This document shows, piece by piece, positions 1 to 64,000 of a stretch of DNA of 64,000 bases. Under the pieces are notes generated by a model. It searched no databases. It was not told where the DNA came from and saw nothing but the letters and a program-made list of their open reading frames with translations. Source of the stretch: Chondrosia reniformis. Its lineage: Eukaryota > Porifera > Demospongiae > Chondrillida > Chondrillidae. Location: contig OX359189.1 of the NCBI GenBank assembly GCA_947172415.1, forward strand, positions 9,066,501-9,130,500, given 5' to 3'. Positions within the stretch are counted from its first letter, which is position 1. The number at the start of each line of letters is the position of its first letter. The translations under genes were made by a program, and so were the position numbers.

Positions 1-1256
1 TCTTCATTCGGAAGAATTACAGCACTTCATGTACTTTTTATTACTGTTATACGTAGTGAATGTGTGGTGAGAGATAGGGCAAATTTGAGTAGATATCAAA
101 ATTTGCAAAACTCATTGGAAACCTTTCATACATCTCTGTGAATACTGAGATAGAATTTCGGATTCATATCTTATCATTTGGAAGAGTTAGTGCCATAAAT
201 GTACTTTAAATTACTACTATACAAAGTTAATGTACGTATGGTGAGAGATAGTGCAAATTTTAAATTCCATCAAAATTTCAAAAACTCATTGAACATCCTC
301 TATAGATGTCTGTGAATGTTGATACAATGTTTTAGCGTCATATCTTTACTTTCGGTAGAGTTACAGCCCTCAATGTACATTAAATTCTAATATACAAAGT
401 TAATGTATTGTGAGAAATAGGGCAAATTTTAATTTTCATCAAAATTTCAAAAACTCATTAGACATTTTCTATAGATGTCTGTGAATGCTGACACAAAGTG
501 TTAGCTTCATATCTTAACTTTGGGTAGAGTTACAGCCCTCAATGTACATTAAATTCTGGTATACAAAGTTAATGTATTGTGAGAAAAAGACCAATTTTTA
601 TTTTCATCAAAATTTCAAAAACTCATTGGACATGTTATATAGATGTCTGTGAATACTGACACAAAGAATTAGCTTCATATCTCTCCATTTGATAGAGTGA
701 CAGCCCTCAATGTACATTAAATTCTGGTATACAATTTTAATGTACTGTGAGAAATAGGGCAAATTTTTTATTTTCATGAAAATTTCAAAAACTCATTAGA
801 CATGTTCTATAGATGTCTGTGAATGCTGACACAAAGAATTAGCTTCATATCTCTCCATTTGATAGAGTGACAGCCCTCAATGTACATTAAATTCTGGTAT
901 ACAAAGTTAATATATATGGTGAGAGATAAGGCAAATTTTAAGTTTCATCAAAATTTCAAAAATTCATTAGACATGTTCTATAGATGTCTATGAATGTTGA
1001 CACAAAGAATTAGCTTCATATCTCCCCATTTGATAGAGTGACAGCCCTCAATGTACATTAAATTCTGGTATACAAAGTTAATGTATTGTGAGAAATAGGG
1101 CAAATTTTTTATTTTCATGAAAATTTCAAAAACTCATTGGACATGTTCTATAGATGTCTGTGAATGCTGACACACAGTGTTAGCTTCATATCTCTCCATT
1201 TGATAGAGTGACAGCCCTCAATGTACATTAAATTCTGGTATACAACTTTAATGTAC
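1..1256. repeat. 169-bp satellite array 1 (window edge)
   Basis: Head-to-tail repeat with a unit of about 168-171 bp, measured from successive copies of the anchor acagccctcaatgtacatta near 363, 532, 700, 870, 1041 and 1211. The first two units (1-300) are more diverged than the inner ones, as expected when unequal crossing-over homogenises the middle of an array. The array enters from outside the window and stops just 3' of the IgGFc exon of gene A. It aligns with 13350-15623, which is longer by about six units. No coding potential is seen. Confidence 0.93.
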
Positions 1257-1452
1257 ATACCATGTATACATGTATGTGATATACATTATACATACAAATA
1301 ATACGTGCTCATTTACATATGGATATATCTCCTTGTAAATCCTTTTTATATTTGCATAGGATATTGTATATAAAATTTAAATCTGTTTTGAGGTAAATTC
1401 CAATTAAAGCCCACTAAATGCATGCAACTTGTAAATATATAGTTCAAGCAAC

Positions 1453-2934
1453 CTGTTTCCTCTTTAATGACAGAAAGTGTCTTTAATTTGAGACCTCCAG
1501 AATAGCCATAGGAATTGGAGTTACTGAAGCCATACACCAACACTCCAATACTTGCAGATATATTCGAATGTCTTAATGTTTGTACTCCTCCGCTGATTTC
1601 CACTTGAGCTCCATACACTTCAGTGACTCCCAAGGACTGGATGGCTGTGAAATTGACATTTATTTCTCCAAGTGACTGTTCATTGAGGTATATTTCACGA
1701 GGCTTGAAGAAATCTTTTGGAATGTACAAATTCATAAAGTGAGTTCTGCACTCCATCGGGTACAGTAGCTAGCGTGTAACCATTAGAATATTGGTCAACT
1801 GGAGGAATCATTGCCATGAATGGATCCGAAAGAACATTATCTACCTCTTGCCCAACAGAAAATTGTAACAAGATGATTCTTTTATCTCCTTCAATCCAGC
1901 AATAGTCTGTGCTTGGTATATCAATGTCTTTGAATCCTCCTTCTTGAAGAATAAAGGATGCAGAATTACCAGACTGTCCATCACTCTGAGTACATTCAAT
2001 TTGAACAGTGATGAAATCTTCTCCAGCCACTACTTTGAACCTATCATAAGCCCTTCTTGTTTTAAGTGGAACTGTAGCAAATCTCTTTCCCCAGTTCTGT
2101 ACTGGAGGAATCTGTTCTACCAGATGATTACAACCATGAAGATCAGGTGGTACATTAGTACACTGATGTCCAGTTATAAAAGAGATAGGTTTATCAGATA
2201 TCACTCTAGTTCCTGTGAGATCACCTTTTTGTCTTATTAGGAATGATTCATATTTCTGTAGCATTATTTGTGTAGTAGTTCCAGCAGCTGTGAATGTTGA
2301 TCCAATTGTTGTGTTTATACTAGGAGTTATGGACATGATTGTGTTGTCCTCAAAGGCAACTATTCCTATGAAAGAGGCAAACCTGCCCCACGGTGTAGCC
2401 ATTGCAGTAATATATTTGTATGTCTCTGACTCGACTGAAACTGATGGAAGAGCTAGAAATGCATCCGTAGTATATAGTGCCTCATTTGCTCCATACACCA
2501 CAAGTTTATGATCTCCTTGAGCCTTTACAATAATAGCTTTTCCTCTGTCAGTTGTGTTAACTAGTGCAAATGATTGCTCAAAATGAAAAGATGTCACATT
2601 GTTTGGCATTGTAACTCCTTCATAAAACTCCTCAAACTGACTGCTGATAGTGAAGGACACTGGATTATCTTCAGGAGTAGTTACAAAGACAGTGAATGTT
2701 GGAATATAGTCAACATTTTCAAAGAACACTAAAGCAAACTCATTTCCTTCATTACTTTGAGCTATGTCAATACAAAATTTTAAGTAATCTGTATGTATAT
2801 AAATTAAGCTAGTTAATAAAGAATTTATAATATACAAATGTAATATATTACGTATACATAGCTTGCTTACCTCCATATACACCAAAAAGGGAAAATATTA
2901 GAACAAAAAATCTTATATAATTGTCAAGTGCCAT
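1453..2934 (-). pseudogene. Gene A: IgGFc-binding-domain receptor, frameshifted and lacking its TM exon
   Basis: Exon 1 (2871-2934) encodes a signal peptide starting MALDNYIRFFVLIF and ends in phase 1 at a GTAAG donor. Exon 2 (1453-2761) encodes the IgGFc-binding N-terminal domain, recognisable by QSNEGNEFALVFFEN, TVFVTTPEDNPVSF and KAQGDHKLVVYGANEA. Compared with gene B, five bases are missing near 1750, so the frame changes after VPDGVQN and stops at 1695; the last ~90 codons of the domain lie in another frame (1346-1756). Gene D has the same lesion, so the two are duplicates made after the break. No transmembrane exon follows, because the satellite begins about 200 bp downstream of the exon. 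A truncated secreted product is possible, but pseudogene is the simpler reading. Confidence 0.82.
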
Positions 2935-3509
2935 ATCTTTGGCTATATATCCTTGGTATAAATACCTTAGTCGTGTGTATATACGTATATATATCTACGT
3001 GCAGGGTCTATTAAAGCACTTATACATTCATTAGTTTTGTTTACAAAACAATTAATGTTCATGCAGTTGCAAGCATGGCTATATATACGTATATTAAACA
3101 TGTTAATGTATTGTTATTATACATATACACGTATATATGTATACAGTACTACACAGTGCTAGTTAAAAACTGGGACAACATTAACTGCAATTTAAATAAT
3201 GTTATTACAACTACTTCATAAATGCTACCATCAAACTTGACATTTAGACATGAGAGCATCACACTTATGCATACAGAGCAATAGCTGACATATATTAAGC
3301 TAGGTTGACCACATGGCTCATCAATGACATTTTCATACCTAGCTAGTATGTGTTACTTTAATTCTAAAAGGAGCCAGACTTCTTAAGGGATCTCAGGTAA
3401 CAACCACATGCAGCAAATTCGATGTATGTACCTCATTGGGACACTTAAACTTACAAATCAAATATATAAAACTAGAGCATATAATATTTAAGAGCGCTAT
3501 GTACTGCCT
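2935..3509. other. 5' flank of gene A, no gene seen
   Basis: AT-rich upstream sequence shared almost base for base with the flanks of genes D, E, F and H (17559-18133, 21501-22073, 25488-26061, 32952-33529). It carries TATA-like runs just upstream of the start codon and many TACGTA/TATACGTATA palindromes. I see no exon in it. Confidence 0.6.
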
Positions 3510-3833
3510 TTATGTGTATTTGTTAACTCTAATGCCTATCTTGAACAATGAAGAAGATGTGATGTCGAACTTCAAGATGTATCTTCCATTGTCGACCACA
3601 TAAGCAAATCCTCTTTGATTTATCATCAGGTCTACGGGATAATTAGAGGAAACTACCCCCCAGAGTGAGAAGACAGAGAGTGCAATACGTCTGTCAATAG
3701 TTAGATCCACTTCATCAATCATATCCAGAAAGTCTTCCAGAATATCCTCTGCGACAGGTGCACATGTCTGTTCCTGCATGTTCCCTACAAGTACCTCCGA
3801 TACCACATGGATTGTAGCTGCATTCTCCATACA
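3510..3833 (-). pseudogene. EGF-exon remnant P1 with fused terminal exon
   Basis: Read on the minus strand from 3833, this begins as an EGF exon (VYGECSYNPCGIGGTCREHA, then CTCRRGYSGRL) like exon 10 of gene I. It then jumps directly into the last-exon sequence (frame DMIDEVDLTIDRR... ending NKYT stop at 3510). Compared with gene I and remnant P3, the end of the EGF exon, the intron and the start of the final exon are deleted, so the two halves are in different frames. No signal peptide, head domain or upstream EGF1 is attached. It looks like the 3' end of a gene-I-like gene carried along in the tandem duplication of IgGFc genes. Confidence 0.72.
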
Positions 3834-4042
3834 CTGCGCACGAAGTATATAATTAAGGATGTATAGAAAACATGGCTGCCCATATAGTCTGTATCATCTT
3901 CATTAGCTGATCGACCCATCCAATTAGGACAATACAAAATCATTTTCCAAACATGTTTATAGATATTTTGTTTAATGCACATTTAATTATAGACTACACT
4001 ATGTTATAATTTAACCATGTAATTTAACCATGAAAAAGAAAT

Positions 4043-4048
4043 TTTATT
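4043..4048 (-). terminator. Candidate poly(A) signal of gene B
   Basis: AATAAA on the minus strand about 106 nt downstream of the gene B stop codon (4154). The same hexamer lies at the same distance from the stop in genes E, F and G. Confidence 0.5.
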
Positions 4049-4153
4049 AATAGTTTTCTAACTTGAAATTGATGATGAACTGCAAGCAACTCCATTGATA
4101 TCAATGTAAAATAAATCAATATTATAATAATGTTGAATTATAGTAACTGTTTT

Positions 4154-6631
4154 TCAGTTTTTGGGTACAATATTTGATAATACATAAGCAGGATTCCTCT
4201 CTATCTCTGCATGTTCTGATTGATAATAATTACCTTTAAAAGGCATAATAGACATTAAGCATATAAGCTATAGGATTTATATACGTACAGTATGTATATA
4301 TTGCAATTGTTTTAGAGTGTCTATGGGTATTGTAACTTGTATTGAGCTACATATGTATTTATAGACTAATTTTAAATATATATAAATTGGCTATATATCT
4401 GACATGAATATTGATCATAAACAACATAATACCTTTTATAGATGGTATAGCATAATTACTTTCTCTTTTAGATCTCTCTATCTTATCTTCTAAACCAAAG
4501 GAAGCAAATATGTAACAGGACAATATAATATACATTTAATTATTATATAGACATAGAGAGGAGTGCATGAGTGGGTAGTTAATTAGATCTTAATCGTTTC
4601 TTTAGACATTTGGTATAATGTTTGCAACATAAACACATACACACACAAATTGTATGCAGATGTGTATATATAGTCTACACATATATACATACAGTATATA
4701 CCTTTAGATGGTGTAGCATAATCACTTCCTCTTTTAGATCTCTTCCTCATACAACAAGCTACAACACATGAAACTATGAATATAGTCCAACTGATTATCA
4801 GCAATGAAGCTAACACACCAGATGAGGCTATCCAAGTTGTATCTAAATCTGTGTACAGAAAGGTAATATAGGCTATCCCGGTTGTATCTATTAGGTAGGT
4901 AGCAATATACGTATATATACAGATTTAGTATGTGATATACATTATACATACAAATGATACGTGCTCATTTACATATGGATATATCTCCTTGTAAATCCTT
5001 TTTATATTTGCATAGGATATTGTATATAAAATTGGAATCTGTTTTGAGGTAAATTCCAATTAAAGCCCACTAAATGCATGCAACTTGTAAATATATAGTT
5101 CAAGCAACCTGTTTCCTCTTTAATGACATCTAGCGTTTCAGAAAGTTTCTTTAATTTGAGACCTCCAGAATAGCCATAGGAAGTGGAGTAACTGAAGCCA
5201 TACACCAACACTCCAATACTTGCAAACTGATTCACATGTCTTAATGTTTGTACTCCTCCAATGATTTCCACTTGAGCTCCATACACTTCAGTGACTCCCA
5301 AGAACTGGATGGCTGTGAAATTGACATTTATTTCTTCAAGTGACTGTTCATTGAGGAATATTTCACGAGGCTTGAAGAAATCTTTTGGAATGTACAAATT
5401 CATAAAGTGAGTGTAGTTCTGCACTCCATCAGGTACAGTAGCTAGTGTGTAACCATTAGAATATTGGTCAACTGGAGGGATCATTGCCATAAATGGATCC
5501 GAAAAGAGAACTTTGTCTACACGTTTTCCTACAGAAAACTGTAACAGAATGATTTTCCCATCTCCTTCAATCCAACAAAAGTCTGTGCTTGGTATGTCAA
5601 CGTCTCTAAATCCTCCTTCTTGAAGAATAAAGGATGCAGAATAACCAGACTGTCCATCACTCTGAGTACATTCAATTTGAACAGTGGTGTAATTTTCTCC
5701 AGCCACTACTTTGAACCTGTCATAAGCTAGTCTTGTTTTAAGAGGAACTGTAGCAAACCTCTTTCCCCAGTTCTGCACTGGAGGAATCTGTTCCATCAGA
5801 TGATTACAACCACCAATATCAGGTGGTACATTAGTACACTGATGTCCAGTTATAAAAGAGATAGGTTTATCAGATATCACTCTAGTTCCTGTGAGATCAC
5901 CTTTTTGTCTTATTAGGAGTGAGTCGTATTTATGTAGTGTTATTTGTGTAGTAGTTCCAGCAGCTGTGAATGTTGATCCAATTGTTGTGTTTATATTAGG
6001 AGTTATGGACAACAGAGTGTTATTCTCTGAAGCAACTATTCCTATCATAGAATATAAGTAATCCCATGGTGTAGCCATTGCAGTGATATATTTGTATGTC
6101 CCTGACACAGTCCTAACTGGAGGAAGAGCTAGAAATGCATCCGTAGTATATAGTGCCTCATTTGCTCCATACACCACAAGTTTATGATCTCCTTGAGCCT
6201 TTACAATAATAGATTTTCCTCTGTCAGTTGTTGTCAGTAATGCAAATGATCGATTAAAATAAAAAGACGTCACTTGGCCTGGCATTGCCACTCCTTCATA
6301 ATAAGACGCCTCATGACCAATTTTAAACTGACTGCTGATAGTGAAGGACACTGGATTATCTTCAGGAGTAGTTACAAAGACAGTGAATGTTGGAATATAG
6401 TCAACATTTTCAAAGAACACTAAAGCAAACTCATTTCCTTCATTACTTTGAGCTATGTCTATACAAAATTTTAAGTAATCTGTATATAAATTAAGCTAGT
6501 TACTAAAAAATTTATAATATACAAATATAATATATTACGTATACATAATACATTATAGCTTGCTTACCCCCATATACACCAAAAAGGGAAAATATTAGAA
6601 CAAAAAATCTGATATAATTGTCAAGTGCCAT
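4154..6631 (-). CDS. Gene B: type I membrane receptor, IgGFc-binding head, NPxY tail
   Basis: Five exons give a 563-residue protein without interruption: signal peptide 6568-6631; IgGFc domain 5109-6452; TM exon 4702-4848; tail exons 4433-4489 and 4154-4233. All junctions are phase 1. Residues ~22-469 are the head, with the family motifs TVFVTTPEDNPVSF, IVKAQGDHKLVVYG, CTQSDGQSG and QYSNGYTLATVPDGVQN. The TM segment (GVLASLLIISWTIFIVSCVV) is followed by a basic stop-transfer stretch MRKRSKR. The cytoplasmic part contains SDYATPSKG, SNYAIPSIKG and finally NPAYVLSNIVPKN. NPxY is known as an endocytic or PTB-binding motif; YxxP resembles Crk-type SH2 ligands. The ligand is unknown. The exon 2 donor (ACAG|GTTGCT) is weak, and read-through gives a conserved 34-residue ending with a stop at 5002. 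Gene G is its nearest copy. Confidence 0.85.
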
Positions 6632-6667
6632 TTCTTTGGCTATATATCCTTGGTATAAATATTCGTG
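6632..6667 (-). promoter_or_regulatory. Candidate core promoter of gene B (TATA-like)
   Basis: Just upstream of the ATG the minus strand reads a TATTTATACC element followed by GGATATATAGCC, within about 35 bp of the start codon. The block recurs upstream of the other MALDNY-type genes. If it is used as a TATA box the 5' UTR is very short. The conservation may only reflect recent duplication. Confidence 0.25.
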
Positions 6668-7407
6668 TGTACATATGTATATATAGCTACGTGCAGGGTC
6701 TATTAAAGCACTTATACATTCATTAGTTTTGTTTACAAAGCAATTAATGTTCATGCAGTTGCAAGCATGGCTATATATACGTATATTAAACATGTTAATG
6801 TATTGTTATTATACGTATACACGTATATTTGTATACAGTACTACACAGTGCTAGTTAAAAACCTGGGACAACATTAACTGCAATTTAAATAATGTTATTG
6901 CAACTACGTCATGAATGCTACCATCAAACTTGACATTTAGACATGAGAGCATTGTATAGCTAATTCTCAAGGTATCAATACATCTGCAAAAAGTATTGAA
7001 ACAAGACAGTGATTATATGATAAGGCTAATCATACAGAAGTCCATACGTTTTGCAGATGTACTAGTGAACACTGCCATTCCTACTTCTAACATCATTTTT
7101 GTAAATGTTTTTTATTTACTTAATTGTACATAGATATAGTATCAAGTTGTTGAAGAAATGCAGTGTTAAATATAATACACTCTTCTATTCAGGCCTGATT
7201 TGCTAAAAAGGTAAAAATGGTTCAAATTGATGCAATCCTTTCCATCCCATTCATGCAGCTATAACAATATGTTGATTATATAACCATTGTATGACTAATT
7301 ATAACTCTATAGATCTGTTCAATGCGATGAGTATCTTTTTTATTTCTTTGTTGTGCATGTTATTATCAAAGCTGCAGACATTCTTTGTGAAGCTTAAGAA
7401 CCAGCAA

Positions 7408-7413
7408 TTTATT
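7408..7413 (-). terminator. Candidate poly(A) signal of gene C
   Basis: Minus-strand AATAAA about 180 nt past the gene C stop. The equivalent in gene H is at 30172-30177. Confidence 0.4.
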
Positions 7414-7592
7414 AAAAATAAATGTGAATATGGTTATTACAGATCTCCAAAAGATATTGATAGAAATCAACTTGATAAATTAGCCTATATCCAACACACA
7501 GTGTATACATGCATATGTACGTATCTAGATGTATGTAGAAGTGCAACTCAATCAATGTATAAGGGAAATCAAGTATTTATGGTAACTGTTGT

Positions 7593-10511
7593 TCAAATTT
7601 GATTGACATTTATCTCAATTGGTACATAAGCAGGATTCTTCTCCATCTCTTCATGTTCTGATTGTTGATAAGTACCTTTAAAATGTGATCATATATGTAT
7701 GTATAATTGCATGGTTAGAGTGGCTGTGGGTATTATATTATACAGCTTGCATCATAATATTAAGTTAAAGAGTATTTATATGCGTGTATATGCATAGCAA
7801 AAACATAATAATTCATTACATTTTAGATTTAAAGCCTTAATTACATATTATTAATTTTTAAGACTTTTATCTGACATGATTATTGATTATACCTTTAGCA
7901 TATTTGCTGTCTCTTTTAGTGTGTCCACTTTTTCTTTTAGATCTCTTCCTCATACAACAAGCTACAACACATGTAACTATGAATATGATCCAACTGATTA
8001 TCAACAGTGAAGCTAACACACCAGATGAGGCTATCCAGGTTGTATCTAAATCTGTGTACAGAAAGGTAATATGTTTACCTAAATAGGAAAGTCAACTACC
8101 TACACTCTTTTTATAATTATGCAATATACAGTATAATAAAAAGATAAAGTACTGTATACAGGTTATATAATTAACCTTCAGTTTTTGTAACAATAATTGG
8201 TTCTGCTTCCTTGGGCTTGCAAATGTTGCTAATCGGACAGTTTAGGTACTTTCCCTGTATAAGTACACATCCTTCATTGTACTCCACAACCAGCAGTTCA
8301 CCAGATGTGCATGTGGACACATTGCTTGTGTTACCATAGTACCCATTCATTGAAAGATTGAGAAAGGGGCACACTATATATATATATATATGAACATACC
8401 ATCTTCATATATGATATATATGTATGTGGAAATGGAGATTATTAATGTATTATACATTGGCAATCAACAAATTGCTTAATGATTGGGAATTGAGAATTTC
8501 ACTAGCCAAGAAATCGAGGGAGAGATGTCGATTGTCACCAATTTCACCAAACGTTTCGGCCCAGTCTAGGGCCTTCATCAGTGGTAGATCAAAAAGAGTA
8601 CATGGCATGGTAACTTAGACGTATATACAAACAACAGGTGGGAAAAATGAAGATGATGAGGCCCTAGATTGGGCCAAAACATTTGGTGAAATTGGTGACA
8701 ATTAACATCTGCGCATGTCCCTTGATTTCTTTACTATATAGTGAAATTCTCGATTCCCAATCATGTCTACACCTAGCCACATAGATATTTTCAAAGAAAT
8801 GTTAATATTTTAAATACATGGTGTTGATAAAGACTCTTTCGTTTTTGGTCAAAATCATAATTTTAAAAACAACATACCAGCTAAAAAGTGTGCCTAGATA
8901 TTTCCAAACATTTCCCATCTATTGCAGTTACTAATAAACAACTAAGTGAAATGCTATGGCAGAATTAGCAAATTAAGACAGAACACGCTATTGTCCTTTT
9001 TTGTACTGAATATAAAATGTATTCTTACGTATGTATGTAAATCAAAGACTAACCAGTTTCCTGTTCAGTTCCAGAAAGATCCTTTAATTTGAGGCCTCCT
9101 GCATACCCATAAGAACCCCAGTATCTAAACCCATAGATCAACACTCCAATACTTGCAGATTTATTCACATGTCTTAATGTTATTACTCCTCCACTGATTT
9201 CTATTTGAGCTCCAAACACTTCACTTACTCCTAGACGCTGGATGGCTGTAAAAGTGACATTTAGTTCCTCAAGTGACTGGTCATTTAAAAAGATTTTAGA
9301 AGGTTGGAAGAAATATTTTGGAATGAACAAGTTCAGGAAGTGAGTAAATCTATCAGGTAGATATCTAGAGTAGCTAGTGTGTAGCCATTAGAATATTGCT
9401 CAACTGGAGGAATCATTGCCATAAAAGGATCTGAAGGTACATAATCTACTTCTCTCCCAACAGAAAACTGTAGCAACATTAATTGTTTGTCTCCTTCAAT
9501 CCAGCAATAGTCTGTGCTTGGTATATCAAAGTCTCTGAATCCTCCTTCTTGAAGAATAAAGGATGTCAAATTACCAGACTGTCCATCACTCCGAGTACAT
9601 TCAATTTGAACAGTGGTGTAATTTTCTCCAGCCACTACTTTAAACCTGTCATAAGCCTGTCTTGTTTTAAGAGGAACTGTAGCAAACCTCTTTCCCCAGT
9701 TCTGCACTGGAGGAATCTGTTCCACCAGATGTTCACAGGCAGCAACATTAGGTGGTACATTAGAACACTGATGTCCAGTTATGAAAGAGATAGGTTTATC
9801 AGATATCACTCTAGTTCCTGTGAGATCACCTTTTTGTCTTATTAGGAGTGAGTCGTATTTATGTAGTGTTATTTGTGTAGTAGTTCCAGCAGCTGTGAAT
9901 GTTGATCCAATTGTTGTGTCTATATTAGGAGTTATGGACAAGGTTGTGTTGTTCTCAAAGGCAACTATTTCTATAAAGGAGTCATACCGATCCCATGGTG
10001 TAGCCATTGCAGTGATATATTTGTATGTCCCTGACACAGTCCTAACTGGAGGAAGAGCTAGAAATGCATCTGTACTTAATCGTTCTTCATTTGCTCCATA
10101 CACCACAAGTTTATGATCTCCTTGAGCCTTTACAATAATAGCCTTTCCTCTGTCAGTTGTTGTGAGTAATGTAAATGAATGATTAAAGATATAATAGTTA
10201 ACTTGGCCTGGCATTGCCACTCCTTCTTCATAAAACTCCTCAAACTGACTGCTGATAGTGAAGGACACTGGATTATCTTCAGGAGTAGTTACAAAGACTG
10301 TGAGTGGTGCCTGTAGTTTTCGATTATCAAAGAACACTAAAGCAAACTCATTTCCTTCATTACTTTGAGCTAAAAATTTTGAAGTATATAAATTATAAAT
10401 GAGGATAATACACAATTTAAATATATTATACATATAAATATATGTTTATTGCTTACCCCTACATGCACCAAAATGGGCAACTATTAGAAAGATGTAACTG
10501 TTAAGCGCCAT
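7593..10511 (-). pseudogene. Gene C: IgGFc-CR-TM receptor with a frameshifted head
   Basis: Exons by homology: signal peptide 10457-10511 (MALNSYIFLIVAHFGACR), IgGFc exon 9054-10369, Cys-rich exon 8176-8373 (CPFLNLSMNGYYGNTSN... ending KTEG), TM exon 7893-8051, tail 7593-7675 (GTYQQSEHEEMEKNPAYV...NQI). The IgGFc exon is 1316 nt, one short of a multiple of three. Around 9340-9375 the normal TVPDGVQNYTHF segment is replaced by sequence reading LDIYLIDLLTS and a stop. The TM exon is also unusual, ending SGHTKRDSKYAKG rather than DYATPSKG. The 3' half (7.6-8.4 kb) matches gene H. The 5' flank matches that of gene J, and the domain's C-terminal part matches genes L/N (FIPKYFFQPSKIFLND). The intron between the halves holds a MITE. 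A mosaic gene, probably inactive. Confidence 0.78.
8479..8764. mobile_element. MITE-like element with ~100-bp terminal inverted repeats
   Basis: The left arm (about 8479-8580, starting atgattggga) and right arm (about 8655-8764, ending tcccaatcat) are imperfect reverse complements over nearly their whole length. They include the shared core ttgtcaccaatttcaccaaa and a GGCCC...TAGGGCC segment near the centre. The total is about 285 bp with a ~75-bp spacer and no transposase frame, typical of a non-autonomous DNA element. It lies in the intron between the CR and IgGFc exons of gene C. A piece of its central region recurs at 31326-31382 in gene H. Confidence 0.8.
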
Positions 10512-11482
10512 TTTGTTTGGCTATACGTACGTATATCCCTGGTAAAAATTCCTTATTTGTGTGTACATATACGTATAGGGCCACCCACATTCCTCCTACA
10601 CTCTTATACATATTCATTAATCATCCATTTAAGGTATGGAGTTGCAATAGCATTGCTGTTGTTTACATAATACTGTCATTGACAATTGCAAACGTAACCA
10701 TACTTTCATGTAGTATATACGTATGTACAGTATGTTTATAGCTAATCTTTTTGACAAGCAAACTCATGATCATTTCCTTCATTATAATTACTATGAGCTA
10801 ACAATCAAAGCATGCTACAGTCCTTACATATAAAGTATAAAGATTATTGATATTGGTTAAAATACTCAAATTGATTAACTGCACCTTCCACATATACGTA
10901 GTTATAGTTAGTACATAGTTGTTAAGTACCATTTTTGTTATCCCATCTGTCAGTGTATTATGTTGTTCATATCCTGCTACACTCTTATGCATATTCATTT
11001 TACGTAGATATTTATTCTGAGAATTCCTTTATAGGAATTATAGAGATCTAATCATCCCATATTAAGCCCACATACTCACATAATACATTAAATACATTTA
11101 ATGTAACATTCATCAATTGAGAAGTGTTGTCCCTTTTGGGTAGCTAAATATAAAACTGCATTGGTACGTAATTGATGAATTCTATTATTATATACTCTAT
11201 AATTGAATGATATATGTATATGCATATAGTAATGGTATATACTGTAGTACGTACAAATTAATGTATAATTTTGCATAACACTTTCATGAAGTTTTCTATC
11301 AAGGAGCTACAGCTATACGTATACATATATAATATGTAAGTACTTGACTACCTCAATTATATAATGCTACATTTACATAATATTCCAATTATTCCATTTT
11401 ATGGTATGCTGTCAATACAAAACACAATAAAAATTGAATGATGTTCATACCAATATAATTCAACATTTATTAGTAACTAGTT
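10512..11482. other. Intergenic, upstream of gene C
   Basis: No gene seen. It is a diverged copy of 44874-45870, AT-rich with TACGTA palindromes. It includes a minus-strand AATAAA at 11466-11471, just past the stop of the orphan tail exon. Confidence 0.6.
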
Positions 11483-11939
11483 TCAATAAACATATTCATA
11501 AGCAGGATTGTTTTCCATCTTTTCAGGACCAGGATCCATTTGATGAGAAGTATCTTCTAAATCAAGGGAAGCAAATATATATGTAACAGGACAATATAAT
11601 ATACATTTAATAATTATATAGACAGATAGAGAGAGTGCATAAGTGGGCAGTTAATTAGATCTTAATCGTTTCTTTAGACATTTGGTATAATGTTTGCAAC
11701 ATAAACACATGTACATACACACAAATTGTATGCAGATACGTATGTTGCAAATGTGTATTATGTATATAGTCTATATACACATATATACGTACCTTTAGAT
11801 GGTGTAGCATAATCACTTTTTCTTTTAGATCTCTTCCTCTTACAACAAGCTACAACACATGTAACTATGAATATGATCCAACTGATTATCAACAGTGAAG
11901 CTAACACACCAGATGAGGCTATCCAGGTTATATCTAAAC
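11483..11939 (-). pseudogene. Orphan TM and tail exons of a gene-K-like receptor
   Basis: The TM exon (11793-11939) encodes LDITWIASSGVLASLL and a KRKRSKRKSDYATPSKG stop-transfer region. The tail exon (11483-11556) encodes EDTSHQMDPGPEKMENN followed by PAYEYVY and a stop. Both are in phase 1 and match the last two exons of gene K. Nothing upstream supplies a signal peptide or ectodomain: within 70 bp the sequence turns into satellite and then a SINE-like island. It is a 3' fragment left by the duplication of 43459-46302. Confidence 0.78.
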
Positions 11940-12014
11940 CTGTGTTTGAGGTTGTATCTATTAAGTAGGTATAATATACGTATAAAGATTTAGTATTGTA
12001 TATAGGTTATAATA

Positions 12015-12195
12015 GATATATATACGTACGGTGAGATATAGGGCAAATTTTAAATTCCATCAAAATTTCAAAAACTCATTGAACATGCTCTATAGTTGTC
12101 TGTAAATATTGATACAATGTTTTAGCTTCATATCTTTACTTTGGGTAGTGTTACAGCCCTCAATGTACATTAAATTTTTACAATACGACCTTTAA
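12015..12195. repeat. Isolated satellite unit
   Basis: One unit of the 169-bp family (gtgagatatagggcaaattt ... cagccctcaatgtacattaa), separated from array 2 by about 1 kb. It marks the truncation point of the orphan TM/tail fragment. Confidence 0.8.
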
Positions 12196-13130
12196 TGGTG
12201 TAGAATTATATCGTGCGATACTATTATGGAAATTATCGGCATACCAAGCTATAATGATTTGACATGAATGGGGCAACTAGAAACACGCAGGGACAGTCCA
12301 GAACGCAGCTATTAGAAGGTATTTATATAGAGGCAGGTAGCCATTATGCTATTACAGCAATTGAGATTGAGTGTGGCTGGTTATACAAGTTTACGTTCAT
12401 ATCGGAACACCTCTTGCTAAAATCGTTTCTACATGGGCCTAGAAAAGTAGTTCTCCTCCGCCAATCAAGACACTAACAGGATTCTATTCATTTTTCCCAG
12501 TTTCTAGATGAACCACAAATACTGGATATACCTTTAAAATGGCTTGGAACGATGCACTGATCCCGAATTAACTTGATATAATTTGACTACATTTTTCTCG
12601 CAAATACCCTATTCTTAAGTATGGAATAGCGCCAACCACAATCGTTTCCTTTTGAAATTTTGTTGTTTAAATAGAAGCGCAAAACCTTATAAAGTAGGCC
12701 TACCTGGACACATCTCTATGGTGGTTGCGGTTCCCATAGAGGTTGGTAGCGCTTAGACTCTGAAGCTGTCTCCTAATCGGTTGGTGCCATAGAGACGTGC
12801 TCACCAATAATCCGGATTTCGGGGGGGTTCCACGTAATGTGGGATTGGCATCTGATATCTTAGGATTCATATGAGTCGGCCATATCGAGAAGAACTGGTT
12901 CTTCTCACGCAAGTGACACCCAAAGCTCAACTCGGCAGAGCGTTACCACCGATCCCGGCCTCTGAGCGTCGTGGATGGTAGCGTTCGGTATGGTCCAACT
13001 TTTTTTCTTTGGACTTTCGTTGGCCGTCGATTGGCAAAATTTCAATTTAACGACATCCATATAATATATGTGGATAAATACTGCTTCAACAATAATCAAG
13101 TACTACACAGTGCATATCCATATGTATAAG
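12196..13130. mobile_element. GC-richer island, possibly containing a decayed tRNA-derived SINE
   Basis: Base composition is clearly higher in GC and CpG than the neighbours. Around 12920-12940 the plus strand reads gctcaactcggcagagcg, close to a tRNA/SINE box A. About 50 bp on, tcgtggatggtagcgttcgg could be a damaged box B region. There is also a small inverted repeat (ctctatggtgg near 12716; its complement near 12785). No convincing coding frame. The SINE call is tentative; what is firm is the sharp change in composition between two satellite blocks. Confidence 0.4.
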
Positions 13131-13227
13131 AAATATTTCAAAGAGTTCTAATTTTCAAAAATATATGAAGTACCGTATCTCACTCTAATACCTACTCAAG
13201 GTCGGCCATTTATAGTATTACGCAATT

Positions 13228-15623
13228 AGGGTTAGTTAATGTATTGTGAGAGATAGGGCAAATTTGAGTAGGTATTAAAATTTGCAAAACTCATTCAAAA
13301 CATTTCATATATCTGTGTGAATAATGAGATAGAGTGTTAGATTCATATCTCTTCATTCGGAAGAATTACAGCACTTCATGTACTTTTTATTACTGTTATA
13401 CGTAGTGAATGTGTGGTGAGAGATAGGGCAAATTTGAGTAGATATCAAAATTTGCAAAACTCATTGGAAACCTTTCATACATCTCTGTGAATACTGAGAT
13501 AGAATTTCGGATTCATATCTCTTCATTTGGAAGAGTTAGTGCCATAAATGTACTTTAAATTACTACTATACAAAGTTAATGTACGTATGGTGAGAGATAG
13601 TGCAAATTTTAAATTCCATCAAAATTTCAAAAACTCTTTGGACATGCTCTATAGATGTCTGTGAATGTTGATACAATGTTTTAGCTTCATATCTTTACTT
13701 TGGGTAGAGTTACAGCCCTCAATGTACATTAAATTCTAATATACAAAGTTAATGTATTGTGAGAAATAGGGCAAATTTTAATTTTCATCAAAATTTCAAA
13801 AACTCATTGGACATGTTCTATAGATGTCTGTGAATGCTGACACAATGTTTTAGCTTCATATCTCTCCATTTGATAGAGTTACAGCCCTCAATGTACATTA
13901 AATTCTAAATATACAACATTAATGTATGGTGAGAGATAGTGCAAATTTTAAATTCCATCAAAATTTCAAAAACTCATTGGACATCCTCTATAGATGTCTG
14001 TGAATGTTGATACAATGTTTTAGTGTCATATCTTTACTTTGGGTAGAGTTACAGCCCTCAATGTACATTAAATTCTGGTATGCAAAGTTAATGTATTGTG
14101 AGAAATAGGGCAAGTTTTAATTTTCATCAAAATTTCAAAAACTCATTGGACATGTTCTATAGATGTCTGTGAATGCTGACACTAAGTGTCAGCTTCATAT
14201 CTCTCCATTTGATAGAGTGACAGCCCTCAATGTACATTAAATTCTGGTATACAAAGTTAATATATGGTGAGAGATATGGCAAATTTTAATTTTCATGAAA
14301 ATTTCAAAAACTCATTAGACATGTTATATAGATGTCTGTGAATGTTGATACAATGTTTTAGCTTCATATCTTAACTTTGGGTAGAGTTACAGCCCTCAAT
14401 GTACATTAAATTCTGGTATACAAAGTTAATGTATTGTGAGAAAAAGGCCAATTTTTATTTTCATCAAAATTTCAAAAACTCATTAGACATGTTCTATAGA
14501 TGTCTGTGAATGTTGACACAAAGAATTAGCTTCATGTCTCCCCATTTGATAGAGTGACAGCCCTCAATGTACATTAAATTCTGGTATACAAAGTTAATGT
14601 ATGTTGAGAGATAAGGCAAATTTTAATTTTCATGAAAATTTCAAAAACTCATTGGACATGTTCTATAGATGTCTGTAAATGCTGACACAAAGTGTTAGCT
14701 TCATATCTCTCCATTTGATAGAGTGACAGCTCTCAATGTACATTAAATTCTGGTATACAAAGTAAATGTATTGTGAGAAATAGGGCAAATTTTTTAATTT
14801 CATGAAAATTTCAAAAACCCATTGGACATGTTCTATAGATGTCTGTGAATGCTGACACAAAGAATTAGCTTCATATCTCCCCATTTGATAGAGTGACAGC
14901 TCTCAATGTACATTAAATTCTGGTATACAAAGTTAATGTATTGTGAGAAATAGGGCAAATTTTATATTTTCATGAAAATTTCAAAAACTCATTGGACATG
15001 TTCTATAGATGTCTGTGAATGCTGACACAAAGAATTAGCTTCATATCTCCCCATTTGATAGAGTGACAGCCCTCAATGTACATTAAATTCTGGTATACAA
15101 TTTTAATGTACTGTGAGAAATAGGGCAAATTTTTTATTTTCATGAAAATTTCAAAAACTCATTGGACATGTTCTATAGATGTCTGTGAATGCTGACACAA
15201 AGAATTAGCTTCATATCTCTCCATTTGATAGAGTGACAGCCCTCAATGTACATTAAATTCTGGTATACAAAGTTAATATATGGTGAGAGATAGGGCAAAA
15301 TTTAAATTCCATCAAAATTTCAAAAATTCATTAGACATGTTCTATAGATGTCTGTGAATGTTGACACAAAGAATTAGCTTCATATCTCCCCATTTGATAG
15401 AGTGACAGCCCTCAATGTACATTAAATTCTGGTATACAAAGTTAATGTATGTTGAGAGATAAGGCAAATTTTAATTTTCATGAAAATTTCAAAAACTCAT
15501 TGGACATGTTCTATAGATGTCTGTAAATGCTGACACAAAGTGTTAGCTTCATATCTCTCCATTTGATAGAGTGACAGCTCTCAATGTACATTAAATTCTG
15601 GTATACAACTTTAATGTACGTAC
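13228..15623. repeat. 169-bp satellite array 2
   Basis: About fourteen head-to-tail units. The anchor acagccctcaatgtac (or acagctctc) falls near 13712, 13881, 14051, 14220, 14389, 14557, 14726, 14896, 15066, 15236, 15405 and 15574, giving 168-170 bp spacing. Left-edge units are diverged and inner ones homogeneous. From the shared landmark at 13350 to the shared right junction at 15624 is 2274 bp, against 1260 bp in array 1. The 1014-bp difference equals six units of 169 bp. Confidence 0.95.
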
Positions 15624-15662
15624 CATGTATACATGTATGTGATATACATTATGCATACAAAT

Positions 15663-17558
15663 AATAAGCATAATCACTTCCTCTTTTAGATCTCTTCCTA
15701 ATACAACAAGCTACAACACATGAAACTATGAATATAGTCCAACTGATTATCAGCAGTGAAGCTAACACACCAGATGAGGCTATCCAAGTTGTATCTAAAT
15801 CTGTGTACAGAAAGGTAATATAGGCTATCCCGGTTATATCTAAACCTTGTATCTATTAAGTAGGTAGCAATATACGTATATATACAGATTTAGTATGTGA
15901 TATACATTATACATACAAATGATACGTGCTCATTTACATATGGATATATCTCCTTGTAAATCCTTTTTATATTTGTATAGGATATTGTATATAAAATTTA
16001 AATCTGTTTTGAGGTAAATTCCAATTAAAGCCCACTAAATGCATGCAACTTGTAAATATATAGTTCAAGCAACCTGTTTCCTCTTTAATGACAGAAAGTT
16101 TCTTTAATTTTAGACCTCCAGAATAGCCATAGGAATTGGAGTGACTGAAGCCATACACCAACACTCCAATACTTGCAGATATATTCGGATGTCTTAATGT
16201 TTGTACTCCTCCGCTGATTTCCACTTGAGCTCCATACACTTCAGTGACTCCCAAGGACTGGATGGCTGTGAAATTGACATTTATTTCTTCAAGTGACTGT
16301 TCATTGAGGTATATTTCACGAGGCTTGAAGAAATCTTTTGGAATGTACAAATTCATAAAGTGAGTTCTGCACTCCATCGGGTACAGTAGCTAGCGTGTAA
16401 CCATTAGAATATTGGTCAACTGGAGGAATCATTGCCATAAATGGATCCGAAAGAACATTATCTACCTCTTGCCCAACAGAAAATTGTAACAAGATGATTC
16501 TTTTATCTCCTTCAATCCAGCAATAGTCTGTGCTTGGTATATCAATGTCTTTGAATCCTCCTTCTTGAAGAATAAAGGATGCAGAATTACCAGACTGTCC
16601 ATCACTCTGAGTACATTCAATTTGAACAGTGGTGAAATCTTCTCCAGCCACTACTTTGAACCTATCATAAGCCCTTCTTGTTTTAAGTGGAACTGTAGCA
16701 AACCTCTTTCCCCAGTTCTGCACTGGAGGAATCTGTTCCACCAGATGATCACAGGCAATAATATCAGGTGGTACATTAGTACACTGATGTCCAGTTATAA
16801 AAGAGATAGGTTTATCAGATATCACTCTAGTTCCTGTAAGATCACCTTTTTGTCTTATTAGGAATGATTCATATTTCTGTAGCATTATTTGTGTAATAGT
16901 TCCAGCAGCTGTGAATGTTGATCCAATTGTTGTGTTTATACTAGAAGTTATGGACATGATTGTGTTGTCCTCAAAGGCAACTATTCCTATGAAAGAGGCA
17001 AACCTGCCCCACGGTGTAGCCACTGCAGTGATATATTTGTATGTCTCTGACTCGATTGAAACTGATGGAAGAGCTAGAAATGCATCCGTAGTATATAGTG
17101 CCTCATTTGCTCCATACACCACAAGTTTATGATCTCCTTGAGCCTTTACAATAATAGCTTTTCCTCTGTCAGTTGTGTTAACTAGTGCAAATGATTGCTC
17201 AAAATGAAAAGATGTCACATTGTTTGGCATTGTAACTCCTTCTTCATAAAACTCCTCAAACTGACTGCTGATAGTGAAGGACACTGGATTATCTTCAGGA
17301 GTAGTTACAAAGACAGTGAATGTTGGAATATAGTCAACATTTTCAAAGAACACTAAAGCAAACTCATTTCCTTCATTACTTTGAGCTATGTCAATACAAA
17401 ATTTTAATTAATCTGTATGTATATAAATTAAGCTAGTTAATAAAGAATTTATAATATACAAATGTAATATATTACGTATACATAGCTTGCTTACCTCCAT
17501 ATACACCAAAAAGGGAAAATATTAGAACAAAAAATCTTATATAATTGTCAAGTGCCAT
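15663..17558 (-). pseudogene. Gene D: IgGFc receptor with 5-nt deletion and 3' end cut by satellite
   Basis: Signal-peptide exon 17495-17558 (MALDNYIRFFVLIF). IgGFc exon 16074-17385, 1312 nt, i.e. a multiple of three minus five. The five missing bases near 16370 are the same as in gene A: the frame changes after VPDGVQN and ends at 16316. The TM exon starts at 15800 (DLDTTWIASSGVLASLL) but loses its 3' end: after GSDYA the sequence runs into the satellite flank and reads YYLYA then stop, so the normal TPSKG donor and both tail exons are gone. A broken member duplicated with gene A. Confidence 0.8.
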
Positions 17559-18133
17559 ATCTTTGGCTATATATCCTTGGTATAAATACCTTAGTCGTGT
17601 GTATATACGTATATATATCTACGTGCAGGGTCTATTAAAGCACTTATACATTCATTAGTTTTGTTTACAAAGCAATTAATGTTCATGCAGTTGCAAGCAT
17701 GGCTATATATACGTATATTAAACATGTTAATGTATTGTTATTATACATATACACGTATATATGTATACAGTACTACACAGTGCTAGTTAAAAACTGGGAC
17801 AACATTAACTGCAATTTAAATAATGTTATTACAACTATGTCATAAATGCTACCATCAAACTTGACATTTAGACATGAGAGCATCACACTTATGCATACAG
17901 AGCAATAGCTGACATATATTAAGCTAGATCAACCACATGGCTCATCAATTACATTTTCAGACCTAGCTAGTATGTGTTACTTTAATTCTAAAAGGAGCCA
18001 GACTTCTTAAGGGATCTCAGGTAGCAACCACATGCAGCAAATTCGATGTATGTACCTCATTGGGACACTTAAACTTACAAATCAAATATATAAAACTAGA
18101 GCATATAATATTTAAGAGCGCTATGTACTGCCT
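17559..18133. other. 5' flank of gene D
   Basis: Near-identical to the flanks of genes A, E, F and H. It holds TATA-like sequence and many TACGTA palindromes. No exon seen. Confidence 0.55.
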
Positions 18134-18733
18134 TTAAGTGTATTTGTTAACTCTAATGCCTATCTTGAACAATGAAGAAGATGTGATGTCGAACTTCAAG
18201 ATGTATCTTCCATTGTCGACCACATAAGCAAATCCTCTTTGATTTATCATCAGGTCTACGGGATAATTAGAGGAAACTACCCCCCAGAGTGAGAAGACAG
18301 AGAGTGCAATACGTCTGTCAATAGTTAGATCCACTTCATCAATCATATCCAGAAAGTCTTCCAGAATATCCTCTGCGACAGGTGCACATGTCTGTTCCTG
18401 CATGTTCCCTACAAGTACCTCCGATACCACATGGATTGTAGCTGCATTCTCCATACACTGCGCACGAAGTATATAATTAAGGATGTATAGAAAACATGGC
18501 TGCCTATATAGTTACTGCCCTCTCATATCTCTAACCCTCATAATTGTCATCCAAGAAAGTAACGGTTAACCACTTAACCATATATACGTAGGTACGATAT
18601 GTATAGACATAAGTCAAACTTAAGGAAGTATACTTGTGTGTAGTGTATAATCATATCTTATATAGCTATATAGACTCACCAATTTCTTCACAAAGATCAC
18701 CACGGTAACCAGAAGGACAAGAGCAGCTGTTAT
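18134..18733 (-). pseudogene. EGF-exon remnant P2
   Basis: Contains the 3' part of an EGF1 exon (about 18680-18733, CSCPSGYRGDLCEEIG with a GTGAGT donor) and an EGF2 exon starting at 18457 (VYGECSYNPCGIGG...). As in P1, EGF2 is joined by a deletion to the final exon ending at 18134 (NKYT stop) in another frame. The 5' border of EGF1 is replaced by unrelated sequence near 18735. Passenger remnant of a gene-I-like 3' end. Confidence 0.7.
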
Positions 18734-18904
18734 AGAGCTACGTATATAGTCTGTATCATCTTCATTAGCTGATTGACCCATCCAATTAGGACAATACAAA
18801 ATCATTTTCCAAACATGTTTATAGATATTTTGTTTAATGCACATTTAATTATAGACTACACTATGTTGTAATTTAACCATGTAATTTAACCATGAAAAAG
18901 AAAT

Positions 18905-18910
18905 TTTATT
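18905..18910 (-). terminator. Candidate poly(A) signal of gene E
   Basis: Minus-strand AATAAA about 103 nt past the stop at 19013, at the same spacing as in gene B. Confidence 0.5.
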
Positions 18911-19012
18911 AATAGTTTTCTAACTTGAAATTGATGATGAACTGCAAGCAACTCCATTGATATTAATGTAAAAGAAATCAATATAATAATGTTGAATTAT
19001 AGTAACTGTTCT

Positions 19013-21500
19013 TCAGTTTTTGGGTACAATATTTGATAATACATAAGCAGGATTCCTCTCTATCTCTGCATGTTCTGATTGATAATAATTACCTTTAAAA
19101 GGCATAATAGACATTAAGCATATAAGCTATAGGATTTATATACATACAGTATGTATATATTGCAATTGTTTTAGAGTGTCTATGGGTATTGTAACTTGTA
19201 TTGAGCTACACATGCATTTATTAGATGCCAGAGAATAATTTTATATATATAGAAATTGGCTATATATCTGACATGAATATTGATCATAAACAACATAATA
19301 CCTTTTATAGATGGTACAGCATAATCACTTTGTCTTTTAGATCTCTCTATCTTATCTTCTATAAACCAAAGGAAGCAAATATGTAACAGGACAATATAAT
19401 ATACATTTAATTATTATATAGACATAGAGAGGAGTGCATGAGTGGGTAGTTAATTAGATCTTAATCGTTTCTTTAGTCATTTGGTATGATGTTTGCAACA
19501 TAAACACATATACACACAAATTGTATGCAGATATGTTGCAAATGTGTATATATAGTCTACACATATATACGTACCTTTAGAGGGTGTGGCATAATCACTT
19601 TCTCTTTTAGATCTCTTCCTCTTACAACAAGCTACAACACATGTAACTATGAATATGATCCAACTGATTATCAACAGTGAAGCTAACACACCAGATGAGG
19701 CTATCCAGGTTATATCGTTTGAGGTTGTATCTATTAAGTAGGTATAATATACGTATAAAGATTTAGTATTGTATATAGGTTATAATAGATATATATACCA
19801 TGTATACATGTATGTGATATACATTATACATACAAATAATATGTGCTCATTTACATATGGATATATCTCCTTGTAAATCCTTTTTATATTTGCATAGGGT
19901 ATTGTATATAAAATTCGAATCTCTTTTGAGGTAAATTCCAATTAAAGCCCACTAAATGCATGCAACTTGTAAATATATAGTTCAAGCAACCTGTTTCCTC
20001 TTTAATGACAGAAAGTTTCTTTAATTTGAGACCTCCAGAATAGCCATAGGAAGTGAAGTAACTGAACCCATAGATCAACACTCCAATACTTGCAAACTGA
20101 TTCACATGTCTTAATGTTTGTACTTCTCCAATGATTTCCACTTGAGCTCCATACACTTCAGTGACTCCCAAGAACTGGATGGCTGTGAAATTGACATTTA
20201 TTTCTTCAAGTGACTGTTCATTGAGGAATATTTCACGAGGCTTGAAGAAATCTTTTGGAATGTACAAATTCATAAAGTGATTGTAGTTCTGCACTCCATC
20301 AGGTACAGTAGCTAGTGTGTATCCATTAGAATATTGGTCAACTGGAGGAATCATTGCCATAAATGGATCCGAAGGAACACCATCTACATGTTGCCCGACA
20401 GAAAATTGTAACAAGATGATTCTTTTATCTCCTTCAATCCAGCAATAGTCTGTGCTTGGTATATCAATGTCTCTAAATCCTCCTTCTTGAAGAATAAAGG
20501 ATGCAGAATAACCAGACTGTCCATCACTCTGAGTACATTCAATTTGAACAGTGGTGAAATCTTCTCCAGCCACTACTTTGAAACTGTCATAAGCTAGTCT
20601 TGTTTTAAGAGGAACTGTAGCAAACCTCTTTCCCCAGTTGTGCACAGGAGGTATCTGTTCCACCAGATGATCACAATGCCCAATTTTAGGTAGTACATGT
20701 GGTACATTAGTACACTTATGTCCAGTTATGAAAGAGATAGGTTTATCAGATATCACTCTAGTTCCTGTGAGATCACCTTTTTGTCTTATTAGGAGTGAGT
20801 CGTATTTCTGTAATGTTATTTGTGTAGTAGTTCCAGCAGTAGTGAATATTGATCCAATTGTTGTGTTTATATTAGGAGTTATGGAAATGTTTGTGTTGCT
20901 CTCAAAGGCAACTATTCCTATGAAAGAGTCAAACCAATCCCACGGTGTAGCCATTGCAGTGATATATTTGTATGTCCCTGACACAGTCCTAACTGGAGGA
21001 AGAGCTAGAAATGCATCCGTAGCCTTTAGTGCCTCATTTACTCCACACACCACAAGTTTATGATCTCCTTGAGCCTTTACAATAATAGCTTTTCCTCTGT
21101 CAGTTGTTGTGAGTAATGCAAATGATTGATTAAAATGAAAAGATGTCACTTGGCCTGGCATTGCCACTCCTTCATAATAAAACGCCTCATGACCAAATTT
21201 AAACTGACTGCTGATAGTGAAGGACACTGGATTATCCTCTGGGGTAGTTACAAAGACAGTGAATGTTGGGACATTTAGATTTTCAAAGAACACTAAAGCA
21301 AACTCATTTCCTTCGTTACTTTGAGCTATGTCTATACAAAATTTTAAGTAATCTGTATATAAATTAGGTTTATACAAAATTTATAATATACAAATGTAAT
21401 ATATTACGTATACATAATACATTATAGCTTGCTTACCCCCATATACACCAAAAAGGGAAAATATTAGAACAAAAAATCTGATATAATTGTCAAGTGCCAT
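19013..21500 (-). CDS. Gene E: type I membrane receptor with IgGFc-binding head
   Basis: Exons: 21437-21500 (signal peptide), 19991-21325 (IgGFc domain, 445 codons), 19575-19730 (TM), 19302-19358 and 19013-19092 (tail). The sum is 563 residues with no stop. The head has variable segments of its own: NLNVPTF after the first strand, DWFDSFIGIVAFESNT, and a longer loop VPHVLPKIGHCDHL where most copies have VPPDI.GCNHL. The TM exon begins DTTSNDITW rather than DLDTTW, a form shared only with gene F. The tail has SDYATPSKG from the TM exon, then SDYAVPSIKG and NPAYVLSNIVPKN. Probably a cell-surface receptor; ligand unknown. Confidence 0.85.
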
Positions 21501-22073
21501 TTCTTTGGCTATATATCCTTGGTATAAATACCTTAGTTGTGTGTACATACGTATATATAGCTACGTGCAGGGTCTATTAAAGCACTTATACATTCATTAG
21601 TTTTGTTTACAAAACAATTAATGTTCATGCAGTTGCAAGCATGGCTGTATATACGCATATTAAACATGTTAATGTATTGTTATTATATACGTATACACGT
21701 ATAAATGTATAGAGTACTACAGAGTGCTAGTTAAAAACTGGGACACCATTAACTGCAATTTAAATAATGTTATTACAACTACTTCATAAATGCTACCATC
21801 AAACTTGACATTTAGACATGAGAGCATCACACTTATGCATACAGAGCAATAGCTGACATATATTAAGCTAGGTCGACCACATGGCTCATCAATTAAATTT
21901 CAGACCTAGCTAGTAAGTGTTACTTTAATTCTAAAAGGAGCCAGACTTCTTAAGGGGTCTCAGGTAGCAACCACATGCAGCAAATTCGATGTATGTACCT
22001 CATTGGGACACTTAAACTTACAAATCAAATATATAAAACTAGAGCATATATTTAAGAGCACTATGTACTGCCT
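21501..22073. other. 5' flank of gene E
   Basis: Duplicate of the other family flanks. No exon seen. Confidence 0.55.
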
Positions 22074-22765
22074 CTAAGTGTATTTGTTAACTCTAATGCC
22101 TATCTTGAACAATGAAGAAGATGTGATGTCGAACTTCAAGATGTATCTTCCATTGTCGACTACATAAGCAAATCCTCTTTGGTTTATCATCAGGTCTTCG
22201 GGATAATTAGAGGAAACTACCCCCCAGAGTGAGAAGACAGAAAATGCAATACGTCTGTCAATAGTTAGATCCACTTCATCAATCATATCCAGAATAGACA
22301 AATCTGGACCTGTCCGCGAAACATGATGACGTATATACATGTGTAATGACAGGATACATAATAATATTATGTTTATATACCTTCACTGCAAAGTCTTCCA
22401 GAATATCCTCTGCGACAGGTGCACATGTCTGTACCTGCATGTTCCCTACAAGTACCTCTGATACCACATGGATTGTAGCTGCATTCTCCATACACTGTGC
22501 ATGAAGTAATTAAGGATATATAGAAAACATGGCTGCCTATATAATTACTGCCCTCTCATAACCCTAACCCTCATAATTGTCATCCAAGAAAGTAACGGTT
22601 AACCACTTAACCATATATACGTAGGTACGATATGTATAGACATAAGTCAAACTTAAGGAAGTATACTTGTGTGTAGTGTATAATCATATCTTATATAGCT
22701 ATATAGACTCACCAATTTCTTCACAAAGATCACCACGGTAACCAGAAGGACAAGAGCAGGTGTTA
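22074..22765 (-). pseudogene. EGF-exon remnant P3 (least altered)
   Basis: Partial EGF1 (22713 to about 22765), EGF2 exon (about 22381-22494, starting VYGECSYNPC) and a final exon (22074-22309, GPDLSILDMIDEVDLTIDRR... NKYT stop) separated by a normal GT-AG intron. Its order and phases equal exons 9-11 of gene I, so it shows the ancestral form of the remnants; P1, P2 and P4 later lost the intron region. The 5' part of EGF1 and everything before it is missing, so no protein start is available here. Confidence 0.72.
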
Positions 22766-22937
22766 TAGAGCTACGTATATAGTCTGTATCATCTTCATTA
22801 GCTGATCGACCCATCCAATTAGGACAATACAAAATCATTTTCCAAACATGTTTATAGATATTTTGTTTAATGCACATTTAATTATAGACTACACTATGTT
22901 GTAATTTAACCATGTAATTTAACCATGAAAAAGAAAT

Positions 22938-22943
22938 TTTATT
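22938..22943 (-). terminator. Candidate poly(A) signal of gene F
   Basis: Minus-strand AATAAA about 103 nt past the stop at 23046. Confidence 0.5.
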
Positions 22944-23045
22944 AATAGTTTTCTAACTTGAAATTGATGATGAACTGCAAGCAACTCCATTGATATTAAT
23001 GTAAAAGAAATCAATATAATAATGTTGAATTATAGTAACTGTTCT

Positions 23046-25487
23046 TCAGTTTTTGGGTACAATATTTGATAATACATAAGCAGGATTCCTCTCTATCTCT
23101 GCATGTTCTGATTGATAATAATTACCTTTAAAAGGCATAGTAGACATTAAGCATATAAGCTATAGGATTTATATACATACAGTATGTATATATTGCAATT
23201 GTTTTAGAGTGTCTATGGGTATTGTAACTTGTATTGAGCTACATATGTATTTATAGAAATTGGCTATATATCTGACATGAATATTGATCATAAACAACAT
23301 AATACCTTTTATAGATGGTATAGCATAATTACTTTCTCTTTTAGATCTCTCTATCTTATCTTCTAAACCAAAGGAAGCAAATATGTAACAGGACAATATA
23401 ATATACATTTAATAATTATATAGACAGATAGAGGAGTGCATGAGTGGGCAGTTAATTAGATCTTAATCGTTTCTTTAGTCATTTGGTATGATGTTTGCAA
23501 CATAAACACATACACACATAAATTGTATGCAGATATGTTGCAGATGTGTATATATAGTCTACACATATATACGTACCTTTAGATGGTGTGGCATAATCAC
23601 TTTTTCTTTTAGATCTCTTCCTCTTACAACAAGCTACAACACATGTAACTATGAATATGATCCAACTGATTATCAACAGTGAAGCTAACACACCAGATGA
23701 GGCTATCCAGGTTATATCGTTTGAGGTTGTATCTATTAAGTAGGTATAATATACGTATAAAGATTTAGTATTGTATATAGGTTATAATAGATATATATAC
23801 CATGTATACATGTATGTGATATACATTATACATACAAATAATACGTGCTCATTTACATATGGATATATCTCCTTGTAAATCCTTTTTATATTTGCATAGG
23901 ATATTGTATATAAAATTTGAATCTGTTTTGAGGTAAATACCAATTAAAGCCCACTAAATGCATGCAACTTGTAAATATATAGTTCAAGCAACCTGTTTCC
24001 TCTTTAATGACAGAAAGTGTCTTTAATTTGAGACCTCCAGAATAGCCATAAGAATTGGAGTGACTGAAGCCATACACCAACACTCCAATACTTGCAGATT
24101 TATTCGAATGTCTTAATGTTTGTACTCCTCCAATGATTTCCACTTGAGCTCCATACACTTCAGTGACTCCCAAGGACTGGATGGCTGTGAAATTGACATT
24201 TATTTCTTCAAGTGACTGTTCATTGAGGAATATTTCACAAGGCTTGAAGAAATCTTTTGGAATGTACAAGTTTATGAAATGAGTATAGTTCTGCACTCCA
24301 TCGGGTACAGTAGCTAGCGTGTAACCATTAGAATATTGGTCAACTGGAGGAATCATTGCCATAAATGGATCCGAAAGAACATTATCTACCTCTTGCCCAA
24401 CAGAAAATTGTAACAAGATGATTCTTTTATCTCCTTCAATCCAGCAATAGTCTGTGCTTGGTATATCAATGTCTTTGAATCCTCCTTCTTGAAGAATAAA
24501 GGATGCAGAATAACCAGACTGTCCATCACTCTGAGTACATTCAATTTGAACAGTGGTGAAATCTTCTCCAGCCACTACTTTGAACCTATCATAAGCCCTT
24601 CTTGTTTTAAGAGGAACTGTAGCAAACCTCTTTCCCCAGTTCTGCACTGGAGGAATCTGTTCCACCAGATGATTACAACCACCAATATCAGGTGGTACAT
24701 TAGTACACAGATGTCCAGTTATGAAAGAGATAGGTTTATCAGATATCACTCTAGTTCCTGTGAGATCACCTTTTTGTCTTATTAGGAATGATTCGTATTT
24801 ATGTAGTGTTATTTGTGTAGTAGTTCCAGCAGCTGTGAATGTTGATCCAATTGTTGTGTCTATATTAGGAGTTATGGACATGATTGTGTTGTTCTCAAAG
24901 GCAACTATTTCTATAAAGGAGTCATACCGATCCCATGGTGTAGCCATTGCAGTGATATATTTGTATGTCCCTGACTCAATTGAAACAGATGGAAGAGCTA
25001 GAAATGCATCCGTAGTATATAGTGCCTCATTTGCTCCATACACCGCAAGTTTATGATCTCCTTGAGCCTTTACAATAATAGCTTTTCCTCTCTCAATTGT
25101 GTTAACTAATGCAAATGATTGCTCAAAATAAAAAGATGTCACTTGGTCTGGCATTGCCACTCCTTCAAAATAAAACTCCTCAAACTGACTGCTGATAGTG
25201 AAGGACACTGGATTATCCTCTGGGGTAGTTACAAAGACAGTGAATGTTGGGACATTTAGATTTTCAAAGAACACTAAAGCAAACTCATTTCCTTCATTAC
25301 TTTGAGTTATGTCTATACAAAATTTTAAGTAATCTGTATATACGTAAATTAGGTTTATACAAAATTTATAATATATACAAATGTAATATATTACGTATAC
25401 ATAATACATTATAGCTTGCTTACCCCCATATACACCAAAAAGGGAAAATATTAGAACAAAAAATCTGATATAATTGTCAAGTGCCAT
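23046..25487 (-). CDS. Gene F: IgGFc-binding receptor with a shifted splice acceptor
   Basis: Exons: 25424-25487 (signal peptide), IgGFc exon 23993-25312, TM 23577-23732, tails 23306-23362 and 23046-23125. The usual acceptor of exon 2 (ACATAG|CTCAAAG) reads ACATAACTCAAAG here, so its AG is gone. An AG six bases upstream (TATAG|ACATAA) keeps the frame and adds two residues, giving D-I-T-Q-S-N-E at the head's start and 558 residues in all. The head is mosaic: DRYDSFIEIVAFENNT as in gene C, VPPDIGGCNHL as in gene B, the rest like genes A and D. The TM exon begins DTTSNDITW. The tail ends NPAYVLSNIVPKN. Coding is open throughout; expression depends on the shifted acceptor. Confidence 0.8.
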
Positions 25488-26061
25488 ATCTTTGGCTATA
25501 TAACCTTGGTATAAATACCTTAGTCGTGTGTACATACGTATATATAGCTACGTGCAGGGTCTATTAAAGCACTTATACATTCATTAGTTTTGTTTACAAA
25601 ACAATTAATGTTCATGCAGTTGCAAGCATGGCTATATATACGCATATTAAACATGTTAATATATTGTTATTATACATATACACGTATATATGTATACAGT
25701 ACTACACAGTGCTAGTTAAAAACTGGGACAACATTAACTGCAATTTAAATAATGTTATTACAACTATGTCATAAATGCTACCATCAAACTTGACATTTAG
25801 ACATGAGAGCATCACACTTATGCATACAGAGCAATAGCTGACATATATTAAGCTAGATCAACCACATGGCTCATCAATTACATTTTCATACCTAGCTAGT
25901 ATGTGTTACTTTAATTCTAAAAGGAGCCAGACTTCTTAAGGGATCTCAGGTAGCAACCACATGCAGCAAATTCGATGTATGTACCTCATTGGGACACTTA
26001 AACTTACAAACCAAATATATAAAACTAGAGCATATATTTAAGAGCACTATGTACTGCCTTT
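25488..26061. other. 5' flank of gene F
   Basis: Duplicate of the other family flanks. No exon seen. Confidence 0.55.
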
Positions 26062-26658
26062 AAGTGTATTTGTTAACTCTAATGCCTATCTTGAACAATG
26101 AAGAAGATGTGATGTCGAACTTCAAGATGCATCTTCAATTGTCGACCACATAAGCAAATCCTCTTTGGTTTATTATCAGATCTTCAGGATAATTAGAGGA
26201 AACTACCCCCCAGAGTGAGAAGACAGAGAGTGCAATACGTCTGTCAATAGTTAGATCCACTTCATCAATCATATCCAGAAAGTCTTCCAGAATATCCTCT
26301 GCGACAGGTGCACATGTCTGTTCCTGCATGTTCCCTACAAGTACCTCCGATACCACATGGATTGTAGCTGCATTCTCCATACACTGCGCACGAAGTATAT
26401 AATTAAGGATGTATAGAAAACATGGCGGCCTATATAATTACTGCCCTCTCATAACCCTAACCCTCATAATTGTCATCCAAGAAAGTAACGGTTAACCACT
26501 TAACCATATATACGTAGGTACGATATGTATAGACATAAGTCAAACTTAAGGAAGTATACTTGTGTGTAGTGTATAATCATATCTTATATAGCTATATAGA
26601 CTCACCAATTTCTTCACAAAGATCACCACGGTAACCAGAAGGACAAGAGCAGGTGTTA
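26062..26658 (-). pseudogene. EGF-exon remnant P4
   Basis: Partial EGF1 (26606 to about 26658), EGF2 starting at 26383, fused by the same deletion as P1 and P2 to the final exon. The final-exon frame also has a stop after FAYVVDN (26135) that the other copies lack. Clearly decaying. Confidence 0.7.
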
Positions 26659-26830
26659 CAGAGCTACGTATATAGTCTGTATCATCTTCATTAGCTGATC
26701 GACCCATCCAATTAGGACAATATAAAATCATTTTCCAAACATGTTTATAGATATTTTGTTTAATGCACATTTAATTATAGACTACACTATGTTGTAATTT
26801 AACCATGTAATTTAACCATGAAAAAGAAAT

Positions 26831-26836
26831 TTTATT
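26831..26836 (-). terminator. Candidate poly(A) signal of gene G
   Basis: Minus-strand AATAAA about 103 nt past the stop at 26939. Confidence 0.45.
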
Positions 26837-26938
26837 AATAATTTTCTAACTTGAAATTGATGATGAACTGCAAGCAACTCCATTGATATTAATGTAAAAG
26901 AAATCAATATAATAATGTTGAATTATAGTAACTGTTCT

Positions 26939-29401
26939 TCAGTTTTTGGGTACAATATTTGATAATACATAAGCAGGATTCCTCTCTATCTCTGCATGTT
27001 CTGATTGATAATAATTACCTTTAAAAGGCATAGTAGACATTAAGCATATAAGCTATAGGATTTATATACATACAGTATGTATATATTGCAATTGTTTTAG
27101 AGTGTCTATGGGTATTGTAACTTGTATTGAGCTACATATGTATTTATAGACTAATTTTAAATATATAGAAATTGGCTATATATCTGACATGAATATTGAT
27201 CATAAACAACATAATACCTTTTATAGATGGTATAGCATAATTACTTTCTCTTTTAGATCTCTCTATCTTATCTTCTAAACCAAAGGAAGCAAATATGCAA
27301 TAGGACAATATAATATACATTTAATAATTATATAGACAGATAGAGGAGTGCATGAGAGGGCAGTTAATTAGATCTTAATCGTTTCTTTAGACATTTGGTA
27401 TAATGTTTGCAACATAAACACATACACACAAATTGTATGCAGATGTGTATATATAGTCTACACATATATACATATATACCTTTAGATGGTGTAGCATAAT
27501 CACTTCCTCTTTTAGATCTCTTCCTCATACAACAAGCTACAACACATGAAACTATGAATATAGTCCAACTGATTATCAGCAGTGAAGCTAACACACCAGA
27601 TGAGGCTATCCAAGTTGTATCTAAATCTGTGTACAGAAAGGTAATATAGGCTATCCCGGTTATATCTATTAAGTAGGTAGCAATATACGTATATATACAG
27701 ATTTAGTATGTGATATACATTATACATACAAATGATACGTGCTCATTTACATATGGATATATCTCCTTGTAAATCCTTTTTTATATTTGCATAGGATATT
27801 GTATATAAAATTGGAATCTGTTTTGAGGTAAATTCCAATTAAAGCCCACTAAATGCATGCAACTTGTAAATATATAGTTCAAGCAACCTGTTTCCTCTTT
27901 AATGACAGAAAGGTTCTTTAATTTGAGACCTCCAGAATAGCCATAGGAATTGGAGTGACTGAAGCCATACACCAACACTCCAATACTTGCAGATATATTC
28001 GAATGTCTTAATGTTTGTACTCCTCCAATGATTTCCACTTGAGCTCCATACACTTCAGTGACTCTCAAGAACTGGATGGCTATGAAATTGACATTTATTT
28101 CTTCAAGTGATTGTTCATTGAGGAATATTTCACGAGGCTTGAAGAAATCTTTTGGAATGTACAAATTCATAAAGTGAGTGTAGTTCTGCACTCCATCAGG
28201 TACAGTAACTAGTGTGTATCCATTAAATATTGGTCAACTGGAGGAATCATTGCCATAAATGGATCTGAAAAGAGAACTTTGTCTACACTTTTTCCAACAG
28301 AAAACTGTAACAGAATGATTTTCCCATCTCCTTCAATCCAGCAATAGTCTGTGCTTGGTATGTCAAAGTCTCTGAATCCTCCTTCTTGAAGAATAAAGGA
28401 TGTCAAATTACCAGACTGTCCATCACTCCGAGTACATTCAATTTGAACAGTGGTGTAATTTTCTCCAGCCACTACTTTAAACCTGTCATAAGCCTGTCTT
28501 GTTTTAAGAGGAACTGTAGCAAACCTCTTTCCCCAGTTCTGCACTGGAGGAATCTGTTCCACCAGATGATCACAATAACCAGTATCAGGTGGTACATTAG
28601 AACACTGATGTCCAGTTATGAAAGAGATAGGTTTATCAGATACCACTCTAGTTCCTGTGAGATCACCTTTTTGTCTCATTAGGAGTGATTGGTATTTATG
28701 TAGTGTTATTTGTGTAGTAGTTCCAGCAGCTGTGAATGTTGATCCAATTGTTGTGTCTATATTAGGAGTTATGGACAACAGAGTGTTATTCTCTGAAGCA
28801 ACTATTCCTATCATAGAATATAAGTAATCCCATGGTGTAGCCATTGCAGTGATATATTTGTATGTCCCTGACACAGTCCTAACTGGAGGAAGAGCTAGAA
28901 ATGCATCCGTAGTATATAGTGCCTCATTTGCTCCATACACCACAAGTTTATGATCTCCTTGAGCCTTTACAATAATAGATTTTCCTCTGTCAGTTGTTGT
29001 CAGTAATGCAAATGATCGATTAAAATAAAAAGACGTCACTTGGCCTGGCATTGCCACTCCTTCATAATAAGACGCCTCATGACCAATTTTAAACTGACTG
29101 CTGAGAGTGAAGGACACTGGATTATCTTCAGGAGTAGTTACAAAGACAGTGAATGTTGGAATATAGTCAACATTTTCAAAGAACACTAAAGCAAACTCAT
29201 TTCCTTCATTACTTTGAGCTATGTCTATACAAAATTTTAAGTAATCTGTATATATATAAATTAAGCTAGTTACTAAAAAATTTATAATATACAAATATAA
29301 TATATTACGTATACATAATACATTATAGCTTGCTTACCCCCATATACACCAAAAAGGGAAAATATTAGAACAAAAAATCTGATATAATTGTCAAGTGCCA
29401 T
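26939..29401 (-). pseudogene. Gene G: IgGFc receptor with a 1-nt deletion
   Basis: Exons by homology to gene B: 29338-29401, 27888-29218, 27480-27626, 27218-27274, 26939-27018. The IgGFc exon is 1331 nt, one short of a multiple of three. At about 28226 the plus strand reads ccattaaatattgg where paralogues read ccattagaatattgg. The frame therefore changes after VDQY and stops at 28209; the downstream part (27781-28191) is otherwise well conserved. A single missing base could be an assembly error, so this may be a functional gene. Tail exons, including NPAYVLSNIV, are intact. Confidence 0.75.
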
Positions 29402-30354
29402 ATCTTCGGCTATATATCCTTTGTATAAATATTTGTGTGTACATATGTATATATATCTACGTGCAGGGTCTATTAAAGCACTTATACATTCATTAGTTTT
29501 GTTTACAAAACAATTAATGTTCATGCAGTTGCAAGCATGGCTATATATACGTATATTAAACATGTTAATGTATTGTTATTATATACGTATATTTGTATAC
29601 AGTACTACACAGTGCTAGTTAAAAACCTGGGACAACATTAACTGCAATTTAAATAATGTTATTGCAACTACGTCATGAATGCTACCATCAAACTTGACAT
29701 TTAGACATGAGAGCATTGTATAGCTAATTCTCAAGGTATCAATACATCTGCAAAAAGTATCGAAACAAGACAGTGATTATATGATAAGGCTAATCATACA
29801 GAAGTCCATACGTTTTGCAGATGTACTAGTGAACACTGCCATTCCTACTTCTAACATCATTTTTGTAAATGTTTTTTATTTACTTAATTGTACATAGATA
29901 TAGTATCAAGTTGTTGAAGAAATGCAGTGTTAAATATAATACACTCTTCTATTCAGGCCTGATTTGCTAAAAAGGTAAAAATGGTTCAAATTGATGCAAT
30001 CCTTTCCATCCCATTCATGCAGCTATAACAATATGTTGATTATATAACCATTGTATGACTAATTATAACTCTATAGATCTGTTCAATGCGATGAGTATCT
30101 TTTTTATTTCTTTGTTGTGCATGTTATTATCAAAGCTGCAGACATTCTTTGTGAAGCTTAAGAACCAGCAATTTATTAAAAATAAATGTGAATATGGTTA
30201 TTACAGATCTCCAAAAGATATTGATAGAAATCAACTTGATAAATTAGCCTATAGCCAACACACAGTGTGTACATGCATATGTACGTATCTAGATGTACGT
30301 AGAAGTGCAACCCAATCAATGTAAAGGAAATCAAGTATTTATGGTAACTGTTGT
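29402..30354. other. Spacer between genes G and H (copy of 6632-7592)
   Basis: No gene seen. Near-identical to the B/C spacer; contains a minus-strand AATAAA at 30172-30177 that could serve gene H. Confidence 0.6.
30172..30177 (-). terminator. Candidate poly(A) signal of gene H
   Basis: Minus-strand AATAAA about 180 nt past the stop at 30355. Confidence 0.4.
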
Positions 30355-32951
30355 TCAAATTTGATTGGCATTTATCTCAATTGGTACAAAAGTAGGATTC
30401 TTCTCCATCTCTTCGAATTCATGTTCTGATTGTTGATAAGTACCTTTAAAATGTGATCATATATGTATATATAATTGCATGGTTAGAGTGGCCATGGGTA
30501 TTATATTATATAATGTATTAAGTTAAAGAGTATTTACATGCGCGTATATGCATAGCAATAAAAATAATGATTCATTACATTTAAGATGCAAAGCCTAGCT
30601 TACATATTATTAATTTTTAAGACTTTTATCTGACATGATTATTGGTCATACCTTTAGATGGTGTAGCATAATCACTTCCTCTTTTAGATCTCTTCCTCTT
30701 ACAACAAGCTACAACACATGTAACTATGAATATGATCCAACTGATTATCAGCAGTGAAGCTAACACACCAGATGAGGCTATCCAGGTTGTATCTAAACCT
30801 GTGTACAGAAAGGTAATATGTTTACCAAAATAGGAAAGTCAACTACATACACTCTTTTTATAATTATACAGTATAATATAAAATATTTAATTGACCTGAA
30901 TCAGATTTTGTCATATTACTTGGTTCTGCTTCCTTGAGTTTGCAAATGTTGCTAATTGGACAGTTTAGGTACTTTCCCTGTATAAGTACACATTCTTCAT
31001 TGTACTCCACAACCAGCAGTTCACCAGATGTGCATGTGGACACATTGCTTGTGTTACCATAGTACCCTTTCATTGAAAGATTGAGAAGGGGGCACACTAT
31101 ATATGAACATACCATCTTCATATACGTATATATGACATATATGACACTACTTTAAACCTGTCTTCTTTTAAGGGGAACTGTAGCAAACCTCTTTCCCAAG
31201 TTCTGCCCAGTTGTGTTAACTAGTGCAAATGATTGCTCAAAATGAAAAGACATCACATTGTTTGGCATTGCCACTCCTTCTTCATAAAACTCTTCAAACT
31301 GACTGCTGATAGTGAAGGACACTGGATTAGCCCAACCTAGGGCCTTCATCAATGTTAGATCAAAAAGAGTACATGGCATGGCGACTCTGTACACTTGTGT
31401 GTATGTTTTCCCTAAGTAGGTCTTTTATTCAGTTTATATCCTTATATAGATTATTCATGAATAATATCATACCTTGAGAAAGATCTTCTTTCAATTTAAG
31501 GCCTCCAGGATACCCATAGGAGTTGTAAGATCCAAACCCGTAGACAAGAACTCCAATATTTGCTTTCATTGTTGCATGACCTAATATTTGTACACCCCCA
31601 CTGATGTTCACTTGAGCTCCATATACTTCTATGACCCCTTGCCGCTTGATAGGTACAAATTTGTGAACGGTCATATTAAGTGGCTGTCCATTGAGGAATA
31701 TTTCAGAAGGCTGGAAGAAATCTTTTGGAATGTACAAGTTAATGAAGTGAGTATAATTCTGCACTCCATCAAGTAAAGTAGCTAATGTGTATCCATTAGA
31801 ATATTGGTCAACTGAAGGAATCATTGCCATAAATGGATCCGAAAGAACACCATCTACGTTTTGCCCAACAGAAAATAATAACAAGATGATTCTTTTATCT
31901 CCTTCAACCCAGCAATAGTCTGTGCTTGGTATATCAACGTCTCTAAATCCTCCTTCTTGAAGAATAAAGGATGTCAAATTACCAGACTGTCCATCACTCC
32001 GAGTACATTCAATTTGAACAGTGGTGAAATCTTCTCCAGCCACTATTTTAAACCTGTCATAAACCTGTCTTGTTTTAAGAGGAACTGTAGCAAACCTCTT
32101 TCCCCAGTTCTGCACAGGAGGAATCTGTTCCACCAGATGATCACAGGCAATAACATCAGGTGGTACATTAGTACACTGATGTCCAGTTATGAAAGAGATT
32201 GGTTTATCAGATATCACTCTAGTTCCTGTGAGATCACCTTTTTGTCTTATTAGGAGTGATTCGTATTTATGTAGTGTTATTTGTGTAGTAGTTCCAGCAG
32301 CTGTGAATGTTGATCCAATTGTTGTGTCTATATTAGGAGTTATGGACATGATTGTGTTGTTCTTAAAGGCAACTATTCCTATGAAAGAGTCTGAACTATT
32401 CCATGGTGTAGCCATTGCATTGATATATTTGTATGTCTCTGACTCAATTGAAACTGATGGAAGAGCTAGAAATGCATCCGTAGTATATAGTGCCTCATTT
32501 GCTCCATACACCACAAGTTTATGATCTCCTTCAGCCTTTACAATAATAGCTTTTCCTCTGTCAATTGTGTTGACTAGTGCAAATGATTGCTCAAAATGAA
32601 AAGATGTCACATTGTTTGGCATTGCCACTCCTTCATAAAACTCCTCAAACTGACTGCTTATAGTGAAGGACACTGGATTATCTTCAGGAGTAGTTACAAA
32701 GACAGTGAATGTTGGGATAAAGTCAAAATTTTCAAAGAACACTAAAGCAAACTCATTTCCTTCATTACTTTGAACTATGTCTATACAAAATTTTAAGTAA
32801 TCTGTATATAAATTAGGTTTATACAAAATTTATAATATATACAAATGTAATATATTACGTATACATAATACAATATAGCTTGCTTACCTCCATATACACC
32901 AAAAAGGGGAAATATTAGGACAAAAAATCTGATATAATTGTCAAGTGCCAT
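30355..32951 (-). CDS. Gene H: IgGFc-CR-TM receptor
   Basis: Exons: 32888-32951 (signal peptide), 31473-32774 (IgGFc, 434 codons), 30896-31096 (Cys-rich), 30652-30798 (TM), 30355-30443 (tail). They sum to 600 residues, all phase 1. The last third of the head differs from most copies (GQPLNMTVHKFVPIKRQGVI, then GHATMKANIGVLVYGFGSYN) and is shared only with gene J. The CR exon reads CPLLNLSMKGYYGNTSN, then CTSGELLVVEYNEECVL and NCPISNICKLKEAEP. I do not recognise it as a named domain. The tail has NPTFVPIEI in place of the usual NPAY, so the NPxY tyrosine is lost, although SDYATPSKG remains. The intron between head and CR holds a broken piece of another IgGFc exon. Confidence 0.82.
31147..31422 (-). 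pseudogene. Scrambled IgGFc exon fragment plus MITE remnant inside a gene H intron
   Basis: Minus strand 31328-31207 encodes NPVSFTISSQFEEFYEEGVA... FALVNTTG, then jumps at about 31207 to NLGKRFATVPLKRRQV (31206-31147), skipping about 170 residues. Upstream of it, 31326-31382 matches the central part of the MITE at 8479-8764 (gggccttcatca ... gatcaaaaagagtacatgg). The next 35 bp (31385-31422) recur at 42830-42860 in gene J. This looks like debris from recombination between paralogues at a MITE. Not likely to be spliced in. Confidence 0.7.
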
Positions 32952-33529
32952 ATCTTTGGCTATACGTATATCCTTGGTATAAATATTCGTGTGTACATAT
33001 GTATATATAGCTACGTGCAGGGTCTATTAAAGCACTTATACATTCATTAGTTTTGTTTACAAAGCAATTAATGTTCATGCAGTTGCAAGCATGGCTATAT
33101 ATACGTATATTAAACATGTTAATGTATTGTTAATATACGTACGTATACACATATATATGTATATACAGTACTACACAGTGCTAGTTAAAAACCTGGGACA
33201 ACATTAACTGCAATTTAAATAATGTTATTACAACTAATTCATAAATGCTACCATCAAACTTGACATTTAGACATGAGAGCATCACACTTATGCATACAGA
33301 GCAATAGCTGACATATATTAAGCTAGGTTGACCACATGGCTCATAAATGACATTTTCATACCTAGCTAGTATGTGTTACTTTAATTCTAAAAGGAGCCAG
33401 ACTTCTTAAGGGGTCTCAGGTAACAACCACATGCAGCAAATTCGATGTATGTACCTCATTGGGACACTTAAACTTACAAATCAAATATATAAAACTAGAG
33501 CATATATTTAAGAGCACTATGTACTGCCT
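32952..33529. other. Spacer between genes H and I
   Basis: Duplicate of the other IgGFc 5' flanks. No exon seen. Confidence 0.55.
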
Positions 33530-35676
33530 CTAAGTGTATTTGTTTACTCTAATGCCTATCTTGAACAATGAAGAAGATGTGATGTCGAACTTTAAGATGT
33601 ATCTTCCATTGTCGACTACATAAGCAAATCCTCTTTGGTTTATCATCAGGTCTTCGGGATAATTAGAGGAAACTACCCCCCAGAGTGAGAAGACAGAAAG
33701 TGCAATACGTCTGTCAATAGTTAGATCCACTTCATCAATCATATCCAGAATAGACAAATCTGGACCTGTCCGCGAAACAAGATGACATATATACACGTGT
33801 AATGACAGGATATATAATAATATTATGTTTATATACCTTCACTGCAAAGTCTTCCAGAATATCCTCTGCGACAGGTGCACATGTCTGTACCTGCATGTTC
33901 CCTACAAGTACCTCCGATACCACATGGATTGTAGCTGCATTCTCCATACACTGTGCATGAAGTATATAATTAAGGATATATAGAAAACATGGCTGCCTAT
34001 ATAATTACTGCCCTCTCATAACCCTAACCCTCATAATAATTGTCATCCAAGAAAGTAACGGTTAACCACTTAACCATATATACGTAGGTACGATATGTAT
34101 AGACATAAGTCAAACTTAAGGAAGTTTACTTGTGTGTAGTGTATAATCAGATCTTATATAGCTATATAGACTCACCTACTTCTTCACAAAGATCACCACG
34201 GTAACCAGTAGGACAAGAGCAGGTGTCATTGGCAACACAAGCTCCATTTTCACAAGGAGGATCACAAAACACTACATATGTACATGCAAGTATTTGGGAG
34301 GAGAATAAGCAATATACTCACACCATATACATTAACCAATATTGCATGTCTTACCAGGTTGACTGATGTTGGCAATAGTATCTAAAAGTTGTCCTCCGAT
34401 GAGTGTAGTTAGTCCAAAACTAATATCACCTGTGGCAGCTATATCATAAAGACAGTAGATGTCTCCTTGACACATCTCCTCTGCCTGTCGTTCCAAGGCT
34501 GGATCAGTGAAAGTCACTTCAAACATTGGAGTGAACTCTGGATCATAATAATTTGACCAGGAGTCAGTAGTGTAGTCGAATAAGCTACTGTTCTCATTGT
34601 CAATGATTCCTGTATACAATTACAAAGGTTGTACATTACACATTAATATGTATATGTACATATTCTTTATCAGGGCTAGATAAAAGACACATACAATACC
34701 ATGGAGATGACTAAACTTACATGTGACTCCAAAATTCCAATGAATAGCTTCTAAAGTGGAATTCAGAGATAGAGGTGTAGCACTATTCTTAGGTAAAAGG
34801 TCATCAGTTTGGTCGTCATTGAAGGAGCCTAATAAACCACTAGTTTTGTTCTTAAATGAGTCTGGTATACTGATTATGACTGTTGACACATAAGGGTTGT
34901 TGTTGGAGTCAAATTCCTGTTCCAACTTGATGTAGACTCCACTGGTGAAAGTTGCAGAGTAACTGTTATTCTGTTCTCTTCTCACAATGACATTAGTGAA
35001 CATTGCTTCTTCACCATTTTCCATTTCAAGTGCATCACCATCCACCACAGGTTGGAGAACAGAGAAGAGTTGAAACTGAACAGCATCAGAATCTGGTTGC
35101 TTGGCAACAATGGCTGTGAAGGTGGTGGCTGTTGCTGATCCACCTCTAATAGTAGGGGCTTCCTCCATTCTCCCTTGTATTGTTAGGCTATCGTCATCAG
35201 TTTGGAGGAGAATGTACTCCCCTTTTCCATTAAATGTGTACTTGTATCCATCCAAAGTGACCAAATGAGGGTCACCATACACACAAGCTATATACGTACA
35301 TGATAAACAAGTAACAGTAAATATAGTGCTGTTCATTAATATGTTATTATTATGCAGCTGACAAACCTGGAGGTGGGGGAGGGACATAGTCATTTCCATC
35401 ATCTGAAGGTCTCTTTAAAAAGTAGTTATCACAGTCTAAATTAGTTGTTGCCTTACAGCAATAAATTAAAGGGATTAGATCATTTGAGTGATGCTCAGCA
35501 ATGGACACAGCCTCTTGATCATTTGGAGTAGAGTGGTGTACAGATCCTCCACCATATCCTACCAGAAGATCATCATTTTCCTTGTAACAGCAATACTGAC
35601 TATTACCATCACTGTAGCAAAATAAAATTTACATAATCATGCATATACATATATACATATTATACAGTAGAGATAC

Positions 35677-35713
<37 letters not shown>

Positions 35714-37808
35714 CCTAGATAGACATGCATAAACACACACAGAGAGAAGCCTATCTCCCTTAATCTGTAAGACAGACCTGTTAACGGCAATTGATCTATA
35801 GCATGATTCTGATCCAGGATGGAAGTAGTTCCAGTACATCTGTTCATATCCTTCAGTTGTACCAACTCTTCTCAACATGGAGGATTTATGATCCCTCTCG
35901 AACCCACTATTTGGAAGCTCAATAATAGTCTTTCTTGGTGGACAGGGAGGGAGTTGAGAAAGGAGGTTTTCATCAATATTTTGAATACCATTAATTAACC
36001 AATCACTACAAAGTTGACTTAGGTTGGTACCAGAATCTGTCAGAAAGTACACTCCAGACCATTTCTTGGCTGTAAAAATTCCAGTGAGTGAGTTACCAAA
36101 TTTGGCAGACACTTCAAATATGACAGGAACTACATCATTAATATTTTGGGATGGTATTTTACCATCTCGATAAGGTGGGTTAACATTCACAGTTTCATCT
36201 TCTGCAATTGTATCAAGAACGTTCCATTCTCCAGTCACCACATCCATCTGATGAAGGAATATACCCACATTGGCAGACTGTTGGATGGAAATTGGTTGGC
36301 CAATTATTGACTACAATGTCTTGTGATGTTGTAAGCAAAAGTGATTTATCAGTTTCAGAAATAAAGACATCAACCTCATGGCCTCGATCAACAGGCACTA
36401 AAAATAAAACAATCAATCAAACTTCGAACATATACATATAATAGAACATGATCTGTATATTGCTGAATTAATATTGCAATTGTATATATACAACTATGTT
36501 TGCACTAACAAATATAAACATATCTATTGTCTTGAAACTGCACTCCGTCAGAATTGCTAGCTGTAAAGGCAAATAACACAACTCTAGAATCCCTAAAGCG
36601 GGGAGACACACAATAGGCTGTACTCTCATTTATGTACATTGCGTCAGCCTCAGTGCTTCCAAAAGCACACTTGATCAGAAAAGAAATTTGAAGACAATCA
36701 GAATCTAAAGTAATTGTCAAAGGTGTTCCACCGAGAACATGAAAAGAATGAGTACTGAGTGAGATACCACCTGAAACGATATGATACAAGATTATATTAT
36801 AAGGGTTTACAATCAAATTTCTATACTAGCTAGTGACTAACCAGTACAGTCAGCAAATACTAGTTGTTCCTGGTCAAGTCTAAATATCCAACTACCAATT
36901 ACTCCTGTATTTCCAGGAATAATGTCAACTATACCAACATTTTCAGTTTGTGAACCAGGTATTTCATAGCTGGTGACATTATCTCCGGCACTGTATCCCA
37001 TGAATATACTATATCCAGTTCGATTGGTCCAGTGTACTCTGTCTTCAGCATAATTGAAAATTGTCACTGTTACATCTCCATCCGTTGCAATCACAGCTTG
37101 AAAGGTGCTATTCTAAATTGATTCATTTATATATATCTATGTACCTCTTACTGTATTGGTGCAACATGACAATTATACAGGAAATTTGTAATAATCACAT
37201 GCTTTTAAAGTAAATTTACCATTGTGTCTTGATTGTAATATGTACTAATATTAATCCAAGTTACAACGAGTCCCCAGTTAGCATGGAAGCTTCCAAGGTT
37301 CAAGAAGGTGCTGGTTATCCGACTTATTTCAGCAAGAACTTGGCTATTGTTGAATGGCAACAGCAGTCTGTAGTGTACACTACCTCTGTCATTGTAATAA
37401 TAATAATGATTATTCCAAAAAGGCGCAAGAAAGGCATCTTCCATCCATTGGCGGTAATAAATTGGATGGCGGTAAAATGTGTAATATTGATCATCCTGAA
37501 AGTAAATTACTCCATCTCCGTATAGCTGGAAAAAAATAAAGCCTTTAAAGGACAAACAAATTTACGAAGTTGAACGTTTACTTACTAGGATATTATATAC
37601 TTACACTGATAAAAGAATACCTTTGACCGAAGAAATGAAAAGGATTATCTGAAACATTCAAAAATCGAACAGCATAGTAATGATCATAGAATATCTGATC
37701 TCCGTACTCCTCTCCAAAAGGGTACCCAACGAAGTTTTCAAAGGGAATTGCAGACGCTGAAACCAAAATTGTAAGCGTCACAGCAACTTTGCCAAAGTTT
37801 GCCCACAT
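33530..37808 (-). pseudogene. Gene I: NIDO-TIG-AMOP-VWD-EGF-EGF secreted-type gene, frameshifted
   Basis: Eleven exons: 37605-37808 (signal peptide MWANFGKVAVTLTILVSASA and NIDO start), 37220-37525 and 36842-37112 (NIDO), 36510-36770 (TIG/IPT-like), 35778-36397 (linker and AMOP), 35367-35611 (AMOP end), 34721-35287 (VWD, VYGDPHLVTLDGYKYTFNG), 34355-34609, 34176-34271 (EGF1), 33837-33950 (EGF2), 33530-33765 (ends NKYT). The layout is like MUC4/mesothelin-type NIDO-AMOP-VWD proteins. Two lesions: exon 5 changes frame after NNWPTNFHPT (about 36280) and then stops at 36213. The exon 7/8 junction reads T|GA, a stop, where gene J has T|GG. Exon lengths sum to 3175, not a multiple of three. No TM exon is found. 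A pseudogene or an assembly with errors; most exons are still well conserved. Confidence 0.72.
35679..35713. repeat. GATA microsatellite
   Basis: About eight tandem gata/agat units in an intron between the two AMOP exons of gene I. Confidence 0.95.
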
Positions 37809-38394
37809 GCCTAAAGAAAGTTCTTTATGGGAGTAAATGATGGCGTTTACTGAATTAACTTCCGCTTCGCCCTTCCTCGTTCTGCATAGATTAACGAGAA
37901 TTCCTGTGTATATCTCTATATTGGTTATGTAAACTAACTCGTATACACTTCTCCATGCAAATGTACTAATTACGTATACATCCGGATCCCTATATAGCTA
38001 TTTAAAGGGTTAGTAGGTCAATATATATATATATAGATCCACTCATTTGTCGACAAAACCTAAGCTATGTACTCATATTATATAGCTGCATGAAGGAGAC
38101 TGGGTTGTCTTTAGTGTTAAAGCTAGCGCTGGATGTATAGATTATAATACCGCTCTTAATACAGTACCATTTTTATTATCCCACAGACTTAGAGAAATAT
38201 CCTATGTAACAGAACAGAATTGATGAATTTATTTCGACCATTGGATGTAAGTATACACATGACATTCATGATCGAATTCATTCATCTTAATACAGCACAT
38301 GCAGCAACAAATTAAAATTGTCCCTATGCTACATTTATTGTTTCATGTGTATGCATTTGGCTATGTTATTTCATCATATATACGTATAATATAC
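37809..38394. other. Spacer between genes I and J
   Basis: AT-rich, no exon seen. It carries a minus-strand AATAAA at 38334-38339 that fits gene J. Confidence 0.55.
38334..38339 (-). terminator. Candidate poly(A) signal of gene J
   Basis: Minus-strand AATAAA 56 nt past the stop at 38395. Confidence 0.5.
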
Positions 38395-41300
38395 TCAATC
38401 TTCAATTTTGCTCATCTCAGCAAGAATATCATATATTTCATCTGCTACATAGAGAGGATTCCCTTTAACCTGGGCTTCCTCTATGTCATATAGCCCATGG
38501 CCAGCTGCTCCTATACATAAAGACTGCATATGTCATAAATATGTCATTAATATATACTTATGTATATACTACATATAACATTGCATGCTTGAAATGAATA
38601 AAATAGTATTATCATGATCAAGTATATAATATATATATACAGTATGACTTTCAAATAGTGTACCCTTACACAGGAATTTGATATATACAAACCTGCAGCT
38701 GGTGAGGGGTGATGATCTTTATTCTTGCATTTGCAAAAGTAACAAACAACAACAAATACCACTGCAAACACTCCAATTATTACTACTGCTGGTACTACTG
38801 TAGCCACAATCAATGGAATATCCAGAGTATTAGAAACAGTTACTATATATAAGGCATATATAAAAGCTTTTTTACATTAAAATTATATACGTATATACAT
38901 AAGTGTATATGTATGTTTGCTATAAATACCTTCAACCACGTGCACCATGTTACAATATCTTCCAAAGTATCTCTCTTGACAGGTGCAAATGTATGTACCT
39001 GCATGTTCCCTACAAGTACCTCCATTACCACATGGATTGTAGCTACATTCTCCATACACTGTGTAGTGATTATATAAGGTTATATACATATTAAAATAAT
39101 AATAAATATTTAATGACTACAATAATGTTTATTTATGTTAGTTTGTAGGTCACTGAAAAAATAACAGAATTACAATATGTACCTTTTTCTTCACAAAGAT
39201 CACCACGGTAACCAGTAGGACAAGAGCAGGTATCATTAGCAACACAAGGTCCATTTTCACAAGGAGGATCACAGAACACTACATATATACAGTACATGCA
39301 AGTATTTGGGAGGAGAATAAGCAATATTCGTGCACCGTATATATACATTAACCTATATTGCATGTCTTACCAGGTTGACTGACGTTGGCAATGGTATCTA
39401 AAAGTTGTCCTCCAATGAGTGTAGTTAGCCCAAAACTAATATCACCTGTGGCAGCTATGTCATAAAGACAGTAGATGTCTCCTTGACACATCTCCTCTGC
39501 CTGCTGCTCCAAGGCTGGATCAGTGAAAGTCACTTCAAACATTGGAGTGAACTCTGGATCATAGTAATCTGACCAGAAGTCAGTAGTGTAGTCGAATAAG
39601 CTACTGTTCTCATTGTCAATGATCCCTAGTATGTAAATATCACAAATAATTAGCTCCTTCTATAGTGAACAAACAAGTTTTATCTATAGCATATATATCA
39701 GACTATGTAAATGTAAAATTACACCTCAGAAGACCCAATAGAAGAAAATTTCAAAGGATAATTGATGAAACAACTTAACTCACATGTGACTCCAAAATTC
39801 CAATGAATGGCTTCTAAAGTGGAATTCAGTGATAGAGGTGTAGCACTATTCTTAGGTAAAAGGTCATCAGTTTGGTCGTCATTGAAGGAGCCTAATAAAC
39901 CACTAGTTTTGTTCTTAAATGAGTCTGGTATAGCTATGATTACTGCTGACACATATGGATTTCCATTTGAGTCAAATTCCTGTTCCAACTTGATGTAGAC
40001 TCCACTGGTGAAAGTTGCAGAGTAACTGTTATTCTGTTCTCTTCTCACAATGACATTAATAAAGATTGCTTCTTCACCATTTTCCATTTCAAGTGCATCA
40101 CCATCCACCACAGGTTGGAGAACAGAGAAGAGTTGAAACTGAACAGCATCAGAATCTGGTTGCTTGGCAACAATGGCTGTGAAGGTGGTGGCTGTTGTTG
40201 ATCCACCTCTAATAGTAGGGGCTTCCTCCATTCTCCCTTGTATTGTTAGGCTGTCATCATCAGTTTGGAGGAGAGTGTACTCTCCTTTTCCATTAAATGT
40301 GTACTTGTATCCATCCAAAGTGACCAAATGAGGGTCACCATACACACAAGCTATATATGTACATGCATACATACATGAAAAATAATGTACAGGGAATATA
40401 GTTCTGTTTGCTATTATTTTGTGGTGAAAGAGACAAACCTGGAGGTGATGGACGGACATAGTCATTTCCATCATCTGAAGGTCTCTTTAAAAAATAGCGG
40501 TCACAGTTCTTTGATTCGCAACAATATATAAAAGGCTGAAGGTCATTCATGTGGTGTTTGGCAATGGAAGCAGCATCTCGATCATTTGGAGTAGAATAGT
40601 GAGCTGATCCTCCACCATATTCTACTAGAAGTTCACCATCCTCTTTGTAACAGCAATACTGACTATTGCCATCACTGTATATACAGCAAAGAGTATATTT
40701 ATCATTGGAAATTATAATGCATATAATCACATGTATATATACTCCTTATAACCTGTACCTGTTAACTGCAATTGATCTATAGCATGATTCTGATCCAGGA
40801 TGGAAGTAGTTCCAGTACATCTGCTCATATCCTTCAGTTGTACTAACTCTTCTCAACATGGAGAACTTACTATCCTTGCCAAATCCACTGTTTGGAAGTT
40901 CAATGATTGCTTTCATTCTTGGACATGCTTGTAGTGAAGTTGAAGAATTATCACTTACATTTGCATTGCTAAACCAATTGTTGCAAAGCAAAATCAAGTC
41001 AGTAGTAGATTTATTTGCTAAAAAATAGATACCAGACCACTTCTTGGCTTTCAATTTTACAAAAACTGTGAATATTACAGGAATTGTATCGTTAGGAATA
41101 ATATAAGTAGCCGTAATTGGTGGACGTAATTTTTCCAATTGATATGATTCTTGTGTCTCATTTATTTCATCGTTACCTACAACATCAAAGCAAATATTCC
41201 ACTCTCCTGTTGTTAAGTCCATACAGTATACACGTATGCCTTTTTTTTCATTCTCTGTTGGATGGAAATCATTTGACCACTTAAACGTAATATTTTGTGC

Positions 41301-44300
41301 TGTATTTAACAAAAGGGATCTATTATCATTGAAGACGTTCACTTCATGGGCTTGATCAACAGGTACTATATAAATAAATAGATATAATAAATAATAATAT
41401 AATGTTAATCATTACTTGCAACTTTTAAAACTTATACGTAGATATATAGATGGTCCAAATTGATGATAACTTTCTATAAGTTCAATACAGTGCATGATCA
41501 CATGTTTCTTTTTATTCCTGTTTTAGACATATATATACATGCAGACATTTTGGTATATGTATAAAGGATTAATGAATCCATTTAATATGCTGCGTATGTT
41601 ATGCATGTTCATAGTGCTTACAGATAGATACATATTTTCTCCATTTGAAAGTTTCCGTATTGCTGATTATAATTGTAAAGGTAAACTGTACAACTCCAGC
41701 AGATTTAAACTCAGGAGAGATACAATATGCTGTGGTCTTATTTATGTATTCTGCATCAACTTCATGATCAGTGTCTTTAAAAGTACATTTGAGAGATGAA
41801 TTTTCTAGAGTGTTTGACTCCAAAGTAACAGTCAGAGGTGTTCCTCCAAGAACATGGAAGGAGTGGGTACTGAGTGATATTCCACCTAAATTGGAATTAT
41901 CAATACACAATAATCAGGTAACCTCTGTATGTTTTTATTTATACTTCTGGTTGTTATACATTTGCCTGATATATAGTGGAACCTGCATGTCTAACCATGG
42001 GACCTATTTATCTGGCTGCATTAGACAGGTGGCCGCATTATAAAAGGATACTTGATGAATTTGAATTGTTTTTGAGTAAACCGAGCTGTTGGTCTTGGAT
42101 TTGAATTAGAAGTACCGTGTGCATGTGTATCGTTTTAGCGATTTACTTGTACAAAATTGGAGCTTTGTTAATATAAATAGCTTGTAAAATATTTATTACT
42201 ATATAAATTTGTTCTTTATCAGACTTGTTACTCGTGTTATAAATGCCGGATACAAAGGTAAAACCTCTTTGGACTCAAAAAAAGGTGACCGTATTATATG
42301 CATTAGATGGGTGACCGCATTATCAGGGTTTAAATGTGTACGAAGTAGAGTCTACAGCGTAACCTTTTGGGACTTGATTCAGGTGACCGGTTTAAGCAAG
42401 GGGCCGTCCTAGAGATAGAGGTTACCATTCATGCAAGTTCCACTGTATATACATACCCCACAACCGTGGCAATGAATTGATTAGGGGGGGGGGGGGGCAT
42501 TATCTATACATAAAGTGCTGATTAAGGAGACATATAGTGTGAACATATTTATATATAAGTGAAGTAGATCTTATGCATTCATTTTCTTTGTTACAATTAG
42601 TTTCAGTCACTGAAGCAAATATAATGCCTTTCTGTTCTTAATTTTAGCCATACCCAGGCTGCCCAAAGAGCTGACAATGGTGTATAACACAATTCCCTTT
42701 TGGCTCAGACTTCATCTAAATAAATTATTAGAGTAATCTGCTAATTACGTAGCTGCATTTACCATAGCAACAGTTACTAAGCATTCAATTTAAAAGAGAG
42801 GTCATTGTTTAGAAGTACACTGAGGTCTCTATACACTTGTGTGTATGTTTTCCCTAAGTAGTCAGCCCTTGCATATTAGCCATATATTAGGGGCGCCACC
42901 AGGCGCCCCTATACTGTTTTCAGAAATTGTGTTAACGTATGGCTTCCTGTTCGTAACCTTGCAACATATACATGCTACACTATGCTTGCATGGCTTTTAT
43001 TGATTATACATAAAAACTTAATTTTACCATTTACTAACTTTTTCTCTGCATATATAGTTACAATAGTTAGATAGTTATGACAGCCCCTTATATTGTTTTC
43101 ATTTGCCGATTACGTTGTATGGCTTCGTGTTACGGAAAGATAGATATATCTATACGCAACTATCATAACACTTATTTTATACGTCGATATATGTATAATA
43201 CCAATTCATACGCAACTATTATAACACTTAATTTATACGTCAATAAATCGTTTTTGCAAATGGCGGCGTTCAGGAAGCTTTAGTTAACGAAGCTTTTCCA
43301 TCGTTATTTATACAGTTCAGGACACTTAAGCGTCCTCAATCGTTAAGATTATGAATTTTTATATTAAATCCCAACGAAGTGGCCAAGTAGTTCGAGTTAA
43401 TTTGTGCCGCCCCACGAGTTTTTAAACTCGAACTACTTGTTCATGAATAATATCATACCTTGAGAAAGATCTTTCAATTTAAGGCCTCCAGGATACCCAT
43501 AGGAGTTGTAAGATCCAAACCCGTAGACAAGAACTCCAATATTTGCTTTCATTGTTGCATGACCTAATACTTGTACACCCCCACTGATATTCACTTGAAC
43601 TCCGTATACTTCTATGACCCCTTGCCGCTTGATAGGTACAAATTTGTGACCGGTCATATTAAGTGGCTGTCCATTGAGGAATATTTCGGAAGGCTGGAAG
43701 AAATCTTTTGGAATGTACAGGTTCATGAAGTGGATGTAGTTCTGCACTCCATCAGGTACAGTAGCTAATGTGTATCCATTAGAATATTGGTCAACTGGAG
43801 GAATCATTGCCATAAATGGATCCGAAAGAACATTATCTACCTCTTGCCCAACTGAAAATTGTAACAAGATGATTCTTTTATCTCCTTCAATCCAGCAATA
43901 GTCTGTGCTTGATATATTAATGTCTCTGAATCCTCCTTCTTGAAGAATAAAGGATGCAGAATAACCAGACTGTCCATCACTCTGAGTACATTCAATTTGA
44001 ACAGTGGTGAAATCTTCTCCAGCCACTACTTTGAATCTGTCATAATCTAGTCTTGTTTTAAGAGGAACTGTAGCAAACCTCTTTCCCCAGTTCTGCACTG
44101 GAGGAATCTGTTCCACCAGATGATCACAATAACCAATATCAGGTGGTACATTAGTACACTGATGTCCAGTTATGAAAGAGATAGGTTTATCAGATATCAC
44201 TCTAGTTCCTGTGAGATCACCTTTTTGTCTTATTAGGAGTGATTCGTATTTATGTAGCGTTATTTGTGTAGTAGTTCCAGCAGCTGTGAATGTTGATCCA

Positions 44301-44873
44301 ATTGTTGTGTTTATATTAGGAGTTATGGAAATGTTTGTGTTGTTCTTGAAGGCAACTATTCCTATGAAGGAGTCAAACCTGCCCCACGGTGTAGCCATTG
44401 CATTGATATATTTGTATGTCCCTAACTCAATTGAAACCGATGGAAGGGCTAGAAATGCATCCGTAGTATGTTGTGCTTCATTTGCTCCATACACCACAAG
44501 TTTATGATCTCCTTGAGCCTTTACAATAATAGCTTTTCCTCTGTCAGTTGTGTTGACTAGTGCAAATGATTGATTAAAATGAATAGATGTCACATTGTTT
44601 GGCATTGCCACTCCTTCTTCATAAAACTCCTCAAACTGACTACTGATAGTGAAGGACACTGGATTATCTTCAGGAGTAGTTACAAAGACAGTGAATGTTG
44701 GGATAAAGTCAACATTTTCAAAGAACACTAAAGCAAACTCATTTCCTTCATTACTTTGAGCTACAAATAATAAGTATACATAAATTATAAACATATAAAC
44801 ATAATGTTTATTGCTTACCCCTACATACACCAAAAAAGGCAACAATTAGAAAGGTGTAACGGTTAAGTGCCAT
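38395..44873 (-). CDS. Gene J: IgGFc-TIG-AMOP-VWD-EGF-EGF-TM mosaic receptor
   Basis: Eleven exons: 44819-44873 (signal peptide MALNRYTFLIVAFFGVCR), 43459-44760 (IgGFc), 41622-41885 (TIG-like), 40759-41365 and 40439-40674 (AMOP), 39784-40350 (VWD), 39371-39625, 39183-39278 (EGF1), 38930-39058 (EGF2), 38693-38842 (TM), 38395-38510 (tail). They sum to 3777 nt, exactly 1258 residues plus stop, and every junction phase agrees. Rough residues: head 19-452, TIG 453-540, AMOP 541-821, VWD 822-1095, EGFs 1096-1170, TM ~1180-1205. The TM (VVIIGVFAVVFVVVCYFC) and tail (NPLYVADEIYDILAEM) differ from the other genes. The stalk is the gene I type, but an IgGFc head replaces NIDO. The joining intron is unusually long (1.57 kb) and holds two inserted elements, so two truncated genes remain an alternative; a transcript would decide. 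Confidence 0.68.
41974..42445. mobile_element. Tc1/mariner (pogo-like) MITE
   Basis: The ends are inverted: left (t)agtggaacctgcatg and right catgcaagttccactg, flanked by TA-rich sequence consistent with a TA target duplication. The length is about 470 bp and no transposase frame is seen. Internally it has related gtgaccgcattat motifs (near 42275, 42310 and, inverted, none). It lies in the long intron of gene J. Confidence 0.65.
42484..42497 (+). repeat. G14 homopolymer
   Basis: Fourteen consecutive G on the plus strand in an otherwise AT-rich intron. It could form a quadruplex, or be a miscalled length. Confidence 0.9.
42861..43438. mobile_element. Insertion unique to gene J intron
   Basis: Relative to gene H, sequence between the shared 35-bp block (42830-42860) and the head exon's donor flank (from 43439) is extra here. 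It contains a perfect 9-bp GC stem (aggggcgcc / ggcgcccct, 42889-42910). It ends in an inverted pair, aagtagttcgagtt (43386-43399) and aactcgaactactt (43425-43438). No coding frame is supported. The type of element is not recognised. Confidence 0.5.
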
Positions 44874-45870
44874 TTTGTTTGGCTATATATATCCCTGGTA
44901 AAATTTCCTTATTTGTGTGTACATATATAGGGCCACCCACATTCCTCCTACACTCTTATACATATTCATTAATCATCCATTTAAGGTATGGAGTTGCAAT
45001 AGCATTGTTGTTGTTTACATAATACTGTCATTGACAATTGCAAACGTAACCATACTTTCATGTAGTATATACGTATGTACAGTATGTTTATAGCTAATCT
45101 TTTTGACAAGCAAACTCATGATCATTTCCTTCATTATAATTACTATGAGCTAACAATCAAAGCATGCTACAGTCCTTACATATAAAGTATAAAGATTATT
45201 GATATTGGTTAAAATACTCAAATTGATTAACTGCACCTTCCACATATACGTAGTTATAGTTAGTACATAGTTGTTAGTACCATTTTTGTTATCCCATCTG
45301 TCAGTGTATTATGTTGTTCATATCCTGCTACACTCTTATGCATATTCATTTTACGTAGATATTTATTCTGAGAATTCCTTTATAGGAATTATAGAGATCT
45401 AGTCATCTCATATTAAGCCCACATACTCACATAATACATTAAATACATTTAATGCAACATTCATCAATTGAGAAGTGTTGTCCCTTTTGGGTATACGTAG
45501 CTAATTATATAAAACTGCTTTGGTACGTACGTACTTGATGAATTCTATATATATACTCTAGCTGAATGTGCGTGCTATATATGCATATACGTATAGTAAA
45601 TTGTATACATACAGTATTAATTGAAGACTATATATTATTAGCAGTGTTAATTAATTATGCATAACACTTTCATGAAGCTTTTCTATCAAGGAGCTACAGC
45701 TATATATACGTATGTAGTACTTGACTACCTCAATTATAATGCTATACATTTTATTCCAATTATTCCATTTTATGGTATGCTGTCAATACAAAACACAATA
45801 AAAAGAAAGCAAGTAAAATACTTGAATGATATTGATACCAATATAATTCAACATTTATTAGTAACTAGTT
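44874..45870. other. Spacer between genes J and K (copy at 10512-11482)
   Basis: No gene seen. It contains a minus-strand AATAAA at 45854-45859, 12 nt past the gene K stop. Confidence 0.6.
45854..45859 (-). terminator. Candidate poly(A) signal of gene K
   Basis: Minus-strand AATAAA 12 nt past the stop codon at 45871; conserved in the orphan tail at 11466-11471. Confidence 0.45.
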
Positions 45871-48800
45871 TCAATAAATATATTCATAAGCAGGATTGTT
45901 TTCCATCTTTTCAGAACCAGGATCAATTTGATGAGAAGTATCTTCTAAACCAAAGGAAGCATGTAACAGGACAATGTAATATACATTTAATAATTATATA
46001 GACATAGAGAGGAGTGCTTGAGTGGATAGTTAATTAGATCTTAATCATTTCTTTAGACATTTGGTATAATGTTTGCAACATAAACACATGTACATACACA
46101 CAAATTGTATGCAGATATGTTGCAAATGTGTATTATGTAGTCTACACATATATACCTTTAGATGGTGTGGCATAATCACTTTCTCTTTTAGATCTCTTCC
46201 TCATACAACAAGCTACAACACATGCAACTATGAATATGATCCAACTGATTATCAGCAGTGAAGCTAACACACCAGATGAGGCTATCCAGGTTGTATCTAA
46301 ATCTGTATACAGAAAGGTAATAATTACATTTTACAGTTTATAAGTAGGAAAGTCAAGACTTAGTGTATTTACAGTACTAACTCTCAATTGTGTTCACTTT
46401 CAACTTCCTACTTTTACTGACCAAAACTACATTATGAAAGCAATAAGCAATTGTATCCACTCCAATGAGGTAAATAGTTGGCGTCAAATCTTCAATAATG
46501 TGGTATGTTTCATTCGTAGTTGCTTTTCTCAAACTAGACCCATCTCCACTCTGTTGCCATGTTACCTCATACACAATAGTGCATTGCTCAAAACATCCTA
46601 CACTATGGGACCACATTATGGAGATTGTACTCTCAGATATATTTAGAAGTGCCAATTTAGTAGGTGGATTGAAGGATTCAGCATCATCTATAAGTACATA
46701 CGTACGTACATACGTATATGTATTTAGAATAATTGTTATTTATTACATTTCAATTTTTAAAATGAAAAAAGGAAATTTGATACTTTATCACAAGGACAGA
46801 TGTACATACATACACACTCACCTCTAACTCTCACAGTCACAGGTTCACTCTCCTCCATACTACCATCAGCATACACAACAGCACAAGAGTAGTTAGCCTC
46901 TCCATTGAGGAAGACACTCTTTCTTGTTGTCACATTCACAACTGTCTCAGTATTACTCTGGGATACAACCATATGGTATGTATCAGGTAGATCAATCCTC
47001 TCTTCATCCTTCATCCACACTACAGGACTGGTCTGATTAAAGATGGGTCCACTTGATGCAGTATCAGTTATATCATGATGGTGACAGGTGAGTTTGACGT
47101 CTGTGTCATAACAGACTGGATTCTGTGAAATTTCAATTTGTATTGCATCTATAAATCAAGATTGAAACTTTAACAAATCTATAGTGCTATATATGTATAT
47201 ATAGGTCACCAACTCCTATTGACTTACCCAATGTTGTAATCTCCACCTCCACTGTATCACTGATAATATCTGGATACTGTACACTCTGTGCTGTGATCAT
47301 AAAGATGTAACTTGTACTCGTTAATGACTCTTCTGTGATGGTCTTGTTAGTAGTTGTATATGATGTACACTGAGATGGATTAGGTACTCCATTGACAAGA
47401 AGACAGTGAGTGATGTTGAAGAAGATGTCTTTATAGCACACTAGTTCATCATAATCCCAAGCTAGTGTCACAGTTCTGATTTTCAGCATATTCTTTACAT
47501 TGTAAGGTACTTTCAATGCTAAATAACATATGAAGTAATAATTGTTATATATATCCTCTATACATTTACAAGTTTAAGATAAGCGTTATATATATTTTAA
47601 AGTTCTCTATATATGTACGTATTTATATTTTAAAATGAAATATGCTAAACAAAAACAAACCAGTAAGTACTGATCGTTTTCTGTCAATTCTAAATATCCA
47701 TTTTCCATTAATTCCACTGTTTCCGCAACTAGTATCAAGTGCAGCAATGTTATTAGTCAAAGATCCGGGTACTTCATAAGTGGTTACATTATTTCCAGCA
47801 CTGTAACCTACTCTAACACCCTGACTACTTATCCATTCAATATCGGCATAGTTAAATACAGCTACTGATGCACTTCCATCTGTTATTATGGCAACTTGAA
47901 AGGAGTTGCGCTGTAATCACAAGCAGATAATTGAAATGAACTTGTATGTATATATACTGCCACTAAATACCTACGTAGTACTGAATGTCTTCAAATTATA
48001 TAATATAAACAGGCATAATACAATAGCAGATTGTAGCTATATAATATTTCTTAAGGTTTTGGTAGATCAATTGCAAAAACTATTGTCTGAAGTGCATGTA
48101 CTGCAAGTGAGTTGTGTTTTGCCGTTAAGCTTCACAATCTTTGCAACTCCCCAATATAAATCTGATCAAATTCACTTAAATAAGGTGGTGTGACAGTGGC
48201 TTCGATCCTGCACAATTTTCACTTTTAGGTAAGTACCCCACATGTTTTTACTTGCCTTTGGCATTCCTTTGTTTAGTGAAAATTGTGCATGAAGCCACAA
48301 CCACACCATGACCTCTCTTAATTAGATTTGGACAAGTTAAAACACCCTTGGAGCAGTTCATCACATTACATGCACCATCACATGGCTTTACACAGGATAA
48401 AGCGACAGTATTACATCATCATGAACGACCATTCATAGAAGAAAATGAGAAAGTGTGCAGACCTACCCTGCATCAACAGAGAACAATGAATGCTTAACAT
48501 TGACATATTTGTAGTTAAGGAGACATTACTCATTAAAGTACTGTATTTTTTATATTCATATGCCAAATGTATCACATACATATGCCATAAGTACATATCA
48601 CATTACTCATCACAAAATTACATCATCACACTCAACTCAATCATATTTAAAAGGCTTGTACTGCCCTCTCTTACTACACTAATAAAGACCTCTAGCTATA
48701 GGTTGAAACACTCAATATGTGGAAATCTGATATATAGGTACATATATATATACATACATAATATATAAATGTAAAACAATAATATATATACTTGTTTTGA

Positions 48801-49646
48801 TTCTTGCTCATATCCATGGACATTGTACCAAGTTAAAATAAGGCCCCATGTTGGAATGAAACCTTTGAAAGGAATGTATCTTCTCGCTGTAGAGCTGATA
48901 TTACTGAGAAGTGCGCTACTGCATGATGATGGAGAGAGAAATCTGTAATACACTCCACTTCCTTCGTGATCAACTGTTGATACATCAACATCTCCCCAGT
49001 ATGGGGCTAATATAGCAGTTGTATTCCACGGATAGTTACGTGAATCAAATTCTGTGAAATTGTTGATTGTGTTTGTAAAGGAAATAGCTCCATTAATGTT
49101 GATCTGCATGCACGTGAGAGATTAATAGCACCAGCAAGCACGAATACACTCGATAGCTATACCTATAGAGCATATAGTCAGACAACCTTTCGATATATTA
49201 GGCTGGTGTGTGTATATACGGGGCGAGCTATAGGTCCAATTAAATTTATGGTCCATTCTTGTTCTGACATTAAGTCGAAATTAGACTGACCATTCGATCA
49301 CTTTTAAGGCATGCATGTTTTACTGGAGCCATAGCCAATGAGTGTGAGTAAATTTAACTTTTTTAGGAGGAGTTAGGAGTCGACAAAATCTAATACATGC
49401 ATACCATATTCTCTCTTTATAATGGTCACGATAACTCACATTAATGTAAGAGTAGTACTTGCCGAAGAAATGAAAGGGATTGCAGGTTAGGTTCACTGGC
49501 ACGAAAGCATCAAGCTTCCTCGGAAATGTCTGATCTCCGTACTCTTCTCCGAAAGGGTACCCAATGAATTTATCAAACGGAATAGCTGTAGCAGACCCGA
49601 ACAGTTCTAGAATCGCTAGCAGTACAATTATGGGATATGATAGCAT
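45871..49646 (-). CDS. Gene K: NIDO-FN3-Ig-FN3-TM receptor
   Basis: Eight exons: 49440-49646 (signal peptide MLSYPIIVLLAILELFGSA and NIDO start, GYPFGEEYGDQTF), 48792-49103 and 47661-47910 (NIDO, ILAPYWGDVD and WGLILTWYNV), 47228-47518 (FN3), 46822-47148 (Ig; C...VVWMKDE...NYSCAVVYADG), 46382-46687 (FN3), 46156-46302 (TM), 45871-45944 (tail). The sum is 637 residues without a stop. The first two junctions are phase 0 (inside NIDO); all others are phase 1. Start chosen at the ATG before LSYPII, matching gene M. The tail EDTSHQ...MENNPAYEYIY carries an NPxY motif overlapping YEYI. TM and tail exons are of the IgGFc-receptor type, so NIDO and IgGFc heads share one membrane anchor family. Adhesion or recognition receptor by domain content. 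Confidence 0.85.
48182..48322. mobile_element. Hairpin-forming MITE-like element in gene K intron 2
   Basis: The left arm at 48182-48224 (aaggtggtgtgacagtggct... tgcacaattttcactt) pairs imperfectly with 48277-48322 (agtgaaaattgtgcatgaag ...). The loop is about 50 bp. No coding potential. Confidence 0.6.
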
Positions 49647-49990
49647 GCTTCGTTCTGTCAATTAATTAGCGAAGATATACTATAATGTAAATCTTATTTT
49701 CTCCTCAAACTGTAATTGGAGCCCAAACAAGAAGGGATTTTAAACCAGCTGAATCACGTGCATGCACGTGCTTAATTAAAAGGCAGTGGTTGCACCATAT
49801 AGTATAGAAGATCTAAGTTGCACAGACCCAAAGGATTAGAAAGGTACGACACTTTATTAAACCATGGTACAATTTAATTTGTTGATTACAGTACACGATC
49901 CAAAATGCAATTTAAGTAAAGTAATTATGCATAAAAGATGTATAGCTAAAACAATCTTTGTTCATACATGTACCGTTGTACCTAATTCAA
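49647..49990. other. Spacer between genes K and L
   Basis: Short intergenic stretch, no exon. A minus-strand AATAAA at 49853-49858, about 135 nt past the gene L stop, may be its poly(A) signal. Confidence 0.55.
49853..49858 (-). terminator. Candidate poly(A) signal of gene L
   Basis: Minus-strand AATAAA downstream of the stop at 49991. Confidence 0.4.
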
Positions 49991-52900
49991 TCAAAAGATA
50001 GTTTCATAAGCAGGATTTTTTTCTATCTCTTCATGCTTGGCCATGGGTTGCTGATAAGTAGCTTCAGATGGAATATAATATCGTAAATGAAAGAAATCTC
50101 AGTGGAAATATTTTCATGGGTTCATTACAAAAATAGAGACTGCAAATTAAATGCATGTACATGAATTGAGCTTTATATTAAATTTTGTTATAGGTTTTGT
50201 ATTATTAACTAAGGCTTCTCAAAAAGTGATTGTTTGTGTATATGATATATGTATGTACTAATTACTAAATATATGTACATGAGGCCCAATCACTATATAT
50301 ATATACATGTGTTAGGTACCAAAAGATTTAGACTTCAAAAACTAACCTTTTCCATGGCTTTGTAATAAGAGTATATATGGACATTACTTAATTAGGTTGT
50401 GCACTTTAACATACATAATTGTATATATACGTATATACGTAATACAAGCATGCCGAGCACATTAATACCTTGAAATGGTAAAACATATTCACTGTCTCCT
50501 TTAGATCTCTTGTACACACAAACAGCTACAACGCATGTAACTATGAATATGATCCAACTGATTATCAGCAGTGAAGCTAACACACCAGATGAGGCTATCC
50601 AAGCGCCCGGTATAAATCTAGATCCATCTGACACTGTATGCACAAGTTTACATACAGAATGAAACAGAGATATATTATATGCAGACAAGTGCAGAGTCAA
50701 ATCATTACAAAGTTTTGCTTTAGATCTTAAAGAGTTAACTATTTGTCAATAAGAGTAACCAGTATCCTTAAATGCAAGTACTTACACTTATGAATATTTG
50801 TATTGACTTGCAATTTTGCACTTTTACCAACTAAAACTACATTATGAAAGCAATAAGCAATTGCATCCACTCCAATGAGGTAAACAGTTGGTGTCAAATC
50901 TTCAATGGTGTAGTATGTTTCATTTGTAGTTGCTTTTCTCAAACTAGACCCATCTCCACTCTGTTGCCATGTTACCTCATACACAATAGTGCAGTGTTCA
51001 TAACATCCTGCACTGTGGGACCACATCATGGAGATTGTACTCTCAGATATATTTAGAAGTGCCAATTTAGTAGGCGGATTGAAGGACTCAGCATCATCTA
51101 TAAGTACATACGTATGTGTTATAGAATAATATAAAAATGAATGAAAGACGTGGATGCTTAAACACAAAGACAGATGTACCTCTAACTCTCACAGTCACAG
51201 GTTCACTCTCCTCCATACCACCATCAGCATACACAACAGCACAAGAGTAGTTAGCCTCTCCATTGAGGAAGACACTCTTTCTTGTTGTCACACTCACAAC
51301 TGTCTCAGTATTATTCTGGGATACAACCATATGGTATGTATCAGGTAGATCAATCCTCTCTCCATCCTTCATCCACACTACCGGACTGGTCTGATTGAAG
51401 ATGGATCCACTTGATGTTGTATCAGTTATATCATGATGGTGACAGGTGAGTTGGACGTGTCTGTCATAACAGACTGGATTCTGTGAAACATCAATTTGCA
51501 TTGCATCTATAAATCAAGATTGAAACTTTAACAAATCTATATATATATATATAACAAGTTCACACCTATGTACAATAAATGTTGCTATACATTTACAAAG
51601 GTAATTAAATAAGGTGCACCTTCACATTTGGTTTTATGCATAATATTAGCTAATATTTAAAATTCACTTTCAGCCTTTGTAATATTACTTGGTTCTGCTT
51701 CCTTGAGTTTCCAAATGCTGCTAATTGGACAAGTTAGGTACTTCCCCTGTGTAAGTACACATCCTTCATTGCACTCCACAACCAGGTTCTCATCAGATGT
51801 GGAGCACACTATAATGATTGTACATACATTGGTAAATTTGTCATGTACGGTATATATATGTACGTATATATATGTAAGTGGAGAGCAAACTTGTACATGT
51901 TTATATTATATATACACAGAAACTGTATAAGCAAACTCTAATTAAAACCCATGAAAAGCATACCAACTTGTAAATATTGTTCAAAACTTACCATTTTGCT
52001 CTTCAGAAAGATCCTTAAGTTTAAGGCCTCCGGAATACCCGTAAGATATATATTTATTAAACCCATAGATCAACACGCCAATACTTGCAAACTGATTCAC
52101 ATGTCTTAATGTTTGTACTCCTCCACTGATTTCTATTTGAGCTCCATATACTTCAGTGACTCCCAAGGACTGGATGGCTGTGAAATTGACATTTAATTCT
52201 TCAAGTGACCGGTCATTTAGAAAGATTTTAGATGGTTGGAAGAAATATTTTGGAATGAACAAGTTTATGAAGTGATCATGATTGGTTTGCGTCTGCACTC
52301 CATCAGGTACAGTAGCTAATGTGTAACGATTGGAATATTGTTCAACTGGAGGAATCATTGCCATAAATGGATCCGAAAAGGGAACATTATCTACCTCTTG
52401 CCCAACAGAAAACTGTAACAGAATGATTTTCCCATCTCCTTCAATCCAACAATAGTCTGTGCTTGGTATGTCAATGTCTTTGAATCCTCCTTCTTGAAGA
52501 ATAAAGGATGTAGAATTACCAGACTGTCCATCACTCCGAGTACATTCAATTTGAACAGTGGTGTAATTTTCTCCAGCCACTACTTTGAACCTGTCATAAG
52601 CCTGTCTTGTTTTTAGAGGAACTGTAGCAAACCTCTTTCCCCAGTTCTGCACTGGAGGAATCTGTTCCATGAGATGATCACAATGACCAAGATCAGATGG
52701 TATATTAGTACACTGATGTCCAGTTATGAAAGAGATAGGTTTATCAGATATCACTCTAGTTCCTGTGAGATCACCTTTTTGTCTTATTAGGAATGATTCG
52801 TATTTATGTAGCATTATTTGTGTAGTAGTTCTGGCAGCTGTGAAAGTTGATCCAATTTTTGCCTTAATATTGGGAGTTATGGACAACAGAGTGTTATTCT

Positions 52901-53475
52901 CTGAAGCAACTATTCCTATCATAGAATATAAGTAATCCCACGGTGTGGCCATTGCATTGATATATTTGTATGTCCCTGACACAGTCCTAACTGGAGGGAG
53001 AGCTAGAAATGCATCCGTAGTATGTAGTGCCTCATTTGCTCCATACACCACAAGTTTATGATCTCCTTGAGCCTTCACAATAATAGCTTTTCCTCTGTCA
53101 GTTGTTGTGAGTAATACAAATGATTGATTAAAATGAAAAGACGTCACTTGGCCTGGCATTGCCACTCCTTCTTCATAAAATTCCTCAAACTGACTACTGA
53201 TAGTGAAGGACACTGGATTATCTTCAGGAGTAGTTACGAAGACAGTAATATTGATATTTTTCCCAAAATGATTTTCAAAGAATACCAAGAAAAACTCTCT
53301 ACCTTCATTGCTTTGAGCTATATGAAAAAGCAAGTTGTATTAATTTACATTTAAGCTATATGTATAGTATATACAGTATTAAAGCTATTATACATCATGA
53401 TCTGGTAAACTACATACTCTCACACGCTCCCAAAGTGGCAAAGAATATAAGTGTTCCAAGGTAGAAAGCTACCAT
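49991..53475 (-). CDS. Gene L: IgGFc-CR-Ig-FN3-TM receptor
   Basis: Seven exons: 53418-53475 (signal peptide MVAFCLGTLIFFATLGACE), 51992-53317 (IgGFc, 442 codons), 51668-51808 (short CR), 51180-51506 (Ig), 50786-51097 (FN3), 50469-50633 (TM), 49991-50061 (tail). They sum to exactly 800 codons, all phase 1. Rough residues: head 20-461, CR 462-508, Ig 509-617, FN3 618-721, TM ~735-757. The Ig and FN3 exons are close copies of those in genes K, M and N, while the head is of the IgGFc family (variable parts NHFGKNINI, DYLYSMIGIVASENNT, IPSDLGHCDHL, FNKYISYG). The CR exon has lost the first half present in genes C and H. The TM exon ends SEYVLPFQG; the tail ends NPAYETIF, with overlapping NPxY and YETI sorting-like motifs. 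Confidence 0.83.
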
Positions 53476-54471
53476 TTTAATCTTTTTATTTGCAGCTGGT
53501 TATATATATTATATATGATGATATACGTATCATATTCTTTAAATATACATCTATATAGCTTCATAATGCCAATAGATATTTGTCTTACTTTTATGGATTC
53601 GTATTCCTTTCAAGTTGTATACTTCACTAATTTATAGCTAATGTATATAATGTATGCATAATACTAAATTAAAGCATTTAGAAAGTTGACAGTTCGTACA
53701 GTTATAATGGCTATATAATATACAGATGATATGTATGTATTGTCTATACTGTATTATCAATTTATATAAGGACTACAGGGTCAGGCGCCTGCATGGCCAC
53801 AATGAACATTATAGGATGAATGACAGTTGAATATTTTATTGAAACGCTGCTGTAGCTATAGGATGCTAGGATCATATTAGGGTAGCCTAGTAGATTAGTG
53901 CAGAGTCACTGATGAAGTGTGGGATTCCCAGAACAGCTGTATATACAAGTCTGGCCATGTGAAAAAATGCAATTATTCTAACCTGATTCCTGAGGTTTAT
54001 AAACCAATATTAGTTGACCATGCAATTATATACTTCTGATGACTCAGCTATAGAACTGTACAATTCAGTTAGTGAAATTTTGTATCCCCTTCTTCTAATA
54101 ATTAATCTCTACCGGAGGTTATACCAATATATATATAGGACTTTATATGTTGAGCTATAGTCTAGACCTTCGGAGAAAACATCTACGTACATACACCGCA
54201 AGAAAAAGGGAAGTTTATATGGAAGTGAAACCTGCCTTTGTTTTCTATATGTAATTCATATGACATTGTAGTATATTATTGATTTTACAATTACTTAAAC
54301 GATATATTACGTATTATATATTAAGCTATTATAATAGTTGTAACATATTTGACAATCATATAGCAAACTAATGGTATATTGTAATATACATAATTGATAG
54401 CTGAGTCTTCAAATTGTTGATTATTATAATAAGGCAACAAACAAAAAGTGGAAAAATAGAATCTGCTCCGT
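53476..54471. other. Spacer between genes L and M (copy at 63090-64000)
   Basis: No gene seen. Almost the whole spacer is repeated upstream of gene N. It includes a short segment near 53900-53945 (gatgaagtgtgggattccca) related to the lysine-rich element in the introns of genes M and N. Confidence 0.6.
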
Positions 54472-57400
54472 TTAACCAGTGAATTCATACTGATTAAAGT
54501 TTATTCTGTTGGCATGGCTAGGTATAGTATATGTAGCACACATCTCAATAGGTTCATAGGCCGGATTCTTCTCCATCTCTTCATGTTCTGACTGGGGCCC
54601 GCAAGAAGCACCTTCACAAGAGGCATTATATGTTACAAGTACATTAGAATACAATAATATATATATGCAGCAACGTTTGGCACAAAAATTGTGTATATAA
54701 GGCCCCTAAATTTAGCATAGAGAACCAAGGAGATTCACAGAAGACCAAGATAAAGAAAAAGACAAAAACTCCCAGGATCATTGATGAAGGGTGGAATTCT
54801 CAGAAACAGCTGTCAGACCCAGTGGAGAAGAAGAAAGAAAAGACTCCTGTATCTTCATCCAAAGCTCTCTCCAGGTTTAGTGTCCCTATTGGCCTTTTTT
54901 ACAGAATAGGCACACGTACAGCATGGTGTATTAGATTTTTCATGCAGATGTTAAGTTGAATACATGTATGTATGTATACAGGAATTATATCACATGCAAG
55001 AAGAAATAGACATGTATATAGAGCATATACCTTCAGAAGGTATAGTGTGTCCGCTTTCTCTTTTAGATCTCTTCCTCTTACAACAAGCTACAACACATGT
55101 AACTATGAATATGACCCAGCTGATTATCAGCAGTGAAGCAAACACACCAGATGAGGCTATCCAGGTTGTATCTAAACCTGCGTTTGAGGTTGTATCTATG
55201 TGTACAGAAACATTAAACATTTACTGAATTAGGAAAGAAAACAATATGCTAAACAGCCTACTGTGACCAAATCATGGAGATTGCACTCTCAGATATATTT
55301 AGAAGTACCAATTTAGTAGGCGGATTGAAGGACTCGACATCATCTATATGTACCTATTTTATGAATAATTGTTATTCAAATCAAAATTGAGAAGGATCAT
55401 AATATTTCATTGAAGGTTAATTTGAAAATGAAAAAAGTGATTTTGATATTTTATCACCTGTATAGATATACCTCTAACTCTCACAGTCACAGGTTCACTC
55501 TCCTCCATACTACCATCAGCATACACAACAGCACAAGAGTAGTTAGCCTCTCCATTGAGGAAGACACTCTTTCTTGTTGTCACACTCACAACTGTCTCAG
55601 TATTACTCTGCCATACAACCATATGGTATGTATCAGGTAGATCAATCCTCTCTCCATCCTTCATCCACACTACAGGACTTGTCTGATTGAAGATGGGTCC
55701 ACTTAATGTAGTATCAGTTATATCATGATGGTGACAGGTGAGTTTGACGTCTGTGTCATAACAGACTGGATTCTGTGAAATTTCAATTTGTATTGCATCT
55801 ATAAATCGAGATTGAAACTTTAACAAATCTATATATATATATATATATAGGTCACCAACTCCTATTGATTTACCTAACATTGTAATCTCCACTTCCACTG
55901 TATCACTGATAATATCCAGATACTGTACACTCTGTACTGTGATCATAAAGATGTAACTTGTACTCGTTAGTAACTCTACTGTGATGGTCATGTTAGTAGT
56001 TGTATATGATGTACACTGAGATGGATCAGGTACTCCATTGACAAGAAGACAGTGAGCAATGTTGAAGAAGATATCCTTATAGCACACTAGTTCATCATAA
56101 TCCCAAACTAGTGTCACAGTTCTGATTTTCAGCATATTCTTTACATTGTAAGGTACCTTCAATGCTAAATAGCATATGAAATACGTAAATATACATCATC
56201 ATACATTTACAGCTTCATGATCAGCTTTAGATCTTAGCTATTTATGTACATATTTATATTTTAAAATGAAATATGCTAAACAAAAAAACAAACCAGTCAG
56301 TACTGATCTTTCTCTGTCAATTCTAAATATCCATTTTCCATTAATTCCACTGTTTCCGCAACTAGTATCAAGTGCAGCAATGTTATTAGTCAAAGATCCG
56401 GGTACCTCATAAGTGGTTACATTATTTCCAGCACTGTAACCTACTCTAACACCATCACTACTTATCCATTCAATATCGGCATAGTTAAATACAGCTACTG
56501 ATGCACTTCCATCTGTTACTATGGCAACTTGAAAAGTATTGACCTACAAAAGTGTTAGACTACATTAAATATATATATACCACCTACAAATATCTTTACT
56601 CTCTATATATTCGTACATAAGCATTATAATATAGGTTTGTTAGTATTGAACCATCTCAATTGCCATATTCAGCAGTAAAATAGTGATAATATATATACAC
56701 ATGATCAAGGCTCAATAATAATTATTAGGGATTCATTATACTGTATATTCAATAGTATATACGGAAGCAATTATATATATACCTGAGGTAATGATTGATG
56801 ATAGCCAGTGACATTGTACCAAGTTACAATAAGGCCCCATGTTGGAATGAAACTTTTGAGAGGAAGGTATCTTCTCGCTATAGAGCTGATAATATTAAGA
56901 AGCTCCCAACTGTTTGATGGAAAGAGAAATCTGTAATACACTTCACTTCCTTCGTGATCATCTCTTGATATATCAACATCTCCCCAGTATGGAGCTAATA
57001 TAGCAGTTGTATTCCACGGATATGTACGTGGATTATATGCTGTGAATGTGCTGACTGTATTTGTAAAGGAAATAGCTCCATTAATGTTGATCTGCAAGTG
57101 ATATATAGATAATCATGAATAAACATTATTCTTACATGCTACGTCCACTTAGAATAAAGGCCTATAGGGAACTAAACCCAGTGAGAGCTTTGGATGAGGA
57201 TACCAGAGTTTTCTCATTTTAATTTACTAGGCTTCTCTTCTTCTCAACTGGGCCACTGGTGGTCTGGCTGGTTCACTATGATTAGCCAGCCTGGGGACTC
57301 AAATTCACTCAGCTTAACAAATCTAATCTAACTACCAGATACCACTTTGATTTGAGAAGATAGTTGCTTCCGGCGATGTTTTCAGTTGCAGAATCTTTAA

Positions 57401-57891
57401 GCCTTTGCACAGCTTAGACTCCCCTGCTCCCCTATATATACAATATGAATGCAGTGGGGGACTCTATAGGCCTTTATAATGTTGTCCTGCTTATGCGGAT
57501 CCAGAGTTAGCAAAATAGAGCCATCAAAAAACCTGGCTGTACTGGCACCCCTCCCCTATGTACACTTTCAGGTCACGCGTATACTCCACCAATTGTCAGA
57601 GATTAATCTATGTTATGACTAAATTCATGACCACTATGTACATGCACACGTATGTATTCTATCACCATGATCACGATAACTCACATTAATGTAAGAGTAG
57701 TACTCGCCAAAGAAATGAAATGAATTATTAGTTTGGTTCACTCGTACAAAAGTATCAAGCAGCCTCGGAAATGTCTGATCTCCATACTCTTCTCCGAAAG
57801 GGTACCCAATGAATTCATTAAACGGAATAGCTACAGCAGACCCGAACAGTTCTAGAGTCGCCAGCAGTACAATTATGGGATATGATAGCAT
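54472..57891 (-). CDS. Gene M: NIDO-FN3-Ig-TM receptor
   Basis: Exons: 57685-57891 (signal peptide MLSYPIIVLLATLELFGSA, NIDO start), 56783-57091 and 56294-56543 (NIDO), 55874-56164 (FN3), 55472-55798 (Ig), 55031-55177 (TM), 54472-54611 (tail). They sum to 556 residues if the damaged second FN3 exon (55260-55343) is skipped, which phase 1 on both sides allows. The TM exon ends SGHTIPSEG, so the YxxP tyrosine found in most paralogues is replaced by H. The long tail reads GASCGPQSEHEEMEKNPAYE and continues to NQYEFTG; it keeps NPxY. The TM-tail intron contains a plus-strand lysine-rich segment shared with gene N. Confidence 0.78.
54715..54958 (+). other. Lysine-rich plus-strand segment, copy 1
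   Basis: In the TM-tail intron of gene M. Its plus strand contains a charged stretch (SQKQLSDPVEKKKEKTPVSS) and SKALSRFS..IGLFYRIGT, ending in a stop at about 54958. Copy 2 (59755-60016) is more open. It could be a fragment of an inserted retrocopy. No start codon or splice support here. Confidence 0.35.
55260..55343 (-). pseudogene. Decayed second FN3 exon of gene M
   Basis: Starts as FN3 (DDVESFNPPTKLVLLNISES, AISMIWSQ) at a correct acceptor, then hits a stop where paralogues continue HSAGCYEHCTIVYE. The remaining ~75 codons are deleted. Explains the shorter stalk of gene M compared with gene K. Confidence 0.75.
57120..57600. other. GC-richer block in gene M intron 1
   Basis: About 480 bp with less AT than its surroundings, including tggccactggtggtctggct and a short inverted pair agccagcct / aggctggctn-like near 57270-57295. 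No gene K counterpart is seen, so it is probably an inserted element of unknown type. Confidence 0.35.
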
Positions 57892-58634
57892 GCTCTGCTT
57901 CGAATCGTTCTCTAGAAGATATTATTTAAATCCTGCTTTCCTTGATTGGAGCACTGACAACACTAAAAAATAGTCTGACGTAGCCGCGGACCGCAAGGGG
58001 TGACAGTGTATGTCAATTAGGCGCGAGCTAGCGAGGCTATAACATTAGTGCTGTTAGTCACGTGTTGACTAACGAACTTTTTCTTCAAATTATGTTACCC
58101 ACATTATAATGTGAAACCCGCCTTAATATTTAGCTACGTATTCAATGTAAAAGCAATTAATATTAATGATTTTTGAATGTACTGTACAAGATGTAATGAT
58201 AAATTGTAATGTAATGAATAACATTCAACATGTGTTGCATGGTGTTAAAGTTACTTTGATTTAGTCTTTTTATAGCTCAAGTAATTTTAATTGTTTTTTA
58301 CCTTTTTGATTTCAACAAGTTCCAGTTTTTCATCTTCAGATGTAGCCCAAAATTCTCCTCAACTAATATTTTTCAGTAACTCTTCTTGTTGTTGTTTCTA
58401 GAACAAATTAGTGTTCAAGATTAGACTTATTACTTGTCTTGCAAAGCTTATGATTAAGAAGTTAAACATTACAGCCTGCTGATGTGAGTGATGATTGTGC
58501 AACAGTAGGGACTGACTCATGATCGTAATCAGTCAGACCTTTGGGGCCTCGTACAGTAAATGGTAAATACACAACAGTAAGCTTTGGCTGGTTGATTCTG
58601 ATCAGCTAACAGCTGAGAATGCATGCTAATATAC
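57892..58634. other. Spacer downstream of the orphan EGF-TM exons
   Basis: No complete gene. On the minus strand an acceptor near 58401 (TTCTAG) followed by a short phase-1 frame ETTTRRVTEKY and a stop could be a last exon for the EGF-TM pair. This is weak. Confidence 0.35.
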
Positions 58635-59309
58635 CTGAAGGTAGCATGGACTGTTCTACTTTAGCATTTTTCCCTTTCTTCTTGCAAACAGACACAAGAC
58701 ATGCTGCTATAAAGAAGATCCAACTGATTACCAGCAATCCAGCCAACACACCAGTAATGATTCTCCAATACAACAGTTCTTTGGATTCTGTGAAGATTGT
58801 GGACAGTGCATAATAATCTCTAAAATAGCCTTTTTATAAATCTAAACTAATCATAGAAGATACTTTAACCCTTTATCTTGATAGGAACAATATTGGCAAT
58901 ATATTGGCTCTCCTAGCAATCCTGCACTATTGTGTCAATATGATTGATTAAGCTGCAAGATATTGATCGATTTCTATTGGTAACTTCATTTGTGTAATAA
59001 TATCATTATATCTTCTATAAATAGTTATACATAGCTAAAATTATGTAATTATAAACAATAGTAGGTTTACAATTACGTGTATAAAATGCAAGGAGTTTCA
59101 TAATCATATTTAAGGCACACATACAATTCTCCCAAGAATATCTTTTAATGCCTGTTAACATACATACGTACCTGGTTCTTCTACAATTGGTAATGTTTCC
59201 CCACAAAACCTTCCAGTGTTCCCCCTGGAACAGGCACACAAGTAAGTGCCCGCATGCTCCCTGCAGGTGGCTCCATTCAAACAAGGATTGGTGGCACATT
59301 CACTATACA
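58635..59309 (-). pseudogene. Orphan EGF and TM exons
   Basis: The EGF exon (59172-59309) encodes VYSECATNPCLNGATCREHA, GTYLCACSRGNTGRFCG, then ETLPIVEEPG with a GTACGT donor. The TM exon (58635-58787) encodes ESKELLYWRIITGVLAGLL, then VISWIFFIAACLVSVCKKKG and ends SMLPSG. Both are symmetric phase-1 exons with correct splice sites and no stops. The nearest upstream exon is the gene N tail, so no start is attached. They may be a remnant of a third stalk type, or alternative terminal exons of gene N. Exons are open, so 'pseudogene' here means lacking a visible 5' end. Confidence 0.55.
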
Positions 59310-59504
59310 CTATTTATAATATGCAAATCAGTAATCAGTGCTGATCCTTTTTATTAAGCCATTATAATTAGTTGTAACATCTTTGACAATCATATAGCAA
59401 ACTAATGGTATATTGTAATATACTTAATTGATAGCTGAGTCTTCAAATTGTTGATTATTATAATAAGGCAACAAACAAAAAGTAGAAAATAGAATCTGCT
59501 CCGT

Positions 59505-62500
59505 TTAACCAGTGAATTCATACTGATTAAAGTTTATTCTGTTGGCATGGCTAGGTATAGTATATGTAGCACACATCTCAATAGGTTCATAGGCTGGATT
59601 CTTCTCCATCTCTTCATGTTCTGACTGGGGCCCGCAAGAAGCACCTTCACAAGAGGCATTATATGTCACAATGTACATTAGAATACAATATTATATTATA
59701 TATGCAGCAACTTTTGGCACACAAATTGTGTATATAAGGCCCCTAAATTTAGCATATAGAGAGAGCCAAGGAGATTCACAGAAGACCAAGATTAAGAAAA
59801 AGACAAAGACTCCCAGGATCACTGATGAAGAGGGGAATTCCCAGAAACAGCTGTCAGACCCAGTGGAGAAGAAGATGAAAGAGGAAAAGAAGAAAGAAAA
59901 GACTCCTGTATCTTCATCCAAAGCTCTCTCCAGGTTTAGTTTCCCTATTGGCCTTTTTTACAGAATAGGCACATGTACAAAATGGTGTATTAGATTTTTC
60001 ATGCAGATGTTAAGTTGAATACATGTATGTATGTATACAGGAATTATATCACATGCAAGAAGAAATAGACATGTATATAGAGCATATACCTTCAGAAGGT
60101 ATAGTGTGTCCGCTTTCTCTTTTAGATCTCTTCCTCTTACAACAAGCTACAACACATGTAACTATGAATATGACCCAGCTGATTATCAGCAGTGAAGCTA
60201 ACACACCAGATGAGGCTATCCAAGCGCCCGGTATAAATCTAGATCCATCTGACACTGTATGCACAAGTTTACATACAGAATGTAACAGAGATATATTATA
60301 TGCAGACAAGTCCAGAATCAAATCATTATGATATCAAAGTTTTGCTTTAGATCTTAAAGAGTTAACTATTTGTCAATTATAAGAGTAACCAGTATGTACT
60401 TACACTTAATATTTGTATTGACTTGCAATTTTGCACTTTTACCAACTAAAACTACATTATGAAAGCATTTAGCAATTGCATCCACTCCAATGAGGTAAAC
60501 AGTTGGCGTCAAATCTTCAATGGTGTAGTATGTTTCATTTGTAGTTGCTTTTCTCAAACTAGACCCATCTCCACTCTGTTGCCATGTTACCTCATACACA
60601 ATAGTGCAGTGTTCATAACATCCTGCACTGTGGGACCACATTATGGAGATTGTACTCTCAGATATATTTAGAAGTGCCAATTTAGTAGGCAGATTGAATG
60701 ACTCAGCATCATCTATACATACGTATGTATTATAGAATAATATAAAAATGAATGAAAGACGTGGATGCTTTAACACAAAGACAGATGTACCTCTAACTCT
60801 CACAGTCATAGGTTCACTCTCCTCCATACTACCATCAGCATATACAACAGCACAAGAGTAGTTAGCCTCTCCATTGAGGAAGACACTCTTTCTTGTTGTC
60901 ACACTCACAACTGTTTCAGTATTACTCTGCCATACAACCATATGGTATGTATCAGGTAGATCAATCCTCTCTCCATCCTTCATCCACACTACCGGACTGG
61001 TCTGATTGAAGATGGGTCCACTTAATGTAGTATCAGTTATATCATGATGGTGACAGGTGAGTTGGACGTGTCTGTCATAACAGACTGGATTCTGTGAAAC
61101 ATCAATTTGCATTGCATCTATAAATCAAGATTGAAACTTTAACAAATCTATATATATATATATAACAAGTTCACACCTATATATGTACAATAAATGTTGC
61201 TATACATTTACAAAGGTACATAAGGTGCACCTTTTATGCATAATATTAGCTAATATTAAAAGTTAACTTTCAGCCTTTGTAATATTACTTGGTTCTGCTT
61301 CCTTGAGTTTCCAAATGCTGCTAATCGGACAAGTTAGGTAATTCCCCTGTGTAAGTACACATCCTTCATTGCACTCCACAACCAGCTGTTCATCAGATGT
61401 GGAGCACACTATAATGATTGTATACATTGGTATATCAATGTGTCATGTACAGTATATGTACGTATATGTACGTATATATATATATGTAAGTGGAGAGCGA
61501 ACTTGTACATGTTTATATTATATTATACACATATTATGTGAACCTGTATAATCAAACTCAAATTAAAACCCACGAAAAGCATACCAACTTGTAAATATTG
61601 TTCAAAACTAACCATTTTGCTCTTCAGAAAGATCCTTAAGATTAAGGCCTCCGGAATACCCGTAAGATATATATTTATTAAACCCATAGATCAACACGCC
61701 AATACTTGCAAACTGATTCACATGTCTTAATGTTTGTACTCCTCCACTGATTTCTATTTGAGCTCCATATACTTCAGTGACTCCCAAGGACTGGATGGCT
61801 ATGAAATTGACATTTAATTCTTCAAGTGACCGGTCATTTAGAAAGATTTTAGATGGTTGGAAGAAATATTTTGGAATGAACAAGTTTATGAAGTGATCAT
61901 GATTGGTTTGCGTCTGCACTCCATCAGGTACAGTAGCTAATGTGTAACGATTGGAATATTGTTCAACTGGAGGAATCATTGCCATAAATGGATCCGAAAA
62001 GGGAACATTATCTACCTCTTGCCCAACAGAAAACTGTAACAGAATGATTTTCCCATCTCCTTCAATCCAACAATAGTCTGTGCTTGGTATGTCAATGTCT
62101 TTGAATCCTCCTTCTTGAAGAATAAAGGATGTAGAATTACCAGACTGTCCATCACTCCGAGTACATTCAATTTGAACAGTGGTGTAATTTTCTCCAGCCA
62201 CTACTTTGAACCTGTCATAAGCCTGTCTTGTTTTAAGAGGAACTGTAGCAAACCTCTTTCCCCAGTTCTGCACTGGAGGAATCTGTTCCACGAGATGATC
62301 ACAATGACCAAGATCAGATGGTATATTAGTACACTGATGTCCAGTTATGAAAGAGATAGGTTTATTGGATATCACTCTAGTTCCTGTGAGATCACCTTTT
62401 TGTCTTATTAGGAATGATTCGTATTTGTGTAGTAGTTCTGGCAGCTGTGAAAGTTGATCCAATTTTTGCATTAATATTGGGAGTTATGGACAACAGAGTG

Positions 62501-63089
62501 TTATTCTCTGAAGCAACTATTCCTATCATAGAATATAAGTAATCCCACTGTGTGGCCATTGCATTGATATATTTGTATGTCCCTGACACAGTCCTAACTG
62601 GAGGAAGAGCTAGAAATGCATCCGTAGTATGTAGTGCCTCATTTGCTCCATACACCACAAGTTTACGATCTCCTTGAGCCTTCACAATAATAGCTTTTCC
62701 TCTGTCAGTTGTTGTGAGTAATGCAAATGATTGATTAAAATGGAAAGACGTCACTTGGCCTGGCATTGCCACTCCTTCTTCATAAAACTCCTCAAACTGA
62801 CTACTGATAGTGAAGGACACTGGATTATCTTCAGGAGTAGTTACGAAGACAGTAATATTGATATTTTTCCCAAAATGATTTTCAAAGAATACCAAGAAAA
62901 ACTCTCTACCTTCATTGCTTTGAGCTATATGAAAAAGCAAGTTGTATTGATTTACATTTAAGCTATATGTATAGTATATACAGTATTTTATTTAAAGCTA
63001 TTATAACATCATGATCTATTAAACTACATACTCTCACACGCTCCCAAAGTGGCAAAGAATATAAGTGTTCCAAGGCAGAAAGCTACCAT
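59505..63089 (-). pseudogene. Gene N: IgGFc-CR-Ig-FN3-TM receptor with 14-nt deletion
   Basis: Exons: 63032-63089 (signal peptide MVAFCLGTLIFFATLGACE), 61613-62924 (IgGFc), 61268-61408 (CR), 60791-61117 (Ig), 60404-60712 (FN3), 60090-60254 (TM), 59505-59644 (tail). The head exon is 14 nt shorter than in gene L: near 62428, cgtatttgtgtagtag stands where gene L has an extra 14 bases between two tattt repeats. The frame therefore changes after ARTTTQI and stops at 62392. Everything downstream is intact. The TM exon has SGHTIPSEG and the tail NPAYEPIEM, both as in gene M, while TM start LSDGSRFIPGAWIASSG is as in gene L. So the 3' end is shared with M and the rest with L. Confidence 0.8.
59755..60016 (+). 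other. Lysine-rich plus-strand segment, copy 2
   Basis: Open for 115 codons on the plus strand within the TM-tail intron of gene N. It contains RESQGDSQKTKIKKKTKTPR, DEEGNSQKQLSDPVEKKMKE, then KALSRFSFPIGLFYRIGT and stop. It is opposite in strand to all receptor exons. Copy 1 in gene M has a small deletion in the lysine run. Function unknown. Confidence 0.4.
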
Positions 63090-64000
63090 TTTAATCTTTT
63101 TATTTGCAGCTGGTTATATATATTATATATGATGATATACGTATCATATTCTTTAAATATACATCTATATAGCTTCATAATGCCAATGGATATTTGTCTT
63201 ACTTTTATGGATTCGTATTCCTTTCAAGTTGTATACTTCACTAATTTATAGCTAATGTACATAATGTATGTATAATACTAAATTAAAGCATTTAGAAAGT
63301 TGACAGTTCGTACAGTTATAATGGCTATAGAATATATAGATGATATGTATGTATTGTCTATACTGTATTATCAATTTATATACGGACTACAGGGTCAGGT
63401 GCCTGCATAGCCACAATGAACATTATAGGATGAATGACAGTTGAATATTTTATTCAAATGCTGCTGTAGCTAGGATACCAGGATCATATTAGGGCAGCCT
63501 AGCAGTCACTGATGAAGTGTGCACGTGGGATTCCCAGAACAGCTGTATATACAAGTCTGGCCATGAAAAAATATGCAATTATTCTAACCTGATACCTGAG
63601 GTTTATAAACCAATATTAGTTGACCATGCAATTATATACTTCTGATGACTCAGTTATAGAACTGTACAATTCAGTTAGTGAAATTTTGTATCCCCTTCTT
63701 CTAATAATTAATCTCTACCAGAGGTTATACCAATATATATATAGGACTTTAGATGTTGAGCTATAGTCTAGACCTTCGGAGTAAACATCTACGTACATAC
63801 ACCGCAAGAAAAAGGGAAGTTTATATGGAAGTGAAACCTGCCTTTGTTTTCTATATGTAATTCATATGACATTGTAGTATATTATTGATTTTACAATTAC
63901 TTATATAATTAAACGATATACGTATTATATAAAAAAATGCTGATCCTTTTTATTTAGCTATTATATTAGTTGTAACATCTTTGACAATCATATAGCAAAC
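63090..64000. other. 5' flank of gene N (copy of 53476-54400)
   Basis: No gene seen. Repeats the upstream region of gene L closely; its last ~60 bp also match 59339-59402, which shows that the L-M duplication unit continues to the right of the window. Confidence 0.6.

Follow-up and report, generated by a model that had tools for sequence, protein, structure and literature searches.

The window, by which we mean the whole 64 kb stretch of DNA analysed, holds 11 exons coding for an IgGFc-binding head and three genes with a NIDO head. All genes of the cluster lie in tandem on one strand (minus for every feature below), and both kinds of head leave in phase 1, ahead of two types of stalk. The window is free of N letters; some copies are 94-98% alike over kilobases, and 5 of the 11 IgGFc head exons are frame-broken. 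In the right half the order is N (IgGFc), M (NIDO), L (IgGFc), K (NIDO), J (IgGFc), I (NIDO) and H (IgGFc): the two kinds alternate, and neighbours have their stalk type in common. This alternation was noticed post hoc and corresponds, by simple arithmetic, to one in 35 orders of four and three genes. It breaks down in the left half, NIDO relics aside. There, a relic of the 3' part of a NIDO gene lies just upstream in five of the seven IgGFc genes left of H; the relics at A, D, E and F resemble I and that at C resembles K, while a paralogue search found none upstream of B or G. A transmembrane (TM) exon of the cluster follows 9 of the 10 IgGFc heads other than that of J, the exception being A.

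Three genes of the right half frame those discussed below. H (30355-32951) is an IgGFc-short-TM gene; taken over the full head exon, it is the closest relative that the J head has. M (54541-57891), a relative of K, reads NIDO-FN3-like-Ig-(truncated FN3)-TM-NPAY; its exon joins are partly resolved and its Ig exon matches Ig_2 at 5.4e-04, below the Pfam cut-off. N (59574-63089), a tandem copy of L with a broken head frame, reads IgGFc-short-Ig-FN3-TM-NPAY. Some exon ends in our models (short exon, last FN3, TM, tails) were picked by hand from the sequence and the paralogues.

Genes J and I

The predicted J model runs from 44873 to 38395 in 11 exons, which sum to 3777 nt, or 1258 aa plus a stop. 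The model is open and its phases match, in agreement with the 1258 codons counted in the preliminary description. Its order is IgGFc-TIG-like-AMOP-VWD-C8-3-EGF-EGF-TM with an NPLY tail. A signal-peptide exon (44819-44873), which starts with ATG and leaves in phase 1, is followed by the IgGFc_binding head exon (43459-44760, phase 1-1; Pfam E = 3.3e-63), the TIG-like exon (41622-41885), the pre-AMOP region with the first part of AMOP (40759-41365, phase 1-2), the second part of AMOP (40439-40674, phase 2-1; AMOP 2.6e-10), and exons for VWD (39784-40350; 2.2e-13), C8-3_MUC4 (39371-39625; 9.5e-14), EGF1 (39183-39278) and EGF2 (38930-39058; EGF 5.6e-05). The TM exon (38693-38842) reaches a hydropathy of 3.2, and the cytoplasmic tail (38395-38510) carries NPLY and then the stop. 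Nine of the ten introns are in phase 1; the remaining one, inside AMOP, is in phase 2. Pfam returned neither a NIDO nor a TIL match in the protein. The TIG label of the earlier description is less secure, as the exon gave only sub-threshold matches (TIG_plexin 0.015, TIG 0.035-0.065) alongside the unrelated BTD and DUF5077 (both 0.031), and its AlphaFold2 model has a pLDDT of 43; that of the J head has a pLDDT of 34, and both were judged too poor to use for a fold comparison.

Head and stalk of J are separated by intron 1 (41886-43458, 1.57 kb). Homology to H continues for 22 nt beyond the head donor, to 43437, returns for 35 nt further down the same phase-1 intron (42861-42827) and then ends, which places the break between head and stalk within 41886-42827. 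Between the two H-homologous parts lie about 540 extra nucleotides, which begin at a 15-nt inverted repeat without mismatches (43384-43398/43425-43439). No copy of a signal, short, TM, tail or NIDO exon of the cluster was recognised within the intron (E<0.5), and a search of 41881-45870 for a NIDO relic found none that was convincing (best E 0.29 over 7 residues). The head is predicted to be joined to the stalk across this intron (43459 to 41885).

It is also conceivable, though in our view unlikely, that J is two transcription units, of which the first would code for a secreted IgGFc protein and end in intron 1, and the second for an AMOP-VWD receptor with another head or none. Such a head could end at a candidate terminal exon (42853-42777), whose acceptor with the 35 nt around it is 97% conserved between H and J, or by read-through, since the head exon can be read 23 nt further than the donor, until a stop immediately after 43436. 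A gene finder scored the fused J at 205.6 and the best of 76 forced splits at 199.1; a split model trails by only 6.6 log units. The gene finder was custom-built, its codon table was trained on the same window with the J exons included, and its first free run fused L with K, split I and joined the 3' part of I to H; its preference for a fused J is therefore weak. Against two units, the phases agree across the head/stalk junction, the head would be left without the TM exon that follows nearly all other IgGFc heads, and the stalk of the best split begins with a short, low-scoring pair of exons in which a signal peptide is not evident.

In gene I the head is NIDO (Pfam E = 3.1e-26), coded by three exons, the first together with the signal peptide (37605-37808, 37220-37525 and 36842-37112, the last leaving in phase 1). 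A TIG-like exon with a weak donor (36510-36770) and the pre-AMOP/AMOP exon (35778-36397) follow, then the AMOP2, VWD, C8-3 and EGF1 exons (34179-35611), homologous to 39181-40679 of J. The preliminary description gave I and J the same TIG-AMOP-VWD-EGF-EGF stalk. The exons are indeed homologous, but in I the frame breaks near 36279, where the pre-AMOP exon has 2 nt fewer than in J, and the listed acceptors that restore the frame in phase 1 cost at least 56 codons. I also has no TM exon; what comes after EGF2 is a short exon with a stop at its end (33530-33950 for the two, of which the left array holds a relic copy), with a maximum hydropathy of 1.1 against 3.0-3.2 for the TM exons of J, K and L. 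This final exon has a CUB-like look; it gave no Pfam match, and so the name was withheld.

The I and J stalks have diverged very unequally along their length. Amino acid identity is 96% in VWD, 95% in C8-3, 97% in EGF1, 77% in EGF2 and 60% in the TIG-like exon; dS is about 1.5 (1.47) in the TIG-like exon and 0.12-0.17 from VWD to EGF1 (VWD 0.12). In the pre-AMOP exon dN and dS are 0.31 and 0.71 before the frame break, and 0.30 and 1.20 after it. Judged by dN/dS (TIG 0.22, AMOP2 0.21, VWD 0.19, C8-3 0.13, EGF1 0.08, EGF2 0.44), both stalks are under purifying selection. By the dS values, J did not arise through a recent duplication of I followed by the gain of a new head. The contrast in dS between the TIG-like exon and the stretch from VWD to EGF1 suggests that I and J are an old pair later homogenised.

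Genes K and L and the probable exchange of exons

The predicted K model has 8 exons and 637 aa in the order NIDO-[FN3-like]-Ig-FN3-TM with an NPAY tail, and that of L has 7 exons and 797 aa in the order IgGFc-short exon-Ig-FN3-TM, likewise with NPAY; both are open with matching phases. K comprises the signal peptide with NIDO exons 1 and 2 (48792-49646, as 49646-49440 and 49103-48792), NIDO exon 3 (47661-47910, leaving in phase 1), the FN3-like exon (47228-47518), the Ig exon (46822-47148), the FN3 exon (46382-46687), and the TM exon and tail (45871-46302 as listed, with the TM exon at 46302-46156 and the tail at 45944-45871). L comprises the signal-peptide and head exons (51992-53475, as 53475-53424 and 53317-51992), the short exon (51668-51808; present too in H, C and N), Ig and FN3 (50786-51506, as 51506-51180 and 51097-50786), and TM and tail (49991-50633, as 50633-50469 and 50061-49991). 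All six introns of L are in phase 1, as are five of the seven in K, whose other two, inside NIDO, are in phase 0. Pfam matched NIDO in K (2e-32) and IgGFc_binding in L (4.1e-58), so that the heads assigned earlier to I, J, K and L are all strong matches. Downstream, fn3 matched in L at 4.1e-06 and, below the cut-off, in K at 2.1e-04; Ig_2 stayed below it in both (0.008 in L, 0.05 in K). The FN3-like exon of K gave no match at E<=10, and no VWD match was found in L.

The Ig and FN3 exons of K and L are near-identical, as had been described: Ig at 95% in nucleotides and 89% in amino acids, FN3 at 93% and 90%. The tails, described in the same terms, are not, having little in common beyond NPAY, and protein likeness between the TM exons is about 81% (K-type query). 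With the short exon extra in L and the FN3-like exon extra in K, the two stalks have modules in common without being identical. K/L homology begins about 50 nt ahead of the Ig exon. Since this break and that between J and H are located in introns, they support exchange at phase-1 introns.

The heads themselves look patchwork. The promoter and signal exon of J is 88% like that of C and 71-76% like those of the other matched genes. In the last 300 nt of the J head, by contrast, likeness is 93-100% to H and 63-81% to C, B and L. In trees of all 11 IgGFc exons, J and H group together when the whole exon or its last part is used; in the tree of the first 977 alignment columns they do not. Runs tests on the six open IgGFc exons, with the five frame-broken ones dropped and rate variation along the exon ignored, gave 0 of 1000 permutations for 8 of the 15 head pairs; E-H (65/1000) and H-L (509/1000) were not significant. 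Diversifying selection was looked for through dN/dS and is not claimed. The ratio is 0.49 for the IgGFc heads of J and H, about 1.0-1.2 in places along the heads, 1.09 for the Ig exons of K and L, and 1.23 for NIDO exon 2 of K and M; dN exceeded dS in 57% and 71% of bootstraps for the last two. Between K and L the FN3 exon shows purifying selection and the Ig exon none.

Origin and possible function of the cluster

Domain matches, phases and paralogue comparison support the occurrence, inside 20 kb, of two kinds of head on stalk modules that they share. The head exchange first described survives in this form; a simple swap between I and J finds no support in their dS, about 1.5 in TIG against 0.12-0.17 from VWD to EGF1. 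We consider it probable, on sequence grounds, that modular type I membrane receptors are coded here by a tandem cluster, which grew by duplication of gene pairs and then by shuffling and conversion at phase-1 introns. A two-gene unit, one NIDO and one IgGFc gene on the same strand, would have been duplicated, enlarging the cluster; unequal crossing over, and gene conversion ending in phase-1 introns, would then have carried cassettes (head, stalk and TM) from one neighbour to another. L would be an IgGFc-short-TM gene holding the Ig-FN3 cassette that K also uses, and in J an IgGFc head would precede a Mesh/MUC4-type TIG-AMOP-VWD-C8-3-EGF-EGF stalk, of which I has the NIDO counterpart.

Plain tandem duplication of one full-length ancestor, with heads later deleted or replaced piecemeal and no exchange between present neighbours, would account for the tandem genes on one strand and for the relics of 3' gene ends, which show repeated unequal crossing over. 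We doubt it, because the patchwork heads and the unequal dS within one gene pair (1.47 in TIG, 0.12 in VWD) point to later exchange or conversion. That the mixtures come from chimeric assembly or mixed haplotypes, the true genes being simpler, is very unlikely: closely similar copies, several of them frame-broken, are what uncorrected reads or uncollapsed haplotypes can give, but J, K and L are open, the J/I stalk exons and K-L FN3 (not K-L Ig) are under purifying selection, the homology breaks examined fall in introns and the window contains no N.

The presence of two unrelated kinds of head on common stalk types suggests a locus in which ready-made exons are recombined into new receptors. 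As putative adhesion or recognition receptors, the proteins may use their heads to contact external ligands (matrix, surfaces that are mucus-like or microbial, or adjacent cells); the stalks may act as spacers or cross-linkers of the heads, and PTB or endocytic adaptors may be recruited by the NPxY tails. It is a good deal more speculative, and rather improbable, that alternating IgGFc and NIDO neighbours with matched stalks act together as co-receptors or heteromers, conversion at phase-1 introns continuing to make head-stalk pairs for recognition of self and non-self or of microbes. The cluster would supply named genes as candidates for the recognition of cells or microbes and, given its sponge origin, point to modular receptor innovation in an early animal lineage.

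Relatives of the J head were sought in genome contigs and in viral contigs. The genome contigs gave two, both bacterial (Saprospiraceae), aligning over the whole head exon at 28%; the scan patterns included QSNEG[NR]EF, so that the common start is partly selected for. These scans found no viral-contig relative and no further animal sequence, and a PDB profile search that used the head as query returned nothing credible (best 0.81). An IgGFc head on a Mesh/MUC4-type stalk was not found in the literature among the matches listed, nor in the available parts of PMC8260672 and PMC7333891.

FCGBP is a secreted protein with many VWD-C8-TIL units. J and L share its IgGFc_binding domain, in J together with a VWD, and the J stalk matched the solved FCGBP chain 8rde at 4.7e-07 overall, with no single stretch better than 0.01. 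J differs in having one VWD, no TIL match, added AMOP and EGFs and a predicted membrane anchor, and L in having a predicted TM and no VWD match. Mesh of insect smooth septate junctions follows the plan NIDO-TIG-AMOP-VWD-Sushi-TM (PMC4964579). The order NIDO-TIG-like-AMOP-VWD of I and the TIG-like-AMOP-VWD-TM stalk of J resemble this plan, but in J IgGFc replaces NIDO, and C8-3 with two EGFs stands where Mesh has Sushi, and I is here frame-broken and without TM. MUC4, according to published abstracts, combines NIDO, AMOP, VWD, EGF and TM; J likewise has AMOP, VWD, C8-3_MUC4 and EGFs ahead of TM, but carries IgGFc and no NIDO, and a mucin repeat region is not evident in its 1258 aa.

As a locus, the cluster recalls Hydractinia Alr and the vertebrate leukocyte receptor complex, which are tandem clusters of recognition receptors with varied ectodomains. 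Tandem copies, type I membrane form, a tyrosine tail motif and signs of gene conversion are held in common, whereas the head families here are IgGFc and NIDO, known here from one sequence. The phase-1 boundaries of the J, K and L modules are also typical of class 1-1 exon-shuffled modular proteins. The case for phase-1 exon shuffling has mostly been drawn by inference from genes that are old and scattered. In this 64 kb tandem array, recent copies bring together two head types unrelated to each other, several modules of the stalk and a TM exon in common, which would make breakpoints and intermediates directly readable.

Gene models and domain content

Every gene treated here is encoded on the minus strand. 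Models of J, K and L were obtained by splice-site reading, a home-made gene finder and hand curation; in all three the phases agree and the reading frames are open. Predicted gene J (44873-38395) has 11 exons and, with the end of EGF2 at 38930, encodes 1258 aa plus a stop, reproducing the 1258 codons counted in the preliminary description. K (49646-45871) has 8 exons (637 aa) and L (53475-49991) has 7 (797 aa). In Pfam, the head, i.e. the outer domain, matched IgGFc_binding in J (3.3e-63) and L (4.1e-58) and NIDO in K (2e-32). The J stalk, the exons between head and TM/tail, matched AMOP (2.6e-10), VWD (2.2e-13), C8-3_MUC4 (9.5e-14) and EGF (5.6e-05). An fn3 match was found in L (4.1e-06) and, below threshold, in K (2.1e-04), whose first FN3-like exon gave no Pfam match at E<=10; Ig_2 was sub-threshold in both K (0.05) and L (0.008). 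The TIG-like exon gave only sub-threshold TIG matches, with unrelated families at comparable E-values, and owes its label to these matches and to its position in a Mesh-like order.

Two bacterial relatives aligned with the entire IgGFc head exon at 28% identity, which suggests that this exon is one complete domain unit. One is a 763-aa Saprospiraceae protein (L001, 9935-12226) with a signal-like start and an N-terminal full-length head relative (28% identity); QSNEGREF, a motif that was among the scan patterns, follows its signal-like start. At the other end of the receptors, NPxY was present in 11 of the 12 tails found (H has NPTF), and six carry NPAYxxI or NPAYxxV (NPAYEYI in K, NPAYETI in L). 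NPxY-type tails suit PTB or endocytic adaptors, which the cluster's receptors may recruit.

Gene J and the origin of its head

Several observations favor J as a single fused gene, as predicted from sequence. The phases agree at the head-to-stalk junction, the stalk is under purifying selection, and nothing resembling the signal, short, TM, tail or NIDO exons known from the cluster was recognized in intron 1 (1.57 kb, between the head exon ending at 43459 and the TIG-like exon starting at 41885). Of the 10 other IgGFc heads, moreover, 9 have a TM exon downstream. The gene finder scored fused J at 205.6, and the highest-scoring of 76 forced splits reached 199.1. This preference is weak because the program was trained on the same window, J included, and in its first free run wrongly fused L to K, split I and fused the 3' part of I to H. 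It is also possible that the J head is secreted, maybe as an alternative form, through a candidate last exon at 42853-42777, since the acceptor before it is 97% conserved with H.

For the predicted fused J, a tree of all 11 heads grouped the J head with H (support 1.000). The last part of the head exon gave the same grouping (1.000) and the first 977 alignment columns did not; over the final 300 nt, identity to J was 93-100% for H vs 63-81% for C, B and L. In the promoter and signal exon, by contrast, J resembles C (88%). J/H homology extends 22 nt beyond the head donor, is split by ~540 additional nt in J that start with a perfect 15-nt inverted repeat, then resumes for 35 nt and ends. Because it ends there, the head/stalk break is placed, from sequence, in intron 1. 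The K/L stalk homology starts ~50 nt upstream of the Ig exon, likewise in an intron.

Stalk relationships and the wider cluster

IgGFc and NIDO heads had been proposed to be swapped on two common stalks (I/J and K/L) within 20 kb. For I and J, dS varied widely by exon (TIG 1.47, AMOP2 0.68, VWD 0.12, C8-3 0.15, EGF1 0.17, EGF2 0.31). Such uneven values suggest that I and J diverged long ago and that their middle exons were later converted, rather than a recent head swap. In runs tests on the six open heads (15 pairs), eight pairs gave 0 of 1000 permutations; E-H (65 of 1000) and H-L (509 of 1000) were not significant. The shared I/J stalk held in that I has a NIDO head (3.1e-26) and homologues of the J stalk exons, but its frame is broken: the pre-AMOP exon is 2 nt shorter than in J near 36279, and the frame-restoring phase-1 acceptors, among those listed, lose at least 56 codons. 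The final exon of I is short and without TM. As for K and L, the Ig and FN3 exons are indeed near-identical (95% and 93% DNA identity), but the tails, described likewise, have NPAY and little besides in common; L has an additional short exon (51668..51808, next after the head) and K an additional FN3-like exon. A search at E<0.5 recovered the short exon from four genes (H, C, L and N), so that stalk lengths grade from none through short to short-Ig-FN3.

The window contains 11 IgGFc head exons, all starting QSNEG (six open, five frame-broken), and three NIDO genes. From 63 kb to 30 kb the order is N(IgGFc), M(NIDO), L(IgGFc), K(NIDO), J(IgGFc), I(NIDO), H(IgGFc), and neighbors have a stalk type in common: Ig with or without FN3 in N, M, L and K (the M FN3 is truncated), TIG-AMOP-VWD-EGF in J and I. 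Left of H are seven further IgGFc genes without a complete NIDO gene. Directly upstream of five of these lies a NIDO-gene 3' end, I-like at A, D, E and F and K-like at C; a search upstream of B and G found none. Duplication of a NIDO+IgGFc gene pair as a unit would fit this arrangement.

Open frames of the broken heads end at 62395, 28212, 16319, 9336 and 1698. Those of A and D end in identical letters, so their break is probably older than the A/D duplication. In H, a second, partial IgGFc exon copy (31208-31329) lies between the head and short exons. Satellite-like arrays (unit ~170 nt; 1-1255 and 12020-15622) border the IgGFc array and break it up; one of them adjoins a TM and tail of the K type (11.5-11.9 kb). 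Between N and M, a lone EGF-TM fragment (58600-59310), with a J/I EGF2-like exon (59307-59203) and a K/L-like TM exon (58767-58675), may be either a relic or an additional stalk recombination. NIDO exon 2 of K (48792-49103) and M (56783-57091) shares 73% aa identity, vs 94% for exon 3; its dN/dS of 1.23 is not significant.

Comparison with known systems

Among the matches listed from the open-licence literature (text without figures), no IgGFc-AMOP-VWD protein and no such cluster is described; by its listing, the sole paper with both IgGFc and AMOP is a gut mucus review. NIDO and IgGFc-binding are among the domains named in a figure legend of a sponge paper (PMC8242945), and shuffling of class 1-1 module exons is established (PMC8001218). 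The closest parallels are in the NIDO-TIG-like-AMOP-VWD order of the cluster: the plan of MUC4 is close to it, and Mesh has the plan NIDO-TIG-AMOP-VWD (PMC4964579).
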